DNA of 64,000 nucleotides from Acholoe squamosa (Eukaryota > Annelida > Polychaeta > Phyllodocida > Polynoidae), in assembly GCA_949317995.1 (NCBI GenBank), contig OX439042.1, positions 19,261,174 to 19,325,173 of the forward strand. The letters are read 5' to 3'. The notes below the pieces were generated by a model. The model worked only from the letters and a program-made list of their open reading frames with translations. It did not search any database and was not told the DNA's origin. Each line of letters starts with the position of its first letter. Position 1 is the stretch's first letter. Positions 1 to 64,000 of the stretch are shown here, one piece after another. The position numbers and the translations under genes were made by a program.

Positions 1-194
1 TACAGTAGAAAAGCACCACTATTCTGTGCTTGACTGATTTGCATATTTTAATCCAGGTATAGGTATACTCCATACTATGCCTGTGGGACAGGATTATACA
101 TGGAGAGCGAGCAAGCACCACATTCACGGGCATGTCTTGAATGGGATGATGCAATCTCAGCAACATTGATCTTAATATGAATACGCACAGCATT

Positions 195-2250
195 ACATGG
201 ACATTTACCCCCACATCCCTCTACCCCCTCAGACATTTACCCCAAACCCCCTGTATTTTTAAAGGAGAGGGTTGGAAAATGCCCCCAGGGCATTCATGGT
301 GAGGACGATGCCCCCAGGGCATACATAGATAATCTTACATGTATAAGAATTTTGACAATACCCTTGGGGCCATGAGTGGAAAACTAGTCTCAACCACATG
401 CTCAGTCGAGGCGTTAGGAGTACGGCCGAGGGATCGATGCTGGTTTGTAAGGCCACCCCCTATTGGTTCTCCCCATGTAGGTCAATGTTGATCCCTGAGT
501 CAACTTACAACACTCCCAAGCCAAAATTAAGGATTGGTACCTAGCCAGACCTGGCTGGGGTGGAAGGGGGTGGAGGGAACAAGCTAAGGTTGTGTAGTTA
601 GCGTTCGAGGTCACCCCAACCCACAATGCACTGCATATGGTTAGAAAACCACTGTCCGAACGCCTTGAATGTAGTCCCCTCTAGTAGTATAGACAGGGTC
701 TGACAGTCAGCAAAGTCCCCGGTCTCCCCTGTGTTTACACAACCCACCCAATCCACATGGCTACTTTGAATATGCATTATCCCTAGGTATCTAAACACAT
801 GCACTGTACACATGGCTGAAGTCTATAGGGCTGAATCATTAATTGTCCTATAATTGCCCCAGTGCTGACTTTTAGCTTGAGTGTAAATTGTAGTTAGTAC
901 GGCAGTGGCTGGTAAGCTGTAGGCAGTCATTCCCTATAATTATGTATGGTCAGGTAGCTACACTATGAGTAGAAATCCCATGAGCATTTAACATATTTGA
1001 AATAAGAAACTGTCAGAGCTATACAAAGCTGATATTAATACATTTTCTAACTTTATTCTGAAAATGAGGAAGTTATATGATTGAGCCTAAAAAATAGGCC
1101 TTATGATCCTATTTATCATGTGTATATGAAATGCAAGAGGGTGAGATATTGTCACCTTACCCAACACATACCCAGAGGGCAATGTAGTTAATTGGATTGT
1201 TTGCCTGAAGTGGCTTATACAGAACCAATCATTAAGTGTGCCCTATCAACTAGCTATGTGTAAAAGTGCTATGGTCAGATGTTGGAAACCTAGGGATAAT
1301 GCATATTCAAAGTAGCCATGTGGATTGGGTGGGTTGTGTAAACACAGGGGAGACCAGGGACTTTGCTGACTGTCAGACCCTGTCTATACTACTAGATAGG
1401 ACTATACTGAGCATGTGGTTGAGACTAGTTTTCCGCCCATGCTTGGGGCATCCATGTCCTGAACGATGCCCCTGGGGCATAGTCCAATACCCTATAGACC
1501 TACATGCCCTGGGACCATCATCTGTACCTTGAATGCCCTGGGGCATAGTCCAATACCCTATAGACCTACATACCCTGGGAGCATTATCTTTACCTTGAAT
1601 GCCCTTGGGGCATTTTCCCATTCTCCTTCCTGGGACTACATCCTTAGTCCCTAGAACTAAAGGTGTAGTCCTCAGGTCAGAGCAATAATCCCTTGGACTA
1701 GAAACCAAGGCACCCTATTTAGTACTTTCAGTGTTGTTGGACCTGGGGATGTAGTCCCCGGGACTAGGGAATTAGTCCTGATGAATAGTGTTAGTCCCTA
1801 GGATGATCATTCCAGGCCGAAGGATTACACCCTTAGTCCTAGGGACTAGACATATAGTCTCCATTTAGTCCTGAGGACTAACAAGTACATTGGTAGTCCT
1901 CAGGACTAAACAGGTAGTCTGTGGTCCCCAATGCAATTTTGTTAATATGATAGACTAGTTCTGAAGTACATATACTAGTAATCTAGTCCTCAGGACCTGT
2001 TGTAGTCCTCAGGACCAAATTTCTAGTCCCCAGGACTAGATTTCTAGTCCCAATGACTACATGAATATGGAGGGGGTTTATGTCCTAGCGGGTAGAATAG
2101 TTAGGGGGTAAAAGTCCAAGGGGGGATGTGTCTGAGCGGGTAAATATCCAAGGTGGTGAATGTCATGGGGGTAAATGTCATGTGGGTAAAAGTCTGGGGG
2201 CAAATGTCCAGGGGGTAAATGTCTTGGGGGTAGAAGTTCTAGTTAAGAGT
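195..2250. mobile_element. Foldback-type inverted-repeat element (FB1)
   Basis: The two halves are reverse complements in matching order. The outermost blocks are arrays of a GGGGGTAAATGTC-like word, in complement at about 195-250 and forward at about 2095-2235. Next come blocks of a GCCCCTGGGGCAT-like word at 280-330 and 1440-1610. The block at 370-410 is the reverse complement of 1408-1444, and the block at 660-790 is the reverse complement of about 1288-1400. The left arm carries about 250 extra bases (411-655). Known foldback elements, such as TU of sea urchins and FB of Drosophila, have arms of short tandem repeats like this. No transposase reading frame is visible. Edges are approximate. 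Confidence 0.6.
1620..2075. repeat. Cluster of short palindromes around AGTCCTNAGGACTA
   Basis: At least ten imperfect copies of a self-complementary word of 14-15 bases, such as TAGTCCTCAGGACTA, occur at irregular spacing. Because each unit is a palindrome, the cluster reads the same on both strands and could fold into many small cruciforms. It lies in the right half of FB1. Confidence 0.65.
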
Positions 2251-2559
2251 CATAGCCTGGCCTAATTTCAGGCACTTTCTCCCTAGCCCCCCCCCCCCTG
2301 GATCTGCCCCTGCACTGCTTGTTCTCAATGAATAGATAGTAAATAGAAGTATGCCCTCATGGCATTGATAGTGCCATCAGAATCCCATGGGCGTGGAAAG
2401 CAGGGGGGACATGCCCCCCGCCCCACTTTTGGCCAACTCCTCAAAAGGTCAAAACTAAAAGGTCAAGCAAAGGGAGGTCAAAAATTGCAGAAAACCCCCC
2501 TGGTCCCACCCACTCTGAAACTGCTTCCCCGCCCCTGTAATCCCTTGGGAAGGTATCAT

Positions 2560-2960
2560 TAAATGGGGATCCCCTCCCATGGGCCCCATCCACACTGTAT
2601 AGTTCCAATGTTCCAATGCCATCAGAACCATCAGAAAGGTAACCTAAAATGAACCCCCTCCCCCCTTGGTCCCCTCCACACTATTGATCCAATGCTATCA
2701 GAATCCCTCAATAAGTTAACCCTAAATGGGCCCCCTCCCCCCTCTGCACTGTTGATCCAATATCATCAGAATTCCTCAATAAGTTAACCCTAAATGGCCC
2801 CCCCTCCCCTGGGTCCCCTCCACACTATATAGATCCTATACCGTTTGAATCGCAGAGGAAGGTAACCCTAAATGGGCCCCCTCCACACTATATAGATCCT
2901 ATACCGTTCAAATCACAGAGGAAGGTAACCCTAAATGGTCCCCCCTCACACTGGGCCCAT
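2560..2960. repeat. Degenerate minisatellite with TAACCCTAAATGG core
   Basis: Units of about 60-80 bases recur, each with a GATCC-ATRYCATCAGAAT-like start, a GTTAACCCTAAATGG core and a C-rich stretch. At least five copies are visible, and the last two (about 2825-2945) are nearly identical. No coding frame is supported. Confidence 0.65.
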
Positions 2961-2978
2961 GGGCCCCCCTCTCCCTGC

Positions 2979-4936
2979 CCAGCTAGCAAGGATACGTTGG
3001 GCCAACGTTGGCAATGGTCCGCACCGTCAGCAGCAATATTCCTACGTTGGCCCAACGTTGGCAGTACTAGTCTGATGTCATTCCAACGTTGGCAAATCTA
3101 TGTTGTGCCAACGTTGGCACTACTCCTGCTGCCCTGCCAAACATTGGTACAACATCAGATATTTCCTGTTGTACCAACGTTGGCAGTTCATTACTGTATT
3201 AACATTGGCAGGTCTTCCACTAATGAGGAAATAACCAACGTTGGCCCAATGTTGGCAACATACTGTGTACCCAACCTCCAACAGAGGGCATTGTTGGCTA
3301 CCGGGGTATATGAAGAGATTTTACCTGCTAGATCCTTCAAATCATGTCATGATAAGCATAAGATCAGCATGTATATTGAGTGTTTTTGATATCTTTAAAT
3401 CCCAAAAAGTTCAATTAAAGTATTTATGATAATTGTTCAACAGTTTTATGTGAAATAACAAAATACTTGAAACATCACCACAAGGACACCCTTTTTAAGG
3501 CAAAAAGAAGTCTAAACTATGGAATGACATTGTATCACTCCTTAGCTAATACAGCTAACATGAGGTGAAACTGAAGAAATGGCTGTCTCTAAAATGATGA
3601 TTCTTAGCTATGTCTTTAAGGTGGGTCGCTACTATTGGATTTGAGCCTACTGCGCAGGTCCCTGCGCATATAGGTTATATTCATCAGAATCAAACCATTT
3701 TTGGTATGAGCATACTAATATTAGTCATTAATGTTCACATAAAAATTTGAATGGTTCCGATCAAAATTATGTATTATATGACACTTTGAAATTTTGGGAC
3801 ATTTGAATCTAGATTTTTCTCATGATTCTCTAACATTCTTTTGAACTTTAGAATTATAGCACTTACAATACCAAGACAATGCCCTAGAAGTGGTAGGCTC
3901 TTCACAGTGACCAAGAGCATATAATGAAGCAGCCCAAATGACAAGGATTTGCATATTTTACCCATCATGCAATGCTTTGAATAAGGTTTTTTGTTATCTT
4001 TTTCAATACTTTTTTAATTCGAATGGCCAAAACTATAAAATAGTGCATGGGACCCTGTATCAAAACTATTCTTATTGAAAGGGAAATTATCTGAACAATA
4101 TTCTGAAGAAGTTCAAGAAAAATCTAGAGGTTGAAAATATGAATTTTATTTGTTTTTGTTATAAAATAATAGAAAATTTACCCCTCTCTTTTCTGAAAAA
4201 TGAGAAATTTACCCAGAATGCCATGGCATGGAGTTAAAATAAAAAAATCTTAATAAATAAGGATATCAGACCGTTTACCATGTTAGGTTTCATATCTCTG
4301 TATTAAAGATTTATGACAGAAAGAAATTCTCAAAGCTGAGACACATTTTCTCTGATTTCTAGGTGAAGATTAAAATATTTTTATTTTTCAAAAATCTGTA
4401 GAAAAAAAGTAGCTCGGGACCCCTACTTTTCTTTTCATATTCTTATTCTAGATGATTTTTTGTACCTCTAGGAGAAAAATAAAGAAAATCAAGGATCTTT
4501 GATTCAACGGCAGCGACCCACCTTAAATAGATGTGATCACATAAGGTGGTTGCCTTTTCTTGTTAGACTAGCATGCTATAATGGAGAGTACATTAGAAGA
4601 AAAAAAAAGGTTGGCTAGATGTTGTTACAGTTTGGTTGGTACAAGATTGGCCCAACATCACTGACATGACAACGTTGGCTTAATGGTAAATTAGACAAAT
4701 GAACGTTGGCCCAACATTGGTATTCTAACATTAATTGGGCCAACGTCAGATTTTAGCCCGACCTTGGTTGGCTAGACGTCGGGCCAATATTGGGCCAACG
4801 TCAGTTTCCTGACGTTGGCTCAATGGTAAATTAGACGGACAAATGAACGTTGGCCCAATGTCGGAATCTGACGTCAGTCCAACCCTGGCATTCATTGGCC
4901 CAATGTTGGCACAACGTATCTTTGCTAGCTGGGTGG
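2979..4936. mobile_element. Foldback-type element with CAACGTTGG arms (FB2)
   Basis: The left end (CAGCTAGCAAGGATACGTTG, 2980-2999) is repeated as its reverse complement at the right end (CAACGTATCTTTGCTAGCTG, about 4912-4931). Both arms (2995-3290 and 4640-4925) are built from repeats of the palindromic word CCAACGTTGGC. The centre is occupied by a TTAA-flanked element (3621-4522). ORFs in the arms are low-complexity by-products. Confidence 0.7.
3621..4522. mobile_element. TTAA-flanked inverted-repeat element (piggyBac-type MITE)
   Basis: The element begins GGTGGGTCGCT and ends AGCGACCCACC, so its ends are inverted repeats. The target tetranucleotide TTAA lies immediately outside on both sides (3617-3620 and 4523-4526). 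A TTAA duplication is characteristic of the piggyBac superfamily. The interior of about 900 bp is AT-rich and has no long ORF, so this is a non-autonomous copy. It sits inside FB2 and is therefore younger than FB2. Confidence 0.7.
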
Positions 4937-5744
4937 GTCCCTATCAGTACCATCAAGAACCTGCAGGAATGGTACTCTATGCTACTTCTTTTCCCCCTTT
5001 CTTTTCCCCTTTTTTCTTCTCTCCTCTTCCTTTTTTTTTGGGGGGGGGGCAAGGCTGTGATAAAATGTGTCATATATTTCTCTACTAATTGTACATGTCA
5101 AATCAATATATCTTATAATCTAATAATAATTTAAGTTTGCCAATCCGCCGTTACACTTTATCATGTTGGGATGGAAGGGGCAATATAACAATATACAGTA
5201 ATGAGCAACTTGAGTTACTTGGCAGAGACCGAACGCATCGTCTGTCGTGCGTGAAACTTGACCATGGATGCATATCGAACTCCGCTAGTAGTCTCCAGAA
5301 GCAGATCTTCGGCAAATCCGCCACTCCGTACCTACGTTCAGGGCCCTAGAACGAGGACTGGCCGGGAGACTACTCCGCTAGCCTACACTGGTCCATCAGG
5401 GGGCCGTTCCTCAAAAACAAACTCAAACGATGAAATGAGTTTGCCCAAAATCTGTTAGTTTGAGTTTGCTGTTTTTTCTCTGTTCCTCAATGGCAAACTC
5501 AAACTCAAACTGACCTGTTTTAAAGTGAACTCAAATTATTGTGGTGAACTCAAATATTCCATTTGAACAGTAATGAATTTGTATTTTACAGCTGTTTTTC
5601 TGCTGCTAGTTACTGGCATGTTCCCCTCTTTCTCTATATGATGAGTGTCCACACAAGCACAGCATTTGAGTTCACTTAGACTTGTTTGAGTTTGAAAGTC
5701 AGAAATGGAATGGTGGCTACTGTAGAGTGTCAGGATGGTATGGG

Positions 5745-7650
5745 AACATTATATAAGGATAGAAGAAGGTGTCAGAAGGGCAAGGGGAAGTGTCAGGAGG
5801 ACAGTGGGGGTGTGACAGACATCTGTAAAAGTGTCACATGTTAGTGGAAAGGTGTCATAAAGACAAGACAAAGTGTCACATGTGTGAGATATTCTGTCAC
5901 AAGATTAAGGTGAGATGTCAGAACGATGTTGGAAGATGACAGAAGGGTATCACAATGGTATGGGGAAGTATGGGAAGGTGTCACAATGGTGGGAAAAGGT
6001 GTCAGATGGCTGTGTAAAGACATCAGAAGGGTATAGGATGGTATCAGAATGACAGAGGAAAGTGTCATAATGATGTGGGATAGTGTCATAAGGGTCTGAC
6101 AAGGTGTCAGAAAGGTATGGGAAGGTGTCAGAAGGGTACGGGGAAGTGTCACAAGGGTCTGGGGAGGTGTCACAATGGTATGGGAAGGTGTCATAAGGGT
6201 CTAAAGAGGTGTCACAAGGGTATGGGGAGGTGTCACAAGGGTATGGGGAAGTGTCACAAGGGTATGATAACATGTCACAAGGGTCTGGCAAGCTTCCACA
6301 AGGGTATGGCAAGGTTCCGCAAGGGTCTGGCAAGTCTGGGGAGGTGTCACAAGGGTGTGGGGAGGTGTCACAAGGGTATGGGGAGGTGTCACAAGGGTAT
6401 AGGGAGGTGTCACAAGGGTATGGGGAGGTGTCACAAGGGTTTGGGGAGGTGTCACAAGGGTGTGGGGAGGTGTCACAAGGGTACGGGGAGGTGTCACAAG
6501 GGTACGAGGAGGTGTCACAAGGGTATGGGAAGGTGTCACAAGGGCCTGGCAAGGTATCACAAGAGAATGAGGAGGTGTCACAAGGATATGGGGATGTGTC
6601 ACAAGGGTCTGGCAAGGTGTCAGAAAGGTATGGGAAGGTGTCACAAGGGTATGGGGAGGTGTCACAAGGGTAGGGAGAAGTATCACAAGGATGTAGAAAG
6701 TTATGGCAAGGATGTTTGATGAGAGGGGCATGGATACATGTTGTAAAGGTATACTGAAGTGTCACACAGGTGTGACATGCCATCAGAATTGTATGGTGAG
6801 TTGTCAGAAGTATAAGGGAAGGTGTCAGAATAATATGGGAAGCTATGTAAAGAGTGGCAGAAGGTGTCAGAAAGCTGTCTGAGACGTCAGAATGATAGAG
6901 TAAGGTGTCAACTGTCATAATGCTGTGGGATATCTTTATAAGGGTAGGGCAAGCTGTCACATGGGTATAAAAATATATCAGAAGGATGTGTTGAGGTGTC
7001 AATGTGGTATTGGATAGTGTCATACAGGTGTAGTAAGGTGTTGTAAAGTGTTGTGGGGGTTTGGAGACATGTCACAACAACACAGTCAGCTGTCACGGGG
7101 ATAAAAGAAGGTGTCAGAAGAAAGTGGAGATGTCACAAATGGGTGGAAAGGTATGGAGGGGTATGGTAAGGAGACAGACAGATGTCAGAAGGTGTTAGAA
7201 CAATAAAGGAGGGTGTAAAAATGATGTGGGAAGGTGTCATAAGGGAGGAAAAAGAGTCAAAGACTGCCTGATGACATCAGAAGTGTAGGTTATGTGTATA
7301 ACCTTGGGTGACAGTGTCAGAAGTGTATAGAAAGGGGTCATAGGAATATGGAAAGTGTCACAAGGGATGGCAGTGTGTTAGAATGTTGTGTAAAGGAATC
7401 AGAATTATAGAAGAGTGTACTGAGGTGTCACAAATGTGTGTGTAGGTGTCAGAGCAATGTGAAAAAAATATCAAAAGGGTAGTACAATATTTCACAAGGA
7501 TGTGGGAGGGTGTCAAAAGGATTTGACAAAGGGTCTGAATGATATGGGGAGTTATCACAAAGGTATGTAAAGGTTCTACAAGGGTGTCTAAAGGTGTCAA
7601 GTGGATATGAAAGTCTTTGGATGGTAAGGGGAGGTGTCAGAAGTATGGCA
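5745..7650. repeat. 21-bp minisatellite (GTGTCACAAGGGTATGGGGAG)
   Basis: The core at about 6110-6680 consists of near-perfect 21-base units. Flanking units, out to about 5745 and 7650, are diverged and spaced irregularly. Because 21 is divisible by three, the array is open in several frames on both strands, which gives long repetitive ORFs without start context, domains or codon bias. I do not call these genes. Confidence 0.85.
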
Positions 7651-7699
7651 GTAGGTGTTAAAAGAATAAAGATGTAAGTGAAGTATTAAAGTAAAGTAG

Positions 7700-9850
7700 A
7701 GTTGAATGGTGTGGAATACTGGTAAGTGGAGTTGAATTAAGTGGAGTCGAGAATCAAATTGACCTGGGTTGGGTAAATTGGATAAAATCAGGTCAAGATG
7801 GGTCAATTAGCCATAGATTGGGCCAAATTGAATTAGACTGACCCAGCCTGGATGAATTGGGTCAAAAACAGGTCAAGTGGCCAGAGATTGGGCCAAATTG
7901 AGTAAGATAGGCCAAACATCAGTAAATTGGGTCAAATCAGGTAAAAATATGTTACATTGGGCCAAGAAGGATCAAATGGCCAAAGATTGGGCCAAATTGA
8001 GTCATTTGTGTCCTAGATAGATAATTCAAACAAAAGAGGTCAATATGGTTAAAAATAGATCAAATTGGCCAAAGGTGGGTAAAATTAGCCCAAGATGAGT
8101 GCATTGGTCCAAATAGAATCAGTCTGATCAAAGTTGGTAAATTGGGTCAAATTGGGTTGAAATAGATTAAAATGGATCAATTGTATTGCCAAGGACTGGG
8201 TGAAACGAGTTAAAATGGACCCAAGATGAGTAAACTGAGTCAAAACAAGTCATTATAGATTAATTAGGTCAAATTGGACCAAGATTGATATATTGGCAAT
8301 TAAAGTCAGATTGGCTCGTTTTCAGCCAATTCAATCAATATTGGCTTGCTTTGACCCAATTTACTTAACTTGGGTCAATCTGACTGTTTGACCAAATACT
8401 TATTTAACTCCACCTGAACTGATTACGCATTTGTGCATAGTTTGGGCCGATTTTGGTCGATTTTTGACCGATTTTGAGCACCCTGTAACTTCCTCAAAAT
8501 TGACTGAAACCCTTACATTTTTTCCATTAAGAAGCGTTCCCCACAGAGTCCAAAGAACTAGTCTCTACCTCTTATAGTTTTTATGTGGCAGACTCACCAA
8601 CTTGAGACAAAATTTGGATTCACCCTAAAAGTTTCCCATAGATTTATCAATATTTAAGCCAAAAATCATGAAAAACTCCAAATAATAAGTCGTTTTTGGT
8701 GAAAATTGACTTTGTACATTTTTCCATGCTGAACAAAATGACATCGAAATTTTCTGTGTATTTTGATGCATTATTGGCCATTTGGGCTGGTTACCATGGC
8801 AACAGATATGCTAAAAATGATGATTCTGCATAGTTTTGGTTGCCATGGTAAGCAGAAAAAAATATTTCCAAAGATTTGTCATTACCAAACTCCAAGTAAA
8901 ACTTGCTATATATCCCACTAAATACACTTTATTTCATCAAAATTGATAAAAAAGGGATTGCTAAGTTATTGCAATTTAAAGTTTGGTTGAATAATCAATT
9001 TCACTCATTAGAACATCACTTTCATGATGATAAATCTCACTAATTAAAGTATTTAGAGAAAACTTGGGTTTTGCTCTTTCTGATCAACTAGCCTAGTTTA
9101 ATCCATCACCATTTCCCTTATATTTGGAATATTCACACAACTCCAAAAGTTTTTGAAAGCTTATGCCTATCTAGTACATTCCAAAATTTGCTCTGAAATA
9201 ACCTGGTAAAGGAAGAGGTAAGTCAGTTCCACCCATTATTTCATGACTATCTGTGATAAAGCTTGAGGTATGATGAATTTTTTCACAAATCTTGGTCATG
9301 TGACCTCAAAATGGCCGCATGCTCAGATATGCACCCCAAAGATGATTTTTCTCAAAAACATCAAAATGCAATCTTAGATCCATGAATATATATGAGATCA
9401 AAACTAAATATCCAGTCATTTTCATCTCTACTTCTTAATTTTTCATCTTTAACTGAAATGTGAACACTTTTTTTGGAGGGTGGCCAAAATAGCCCCTGCA
9501 GGCCAAAATAGCCCCATTCTACTGTACTCATTTTGGACAAACTTTGGCCCTCTTCACCCATTTCAAACTATATTATATTGTCCACTCTTGGCCTAATTTT
9601 CCCATTGTAGGTCATCAATTTGGCCAAATCTCTGGCTATTTGACCCATCTTAAGCTGTTTTGACCCATATCTACCTATTTTGACCCAAATTACCATTTGG
9701 GTCAGTCTAATTCAATTTGCCCGAATTGATCCATCTTGGGTCAATTTGGCCTATTTGGACCCTTATTGACCTGATTCTTCTTAATTTTCCCAACTTGGGT
9801 CAATCTGACTCTTCACTCAACGCCAATCCATTCAACTCCACTCCTGTAGT
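7700..9850. mobile_element. Inverted-repeat element with TTGGGTCAAATTGG arms
   Basis: Degenerate words such as TTGGGTCAAAT and GGCCAAATTGAGT fill 7720-8300. Their reverse complements fill about 8320-8420 and 9590-9845. The outer ends (GTGGAGTTGAATTAAGTGGAG, first 20 bases near 7729, versus the complement near 9825-9843) match in inverted orientation. The centre (8420-9590) is AT-rich unique-looking DNA without a convincing ORF. It lies inside FB3. Confidence 0.5.
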
Positions 9851-10479
9851 GATTGACTTGCCTGTCCTTATCAATAACCCTCACACATAATTTATCAAAC
9901 ATCTATGCAGCTAATAAGCAAAGTCAGTATGGCAGAAGGGGGGGGGTCAGCTGAGGGTGACGTAATCTACAAGACTAAGTGTGACAGGGGGTGGGGGTGA
10001 AAATGGCCAAAGAAGGTGTGATGTAATTTATGAACGGCCCCTATGGCTGAAACCTGGGCTGAAATTCCCACTAGAAGCCACACCCTGTTTCCATTTAGGT
10101 GGGTCACTCTGGGTGGAGACAAACAAACTCAAATGATGAACTCAAAGTGTCAGAGCTTATTTTGAACCAAAGAGAAAACTTCGACCAAACCACCATTTAA
10201 CTTTATCTTATCCCTCACAATACTCATTCATCAATTGAAGTCATTTTGATGCATTTGGGATGCATTTAGGAGATATTAAATGAACATTTACAGTTTGAGG
10301 TTACTGTTCTGTTAAACTCAAAATCAGGCTGTTTGAGTTCAAAAACTGCCTTGAGTTCACTACCCCAATATTGAACTCAAAACTTTCAGGAACTGCTGGG
10401 AGTGAACTCAAACTATTCTGGAACAGAAAGATGAACTCAAATGCGAACTCAAACTTTGAGGAACAGCCTCCAGAGACTA

Positions 10480-31020
<20,541 letters not shown>

Positions 31021-32363
31021 AAATTACACAAAAAATTAATTGCATAACTTATTGGAAGGTAACGACAGTAGGATGTGATGGCTGACTGGGTGAGAGTGGG
31101 TATGGATTAAATGGACGACTTCCTAGGCCTACCTTGAGGACGAGCACCATATGAAAAAGTGTAGATAATGCATAATTTCTTATCTATTGTATGGAAGTCT
31201 ACTGCAATTTATACATGTCATAGCCAAGCGATTACTGTGAAACCAGATGATAGACTGAACAATTTTATTCCTGATAGCCTCAGACTAGCTAATTGTCTCG
31301 ATTGAATCGTAATATTAGCGAAAACTACAAATTAATTGTTAGTAAATTGTACTTCATTTATGGCATGCATTAAGGGACTGTGTCCCCATGTTGGATCAGA
31401 GAGTGTAAATTTGACAAGTGACTGCGGCTGAATGCTACTTGTATTATATTTGCCTCTGCCTCATTTTCCTGGTATTTTGTGAGACCCTTCACCACTACTT
31501 AGTAAACGGTTAGGAAGAGTCTTTATCATTGAACACTTGCCTGTATTGTGTATGGACAAATTATGGAGGGAATTCAGTCAGTCACAGTCGTGGTGTGCAC
31601 TGGATGTCACCACGTTTCCTGATCCACAATATCACATAACCATCGGCACACGCATCATAGAATAATCCGAGTATCTCGATGGTAAAAAAAAATTAATTTC
31701 TCAAATGCATCTGATTATGGCCAAAGTAATAGTTCTGACCAAAATGTATGCATCTTTACATTTTCTTAACTCCACTTTTGTTGTGTTCACATACGGACCA
31801 CTGAATAGATCTAGGATTGTATTGCCTAGACAAAAGAAGTCTCATACATGACCTTGTATCTGTATATACGAACATACATATGAAGCTAATTGGCATGGAG
31901 ATCGGTCCATTACAATTAGGAAATGAGTATTAATCACAGGACAAAGATCCACCTTATTGCAATGTCTTGGATCAACCCTCGAAGAATCATTAATGTTGAA
32001 TCCAGTAATTATGTGCTTTGGGACATGTCTTGGAGCGCTTGTACAAGGATCATAGCTGTATTTGAGCATCTTGTAGATGTGATATTAAAACTTGTTCAGC
32101 TTCATCACAGTGTTGGGTTTTTACTTTTGACAATACTACAGTAAGATAAGCAATTTTTAATCTAAATGGCAATAATCTAATGCTCTACAGTATGATTTAA
32201 AGTTTCTACAGGTTGCATAAAGACAGACGCAGAGAACAGTAGTCCCAGCTGATTTGACCTTTCCCTCCCTGTTGTTTCCAGGCTTATGGTTTACCACAGG
32301 GGGTCAAAATAACACATTGACTCCTATGGGAATTGGGCAATTAAGACGCTTTTTTTTCAGCAG

Positions 32364-32425
32364 GTATGTCGCCATGAATATGACCTTAGCTGTCGAAATG
32401 GCGTTAAACATCTATTACTCACTCA
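32364..32425 (+). mobile_element. Retroposon 3' tail, second copy
   Basis: It matches the tail at 29085-29150 (CGCCATGAATATGACCTTAG, then CTGTCGAAATGGCGTTAAAC) and ends in an ACTC repeat instead of TACC. Confidence 0.5.
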
Positions 32426-32519
32426 CTTCAGTAGGTATGATGTTAAGACCGTTTATGTAGGAGTGTGTACATTTTTTGTTATGTCTACCACCTCACTTCT
32501 GGTTTGGAGATTTGACACA

Positions 32520-33072
32520 TACGGATCCCTATTCAAGACCTGCTGATATTGTGCATTGCTTTACTCACCAGGAGAGTTATTCGTGAATGAAACATACAAG
32601 CGATAATGGGTGCATTTTCCATAGGCTTAAGCATTGACGACTTGGACATACTGTCACTATAGTGTATTCGATTCAAATCGATTAATATTGCCCGAAATGA
32701 ATGGATTCTATTCAAAAATCCATTAATGTCAAGTTGAATCGATAGAAAATATCATTTCTCCATCGAAAATGCTACTTCCGCAAGGAGGGGTCGCCCATGC
32801 CCACAGAACATCAAAATCCAAAATGGCAGACAACGAGACGATCGACTCATGGTCCCATCGAAACTGCTGGATTATAACAAAATGGAGGAGAAATACAGTG
32901 TCTCCTGCCTTTTTTATGGTTAATATGGATCCTTACTCAAGACCTGCTGGTATTGTGCAATGCTTAACTCGCCATGAGAGGAGTTAATCGCCAATGATAC
33001 ATACAAGTGATAATGGGTGCATTTTCTATAGGCTTAAGCATTGACGACTTGGACATACTGTCACTATAGTGT
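32520..33072. repeat. 145-bp direct repeat pair
   Basis: The segments 32520-32662 and 32927-33072 are direct copies, about 85-90% alike by eye. Both contain GGCTTAAGCATTGACGACTT and end TACTGTCACTATAGTG. The spacer of about 260 bp is unrelated. It may be a duplicated fragment of a longer element. Confidence 0.6.
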
Positions 33073-34384
33073 CAACAGTTAGGGAGGTTTAATTTCTATT
33101 ATATTTTTTTTTTATATTTGGTGGAAGACCTGGGCCATAAGTGCTCTATAGCACGCGTCTAATTTTTCTCTTTGTTGGCCTTTTTACAACACTTAACAAG
33201 TTTAAGATCAAACTTTATCCTTTACCTACGTACCAGTTTGTTTTTAACTCTGACAAAGAATTATAAGAAACGGGTAACTGGGGGTGATAATTTAAGATCA
33301 CCTGAAACCTACTTTTTTCACTTGGAAATTTCACTTCAACATTAAAATGTGAAAAGGCCTGAAAGTTTCTGGTGTACAGATATATATGTTAGGATGATAT
33401 AGATATCAGAGATTACACAGGATAACAAATCTATACTTACCTTTCTTATCTCTTTGTGATACCAGTTGGGAAAAAAATTGATGCCTATCTTGGCTAAATT
33501 AGACACTGAAACACACAATTCTTTTCTATGGGGGTGACATCTGGTGACAGCTCTTCCGGCTCTTTTTGCAGGCTAGCCTCATGACTTGTTCATTATTTAG
33601 CAGGGGGGACTCAGGTGTTTCCAGGTTTAGGGGCAATGGGAGATTAATATGCCATACCATAGTGTTTCTTTTTGGTTGATTCCAATTTGAAAGTAGCAGT
33701 ATATAACTGTATGATAAGCATTATTTTCACACTCAATAAAAAATGAATGTAGTGATAGATTAGACATTTTGAAAAGGGAGAGATTTTCTGATACTTGGTC
33801 CACCCATGTGAAGTTCATCCTGTGTCGTACCCCACTAAACATGAGCCAGCTACAACCCTTCAGTTTGTCTAGTTCACTGATTAGTCACCAGGAGGCACCA
33901 CATAGAACACCGTGCTGACGTCAACTATTGTAGTTCATTATTTAGAAGGGGGAACTGAGATGATGGGCAAAGGGATGAACATACAATACCACAGTACTTT
34001 TTCAGGCATTGTAGGTCTGGGGGTAGGGGGTAGGTCTGGGGGTAGGGGGTAGGTCTGGGGGTAATTAGTAGATCAGTGGGTAAAGGGGAGGCTCTTCCTA
34101 AAATTTTGTTTTGAATGGGTAGATCAGGGGGTTCACATCCCCTTAGGGGGGAGGGGGGCCCTAATAGAGGAAAATACTTTGTCAGTTACAAGCGATATCA
34201 ATCGCTTCACCTATGTTTACTTTTTCCATTGTTTATAAATTTGCGCTTATATTAAAGGGGAAATTCTTGCTATGAGCCAATTCGGTAAAATAATGATTAT
34301 TTCAACAGAGTTTTGTAGTACTCATAATGATGCTGATCGCAGAATAGATGGAAGGGGGACAAAGTTTGAATTCTTGGTTTAGTG

Positions 34385-34513
34385 CCGTAAATTCTCTAGT
34401 ATATAAAGCCACTGCTAGTACCAAAACCCAAATAAACATGTGGCTTATAAGAACAGCCCAAAGTAGGCGTTGTGGCTTACACAAGGGTGCGGCTAATACA
34501 AGAGAATTTATGG
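34385..34513. mobile_element. MITE, CCGTAAATTCTCTCGTATAAG family, short copy
   Basis: Ends CCGTAAATTCTCT and AGAGAATTTATGG are inverted. The interior carries TATAAGCC and GTGCGGCT words. Fuller copies lie at 35326-35517 and 41023-41501. The structure parallels the CCGTAATCTCCC family, so the two may share an origin. Confidence 0.65.
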
Positions 34514-34799
34514 TAACCAGGGATGTTAAATGGCTAAAAGTATCCTCCCATGAAGTGTGGTACATTGTACTTGGCTTTCAATTTAAAAAAGAAGCAAAAT
34601 ACTGAAATTGGGCGCGATTTATTGACCCAGGGTCTTTAAAATCGGATTTCTGTTATACTAAGACGCCGCTTACCTAATGTTTGTATTAATCACATAAAAC
34701 ATTTCTCTCATCACTGAAAATAATTTGCCTAGCTTAAGTTTCTGTTCAGTTATACATCATTCTGGCTGATCACATCTGTCAACAGCCATTTTAATGCCT

Positions 34800-35160
34800 G
34801 TAGTAAAGAATAGGGTCCCTAAGAGTCCCATTGTCTAATGGCCCCCACCTGTGGTGGCCTTGCCTTTAAGACCCCTATATGTGATGGTCCCCACCTCAGA
34901 TGTCTCACTGTTAAGTGTCCCTAATGAACCCCACTTCTGATGGCCCTGCACCTTTGGTGACTCTCACTTGTAATGGCCCCCACCTTTAATGACCCCTTTG
35001 TCTGATGCCCCTACCTTCAATGACCCCTATGTCTGGTAGCCCAACCTTCAATGATCCCTGTCTGATGGCCCCAAATTTCAATGGCCCTGCGTGTCAGAGG
35101 GCTCTACACCCAATGCCCAGCCCCCCCCCCCCGGCTGATGGCCTCCACGTCCACCATTTG
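34800..35160. repeat. Degenerate tandem repeat (TGATGGCCCCCACCTTTAATG)
   Basis: Irregular units of about 20-30 bases contain GATGRCCC and CACCT words. They are too diverged for an exact copy number. Confidence 0.5.
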
Positions 35161-35325
35161 TAAAGGGGCAAGCCATTATGTGCACCCCCCACCCCATTAG
35201 TTAAAATTTTCATATTTTGAGATTCTCAAATCCTCCATTCGGGATTTGACAATTAAGTGAACAGTGAATCTTGAAGTGAATGTTCTTCGATTTTTTACGG
35301 AACTCGGCAAGCTTAGAACAAGCTA

Positions 35326-35517
35326 CCGTAAATTCTCTCGTATAAGCCACAGCTAGTAACTGAATCCAAATAAAAACTAGGCTTATAGGAATGGCCCAAA
35401 GTTGGGGTGCGGCTTAAACGAGGGTATTTTACACTATAAAATAGTACTGAACTGCCAATTTTCAAGCCTTGGCTATAACTTTAAGCTTCTCCCAAAGTCA
35501 GGGGTCAGAATTTACGG
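35326..35517. mobile_element. TA-flanked MITE, CCGTAAATTCTCTCG family
   Basis: It begins CCGTAAATTCTCTCGTATAA and ends AGAATTTACGG, with TA on both sides (35324-35325, 35518-35519). Internal GCGGCTTAAACGAGGG matches the sister copies. Confidence 0.75.
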
Positions 35518-36467
35518 TAGCTTGTAAGGGAGTGCTGGATTGGATATGCTACAACATAACCAAATTATTTTAACACAGTCGTCTTGCTTAATACTTCTTT
35601 TTATTTCCATTTCAATCTATAAACCATAATTTGGTCACAAATCCATATAAATTTTACAGTAATGGATCTCCATTTAATGCATCTTTTTTTCAAGTAGATC
35701 TGCTTGTTACCCAAGTCTATTTCCTCGTATAAAGTCTGGACTGAACACAGTTGGCCATGTCTACATATTGCACACATATCGATCAGACTTGGGGAAATGG
35801 AAATAGCTCTACCTGGTCGGCCTGCAACATCTTAATACCATGGTAACATGGAAATCCAGTGTGTGCTTAATTCAAACATTGCACAATGAAACCCAAAATG
35901 AGTTCTAGAGAACAGATCCATTTTCCCTGCCCAGTAGTGAAGAAAGGAAGATTTGTTTATTGATATATTTTGTTTTGAAAATGGAGGTCTCAATCCCGCG
36001 TGTAATTCGTTTGTTTTGCTATGGAGCATCTTCATTACCGACTCATGTTATTCACAATAATAACTCGTGGTCTACCATTAGATGGAGACAATGCTCACGG
36101 AGCTCACATGTAAAGGTTTAGAAACCATTTTCATTTTATGCTGGCTTCAAGAAATGACTCGATGGTTTCTTTCGCAAATACATTTACATCAATTCTGGCA
36201 GGTTTGAATACATCACATGCCGTTAGTCACACACGTCATCCTATCAAAGCAATTTTTGCCTCTGTCCAATTATCATCACTGACTGCAGTGCAGCTAATAT
36301 GTACCGAACCATATCATTTACATTCTTCCATGTATGAGCGCGTAGAGAATGCTCCGAGGTATCTCATCACGTAACATCATCAACCTGCGCTGGACGTGTA
36401 TATTTACACTACCCTCTGTCCACATTCATTCATTCGTATAAATTCTGTCAGTTTATAGGGAGAGTCA

Positions 36468-39400
36468 TCACGGTCGGAATGTCTGCATTGAATATTTACG
36501 GTTGATTTCAGCTAAGACAATAGCATACTGCATCACCTTCTCTACAGGTACACCGGCATATGCATCAACCTCCTTATCAGCTGAACCTGAAATGTAGAGA
36601 AGACGGGAATATCATTACCGATTTTCATTTTCTTTAACATGCCAGATCAGTATAGCTGCTGTTCTTACGGTAAGGGAATAGCAGGAATACATGTTAGAAC
36701 TACCTTAAAAAACTATTGTGTATATGCCACATATGCCTACATCATTCGTAGAGGCACAAATGAATGGAATGGCCTGAGTAATTAACATTGCACTATATTA
36801 AACCCTAGAGAGTGCTCTCAAAGTGGCGTTCATATCTATGCCTTTTATATCAGGATATTCCCCTGTACAATTGTTATGTACGATAACAAGGTCAAAGCCA
36901 ACTTGAAAGGTAACCAAAACGCTCACAACATAACAATGAAATGTGCAGGTAGAAAATACATACACTGTTTTGTTTTTCTATAAACAACAGGCACAGGTGC
37001 AAGAGATTCTGGTGATGATGACAAATAGGTTTCAGTCAGGTCTTTGGTAAAAACAGAGAAAATACCAATTTTGCTGTTGGAATGAAGTAAATGTGCAATC
37101 TGACGTGAAATATTATTTTCAAATGTACAAATACAAAGGCATGTATTACTAAAGTAATGTTTCAGAAATTCTGTACATACTTTTTCCACCTTCTTGATCG
37201 TCCCTTGACTTGAAGTTTGTCCGTGGCCGACCACGTTTCTTCTTCTGTGGTTCATCTGTTCCGCTTGACTGGCTTGCACTTATTGTTCGTCTCTATGGAT
37301 ACAAAGGTAAGCAATAGTTTGAAAGATAAAGAAATCACTCTCAAAATATTTAACAAGAACCACATTTTATTGCTAGAAAATAGACATTAGGGTCATTGAG
37401 TTTATTCCAGTTATGTTATCAAAGAGTCAAAAAACGAAGTTTCCAGTACTGTTAAGGCCACACCAAAAAAATAAGTTGGTCTACGGATTTTGATTTTGAA
37501 AAAATGGTGCGAGTGAGCGAATTTTTTTATTTTTTTTGGCGTCCAATGGATTCCTTGTAGAAAGTGAAGCGAGCGAAATCCGTAGATAAAATCTTTTTTC
37601 AAAGAAAAAAAAATTTGTATTTCCGAAAATTAGGAGAGGGAAATCTGTAGACCAACTTATTTTTTTTGGTGTGGCCTAAGTGGAAAGGTTCTACTAGAAA
37701 GGTAAAAGTATCTGAATATGTATAACACGTGGGGTTTCAAATTCTGTATGGTACACGTGGGGTTTCAAAGTCTGTATGGTACAGGGCGTGAACGTATCCA
37801 GAATACTTTCCATCTAGGAAAATACCGAGGGCCAACTTTTTGGCCTAAAATTGCATGAGACTCTACAGATGGAAGAGAAATCACATCTCTGTATGAAATA
37901 TCCAAAGCTAAAACTTGAGCTTACCCGTCGACTAGTTGGACTGACAAACTCTAAAGCATTAAAGTAATTTGGCCGTTCACGTTTCACACGCTCTGTCCGT
38001 CTTCTTCCTCCTGGTGATACTGACAAAGGAAGCACAGATATTTTTTATTTGTTTATTTTTTCAAATTAATATTTAGTCTTTAAAACATCTAGATCACAAT
38101 TTGTAATGCATGTCTGGCAGCGACAAAAAAATTGGGAACTTACTCTAGTCCCCAAAATTTTAGGAGCTACGGGCTTTCATATAGATTTATTTGTCAATAC
38201 TGAAGGTGGTTCCATCAATGGACAAGTATGTATCTATAACAATATCAACTTCGTCCTGGGAAGTCCACTTCATTTAATTACACATGGATCAACATCTATG
38301 TTATTTATGTTTTACATTTTTATTTCCATTAAAAAAATGATTTAGTAGTATCCTTACTGTCTACTGATGAGGAACATGCCGACCTAGGGGTAGCCGGAGA
38401 CCCTGGGTCTGTACCTGAAAATCAATGTTAGCCTTAGCTTAGAATTAGTAAATACATGCTTCTGTGCTGTCAAGAACCGTACATAATTCTGTGGGCTTAT
38501 TAGTACTCTACCCAACTAGGTTAAACATGTTGATCTTACAGTGTATCTTTTATATTCAAAATGGGATATATTCTAAAAACATAACAGGTTAATGTTGTCA
38601 ATACATGTACTCCCTTTGTCCTAATTAAAAGTTTAATTCATGAGGTATAGTTAATTAAAAGTTTAATTTATGTGGTATAGTATCTACCTTAATGCAATCA
38701 TAGAGATAGACCTCGACGATGTAGTAGATACATCGCTGAACTTACTTTTATTGTTATTATGTAATATTATTCAATTAGACTGCTGGTAGTATATACAAGT
38801 GGAATTTAAGAAATTCAATTCATCTTATTTTTATTTTTATTCATTTTACAAGGTTAATAAAAACTGCACATCAGCGAGGTTACGCGGGATAATAAGCGAC
38901 TTATATGACAAACCATATTCAAGTGTGGTTTAAATGATTTCACACACAGTTACTTGAAATAACCACTAAGGGTCGCATTATGTCTCCAGGTTAATGCTCC
39001 TTGGTACATCGTTTCCACCATGCCGACCATTTGGGATTATACAAGTAAATCGATCCCAAAGGGTTGGATGATGCATGAATGTAGCCCTGGTGAGTAGATT
39101 CACTTGGGTTGCATTCATGCTTTAATGGACGCCGTGGCCCTTGGGCCGTAAGAGGCAAACTTTACAACATCACGATGGCCATTTTTTGTTTATCAATGAT
39201 CATTATATTGAAGAACCAGAGGTTTCCTAGGGCGAGTTGCAATGCCTCCAGCCATGGATGATCCCAATTGACAAGTACCGTACACGGGTATTTTTTACTA
39301 CTGACGGATGATCTCCAAGCCATATAGTTCACATAATGCTCACCAGAAGGCGGCGGAGTTTTAGATGCACTAGAATCTGTGCAACAAAGAATATTCATCC

Positions 39401-41789
39401 TAAGATTCCTTGTATTGATTAAATAGAACTTTGATCTGTATTGAAATATTCCTGAGCATATCTACTCAGGTTTATTATTTATTTAGAGGTTTATTATGGT
39501 TCAGGTAATTTATGTACTGTAATCTCCCGCATATAAGGCGCGTCTTATACGCGAATCAGATCGTTCATGGGTCTTGTACGCGGGAGCAAGGCTGCCTTGA
39601 GTTGGGGGTGCGCCTTATACGCGGGGTATCCCCAACTACCAATCCAAATTGATTGATTGAATTTTTATCTCACCTCGTGCCTTCCTTACGGCCGACACTC
39701 AAGGGTGAGAGGTCCCGCGGGTTGTATCCACAGCAAAGTGAGATTACCCTTGTGGCGTTTTGCCCGGACCCTAGTCTAATGGGGAGGGGGATGATGGCGC
39801 CGAATCTATGGGAAGATAGAAAGCACGCCCCTACACATTTACCGAGGCAATGGTTCTTTAACATCCGTCACTACATAGGCATAGTGAGAAATGGACAGGC
39901 CTGTTTTAAGTCCTCCTGGCTGCCATAGTACTGCTGCCACCTGGTGTGTTATTCTAGAAATCAGAACCTACCACCAGGTGGCAGCAGTGCTATGGCAGCC
40001 AGGACCCCAGCCAGGAGGATTGATTATAATGCTGCATGGATTCTCTTGGTTAAAAGGTCAATAATATAATTAATAAAGCTCTCAGTGAGTGGGGTGCACA
40101 TACATTCCCATACACTTTTATGGTGAGCAGAATAGTATGTTTCATTCAGCAGTTTAAGGGTATATAGAGCACCATGGTATAGACTACACCTTTTCTTTAT
40201 ACGAGGGTTTTTCAAATATTAGACTCAGAAGCAGCAAATGCGCCTTCTATGCGGATCTGCCTTCCCTAAGTCGGGGGTGTGCCTTCTACACGGGCTGCGC
40301 CTTCTACGCGAGAGATTACGGTACCTTTTTTTTTTTTTAAATGTGTGCACCCAGTGTATACATATGGTATCTTCCCCTATCATCATAGTCACTGTGACAT
40401 ATTTCTTTTTAGAGGTTTTGAGGTCAGAAATATAAAGAGTCTATATGCCTAGGTCTTAAATCTACACTCCTTGTAATTTCCTATGTGTAATACCAATCTA
40501 GTTATGCTCATATTATTTTAGACTAGGATAACCTAACAACTGAGCTCCCGTTACTCGTGACATCCAGCATACTAAGTACCGAAATACCTAGACTTTTAGG
40601 TGCACTCCGTGTTTAAGACACACCATGAACTCAGGGGTAGACATTAACACTGGCCCGGTGGCCAATGGCCAGTAGTTTTGGTTGCGGGCAAGTGATTATT
40701 TCTAAATTTCCATTGAAATTGGCCATTTGGCCAGTAGGATATTTGAAACTACATTGCTCTATACTAAAGGGCTGGCCCGGGTGGCCAAAGGTCCCAAATG
40801 TTAGTGTCTACCCCTGTGAACTGATGCCAGATCTATAAGGTGCTATTGAGGGTAAATTTGGATTGGTAAATTTTGATCAGTTAAAACTACCGGATCTTTT
40901 TTAGTCTAGAAGCCTCAACTATATGGCTCATCCCTAATTTTTGCTGACTCAGTGAGGCTCACTAGGGGTCCATCTTCGATATGAACATTGCCTTATATGC
41001 GCGATACAATGATAGTATCTATCGTAAATTCTCTTGTATAAGCTGCGGCTAGTATCAGAACCCAACCCAAGAGGGTGGTGGGTAGGGGTCAGAAATATAT
41101 ATGCCCAATATTTTTCCAACTGTCCCAGCTCCACTGGGGAGCCTAGGACCCTGTAGCTTTTTGAATTTTGAAGATCCATTCATAAGAAAAAAGTTATACC
41201 ATTTTGAAATTTTCATAATTTTCCACAAACTCAGGGGGCGGATTATACGAGGGTGCGGCTTAAGGGCCAGTCAGACTGGTCGTATGAACGTGGGAGCTAC
41301 GACGCGACTTTTTGGTTATAAAATCGGGAATAAAATCGGACTATGTGACCATTGAAATCAGTCAAAATCTCACGATTTTAAAATCATAGAAGTTTGGTAT
41401 GCATGCCTTTATAAATTCGAGTCGTAGTACCAAATTTTTCGTCATAGTTGTGGATTTCCTACAACCAGTCTGACCGAGCCTTTATATGAGGGAATTTACA
41501 GTTATCTGAATATTTGCCAGGGACATTTCACATAACCTATCATTTGCAGCAATGATCATCTTGAGTAAACCCACAAACAGTTCTTACTATGGTTCAGATA
41601 AGACTACTGCTTTACTCAAATCATAAAGTAACTAAAATGACCAACACCAACTTAGATCTATGCTGTTATATTCACTTTAATACAATACTATTCTGAATAC
41701 ATACCTTCCGTTCCCGATCCAGTGTTACTGTCTCCTCTTTTGGTGTAAAAGCTGTAACCACAGGGACACGTTTTGCAGGCTACAGGCAC
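36468..41789 (-). CDS. C16orf87: C16orf87 (UPF0547) homologue, six exons, first exon not found
   Basis: Exons, in gene order: 41789-41705, 39376-39344, 38414-38358, 38019-37925, 37292-37181, 36586-36468 (stop at 36470-36468). Every junction is GT..AG and the phases agree throughout. The first exon found encodes VPVACKTCPCGYSFYTKR, matching the Cys-rich knuckle of vertebrate C16orf87. Exon 4 encodes RRRTERVKRERPNYF, exon 5 the AT-hook-like KKKRGRPR. The last exon encodes a helical tail containing VLAEINRK, near-identical to the vertebrate end. About 149 residues are seen; the family has about 150-160. The start codon and the first CPxC half of the knuckle should lie upstream (above 41.8 kb) and were not recognised. 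The function is poorly known; basic stretches and the AT-hook suggest a nuclear DNA-associated protein. The small scattered exons leave only fragments as open frames. Confidence 0.88.
37456..37676. mobile_element. TAA-flanked MITE, GGCCACACC family
   Basis: Ends GGCCACACCAAAAAAATAAG and its complement, ending TTTTTTTTGGTGTGGCC, are flanked by TAA on both sides (37453-37455 and 37677-37679). The arms extend inward through GTTGGTCTACGGATTT. A fragment of the same family lies at about 15460-15501. It sits in an intron of the C16orf87 homologue. Confidence 0.8.
39515..40321. mobile_element. CCGTAATCTCCCGC-family MITE split by a later insertion
   Basis: The left half (from CTGTAATCTCCCGCATATAA at 39515 to about 39630) and the right half (about 40225 to GAGATTACGG at 40320) belong to one element. 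Roughly 590 bp of unrelated DNA lies between them. The insert begins near a GATTGATTGA run and carries a 33-bp hairpin. The GATTGATTGA run followed by ATTTTTATCTCACC looks like the 3' tail of a LINE on the - strand. Confidence 0.5.
39914..40004. other. 33-bp hairpin (one mismatch)
   Basis: The arm 39914-39946 (TCCTGGCTGCCATAGTACTG, then CTGCCACCTGGTG) is complementary to 39972-40004 with a single mismatch and a 25-base loop. It lies inside the insert that splits the MITE at 39515-40321. Confidence 0.8.
40633..40817. mobile_element. Inverted-repeat element with CAGGGGTAGACA ends
   Basis: It begins CAGGGGTAGACATTAACACT and ends GTTAGTGTCTACCCCTG. Inside, CTGGCCCGGTGGCCAATGGCC-like words occur in both orientations. 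A related partial copy lies in HSPA4 intron 4 at about 22390-22557. Confidence 0.65.
41023..41501. mobile_element. CCGTAAATTCTCTCG-family MITE interrupted by another MITE
   Basis: The left part begins CGTAAATTCTCTTGTATAAG. The right end TATGAGGGAATTTACAG lies near 41485-41501. Between them (about 41264-41480) is a second element with ends GGGCCAGTCAGACTGGTCGT and its near complement ACAACCAGTCTGACCGAGCC. Confidence 0.65.
41264..41480. mobile_element. Nested MITE with GGCCAGTCAGACTGGT ends
   Basis: Inverted ends of about 20 bp with a few mismatches and an interior AAATCG/CGATTTT inverted pair. It sits inside the MITE at 41023-41501 and is the younger of the two. Confidence 0.65.
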
Positions 41790-42162
41790 CTGGAACATGG
41801 GCAAACCATCTTTTATCAGTGATAACAGTTATCAGATTGGTTCCATCTGCCCCCCCCCCCCCCACCGAGCAGTCTGCAGTGAATACTTGGTACCGGTATT
41901 TTTCATTTGCTGATAATCGACCCGTTATAAGGCATGCCCCACTTACAATATAAGGCGCACCTTAGATTTAGATTTGGACGCTCGGGGGGGGGGGGGGGGG
42001 GGAGGCGGGGTTAAGGAAAATGTTCGGCTGTGGGACAATTGGACAGATCGGCAGTTTGCCACGTCTGCCAATTCAACAGAATTTTGGAATTTGTGAGACA
42101 ATTGGACACGACGATTCAACAGATTCAGATGCAATGCAAACTATGATAATATCCAGCTCTTC

Positions 42163-42553
42163 TTAGGCCTAAAAAAAATTCTTGTGTTCAGGTAACATGC
42201 TCAAAAAAATTAGGGTAGGTAGGTCGAATTTTTTTTTTAAGATTTTTTTTTTAAAGTTCTTATATCCTGAAAACTGTCAAAAACATATTAACCAAATCAT
42301 ATTTGATTTTTTATTGACCAAATTAAAAAAAAATATATATGAAAATGATGGTTATTTTATGTTAGTAGCATTCGTGAGGCCGTGGGTTTAATTTTATACC
42401 AAACATGCCTATATATTGACATTTGTTTACATTTTTCTTTAATTTTGGGTCAAATTTACCAAAGATTTCTAAAAAAAAATAATATTAAATTAGGGTCGGG
42501 CCAAAAAATTAGGGTAGGTCGGGATACCTGAACACAACTTTTTTTTTTAGGCC
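42163..42553. mobile_element. Inverted-repeat element with AGGCCTAAAAAAA ends
   Basis: The left end TTAGGCCTAAAAAAAATTCT and the following TGTGTTCAGGTA recur as complement at 42526-42553. The subterminal words AAAAATTAGGGTAGGTAGG and TTAGGGTAGGTCGGG are in direct rather than inverted orientation, so only the outer 30 bp are inverted. No ORF. Confidence 0.6.
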
Positions 42554-42852
42554 TTATAGAATTTGAAAAACCACAACTCTAGTGATACTGTCCCTACACT
42601 GTAGAATTATGGAATGGCAAAAATCTGTTTTTAAATGTTAAATAATTATCTTAAAGTGCCTTTTTTATACCAACGCTCAACCTGTTGAATTGTCCCAAAA
42701 ATTTGTCCAATAGTCCTTTCAATTTCTCTCCAATCGTCCTGTCCAATTGGCAATCTGTCCAATTGTCCGTTTCCCAAATGTTCATGCATCCATGTGTTTC
42801 ACCATCCTTCCCTACCCACCCCTGTTGATATACAATGACGATTCATAAAAAA

Positions 42853-43340
42853 GGGTGGTCATTATTTCTCAACAGAGGGTGGTGGGTTTGAGGGGGGCAT
42901 AAAACTTTTGACCCCTCCTGAGGCTGGGGGGGGGGGGGCAAAAGGGCCGAGTCATTTATTTCCAGCTGGTGAGGCTTGATGGATTTTGGTGGAGCAGCAG
43001 ATTTTTTTCCGACCCCCCCCCCCCCCCACCACTATGACAAAAATGACTGTGACCCCCTCCCCCCCCCAACTCAGGGAATGACACATCGCGATGGGTACTG
43101 GTATTTGAATTGCCCATATTTAATTTTGACCCCCCATTGTGAAGGTTTATTGGGTTTTGCCCCACCCCCCGGGGTCTTTTTCAAAATAACCCTCGCCCCT
43201 ATTTCTAACAAGAACCCCACCTGGCATAAATGACTCGACCCTAAAGACTTTTGACCTGTCCTTAGGCTGGGGAGGGGGGGGGGTAAAACCTTTGACCCCT
43301 TTTTGAGGGGGAGGGGGCAAAAAAAATTTGCACCCATGGA
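42853..43340. mobile_element. Decayed TAA-family MITE (copy E)
   Basis: The left end GGGTGGTCATTATTTCTCAA and the following G tract, with GACCCC and TTTTGACCCC words, match copies A-C. Just to its left (about 42820-42842) is CCCCTGTTGATATACAATGA, resembling the right end of a further copy. The right end here is not clear. Confidence 0.5.
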
Positions 43341-43416
43341 CTAGCTAGGTAAAAAACACCCAGTGAAGGGGAGAGCAGTACAGTATCATATATGTAAGGG
43401 AGGGATACGGCCCATA

Positions 43417-44043
43417 GGGTAACTTGCCCGGTTCTCGGACAGGTCCAATTCTCGGACGATTTTTTGGAGTTAGCTAAATGTTATTTCAGGCCATAAACCC
43501 TATTTTATTTTGATTTCCTCTCTTTTATATCTAATAGATGTCTATTCCCAATGGTAAATTGATAAATTTCAAAGTGTGTGGTGCCCTCTGTTGGTATCAC
43601 TTGAAACTTGTGTCCGAGAATTGGACCATTGAAAATGCGGTGTCCGGTAATTGGGCACAATGACATGCCTATTTCCTGACAATTTTGATAATTGATATTC
43701 TAAAACCAAAATTAGAGTGAATATACTCGCAAATTCGTCAAGACTTTTAGTTCATCAATATCTAATAATGGTGGTGAACCTGCTTCAGCTTGTAAAGATA
43801 TCTTTAAAATACAGAGGCTGTCCGTGAACTGGTACACCTGTCCGAGAACTGGGCATTTTTGAATGTCTATACAAAACCCCTTATAACAACTATGAATATT
43901 AGGCTTCAGCTAGGGATACTTTTTATTATGATACCAAGGGGCCCTATCCATGCATCCTGCTGAGCCTAAATGTAGGAAACAGAGTTTGGCCAGTTTAGTA
44001 GTCTTCCAAAGATAAAACTGTCCGAGAACTGGGCAAGTTACCC
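43417..44043. mobile_element. TA-flanked element with GGGTAACTTGCCCRGTTCTCG ends
   Basis: Ends GGGTAACTTGCCCGGTTCTC and the complement GAACTGGGCAAGTTACCC are flanked by TA (43415-43416, 44044-44045). The word TGTCCGAGAAYTGG recurs internally at least four times in both orientations. No ORF. Confidence 0.75.
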
Positions 44044-44324
44044 TATATAGTCTATGACTATGGCGTAGACATTTTTTGAATATCTTCATGTCAAATAATC
44101 TGATTCGGTGAGCTTTGAGCAACATATCACAACTCTGGTTCTAATAGGAGTATCTGAGAAATCCTTACAGTTTTGGAAAGCCCAGATTGTCAGAAATGCG
44201 GGAGACTAGACATGCGTGAGAGCGTGAGAAAGGGTCAAAATGCGTGACTCTCACGCCAAATGCGTGAGAGTTGGCAACCCTGGCCTAAGCAGGGCCGCGT
44301 TGATCGGCTACTGAACCACCCGAG

Positions 44325-44740
44325 CCTCAAGATTCAAGATGGCTTTATTGACTAATGTACAGGTACACTTATGTCAGCACCAGGTTTTCATTTACAATGT
44401 TGTAGACAGATTTTATATTCGAGTATATACAGTTCACAGCTCCTGGCCTTTTAGATGATTTGCAATATGGGGCCACTGCTAGTATTTGAGAAAGTTTCCT
44501 AGTGTCATTGTGTCTTTAATAGTAATCAACGAACTTGAGGTATTTTGTTTCAAACACTAACCGTGCGTTTCTCATCTCGGGCATGTTACAACGTAAGAAG
44601 ACATGATTGACATCTTGCACAGTATTACAGTATGCGCACTTAGAATTGACAGGTTTCTTTCCTCTATATCTTCTTGACAGGCTGTCAAGTGTACAGTTAT
44701 TGTCAGTTTGGAGTTTAGCACAGGGATGTAAGTCGGGCAA
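44325..44740 (-). pseudogene. LINE 3' fragment: end of reverse-transcriptase ORF plus 3' tail
   Basis: On the - strand a 74-codon frame (44740-44516) contains CAYCNTVQDVNHVFLRC, the CX2C...HX4C knuckle found at the C-terminus of many LINE ORF2 proteins (zf-RVT). It is followed downstream by CAATAAAGCCATCTTGAATC and an ATCTTGA repeat (44325-44355), the kind of poly(A)-signal plus short repeat that ends CR1/RTE-like LINEs. The copy is 5'-truncated, as is usual. Confidence 0.7.
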
Positions 44741-47625
44741 GGTCCAAAATCATGAAATGATATTTTATCGATGCAAAAATATAAAAAGGGGGATCTAATA
44801 TCTCTTAAGACAATGGACATGATAGCAACATTCCATTAGATGATATGGGCTGCCAAAATGATTTGATTCTGAGTCAGTCAATTACTCACACATGACTTAT
44901 CTTGCTAATAAATTGGTCTGCCCTTCAGAAATGATGCTGGATGCATCATAAGCATGGCTTACTCACACACTGAAACCAACAAACGCAACCACTACCTGGT
45001 AGTTCCTCTAACAGCCACGGGAGCTGGACAGGTCTCTGTCCAAGCTCTGTGCCCGTACGCTGGGTTTCTGCGTCTGTATAACTACCGCTCACTTCCTGTT
45101 GTGTCAAGGTCAAGTCACAGACATGGGAAAAGAGTTTAACAGAAAATAACTGTTGGTATATCAAACAAATCCTTATCTTAATCCCGTAATTAGTGAATGT
45201 TTATTCTGCGCTCTGTCTGTCTCAGGCTTAGTTCACACTCTCCACCACATGTTCAGATATCCCACCAGTGATAAACTCTGCTGGGAGAGTGTGTGCACCA
45301 ATGCAGAACCAACAGGATCCAATGAATTGGGCAAGGCTTCCACCTGTCCCATATGTAGCAGGAGATAAGCGGGCGGAGTGTGGGCAGGTTTCCAGTGTAC
45401 TGTGCCCGGGGCTCTGTGCCCCCTGGTGTTTCAATAATGAACCATTCTCTTTAATTTTAACCAATCAGAGACCACCAAGCATTCTGCCCTTTAGTTTGTT
45501 TTGCATCGTGAAGAAATGGTGAACATGTAGTGAGAATGTTATGAGACTTATAGGGCAGAGGAGACCGACCTGTCAAGTCCTGCTGACCGCCAGCACTGCA
45601 GGGAAGGTCGGGAGGGCTTTAGGGGGGAGAGGAGACTGATCTAACAGGTCCTCCTGGCAGGCAGAGCTGCAGGGAAGGTCGCAAAATGCAATTTGGTGAT
45701 CACCGAGAGCGTAGGCCGAAATACCTGCCTGCTCACAGGCAGGATCCAAGATGTATACAAGCCTATAGTGGCACAAACACATGGCTAGTCTGAACTTAGT
45801 ACTCACTTTCAGTTCCTGGAAATTGTCCCTCCTATTCACAAACATGTAGTTTTCATGTACATCAGCTTATATTGACTGAAACATGAAATATATCCAATAA
45901 ATCTGACATGTTTATCTTGAGTTTAGATATCACTACCTCAATGGCCTCCATTGTCAACATGATGTGGTGCTACCTGGTGGTAGACTGCTCTTGAAACAAA
46001 GGGCTAACCAACCAAGAATAGTGTAGTCTTTTTGGCACTAGGTGGCTACACCTGGCTTCAAGATGGCCGACAATGATTTGGAGTTAGGGAGGGAGATTTG
46101 AAAATCACCTGGATTATTAATTATTACAAGTATTTCAAGTGCTTTGTGTAGTGTGAATCTTTGGATATACATTGAGGGAAGTGTTGGTGGAAGCATTGGA
46201 CCTGACAGTAAGTACTTCTGTGAGAACTGGGCACTCAGCCAATCTGGCTGACCAAACAGACTACAACAGACACACTTGGTCTCTGAGGTTCCCTCAGAGC
46301 GTCTACGGAGTACGAGAGCGGACTCCCTTAGTTCCTCTTCCAAATCAAAAGGGGGAGCTACTAGCAGTGTGTCTCATCAAATATTGTGTGCCTCCCTTTC
46401 TCAGCTGTGGCTGGGGGCAGCCTCGGCCAGCGTCTATTGATACTCAGTTCAATAGCCTTGGAGCATCTCTATATTCAACTTGATGTGTATTCCATTTTAT
46501 TGTTTTATTGCCCCCTTTGATCTAGATAAGAATCTGATTCATGTGGGATGTGTATTCACTCTCCAACCTGAGGTTGGGTGACTGCACAAATGCTGCATCT
46601 GCTTGGAGAGTGGAGCTTCGTCGCTGCTGCGGCGAACCACTCAGGATAAGGTCTGAAGCCAGCCCGTAGTGTGACGGGCTGGAGAGGGCGAGCCTGGGCT
46701 GGGGGTGGAGGAGAGATACATTCAGACCTTCCTCTATGCTTGATAGAAGAAAAAAAGTGAAAGGGGGTTCGGGGGCAAAGCCCCCGATATAAAGATGTAT
46801 ATTGTCTCAATCATCAGCTGAAACTCAGCTGAACCCTTGCTTTCAACTGAGATCTCAGCTTAATCCTTGCTTTCAGCTGAGATCTCAGCTGAATGTAGTT
46901 GTTAATCTCAACTGCATCTTTGTTTTAAGCTGAAATCTCAGCTTAATCCATGCTTCAGCTAAGATCTCAGCTAAATTTAGTTGTTTGTCTCAGCTGAACT
47001 TTTGTTTTAAGTTGAGATCTCAGCATAATCTCAGCTGACAGGAAGTGGACCCTGGTCTACAGTGAAATAGATGCCCCTAGGAAGCAGCCAGCACTATCAG
47101 CTGAATATCAACTGACTACGACCGAGTCGGCTCTTGGTGGTTAGTTAATAGACGCTTGCAGGAAGGTCGGGAGGGCTTTAGAGGGGAGAGGAGGCCGATC
47201 TGACAGGTCCTGCTGGGTGGCAGAGCTGCAGGGATGCTCGGGAGGGCTTTAGGGGGGAGAGGAGGCCGATCTAACACTTTTGTGATGTAGGATGGAATGT
47301 TGTTCTATTTAATAAGGAAAAGGGAATTTGTCAAAAATTGATAATGCAGCTTTTTTTCAGAGAACATGAAATCATGACAAAACATGAAGACTTACATCCC
47401 TGTTAGCAATAATGCTTCTAATTTTAGGTGATTCTGTATGCGTTAGCTATTCACATTCTTCATATATGTCATTGAGATCATCTTTACACATCTTGATAAT
47501 TCTACACTTGCCAGTATTCTCTGGGTTATAAATGCACTGGTTGTATTTCTGAATATGTGCATCATTTAACCTTCTCTTTATAATGTTTTTGAGTGAGGAT
47601 CGAGCCAGACATTCTTACAACCGAT
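44741..47625. other. Repeat-rich intergenic stretch
   Basis: No coding exon was recognised. It holds a 60-bp GGTCGGGAGGGCTTTAGGGG-type repeat twice at 45560-45690 and twice at 47160-47280. Between these lies an array of the palindrome TCAGCTGAGATCTCAGCTGA at 46805-47040. If the missing first exon of the C16orf87 homologue is in the window, it may be here. Confidence 0.4.
46805..47040. repeat. TCAGCTGAGATCTCAGCTGA palindromic array
   Basis: Words of the type TCAGCTGAGATCTCAGCTGA, a 20-base perfect palindrome, recur about five times, separated by ATCCTTGCTT or TAGTTGTT spacers. The array is flanked by copies of the GGTCGGGAGGGCTTTAGGGG repeat. Confidence 0.75.
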
Positions 47626-47630
47626 TTTAA

Positions 47631-48144
47631 AGGGGGGCTAGCACGGCAAAGAACAACATGGGTACCGACCCAAAGATCGTTACTGAACATGTTAAGGGAG
47701 TGGTCATTATTTATCAACAGGGGGGGGGGGTGGTGGGTTTTCGCACAGATGTGTGAAAAATTTTTACGCCCCCCCCTCGATGGCAGGCAAATATTTTTGC
47801 GCCCCCCCGCGCCGGAGCCGCGGAGTTTTCACGCCCCTCTTTGATCTATAGTAGCGCGCGGGCTTTTTTGCTAAAAAGAGGGTGATTTTTTTAGCCCCCC
47901 CTCAAGAGGGGTCAAAATTTGTTTAGCCCCCCCCCCCTCGGGAGGGGTCTGAAAATTTTACGCCCCCCCTCAAACCCACCACACCCCCCTGTTGATAAAT
48001 AATGACCACTCCCTAACCAGGACCAAATAAAACCGTTTCAAAATCGTTGGTAAACTCGTAGGAACCAGCAGAGCGCCCTGATTGGTAAATGGGTGGTCAC
48101 ATGACCTTTTAATGCGGGCATGCATTCGCTGTGCCAGGGCCCCT
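47631..48144. mobile_element. TTAA-flanked element AGGGGGGCTAGCACGGC, host of MITE C
   Basis: The left end AGGGGGGCTAGCACGGC and right end GCTGTGCCAGGGCCCCT are inverted, and TTAA flanks both (47627-47630, 48145-48148), as in piggyBac-type insertions. Without the MITE inside (47696-48013) it is about 190 bp. It sits next to the 3' end of the large retroelement. Confidence 0.65.
47696..48013. mobile_element. TAA-flanked MITE, copy C
   Basis: Ends GGGAGTGGTCATTATTTATC and its exact complement, TAA at 47693-47695 and 48014-48016, G/C tracts and the CTATAGTAGCGCGCGGG core. It resembles copy B most closely. It is nested in the TTAA-flanked element. Confidence 0.85.
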
Positions 48145-48419
48145 TTAAACAAGAGGTATTGGATATCTTTAAGCCATTGGTGAGCACTCCCTCAGAGAAG
48201 AGGTTTTAGACCAGTGTCTGCAGAGCCTGCCTGGGCCCCCTGCACAGCTCCCACTGCAAGTGCAACTACCCTTAGTGGCGCCCCTAGTGGATTCTGGGGT
48301 CCCTACCAATATAGAATGTTCAGTACGATTATTTTGGATTCAAGGGGAAATCTCCCTAAGTTAAGGAGTGATCATTTGCCACGGTGGGCTGTGTGGGTGG
48401 TGTTTATATGTATATTAAT

Positions 48420-49897
48420 GTGGTATAAGTTGTGTAGTTATTATCAGCTCGCTCCGCTGTTCTCACGTATTTGGGAAGACTAACTCTAGTGGTATGATGT
48501 TGGCCTAGCCCATTCTTTTAACCAACACCAAGACGCCGATACAAGTCACCATTTATTGTTCATTGATTATTCACAGTTACAGTTGTTTGGTGAGTCCACT
48601 CAGGTTGTACAGCTTCAACGACATCAGTCTATTCATACAAGCAGATTATGTTTTAACAATCCGATGCTACTGGAGAGGTGTAAGTGCCATAGAGATCCTG
48701 TTCAATCCGTTCTTACATTGACTAAGTGTAATACTAAATACTAAACAGCTTCATCCTCGTCTACTCCAGGAGTATGTGTTGCCTCCTCGGCTGCTCCCAC
48801 AATACTAACTCCTCCCTATCTCTTACCAACCCCTCACACCTTTCAGACGCCGGTGTTTGGCTCACCCGTATTCCCCCCTCCCCCTCTACAGATTCTACCT
48901 GACCAGATCTCGTCGACTCCCCTCCGTCTGCAACATTCCACAGCCTACCATAAACTCTTAGCTACCATAAACCCTATACAGGACTCCCATAGCACTCTCC
49001 CATATAGCATACAATAAATACACACATAATACAGTATACAATAAATACCCACATAAGCGTACCCTGTTATACCCGTTCATTATAATTATTGGCTATTGAT
49101 GACAAAACAGGTGCGGGCGCTCCCCTCTTGTGACGCGAGTCACACCAATTGTCAAGCATAAATTATGCCTGAATACATCTTATGTATTGTTTTGTCACTA
49201 ATACCTGAGGTAATCATCGTTATCATATTATACATTTCAATAGTTATTTATGTACATACATATGCACCACACTTATATAATACCATGCATTATTACTATA
49301 TATATTTTCCACACTGCATTGGTGACTTATTCTTAGCGCAAACTTGTCTTCTAACATATACTTTATTATTACAATTCTCTCATTTCTTAATTCTCAATTT
49401 GTTTTTCTTTCCTTTGTTATTTATTTTACTCATTCACTCGCCTTTACTAAGCACTTTGTCCCATTCTATGTTTATATATTCTTTTTACTATCCTTACCCG
49501 GGAGTCGACACCAGTTACACCCAATCGGGCCAATAAATCTCCTTACATCTGTCAACTCCTTGTTCCGAAACGTTCCCCTCTATCTACCCTTTGCCCCAAG
49601 CATCACTCTAAAACACACTCTAACGCTTCTTGGGTTACACCTGGCAACCTCTTACTTAACTCACGCGTGCACAGCTTGTCAACGAGTATATACATCAGAA
49701 ATCTTTCCACTTGCCACATTACGTCGTAGTTAGTGTCTCATTAGTTGGTCGTACATTTAAATTACAGTTTCTTTTAGTTATATTATCTTACTTAATAATA
49801 TACACTGGCACCATTCCCAGACATTATATCAATTCATCTGTAGATCGTCTTTGTATTGTCTATTCCATCCTTTCGTCTCACGCCAGCTGCACGATAT
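48420..49897 (-). other. Probable 3' LTR (boundaries unresolved)
   Basis: It follows the last ORF of the element. On the - strand a purine tract (49919-49898, a run of nine G flanked by A/G) is a good polypurine-tract candidate. A TGCAGCTGG start (49890) and an ACCACA end (48420) would give TG..CA termini about 1.47 kb apart. An AATAAA on the - strand lies near 48555. Other purine tracts, near 48865-48890 and 49110-49125, could be the true one. The partner LTR is outside the window, so no comparison is possible. Confidence 0.35.
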
Positions 49898-49980
49898 CTT
49901 TCTCCCCCCCCCTTTTCTTGTCCTGACACCGTCTATGCCAAGTCTCTCTCATGATGGCGTTTTATTCATCACCTTCAGTC

Positions 49981-50400
49981 TCATTCATTCAGGTCCACGT
50001 ACACCGATGACGATCCCGTCCTGGGCTCTTGACCTCGCAGAGCCACGTTCACCGACTCTTTATGACCCTTGTTTACTGAATATGAGACAGCCGTAGCCCC
50101 ATATGATTCTCCAGGTACTTCTGGTAACTGTCTTGATCTTCTTAACTGAGCCATGGCTCTGGCGTGTCCCGTGTCAGATAACTGATGTGTATTTATCTCT
50201 CTGTTCCTTATTGGTGTCCAGCCCGCCGCTGATATCATAGGTATCTCTAGTGGTACACCTGTCGCCAGACCCCCACTATACCTAATCAATCTTGTCATCA
50301 CCGTAAATCCATAGTCACCGTTCAGTATCCCTGCTAATTTCTTTGACACCTTCACAGTGGCTGGTAATGGCAATGGCACTGCGTTTTCCGCCGTTGCCAT
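49981..50400 (-). CDS. ORF overlapping the end of env (unknown)
   Basis: A 139-codon frame from an ATG at 50400, open upstream without ATG into the env end (to about 50460), in the -1 frame relative to env. It contains GYGFTVMTRLIRY-like and GGLATGVPLEIP segments and many Arg and Ser residues, with no membrane segment. I recognise no family. It could be a separate small accessory protein, a spliced product, or an alternative cytoplasmic tail reached by a -1 shift at the env end. Confidence 0.45.
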   Translation of the reverse strand: MATAENAVPLPLPATVKVSKKLAGILNGDYGFTVMTRLIRYSGGLATGVPLEIPMISAAGWTPIRNREINTHQLSDTGHARAMAQLRRSRQLPEVPGESYGATAVSYSVNKGHKESVNVALRGQEPRTGSSSVYVDLNE

Positions 50401-52709
50401 CTCAGTGGCACTGTAGCTATGTACTTCGGGCACGAGTAGCTTATTGCTACGTCTCTAATAAGAGCCTGTTCTGCTGGTCTTTGAAATACCTGGTCCAAAG
50501 GCATTAGACTTTCCCCCAATGGTATTATTTCTGTGATCTCTTTAGTTGCCACCTGTAGATACAGTCCATCCACTGGTTGAAGCCTCTTTAGTTGTCGCAC
50601 CTTCCTCACCAGTAACGCTATTATTATTATCAGTACTATCAATATCAATGATAACATAGCTATTGTCGTTTTGTGTTCCGGATCTTCTTCCTCATAATTA
50701 CCTCCGACATCTTCACCGTATTTTTCATAGTCCCAGGTTTCTAGACTCCTTATTCTCATAGGCATTCTTGCTAATATGTATGCCATTAATAGTCTTTTTA
50801 AACAAAAATATTGCACCACCATCAGAGTCATAACAATCACCCCTGCAATCATTATTGGTGAATAATCCCATAGGGATTCAGTAGGAAAATGGCCCCCACC
50901 ACTCATGCCATCCAAATCGGGTAATGCTGATCCGTCTTCCATTGCACTCACCAAATTCTTAAGATTGACAGCTGCTGGCGACTGTTGTATCCTAGCCTTG
51001 TGCTTCATTTTGGTCTTTACTAATTTTGGCAACACTTCATCTTGCAATACCTCTACAGTTTCACCATTTAATACGGCCTTTATCCATGTCAATTTCTTAA
51101 CGCTGTTCATTTGTAGCAAATCGTTATTTACAAAAGTCACATTAGTTTCCATGTTCACATGACCACATCCTGCCAAGCTGTAAGGCATCCACGCCCCGGC
51201 AGTCATGAATGCGCAATCACACCCAATGTTCAATATGGCGTAATGATGCATGTTCACCTTAACAGGTGGGCTTGATTGACACATCAATTGACCTTGTATG
51301 TCTGGTCCCGATACCAAAGTACGACCCTTTCCCAGTGCTATCGCAAATGAAGGAAAATTTGGTTGCACTATATAGTTGATCTCACATGTTTCTGCTATGG
51401 CCACCTTGTCATTTCTTATTAGTGCCGCCATGCACCCTCGTTCGGCTATTTTTCTCATGTGTGGAATATCTGGGCATACTGCTATTGAGTTGCCATGGCA
51501 ACACGCCCAATTCACCACTGGCTCTGATATATAATACCGCCCATTCTTTGATATGGCTACTTCTGATGGCAATCCCTCTATTCTCGTCCCATCAGCTTCT
51601 TTATTGGCCAGCCGCACTGGCACCGGAAACACCTTTACAGAGTATACACAAAATATGTGTTCCTCTGACACCACCGGAATCCTTATCTGCATCTTCACAC
51701 GACCTTGGTGCTGATATACTCGCACCACACTATTATCATAGTAATATTCAGGATCAGTAAAAGCGACCCATAATCGTGGGTACGTAGCCTTTAAATATAC
51801 TTCAGTGTTGACTATAGCTTCCTTCAAATCTTCTCTAGTGACCAGTTTTGATGATAGTTTTCTTCGTGATGCCAATCTTACCTCAGCTGCCATATCCTTT
51901 ATCTCAATGAGTTCATTTAATAAATGTATAATATACCCCCATTTGACCCTTGTCAGCAGGCTTTCATGGTTGTATACAATGGATAGTTCATATAATGCCA
52001 CACTGTGCATAGTTTGAGTTCTTTCCAGCAACTTCCGTCTCTTCAATGATATCTTAGCCATTTCATACAATTGTAACTGTCTATCAGCCAACTCTCCCAC
52101 TTCCGCCATGACGTCCTCCAAGCCATTGCTAGTACCTGTGGCCAATGTTTTAATAACATCACGCATCTTATAATATGATGTCTTCAGTAATTGAATATCT
52201 TTTTCATTTCTGGCTACATCATCAGCTCTCCCAGTGCCAAAAATATAGTACGACAACTCTCCTATAATATTTAGACCTGGTATACCTGCTCTCTTAGACC
52301 TTTTGACTTGTTGTTGTTCAGGTATGTTTTCCATCAGCTTTTCTACTTCCTCCTCTCTGGCCTGTATTAATTTTCTAATAATTTGATTCAACCATTCTTC
52401 TTTCTGTTTGATGTTGTCACAGGTATCTTCAAATAATAAGGTTCTGTTGTGATGTTGAATATCACACATAACCTGCATATTCTTCACACATTGTTCATAA
52501 ATACTTTCCATTTCCGGCTCTGGTAATCTATCTGGTATCTCTAATACAAACACTTGTGACACATGATTGTGCTCAGCCGTAGAAATACGTCTACCAGGTT
52601 GCAAAATGACACCTGATTCGGCTCTCTCTAAAGTCTCGAAAGTGTGCCTTCCAGCTTCTACCACACCCCACAAGGAACATAAGACACATAGTATAGTCAG
52701 CCACGCCAT
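50352..52709 (-). CDS. env: Envelope fusion glycoprotein, baculovirus F / errantivirus type
   Basis: 785 residues from the ATG at 52709, chosen because a signal peptide (MAWLTILCVLCSLWGVVEA) follows at once; the frame is open 31 codons further up without ATG. Positions below count from that longer frame (signal at 32-50). A furin site KRSKR ends at residue 171 and is followed by a glycine-rich hydrophobic fusion-peptide-like segment (AGIPGLNIIGELSYYIFGTG), with the GE-S...FGT spacing seen in F proteins, then a long helical region. This gives a small F2 of about 120 residues and a large Cys-rich F1 (cysteines 385-546). Two hydrophobic spans lie at about 649-667 and 714-732, whereas the family usually has one. 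A splice acceptor (TTACAG, exon from 52775) just upstream fits a subgenomic env mRNA. The frame is intact. Confidence 0.88.
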   Translation of the reverse strand: MAWLTILCVLCSLWGVVEAGRHTFETLERAESGVILQPGRRISTAEHNHVSQVFVLEIPDRLPEPEMESIYEQCVKNMQVMCDIQHHNRTLLFEDTCDNIKQKEEWLNQIIRKLIQAREEEVEKLMENIPEQQQVKRSKRAGIPGLNIIGELSYYIFGTGRADDVARNEKDIQLLKTSYYKMRDVIKTLATGTSNGLEDVMAEVGELADRQLQLYEMAKISLKRRKLLERTQTMHSVALYELSIVYNHESLLTRVKWGYIIHLLNELIEIKDMAAEVRLASRRKLSSKLVTREDLKEAIVNTEVYLKATYPRLWVAFTDPEYYYDNSVVRVYQHQGRVKMQIRIPVVSEEHIFCVYSVKVFPVPVRLANKEADGTRIEGLPSEVAISKNGRYYISEPVVNWACCHGNSIAVCPDIPHMRKIAERGCMAALIRNDKVAIAETCEINYIVQPNFPSFAIALGKGRTLVSGPDIQGQLMCQSSPPVKVNMHHYAILNIGCDCAFMTAGAWMPYSLAGCGHVNMETNVTFVNNDLLQMNSVKKLTWIKAVLNGETVEVLQDEVLPKLVKTKMKHKARIQQSPAAVNLKNLVSAMEDGSALPDLDGMSGGGHFPTESLWDYSPIMIAGVIVMTLMVVQYFCLKRLLMAYILARMPMRIRSLETWDYEKYGEDVGGNYEEEDPEHKTTIAMLSLILIVLIIIIALLVRKVRQLKRLQPVDGLYLQVATKEITEIIPLGESLMPLDQVFQRPAEQALIRDVAISYSCPKYIATVPLRWQRRKTQCHCHYQPL

Positions 52710-52774
52710 TTTCTTCTTGTTATGGCTTCCGGTTACAGTTCGAGTTGGGTTACTACAACTCCTAACTGATCGCT

Positions 52775-52782
52775 CCTGTAAG
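52775..52782 (-). promoter_or_regulatory. Candidate 3' splice site for env mRNA
   Basis: On the - strand AAAAACTTACAG is followed by GAGCG at 52775, 66 bases before the env ATG. Retroviral env genes are usually made from a spliced RNA whose donor is near the 5' leader, here outside the window. Confidence 0.4.
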
Positions 52783-53116
52783 TTTTTATGGATCTTGAAC
52801 ACTTAATAAGCCCTATCGTGTCAGATAGTTCACCAGTTCATGACCCTTTTACCCCTTTTTGTATATATTTTCCCGTCAATCTGAACACGTGTGCCTTCCT
52901 TTCCTATCTAGCTGTACGTCTCTTCCATCTGATAACACCAATTTATTGGATTGGAGTCTTTGTCTCAGCGACTCCTCCTAATGTGCCCTCAATTTTTTTT
53001 TTACTATAGTTTTCACTATATTTTTGTTTTCTTATTTCAACTTCCCATCCCCTTGGTTAGATACCTAGAATTAAATTCTCAGTCGATGCTTGACTTCCAC
53101 CTTGTTCGCACTGAAG

Positions 53117-55012
53117 ATGGCTAGCTATTCCAGCGTTTCTGTCAATGGCGCCCTCGTCTATCTCCCGATAGATCGTCTCCAGCCCGGCTTTACCTACATC
53201 GTCGGCTGCAGAGACCTGTCCTCCACAGATGCTAACGTCACTCCGTGCATGTTAGTATGCACCGGACCGCAAGGCGCGACTATGCCTTCACACACTACCA
53301 TTCGGGATCATCTCCGCCTGGCTTGTAATATGACTGATATGACCTTACGTATCATTCATTTGGATGGGCGTCCTGATCCCAACTATCGTCTGCAGTCGGC
53401 TGTCGCTGTTCCACCTATTCCTACTCCTGCTTATCAGCCAGCTTATGTCGACATCACTCCGCCTCCAGTCACCTTTACCACTCCTTTCGTGCCACCTTGG
53501 AGTCCCAGTCTGATGTCGCCCATAGGTGCGCGTCCTGTCTACAGCGCCGTTGTACCTGCTACCTCTGCTCCAAGCCTAGCATCCACCTTCACCTCTAATG
53601 TGCTACCAACTTGCACAGCGACCCTTCCTTTACGAGTGGACACCTCTCACCAATATTCTCTGCCTGCCAACTTCGCTGTTTCAACAACTTCTCGTCCATT
53701 GCCACCTCAGCATCATTCTTCATATGTGGACTACAATGTGCTTTCTCACATTCCTGCTGCTTCCGGTGTTTCGCCCTTACCATACACACCTTTGCTAGCC
53801 ACCACTGCACCTCTGACGTCCAGAACAACCCTAACATCCACATTTACCTATTCTGCCGCTGCTTCTCGTCCCTTTTCTACTACCAGCACCACTACTTCCG
53901 GTCAATTTCCTGCTGTATCTTCATTAAGGATGCCTCACATCCCCATCCGAGCTGCTCCAGCTGCAGAGGCTCGCGCCACCTCGGCTCCTAGGTCTCCGCC
54001 TTCCTGCCTACATACGCCCGCTCTGGCCCTGACCTCTTCTACTTCCGGTCAGTTTACTTCATCTTCATCCACTGCAGCTTCACTTCCACACCTTCCAGTA
54101 ATGTCGCCCTCGTTCTGGAGTACTCTGGCTATCTCACCTGGACATCCACCCTTCTCACCATTGACCTGTCAGTCCAGCACCATGGCCTCTTCCTCACGAC
54201 TGACTCACAGTTCTTCTACCATCATATCTCTCTTGACATCTTCATCTGCTACCACTACGCGACATCATCCCTATCAGCTTTCTGCCAGACCACAAGCCTC
54301 CCGTTCTTCTAATCTTGGAGGTCCTATCCTTCCAACATTGGTTTCCCCAGCTTCTACCCTCTCGCAGAAGTAAGTATATTTCCCTAGTGATTCATACTTT
54401 GATTCCTAGAGACGCTCACTTCGTTCTTGTAATAAGATACTATACACATATTTTCTTTTAAAATATATGCATAAGCTAACTCTATAAAGTCGCTGAGCTC
54501 CTCTGATTTGTGAGTAGCGGCGATCACATTCACAGTCTCAGGTGTATAATTGATCTCATTAATACACCCATATGGCTGAATTTTATGTGTCCTAATACCT
54601 TCTTAGAAAAGAATTTCACTCACACTTATTTTTAAATATATATCTACAGCTATAGACATCGTATTTCATTTCTCAGAGTCTGGGCTTCTTAAATAATTAA
54701 ACCATTATAGGCTCTGGTTCTTTAACAGAATGCCTTACTTCTGGACAAATATATCCTTTAAATTTAGGCCTCTTAATTATGGACCTTGTTACTGGAGTCA
54801 TTCTATGTGTGTCGCGACTATGGTCCTGCTGGTTCCGACTAGTGTTTCCATTCACCCTTAGACAACTTATAAGGTGCCCCATAGTGGTTGCCTCCTGTAT
54901 GTGATGCACTTCTTTCTCTTTGTCTCATATACCTGCTTTATTTACTATCTTCAGTTCTTCTCCCGCTTCATCTGCTGATGATGATGATGCCTCTACTCCT
55001 ACTAGTCCTTAA
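53117..55012 (+). CDS. Oppositely oriented Ser/Thr/Pro-rich gene, apparently two coding exons
   Basis: Exon 1 runs 53117-54369. The ATG (AAGATGG context) was preferred over an upstream TTG. It encodes 417 residues with no counterpart reading frame on the - strand. Residues 1-95 look folded (SVNGALVYLPIDRLQPGFTY); the rest is Ser/Thr/Pro/Ala-rich and probably unstructured. Exon 1 ends CAGAA|GTAAGT, a consensus donor. A pyrimidine-rich acceptor (ACTATCTTCAG) at 54954 opens exon 2, which completes the split codon in frame and adds 19 codons, with a run of four Asp, to a stop at 55010-55012. Unspliced, it stops four bases after the donor. A further donor (CAG|GTATGT) at 55025 suggests a spliced 3' UTR. 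It runs against env and the accessory ORFs. No family is recognised. An antisense gene of the element is likeliest; a nested foreign gene is possible. Confidence 0.6.
54697..54909 (-). other. Short - strand ORF inside the antisense gene's intron
   Basis: A 70-codon frame reading MHHIQEATTMGHLISCLRVN at its start and KRPKFKGYICPEVRH near its end. It lies between ORF C and env in the element's direction, entirely within the proposed + strand intron. The composition is protein-like but the frame is too short to call. Confidence 0.2.
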
Positions 55013-55585
55013 ATCTTCACTTCAGGTATGTATTTCTAACATGTTTTATATTGAATGCATCCTAAATGAATCCGACCTTTTACAATTTTCTACAAACTGT
55101 TTTAAGTAGTTAAGTCTTATCCATAGAGTAGGGTGTATCTGAGCCTTAATATCTCTACCCTCTCTACAGTGGGCGATGATTCCTTTCCTTCAGTAAATTA
55201 TCACTGATCTCCATTAATTCATCTCAACCGCTATGAACCTTCCGTTGTCTATGATCCAGGCTTTTCCACTAGAACTCATGTTTATAGCTTATCTAAACTG
55301 CTGATTATGTTGTCTTGTTGTGGTTATGTCCGCGTAGCATGCTAGTTGTTCTATCTTGTTAAACTTTTGAGTGCAGTCTGTATCTGTTGCTTGCCGATGT
55401 CTGTACAGCTGGAGTTCCACTCCTGCACTGCCAACTGTCTTGCTTGTCATTGCATCTTATCTCTTTCTTTACCTGCGCATGTCTGCTCTCTCCCCCCCCC
55501 TTTTTCCTGTTACTAGGCTATTAATATACATATGCCTGTCTCAGTGTCCAACGCTTCCCCCCCCCCTCTTTTCTCACGCACGTGT

Positions 55586-55927
55586 TCATTCCCCCGCTGA
55601 CTCTGTTTCCGCGCCGTCATTCTCGCGCTGTCTTTTCTGTCTCTTTCCTCCTGTACCCCATTCTTTCCATGCATCTGGAGCTGCAAATACTGCCATGGTT
55701 ATTTGCTGTATCTTCCATGCAGTATTCTTACTTTCCTCAGGTAATTTCCTAACCCAAGTTTTCACTTCACCTTTCATTCCCCACAATAATAATGCCACAT
55801 ATTCCATTTCCCCTAGATCATATATTCTCTTAATCAGATCCATGTCGTAGAAATATTCTTCTATCTTTTCTCCTGGTGCTCCCCTAAATGTAGGTGGCGT
55901 TATACTAATACCTGCCATTTTGTACAT
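55586..55927 (-). CDS. ORF C: second, minimal capsid-like (Gag CA N-terminal) protein
   Basis: 113 residues from an ATG. Residues 11-85 resemble the N-terminal capsid segment of this element's own Gag: PPTFRGAPGEKIEEYFYDMD here against LPSFNGESGEDYRRYFKELN there, then a conserved hydrophobic helix, a KGE..TWV / KGA.KWM motif and an LPEE / IPEG turn. A short basic-acidic tail (KRQKRQREND) follows. There is no C-terminal capsid half and no zinc finger. Identity to the main Gag is low, so it is not a recent duplication. In place and size it is an accessory gene of the element. Whether it assembles with, or interferes with, the main capsid is unknown. Confidence 0.7.
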   Translation of the reverse strand: MYKMAGISITPPTFRGAPGEKIEEYFYDMDLIKRIYDLGEMEYVALLLWGMKGEVKTWVRKLPEESKNTAWKIQQITMAVFAAPDAWKEWGTGGKRQKRQRENDGAETESAGE

Positions 55928-56017
55928 TTCTTCGACCTCTCACAACGTTCCCCTAACATGTATTGTATTTTATATCCGTACAGTCCCTTTGTTCTTTCCT
56001 ATCAACTCATATCCTTA

Positions 56018-56503
56018 CTAGTTATATTTATCAAAGTTTTCAGTTACATCCTCCTCCTCCAGGGTCGTCTCATTGTTTTTAACCCCGGATGTTAATACTC
56101 CTTGGGTGATATGCTTTCCCTTTTGCTTCAGTTTAAACATTTCCCAAGTTTCATCTCTTTGTCTACACTGTCTGCATCGTTTCCCTCTACTAGTCTTGCG
56201 ATGCCTCCTACACTTTCTTGAGAAAAAGAATGCATTAGTCACACTCCCTACTCCATATTTAAAGTGATGTCTGTTTACTTGTTCCCTCAAATATCTTGGC
56301 AATCTCGCGATGTCCAATTTCAGTTTTGATATTTTCTGCATTACTATATCCTGTAACGTCGCCCCATTGTATCTAAATACCTTTGGCAATGAATATCCAA
56401 ATCCATATATAGCATCCAGCGCGTCTTCTACCTGTTGTCCCCTATATCTCCCTGCCTTTACTATAGATGGTGCTCTCTTTCCCGCATCCTCACTAGTGGA
56501 CAT
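56018..56503 (-). CDS. ORF B: basic protein with CX2HX8CX2C cluster
   Basis: 161 residues if started at the ATG 56503-56501, whose first base is the last base of ORF A's stop codon (TAATG). The middle is helical and basic (KLKLDIARLPRYLREQVNRH). A cluster CRRHRKTSRGKRCRQC at about 98-113 could bind zinc or nucleic acid. The tail is acidic (TTLEEEDVTENF). The frame is also open 26 codons upstream, overlapping ORF A, but with no ATG there. No family recognised. Confidence 0.6.
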   Translation of the reverse strand: MSTSEDAGKRAPSIVKAGRYRGQQVEDALDAIYGFGYSLPKVFRYNGATLQDIVMQKISKLKLDIARLPRYLREQVNRHHFKYGVGSVTNAFFFSRKCRRHRKTSRGKRCRQCRQRDETWEMFKLKQKGKHITQGVLTSGVKNNETTLEEEDVTENFDKYN

Positions 56504-56505
56504 TA
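56501..56505 (-). promoter_or_regulatory. TAATG stop/start overlap between ORF A and ORF B
   Basis: The stop codon of ORF A (56505-56503) shares its last base with the ATG of ORF B (56503-56501). Overlaps of this form support coupled termination and reinitiation in some non-LTR retrotransposons and RNA viruses. Use of that mechanism here is inference. Confidence 0.65.
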
Positions 56506-57090
56506 TATGAGATGTTTTATCCCATGTACCTGTTCCAGGTGTTTGGCCGCTCCTGCCGCTGTTGCTGTTGTTCTGCCACAAATGTGACAGAGCCTTGATG
56601 TCACTTGTCTTCTGCTATAATACTCTTCTATCAATATGTCATCCAATCTGATTGATGTATCCAGCACAAATTCATCGTCTTTACTATAAAATATTGATGG
56701 TTCTGTCTGTGTCGCTGTTTCTGTGGTCTGAGTCTCTCTCTTAATTATACCACCGGTGCCTTGTAGAGTGGCATCCAACAGCCACTCCCATTCTGTCTGT
56801 CCCACGGTGATATCACGTATGCTATCCCATATGTTTCCCTGATGATTTACCAGGACCTCGGCTTGAGCTGCTTCCACCACCTGTATTGGCTCTTGCGTTG
56901 AGCTTGGTTGGCCTGACGTTGAAGTCGCACCAAATCCTTTTTCATTTGTTTCTGTTGTTGTTGAACTTGCTGCAGACACTGTGCTCCTTTCATTGTAAGT
57001 GCTGTTGCAATAGTTGTCTTGAATCATCCACGTATTATAGTATTGTTGGTATTGCTGTTCTCCAACACTATCGTACCAGCTATCTGCCAT
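56503..57090 (-). CDS. ORF A: accessory protein with C-terminal C2H2 zinc finger
   Basis: 195 residues from an ATG (MADSWYDSV), 325 bases after the end of pol. The first 80 residues are Gln/Tyr- and Ser/Thr-rich, the middle is acidic and helical, and the end has LCHICGRTTATAAGAAKHLE followed by QVH, a CX2CX12HX4H finger. Classical fingers are usual in host DNA-binding proteins and unusual in gypsy elements, so a role in nucleic-acid binding or regulation of the element is a fair guess. No homologue recognised. Confidence 0.6.
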   Translation of the reverse strand: MADSWYDSVGEQQYQQYYNTWMIQDNYCNSTYNERSTVSAASSTTTETNEKGFGATSTSGQPSSTQEPIQVVEAAQAEVLVNHQGNIWDSIRDITVGQTEWEWLLDATLQGTGGIIKRETQTTETATQTEPSIFYSKDDEFVLDTSIRLDDILIEEYYSRRQVTSRLCHICGRTTATAAGAAKHLEQVHGIKHLI

Positions 57091-57414
57091 CCGTCCATCA
57101 GCACCTGCTATTTACTGTGAGGTCTTATCTTGTCCCTCGTTGTGCGCGCACTGCCACATCCTGATGCATCTCCTCCTGCATATACCTGTTGCACTGGCCT
57201 CCCCCCCTCCCTTCTTTTCCTACCTTGCCCTACTTTTCCCCTTTCTTTGTGTATCGCCCTCCTTTCCGTCTACCTGCATGAGTCAGCTTGACCTGCTCCT
57301 CCGGGCGGCCCCTCCCCCTTCGGCACCTGCATCACCCCCCATTTTCCTTCATAGTAACACACGTCCATACTACAGGATTATCGCCCATCCTGTAGTATCC
57401 CGTCTAAGTTCACC

Positions 57415-58905
57415 CTATTCTCCATCGCTGGATGAGCTGAGCTCCTCTCTGCCTCTCCTGTGATGCTTACAAATCGGTCCCTTTGGAATGATATGTTCAC
57501 TGCTAGATTCCTCACTCATAATAGCCCCTGCAGCCAATTGCGCCCTCCTATCTCTTTGCCTCCGTCTCTTCTCAGCCCTATCCTCCCTCTCTTTTCTTTT
57601 CTGTCTTCTCTCCATTTCTTCCCTCTCTCTTTCTTCGTCCATCTGTCTCTTCACCTCGACATTTCTCACTCTACCCTTCCTTTTCTCTTCATTATCCTGT
57701 CTTCGGCCACCCTCGACCTTATCAATATCACTATCCTGTAACCCTTTCTTTTTACACCAATTATCGACCACAGCTTCCTGTCTGGGCTTCTCCCGGCTAT
57801 CTCGCCGTACAACTCCATCTGTCTCATTATCAGATTCCTGTATAGGTGCGCGCGGTCCAGCTCCGGCCACCTCTCTCTTTTTCTCATGTGCACTGCTATC
57901 GTCGTCTGACGTTTTCAATTTGTCCTCCTTATCAGCGCCCGCTAGCGCTGTATCCTCCAGACCAGATGAAGGATGTTCTATCTCAGTCACCCCTTTAGGG
58001 TCCTCATGTCGTATATCCTGTATTTCCACTTCTGATTCCACTTCTGTTCTATCCACTTCCACCGTCCTCTTATCTTTGGCTACTCCTTCGTCATTTTCAC
58101 CCTCCCCTTTGTATGCTCTCTTCAGCTTATTCACATTTACCAAGTGAGGTATCTCTTTGCCCGTCTTCACTGCTCTCAACCTCACCCTGTTATCCCCCAC
58201 CACCTCTATTATCCTATGTGGCCCCGTGTATCTACCAGCAAACTTCGATGTGTTATTCACCGCGCATTTCGGATCATAGTAATATACCCACTCCCCCTCT
58301 ATAAAAGATACAGGTCGAGCCCGTCCATCCAATCTACGTCTGAGCTGCTCCTCATACCTAGCAGTATGAGCGTTGGCCGCCTCCTGTAATAACTGTATGC
58401 TATGATTGGTCCTTATAAACCAATCCCTTTCAGATGGCACTTTAGGCAGTGGCCTTTCTTCAGCAAAGGACATAGCCACCGGATCCCTCCCGAATTGTAG
58501 TGCATATGGTGAAAACCCCGTCCTCATACTAATATTGGAGCGCACCGTCCACAATGCAATGGGTAACAGCTCTGGCCAGTGTTCATGGTCCTCAGTCACA
58601 TAGCATCCTATGGTATCCTCTAATGATTTATGCAATCTTTCAACCCTGGCATTTCCGGTCGGATTCCTAGAAGACGTAAACCTCTGTTTGGTCGATAGTC
58701 TAGCTGTAACCTCACGAAAAACCTGACCCATATATGTAGACCCTCTGTCACTGCACAGCACTTCCACCTTGCCGTACCTACACACGATCTCCCGTAGAAA
58801 CACCCCAGCTGCCGTGTGCGCGGTTGTGTCTTTAGTACAGAATGCCTCTGGCCATCCCGTCAGAAGGTCTATGAAGGTCATGATATATTTATACCTTCTT
58901 TGGAC
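57415..58905 (-). CDS. pol: pol, part 2: integrase core end, GPY/F module and long charged tail
   Basis: This frame continues integrase after the break at 58878-58905. Counting from its first ATG (58881), the second catalytic Asp is D45 (LCSDRGS) and the Glu is E81 (GNARVERLHK), exactly 35 residues apart as in D,D35E integrases. A GPY/F-type module (FAGRYTGPHRIIEVVGDNRV) lies at about 235. The last 230 residues are an extremely charged Glu/Lys/Arg-rich tail, probably a long helix, ending CKHHRRGREELSSSSDGE. Such a tail is not part of the standard integrase. Confidence 0.88.
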   Translation of the reverse strand, partial: VQRRYKYIMTFIDLLTGWPEAFCTKDTTAHTAAGVFLREIVCRYGKVEVLCSDRGSTYMGQVFREVTARLSTKQRFTSSRNPTGNARVERLHKSLEDTIGCYVTEDHEHWPELLPIALWTVRSNISMRTGFSPYALQFGRDPVAMSFAEERPLPKVPSERDWFIRTNHSIQLLQEAANAHTARYEEQLRRRLDGRARPVSFIEGEWVYYYDPKCAVNNTSKFAGRYTGPHRIIEVVGDNRVRLRAVKTGKEIPHLVNVNKLKRAYKGEGENDEGVAKDKRTVEVDRTEVESEVEIQDIRHEDPKGVTEIEHPSSGLEDTALAGADKEDKLKTSDDDSSAHEKKREVAGAGPRAPIQESDNETDGVVRRDSREKPRQEAVVDNWCKKKGLQDSDIDKVEGGRRQDNEEKRKGRVRNVEVKRQMDEEREREEMERRQKRKEREDRAEKRRRQRDRRAQLAAGAIMSEESSSEHIIPKGPICKHHRRGREELSSSSDGE

Positions 58906-61832
58906 CTACGCAGTGGCCCAACAAAATCTGTCTGTATCACTTGCCATGGATAATCCGGCGTATCCCATGATCTTGCCTTGGCTCTAAAGTGAGGTGCTCT
59001 TTTCCTCAACGCGCACCTTTCACATAGCCGCACGTACCTAGCTATGTCCACCATCATATTTTTCCAATAAAACCGAGCCTGTACTTTTGTATTCAGCGCC
59101 ACTGTTCCCACATGTCCTCCGCACATAATATCATCATGCATGAGATAGAGCACTCTATTCACCATAGCCTTAGGCACCACTATCCTTGGGTTTAAGTCAG
59201 CTATAGGCCCACCCCTCTTTCTAGCTGGTTTTATATACTTGCATAACAATCCATCCTTCATACCCATGAAATCAGCATTATGTAAAATCCCTCGCGCCTT
59301 TTCCTCATCCACTGGCAATTCATCTCCCGCCAAATATCTCATCATCCCTCTGCAGAATCCATCCCTCCACTGTTCCTGTATGAAGGTTTCCCTATCCAAT
59401 TCCTCCCCTACCAGTTCCATCACGAGTAACTCACATCCCACCTCAGGCTCAAACTCCCCCGACTCCTCGCCAGGTGTATCCTGTCCTACTGCCAACGGCA
59501 CTCTGGATATAAAATCCGGCAGGTAATGAGTGGCTCCCGGCTCATACCTGATCTCATAGTCAAAGTCAGTCATTGCTAAACCCCATCTAGTCAACCTTTT
59601 GGACGGAGCCTTACTGGCTTGCTGAAGCAAAGGTATTAATGGTTGATGGTCCGTAATTATCGTGATCTTAGCTCCCGTCAGCATATCCTCAAATTTCTTC
59701 AATACTCTTATAACAGCTAGGCCTTCTTTCTCTGTTATAGTGTAATTTCTCTCAGCTTTTGTAAATGTATACCCATAATATGTTACCGGTCTCAGCAATC
59801 CGTCCCTCTTTACACAGATGGCCGCTCCACACGCGCCATCCGAAGCATCCGTTAAAACATAAAAGTGACCCCCGATCTCTGGATGTACCAATAACGGTGT
59901 GCTTGCTAATGCTGCTTGTATTTTCTTGAATGACACCTCACACTCATCCGTCCACTTAAATGGCACCTTGATTTTCAACAAATTATTCAGAGGCATCGAC
60001 AAAACAGCATAGTTAGGAATAAAACTCCTGTAATAATTACAAAGCCCCAGAAAGGATCTAGTTGTATGTTCATTATACGGTCTGCCAAACTCCTGCACCT
60101 GTCTGATCACCTTAGACTGTGTCTGCACTCCTTCAGCATTAATAATGTGTCCCAAAAACTTGATTTCCGCTCTACCCCACTCACACTTTTCCGGCTTGAC
60201 TGTTAAACCTGCTTTACCTAAAGCTGCCAATACTCTGCCGACATTAGTAATATGGCTGTCCACATCCGGATCAAAGATAATGATATCGTCTAGGTAGGCT
60301 AGACAAGTACGTGGTATTAAGCCTCCTAGTGCTAATGACATAATCTTAGTAAATTGCCATGGGCTCTGCTTCATACCAAACGGCATCCTCGTCCATTGCC
60401 AAACTCCCGAGGGTGATTCAAATGCTGAATACTGCCTGCTGTCATGATGTAAATCGCACTGATGATACCCACTGAGCAAATCCATGGCTGTAAAGATTAT
60501 AGGTTTTCTGTATGCCATATACAAAAACATGCTTCTGGCTGTGGGCATTGGGTATGTATCATCCGCCGTAATAAGATTCAACATGCGATAGTCTGTACAT
60601 AATCTAGCCTTGCCATCCTTCTTCTGCACTACCACCAACGGACTTCTCCATACGCTGTCACTGGGCTCAATAATTCCCAACCTCAATAATTCCCTCACCT
60701 GTTCATCAATAATATCCATTTTCTGAGGAGAATACCTGTATGGTCGCGCCATACACGGACCCTTGGACTCATCGACCCTTATTTTCATTGGAGCCAATGA
60801 ACAATGACCCAACTCCTTCATAGAAAATGCTATAGTGTCCATGTTGACCACCAGCATCTCTCTGAATACCTTCTGCTCCTCCAGCGTCATCATAGTGTCA
60901 CCCAAATCAAGGCCCCTGATCTTCTTAATTTTATCCAGCCTCTCCTGCTCACTCAATGTAGAAACGCCACATCCACCACCATTGTCCTGATGATCCTGCC
61001 GGTGTATTGATCCCCCTCTAGCATCTTGACCATTCTCCCGCCGTTCTTCAGTACATCTTGCCAAAATCTCACGAGCCTCATCCTTTCTATCCCTGCCAAC
61101 ATTAGCTGTATCAATTACCTCCAGCAAATTAAGTTCCGGTTCATCTATGTCTTCCGCATATGCTATAACCTCAGTTGTATCCACATACACTTGCCTGTCA
61201 GAGAGATTAGCAATTCTCATATACCATTTCTTCCCCACATGGTTCACCGCACCATCCGCAGCTACCACCGCCAAATTAGACAGTCTCAGCAAGACCGTTG
61301 TTCCAACCCTGTCAGCCGCAACATCCCATCCCTTCACCGTCACCAATCTTTCTTCCCATGGGTCCAAAATCGCCGCTACTTCAATTGAGACCGGATCCTC
61401 AGTAAAGAGACGTACCTTTCCATCTATAGCTATAATCTGTGCCCTTGCGTCGATCAGAAAATTACGTCCCAGCACAATATCATAAGCCAGTGAATCCACC
61501 ACATTAAAATCATAGTATATGCAAGCACCATCCATAAAACACTGCAGTCGCACCGTCTCATAAACTTGTAATGATGTTTTGTCCCCCAGACGCACCTTCC
61601 CCAATTGAGATGGCTGCCTGTCCCAAATTGCTCTCTCACTTATACTACTCACAACTGTCCGCGCTATAAAACAATCAGACGCGCCTGTGTCCACTAAACA
61701 TCTGTATGCATTCTCGTCAATAGTACACTGAACCAACCATGGCGCTTTGTCTTTCGATCCCCTATTTTCCGACCCATCCCCTGATATCAAATTTAATTCT
61801 GGGGTAGGAATGAGCCGTTGTGCCCGTTTCCC
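58878..61832 (-). CDS. pol: pol, part 1: protease, reverse transcriptase, RNase H, integrase N-part
   Basis: Expressed as a Gag-Pol fusion through a -1 shift at 61832-61826; the frame has no ATG near its start. Numbering from codon 61790: aspartic protease DTGAS at 34-38 with IVLGRNFL at 105-112; RT with the first catalytic Asp at 437 (AMDLLSGYHQ), MPFGMKQSPW at 469-478 and YLDD at 499-502; RNase H with D648, E689 and D714 (TDHQPL); integrase HHCC finger H884, H893, C923, C926 and first catalytic Asp D955 (QTDFVGPL). The frame stops at 58880-58878, inside the integrase core, where the other frame takes over. This is a Ty3/gypsy pol with all RT and protease residues intact. Confidence 0.93.
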   Translation of the reverse strand, partial: GKRAQRLIPTPELNLISGDGSENRGSKDKAPWLVQCTIDENAYRCLVDTGASDCFIARTVVSSISERAIWDRQPSQLGKVRLGDKTSLQVYETVRLQCFMDGACIYYDFNVVDSLAYDIVLGRNFLIDARAQIIAIDGKVRLFTEDPVSIEVAAILDPWEERLVTVKGWDVAADRVGTTVLLRLSNLAVVAADGAVNHVGKKWYMRIANLSDRQVYVDTTEVIAYAEDIDEPELNLLEVIDTANVGRDRKDEAREILARCTEERRENGQDARGGSIHRQDHQDNGGGCGVSTLSEQERLDKIKKIRGLDLGDTMMTLEEQKVFREMLVVNMDTIAFSMKELGHCSLAPMKIRVDESKGPCMARPYRYSPQKMDIIDEQVRELLRLGIIEPSDSVWRSPLVVVQKKDGKARLCTDYRMLNLITADDTYPMPTARSMFLYMAYRKPIIFTAMDLLSGYHQCDLHHDSRQYSAFESPSGVWQWTRMPFGMKQSPWQFTKIMSLALGGLIPRTCLAYLDDIIIFDPDVDSHITNVGRVLAALGKAGLTVKPEKCEWGRAEIKFLGHIINAEGVQTQSKVIRQVQEFGRPYNEHTTRSFLGLCNYYRSFIPNYAVLSMPLNNLLKIKVPFKWTDECEVSFKKIQAALASTPLLVHPEIGGHFYVLTDASDGACGAAICVKRDGLLRPVTYYGYTFTKAERNYTITEKEGLAVIRVLKKFEDMLTGAKITIITDHQPLIPLLQQASKAPSKRLTRWGLAMTDFDYEIRYEPGATHYLPDFISRVPLAVGQDTPGEESGEFEPEVGCELLVMELVGEELDRETFIQEQWRDGFCRGMMRYLAGDELPVDEEKARGILHNADFMGMKDGLLCKYIKPARKRGGPIADLNPRIVVPKAMVNRVLYLMHDDIMCGGHVGTVALNTKVQARFYWKNMMVDIARYVRLCERCALRKRAPHFRAKARSWDTPDYPWQVIQTDFVGPLRRSKEGINIS

Positions 61833-64000
61833 GGCCTGCGAACATCATTTCCCTGATCTCGTTGGTCTCTGTTCTGCTGAGAGGATGACAACTGATCCCT
61901 GTATTTCTTCAAAAACGTGCACTCCTCTGTAGAATGTGTGGTAGAGTCATGAATCAAGCAATAGATCGCTCCTCCTCCTTTCTGACTCTCTCCTGCATCT
62001 CCCATCATCCTAGCATATTCCTGAGCTCTTCTCTGACCTTTATCATCCCCCTGTTGACCCTGCCTGCTTCCTCCTGTATATCTCTGTCCTTGAAACCTGT
62101 TATTGAAATACTGAGACGCGTTATATTGATTTCCACCGCGTCCCCCTTGATAATTCCATCCTCGACCTCCACCGCCTGTACCAAACTGCCTATTCTGACC
62201 ATATGTTCCCGCGCCGGTCCCTCTGCCCGTCTGCGCCTGATACTGCCCTTGTGAAGTGCCACCCCTTCCAGCATACTGTCCCTGCTGATTCTCCCGTCCA
62301 TGTTCCATCTCTCTGAGCCCCCTTCTATATTCCATAGTGCACATCTCCACCACTGCTTTAGTCTGTTCCCTAGCATACTTTTTAGGATCAAACTGATCGT
62401 CCCCACATGCTCCATCTCGAGTCCCCTCAGACTCTAGCATGTGTAACTGCGCCACACCTTTAGAGTTCCTCCCTTTCTCCACATTTTCCCAATAAGACGC
62501 CAGCCTGAGAGCCTCCTCAAAAGAATCAGCATTGTGTTTCATCAGGTCCTTATCAATGGGCGGAAGCAAACCCCCCACAAAGACTGACAGCTTGATGACA
62601 TCAGGAACGTCCAACTCGTCATATTCCTTTATTTTCAATGCGAAGTCCCAAACCGACTGTCCCTTTTCCTGCTTCAGACAGTGCAAATCCCTATGTTTCT
62701 GCCACAGTGGCCTTTTGTCTTCAAAAACCCTCTTCACTATAGCCACTACTTTGTCCAAAGTATCCTTTTCCCCTTCTGGAATACCATCCATCCATTTCGA
62801 TGCCCCTTTCTTCAAGCCCAATTTTGCATATTCAAGATGCTGATCCGGAGACCATCCAAATAGCTTTTGCATTCCATTCAATTCCTTAAAATATCTCCGA
62901 TAATCCTCCCCAGACTCCCCATTGAAGGATGGTAGTTTAACATTCGGACTAGGCGCCATATCGTCGTCTTCAAAACCAATAATAGGTGCAATATCCTCTT
63001 CTACCTGTCTCTCCGCATCCAAATCACCCACTGAGCTCTCTTCACTATCGTTCCCCTGTACACTAGTTTTAACACCTCCAGCTACGGAGCCCTCGGCGGC
63101 TTCCTCCCGGGTCTCCCTTTCTATCTGTCGTCTTCTCTCTTCATCCGCTCTCCGAACCCACCAATCCTCCCAGTCACCCGAAACATCAGTCTGAAGATGG
63201 CTATTTAGAACATCATCTAAATGCCCCTCATCTGTAGTACGACCCGTACTATTGCCTGAGCGGATATTCGCAGATACCTTTCTCCAATTTACTGTGTCGC
63301 TCAAAAACCTCTCCCTTCGTGCTACGCGCTCCCGTTCTATCTCCGGCCCCGCGAGCAGCTCCTCCCCATCAATGGCCCGCCGATATCTCAGCTCCTGTTC
63401 CAATATGGCCCTCCCCTTCTCTATGCTGTGTCGCACCCTAATATTAGTGTTCTGCAGACCTGCAATAACTTCATCCACCCTTGTTCTACTCACAGACTCT
63501 CCCAGACGACTGCCACTTTGATCACCTGTAATGACCGGTGTAGTACAGCCTGTCCAATCCTGTCCAACTCCACCACTCTCATCCTGGCCCACCAAGTCCT
63601 TATCACTTAACTCTCTCCCATTCTCAACAACCACCAAGAAACCAGAGGGCAGCAGTCTTGCGTCCTCTCCTTGTGAATCACCACAGGCCTCCGACCCTTG
63701 TTCCTGTATCTCCTCACCGACGTCCTCTTTCTGTCCTGACGCTGCCACCACCGTAGATGCCCCATCTATTGGATTACTCTCCCCATGTGCGTCCCCCCTA
63801 TTCTCATGACTATCCTTTGTTCCACTCTCATCCACCTGTCCGTCCTCATGTACTGGCTCAATTAACCCCAATGACGTTGCTATTGCTTCAAAATTCAAAT
63901 CTTCATCACCAACATCCACCACATCCCCTTCAGATGCGCGTCTGACTCGTCCCTGGTCCACTGTACCCTCAAACTCAAGGCACCTAGGAGTAGCCTTACA
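61793..64000 (-). CDS. gag: gag (5' end beyond window)
   Basis: The frame is open to the window edge, so the start is missing; at least 735 residues are present. Numbering from codon 63961: a long acidic, helical N-terminal part (1-335), the capsid domain at about 340-500 (VKLPSFNGESGEDYRRYFKE, then KKGASKW), a Gly/Arg/Gln-rich segment (560-640) of RGG type, and one zinc finger C668-H671-H676-C681. The finger is a CX2HX4HX4C variant in which His replaces the second Cys of the usual retroviral knuckle; this variant occurs in some gypsy elements. The acidic N-terminal part is unusually long. The stop at 61795-61793 overlaps pol. Confidence 0.9.
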   Translation of the reverse strand, partial: CKATPRCLEFEGTVDQGRVRRASEGDVVDVGDEDLNFEAIATSLGLIEPVHEDGQVDESGTKDSHENRGDAHGESNPIDGASTVVAASGQKEDVGEEIQEQGSEACGDSQGEDARLLPSGFLVVVENGRELSDKDLVGQDESGGVGQDWTGCTTPVITGDQSGSRLGESVSRTRVDEVIAGLQNTNIRVRHSIEKGRAILEQELRYRRAIDGEELLAGPEIERERVARRERFLSDTVNWRKVSANIRSGNSTGRTTDEGHLDDVLNSHLQTDVSGDWEDWWVRRADEERRRQIERETREEAAEGSVAGGVKTSVQGNDSEESSVGDLDAERQVEEDIAPIIGFEDDDMAPSPNVKLPSFNGESGEDYRRYFKELNGMQKLFGWSPDQHLEYAKLGLKKGASKWMDGIPEGEKDTLDKVVAIVKRVFEDKRPLWQKHRDLHCLKQEKGQSVWDFALKIKEYDELDVPDVIKLSVFVGGLLPPIDKDLMKHNADSFEEALRLASYWENVEKGRNSKGVAQLHMLESEGTRDGACGDDQFDPKKYAREQTKAVVEMCTMEYRRGLREMEHGRENQQGQYAGRGGTSQGQYQAQTGRGTGAGTYGQNRQFGTGGGGRGWNYQGGRGGNQYNASQYFNNRFQGQRYTGGSRQGQQGDDKGQRRAQEYARMMGDAGESQKGGGAIYCLIHDSTTHSTEECTFLKKYRDQLSSSQQNRDQRDQGNDVRRPGNGHNGSFLPQN
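61826..61832 (-). promoter_or_regulatory. -1 ribosomal frameshift slippery site GGGAAAC (gag to pol)
   Basis: On the - strand the heptamer reads G GGA AAC in the gag frame, an exact X XXY YYZ slippery site of a type used by known retroviruses. Gag and pol frames overlap only from 61844 to 61793, and pol is in the -1 frame, so the site lies where it must. No pseudoknot was folded; a CCCC/GGGG pairing 21 bases downstream is the only stem noticed by eye. Confidence 0.8.

Follow-up and report, generated by a model that had tools for sequence, protein, structure and literature searches.

An env-bearing Ty3/gypsy element in the genome of the annelid Acholoe squamosa carries, antisense to gag, pol and env, a reading frame of 417 codons that we consider to be probably a functional, spliced protein gene of the retroelement, perhaps encoding a trans-acting regulator. 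Constraint among copies, resampling of nucleotide changes and a second, recombining lineage agree, and we therefore regard the + frame as a genuine antisense protein gene; selection keeping the gene intact in most of the copies compared suggests a regulatory gene that is read backwards, such as some human retroviruses and plant elements have. The window referred to throughout is the whole stretch of DNA that was analysed, 64,000 nucleotides in length.

Organisation of the retroelement

The provirus is complete, is 17,064 bp long and has the - strand as its coding strand. Most of it falls within the window, with the following features on that strand:

48385..49109, - strand: 3' LTR, 725 bp, TG...CA
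50355..52709, - strand: env (ATG at 52709), probable F-like class I fusion glycoprotein
55589..55939, - strand: ORF C3, a second, partial Gag capsid-like frame (omega 0.136, 21 of 21 copies clean)
56021..56614, - strand: ORF C2, no assigned function (omega 0.223, 19 of 21 copies clean)
56506..57111, - strand: ORF C1, with a C-terminal C2H2-like motif (by eye)
57418..58905, - strand: integrase part of pol (rve, Pfam PF00665, 8e-10; SH3-like domain below cut-off)
58881..61844, - strand: protease-RT-RNase H-integrase zinc domain (Pfam PF00078, PF17919, PF17921; protease below cut-off)
61796..64000 and past the window edge, - strand: gag, a 735-aa open frame whose capsid-like region pairs with C3

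Both LTRs have TG...CA ends. The 5' LTR is found outside the window (L059:724-1448) and is identical to the 3' LTR at 725 of 725 bases, the outer edge of the 3' LTR is the same in all 17 copies compared, next to flanking DNA that is unrelated by eye, and the insertion is bounded by a target-site duplication of 4 bp (ACGG), a length typical of gypsy. The element has been active recently. In its own direction the order is gag, protease-RT-RNase H-integrase, C1, C2, C3 (57111 to 55589), the antisense gene, env and LTR, the pol domains being found by Pfam in the order protease, RT, RNase H and integrase, with the protease match below the cut-off. A preliminary description of this DNA had placed the antisense gene between an ORF C and env, and it does lie between C3 and env, with pol, integrase and env on the opposite strand.

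Among the accessory frames, C1 had an omega of 0.545 that did not differ significantly from 1 (2dlnL 2.8, 20 of 21 copies clean). C3, for which a Pfam match is absent, aligned with the element's own gag at 26% over 70 aa (E 1e-7, in a single comparison). Being rich in accessory frames, including this second, partial Gag, the element has a complex retrovirus-like genome outside the Retroviridae. It resembles Errantivirus-type elements in its gag-pol-env order, its 4-bp target-site duplication and its F-like env, but differs from them in measuring 17 kb and in having four extra reading frames, one of which is antisense. No relatives of the element's pol were found among the viral contigs searched, and no RNA families were found within the window.

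The omega of env was 0.098 (17 of 21 copies, 50547-52706). In the window copy the C-terminal end of env is out of frame and the frame stops earlier than those of its relatives, ten of which were found among the scored candidate proteins, the best with 42% identity. The element's own env gives no meaningful match in Pfam, and its kinship with baculovirus F appears solely via aligned relatives, one of which matches Baculo_F (PF12259) clearly (P0010, 7e-13) and another at 0.0014, below the Pfam cut-off (P0007). When a low-confidence model of env (pLDDT 55.5) was compared with viral models by Foldseek, chu-related and other arthropod-virus glycoproteins, an abalone herpesvirus protein and baculovirus F came out on top with low TM-scores, the baculovirus F match, at 4e-11, ranking after the chu-related glycoproteins. 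Against solved structures the same model matched the F proteins of hMPV and RSV first, with a best E of 1e-3, and a sequence search of solved structures with env gave no match. Related env loci were likewise absent from the viral contigs and genome contigs searched. Based on the F-profile matches of its relatives and on the Foldseek lists, env is probably a class I, F-like protein.

Structure of the antisense gene

The predicted features of the antisense gene and its surroundings are:

53000..53115, + strand: conserved non-coding block with a pyrimidine tract and an AG at 53081-53082, directly upstream of the antisense ATG
53117..54369, + strand: coding exon 1, 417 codons and 2 nt; 1253 nt in 37 of 40 copies
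53246..53311, + strand (codons 44-65): Cys-x3-Cys-x10-His-x5-His, which by eye resembles a zinc finger and is shared by all 35 intact copies
54370..54954, + strand: predicted intron, GTAAGTAT...TTCAG, 585 nt, 3' end ...CTTCAG
54955..55012, + strand: predicted coding exon 2, acidic tail and TAA stop; length 58 nt (26 of 40 copies) or 61 nt (14 of 40)
55026..55031, + strand: further strong donor (CAG/GTATGT), 13 nt after the stop
55192..55197, + strand: AGTAAA, which may be the polyadenylation signal of this gene, in 20 of 21 copies

The antisense gene and env are arranged head to head, with 407 nt from ATG to ATG, and the antisense ATG at 53117 has an A at -3 and a G at +4. Exon 1 encodes a conserved domain (aa 1-100) followed by a Ser/Thr/Pro-rich region. 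As had been described, its 417 codons end exactly at a donor: the frame occupies 53117-54369 and the next eight bases are GTAAGTAT, inside which the TAA at 54371-54373 forms the stop of the unspliced frame. The acceptor 585 bases on also restores the frame in the way reported, as 54955-55012 continues it into an Asp-rich C-terminus, NSSPASSADDDDASTPTSP followed by the stop, a tail of 19 residues with four Asp whose first residue is split between the exons. Exon 1 has a GC content of 0.525, distinct from that of the neighbouring DNA, and the likeliest GC change point is 54368, two bases from the donor.

The preliminary description considered chance an unlikely origin for such a frame and cautioned that a pyrimidine-rich strand could favour Ser/Pro-rich frames. 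The + strand of the element is indeed C/T-rich, as would be expected if the strand were open by chance as an artefact of base composition. However, the antisense stop-to-stop frame of 432 aa exceeds the maximum obtained in 1000 dinucleotide shuffles of 52803-56017 (322 aa) and in 1000 of 53016-54469 (373 aa), i.e. its length was reached by none of the 1000 shuffles in either region. Composition thus fails to explain the frame and, given the omega far below 1 and the state of the copies described below, we reject such an artefact, to which we assign a vanishingly small probability.

Selection on the antisense frame

To compare copies within the same genome, we took the best 40 of 253 candidates from a genome search with the exon, the window copy being one of the 40; having been picked by best score, they are biased toward window-like sequence and inflate the proportion of intact ones. 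Of these 40 best-scoring copies, 35 have an unbroken spliced frame, the broken ones being L015, L018, L027, L039 and L040, and L022 being scored as intact despite a GTG replacing the ATG. Exon 1 is 1253 nt long in 37 copies, 1249 nt in two and 1252 nt in one, with zero indels common to two or more copies, and the difference between exon 2 lengths of 58 and 61 nt corresponds to one GAT codon.

The constraint on the antisense frame is strong. Among 35 copies, the shared variable sites of exon 1 number 37, 23 and 70 at codon positions 1, 2 and 3, respectively. The 128 shared changes comprise 75 synonymous and 53 nonsynonymous changes and no stops, where 42.7, 82.7 and 2.6 were expected, and none of 300 resamplings gave as few nonsynonymous shared changes; the 98 single-copy changes comprise 49 synonymous, 47 nonsynonymous and two stops, against 29.9, 65.4 and 2.7. 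This resampling, matched for base and CpG context, used 32 of the first 35 copies, three with indels being excluded. The other five frames contain between 8 and 31 stops and four of them are without a synonymous excess, while the fifth, which shares the same wobble positions on the opposite strand, has 23 stops.

Codon models gave the antisense gene an omega of 0.361 (2dlnL 101.0) in 35 of 40 copies and of 0.356 in a set of 29 copies. Within the set of 35 of 40, omega was 0.074 for codons 1-100 (2dlnL 140.0) and 0.571 for the Ser/Thr/Pro-rich remainder after codon 100 (2dlnL 21.9). These fits exclude the five broken-frame copies, which slightly lowers omega, and the resampling test retained those without indels. 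A low dN/dS in other copies with the frame intact had been put forward as a check on the antisense gene, and this is what we observe (omega 0.36 overall and 0.074 in the first 100 codons, with 35 of the 40 copies intact). Exon 2 alone showed no measurable constraint, with five variable sites in 35 copies, four of them amino-acid-changing, in what is a very short exon.

The same pattern bears on whether the antisense RNA, and not the protein, is what matters, for instance by holding back the sense RNA or by supplying small RNAs. Non-coding antisense transcripts have been described for several retroelements, according to passages in PMC7264820, but the changes seen here are coding-like, with no shared stop and with the 37, 23 and 70 variable sites distributed by codon position as given above, and we regard an effect of the RNA only as very unlikely.

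A second lineage could be recognised within the copies. Among the first 35, nine (L029-L037) are separated from the remaining 26 by 49 fixed differences, 48 of which lie in exon 1 (53239 to 53987) and one in the 5' flank, with zero in the intron, exon 2 and the 3' flank; 26 of the differences are clustered within 124 nt (53281-53404). We interpret this pattern as the trace of a segment exchange with a lineage that is more distant. The exchanged segment holds 31 synonymous and 17 nonsynonymous differences, where 17.1 and 30.1 were expected (base matched; 0 of 2000 resamplings), a synonymous excess which indicates that the antisense gene has been constrained in two lineages.

This result also weighs on the possibility that the frame is a passenger, i.e. 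a host or viral gene that was captured recently, was conserved through its earlier history and is not needed by the element. A capture would fit with relatives in other elements not being found in the searches made, and with an exon whose GC content (0.525) differs from that of its neighbours. Nevertheless, constraint is seen among copies that arose by transposition, in shared and single-copy changes alike, and also in the second recombining lineage, and a passenger would decay in such time. We therefore think a passenger improbable and favour a gene that functions for the element.

Splicing and transcript signals

We consider it highly likely that the predicted intron, 54370-54954, is removed by splicing, because the donor and acceptor are kept in all copies, the stop lies within the donor, the GC content changes at 54368 and the length of the intron drifts. 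The preliminary description had suggested conserved splice sites as a further check, and the donor GTAAGTAT and the acceptor TTCAG are unchanged in 40 of the 40 copies (best 40 of 253). In the same copies the intron measures 571-591 nt and falls into nine length classes, with seven shared gap intervals, six of which are not multiples of 3.

Alternatively, the antisense gene could be real but intronless, ending at the TAA at 54371-54373, with the match to a donor being a coincidence. The unspliced frame of 418 aa is complete without splicing and gives nearly the same protein as the spliced product of ~436 residues, and constraint on the tail that 54955-55012 encodes was not measurable. However, the stop lies within a full donor sequence that never changes among the 40 copies and is paired with an equally unchanging acceptor, and by a rough estimate from local base composition a G-TAA-GT is expected about 1 time in 100. 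An intronless gene is thus unlikely in our view, if somewhat less so than a passenger, and the spliced form is preferred.

Several signals around the two predicted exons (the donor at 55026, the AGTAAA at 55192 and the block at 53000-53115) suggest a longer transcript. In the conserved block, 6 of 116 sites vary among 21 copies; among 35 copies, 12 of 100 sites vary in 53017-53116, two of them shared, which is less striking than with 21 copies. The block is a candidate for an upstream 3' splice site or for a promoter/start region. The donor at 55026 has the best score in 48386-56999, tied with a site at 52322, and is present as CAG/GT in 35 of 35 copies and as CAG/GTATGT in 34 of 35; it is possibly the start of an intron in the 3' UTR. 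The donor-like site at 52322, kept in 21 of 21 copies, sits inside the conserved env and could begin a leader intron. Two other leader donors were rejected, one at 52778 (GTAAGT) that was found in 8 of 21 copies and one in the LTR at 48680 that scored >5 bits in just 3 of 17.

The predicted antisense protein

The N-terminal part of the protein is the most conserved, and residues 26-75 hardly vary at all, with changes at just 2 of 50 sites among 35 copies. C44, C48, H59 and H65, which make up the zinc-finger-like motif, and also C31 and C70, are invariant in 35 of 35 intact copies. The Cys/His spacing arises in 20 of 2000 residue shuffles, a count that applies to a motif chosen after seeing the sequence and without a profile match. 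Judging from these residues, zinc binding by the antisense protein is conceivable but somewhat doubtful.

No Pfam family was matched by the antisense protein at E <= 1, and hence no TRP28, bZIP or C2H2 profile. Homologues of the whole protein were not found among 5.8 billion proteins searched, with the 7993 best candidates scored, nor were homologues of residues 1-115 (5.8 billion proteins, 37 candidates), and none were present among solved structures, viral contigs and prokaryote genome contigs. Its function thus finds no support from any relative. Structure prediction for the N-terminal 115 aa yielded no usable fold (pLDDT 42.6). The protein lacks a run of four Lys/Arg that would suggest a nuclear signal, and lysine is absent from all 417 codons in 34 of 35 copies, partly because the strand is A-poor. 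The region after the conserved domain is rich in Ser, Thr and Pro, and this arm is probably disordered.

Many transcription regulators are built in the same way, with a small conserved domain, an extended flexible arm and an acidic end. Based on this layout, and on the precedent of other antisense retroelement genes, we propose a regulatory role for the antisense protein, which we rate as an even chance.

In the explanation that we favour, the + frame would serve the retroelement as a functional protein gene. It faces env head to head, it is coded on the strand opposite to gag, pol and env, and its transcription would run opposite to the genomic RNA. Transcription could start at a promoter beside the env start (53000-53115) or in the 3' LTR, in the latter case with an upstream leader intron, and the removal of one intron (54370-54954) would add the acidic tail. 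The product would consist of a nearly invariant N-terminal Cys/His domain, a long Ser/Thr/Pro arm and a short acidic end, and its likeliest role would be to regulate in trans how the element itself is transcribed or its RNA is used, similar to HBZ and the APH proteins and to the action supposed for the proteins of plant antisense ORFs.

Comparison with known antisense genes

HBZ lies 3' of env, while the present gene lies 5' of it, and the bZIP domain of HBZ was not found here (Pfam, E <= 1). HBZ of HTLV-1 and APH-2/3/4 of HTLV-2/3/4 are antisense regulators, some forms of which are spliced, as stated in passages of a review in which gypsy, Ty3, errantivirus and invertebrate are not mentioned (PMC10186651). 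On the basis of these passages, the likeness consists in an antisense coding gene, here predicted to be spliced, in an env-bearing retroelement; unlike the viruses that carry HBZ and APH, the element belongs to Ty3/gypsy and not to the Retroviridae.

Within Ty3/gypsy itself, the plant elements Grande (gene23), RIRE2 and Retand have antisense frames (aORF-3R) between pol and the 3' LTR with functions described as unknown, and Grande gene23 is transcribed in antisense by a promoter of its own that lies upstream, its product being nuclear, according to the sections cited of PMC7264820 and PMC11963269. As far as these sections describe them, the present gene is alike in its antisense orientation, in its location in a Ty3/gypsy element between pol and the 3' LTR and in being kept across copies, here in 35 of the 40 best-scoring ones. 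It differs from aORF-3R in its animal host, in the F-like env, in its position between the accessory ORFs and env and in its conserved predicted intron, and from the Retand frame in that a TRP28 domain was not found (Pfam, E <= 1).

The nearest animal precedent that we found is, in the excerpts cited, the Steamer-like element MchSLE-1 of the mussel Mytilus chilensis, for which antisense RNA was detected by strand-specific RT-qPCR in 11 mussels and ascribed to the 3' LTR (PMC10974842). Its antisense ORF (AS-SLE-1) has 67 aa, and the only translation reported there is that of a GFP fusion expressed in HeLa cells (PMC10974842); an intron, a comparison of copies and a test for selection do not appear in those excerpts. 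By these descriptions, MchSLE-1 too is an LTR retrotransposon of an animal whose antisense strand holds a coding frame; unlike the present element, its sense ORF consists of gag and pro-pol without env. Bdelloid rotifer LTR retrotransposons carry extra ORFs beside gag and pol, env included, and in the portions cited antisense is mentioned for small RNAs alone and introns are absent from the main text (PMC5408684). An annelid paper refers to antisense extra ORFs in passages of its introduction (PMC8220671).

The preliminary description knew of no such spliced gene in an animal gypsy element. This agrees with the open PMC library, where, among the matches listed, none was seen to describe a coding gene antisense to an animal gypsy element with env. 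The novelty is narrowed by the plant aORF-3R (PMC7264820, PMC11963269) and by the 67-aa antisense ORF of the mussel (PMC10974842), as they appear in the excerpts of those papers.

A more far-reaching reading, which we think rather unlikely, is that an animal env-bearing gypsy element independently evolved the arrangement of deltaretroviruses, with a spliced antisense gene for a zinc-finger-like, DNA-binding regulator with an acidic tail; transcribed head to head with env from a control region that the two share, this gene would determine how genomic, env and latent states are balanced. If true, antisense regulators would have arisen at least three times, in deltaretroviruses, plant Ty3/gypsy and animal Ty3/gypsy. 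In the sources cited here in part, antisense coding genes elsewhere, i.e. in exogenous retroviruses, plant retrotransposons and one mussel element, mostly come without proof that the protein matters. The family described here is an animal one: a single genome contains dozens of its copies in near-intact form, the antisense frame bears a clear mark of selection at the codon level, and the family makes it testable whether antisense regulators are a recurrent solution for retroelements.

A second Gag-like frame and its neighbours

We observed a partial Gag-like frame and ORF C1 on the minus strand, among the small frames between pol and the antisense gene:

55589-55939, minus strand: partial Gag-like frame of 117 aa (ORF C3), recognised by its likeness to the element's own Gag capsid region
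56506-57111, minus strand: ORF C1, with a C2H2-like spacing at its end, seen by eye

ORF C3 matches the N-terminal part of that capsid region at 26% over 70 aa (E 1e-7), and the frame is under constraint, with an omega (dN/dS among element copies) of 0.136 and no break in any of the 21 copies. In Ty1, p22 acts as a copy-number brake, and by analogy a partial second Gag alongside the full one could do the same here. ORF C1, which overlaps ORF C2 in a different frame, showed no significant constraint. Its closing spacing reads Cys-x2-Cys, His-x4-His.

The env gene and the interval shared with the antisense gene

49984-50454 and 50355-52709, minus strand: env of the window copy, ending early by comparison with relatives

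The env of the window copy stops early, and the C-terminal part known from relatives sits in a different frame; 20 of 21 aligned rows have an env length unlike that of the window copy, with gap columns at 50300-50499. At its other end, env lies head to head with the antisense gene, their starts separated by 407 nt (52710-53116) that include a block of low variation. A two-way promoter common to both genes is possible in this interval, and therefore env might have its own start.

Variation in the antisense gene

Nine of the first 35 copies of the antisense exon compared (L029-L037, from the same genome) carry 48 fixed differences at positions equivalent to 53239-53987 of the window, and none in the adjoining intron. 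From its sequence, this segment looks to have been exchanged with a more distant lineage. Of the 35 intact copies, 34 encode an antisense protein (53117-54367, plus strand) with no lysine at all, which is in part expected because the strand is A-poor. Such an absence would also hinder ubiquitination of the protein.

Insertion age and the rest of the window

The two LTRs of the provirus (one at 48385-49109) are identical over 725 bases, indicating a recent insertion. A query of 48050-50350, which covers the 3' LTR together with the end of env and a little flanking DNA, gave 3198 first-look candidates in the genome, many of which are perhaps solo LTRs. Elsewhere, frames at 22661-25803 (plus strand) resemble, by eye, exons of a candidate host HSPA4/Hsp110 gene, and two tandem repeats are present, the first with 22 copies at 94% matches:

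18161-19116: 43-bp satellite
5968-6690: 21/42-bp minisatellite
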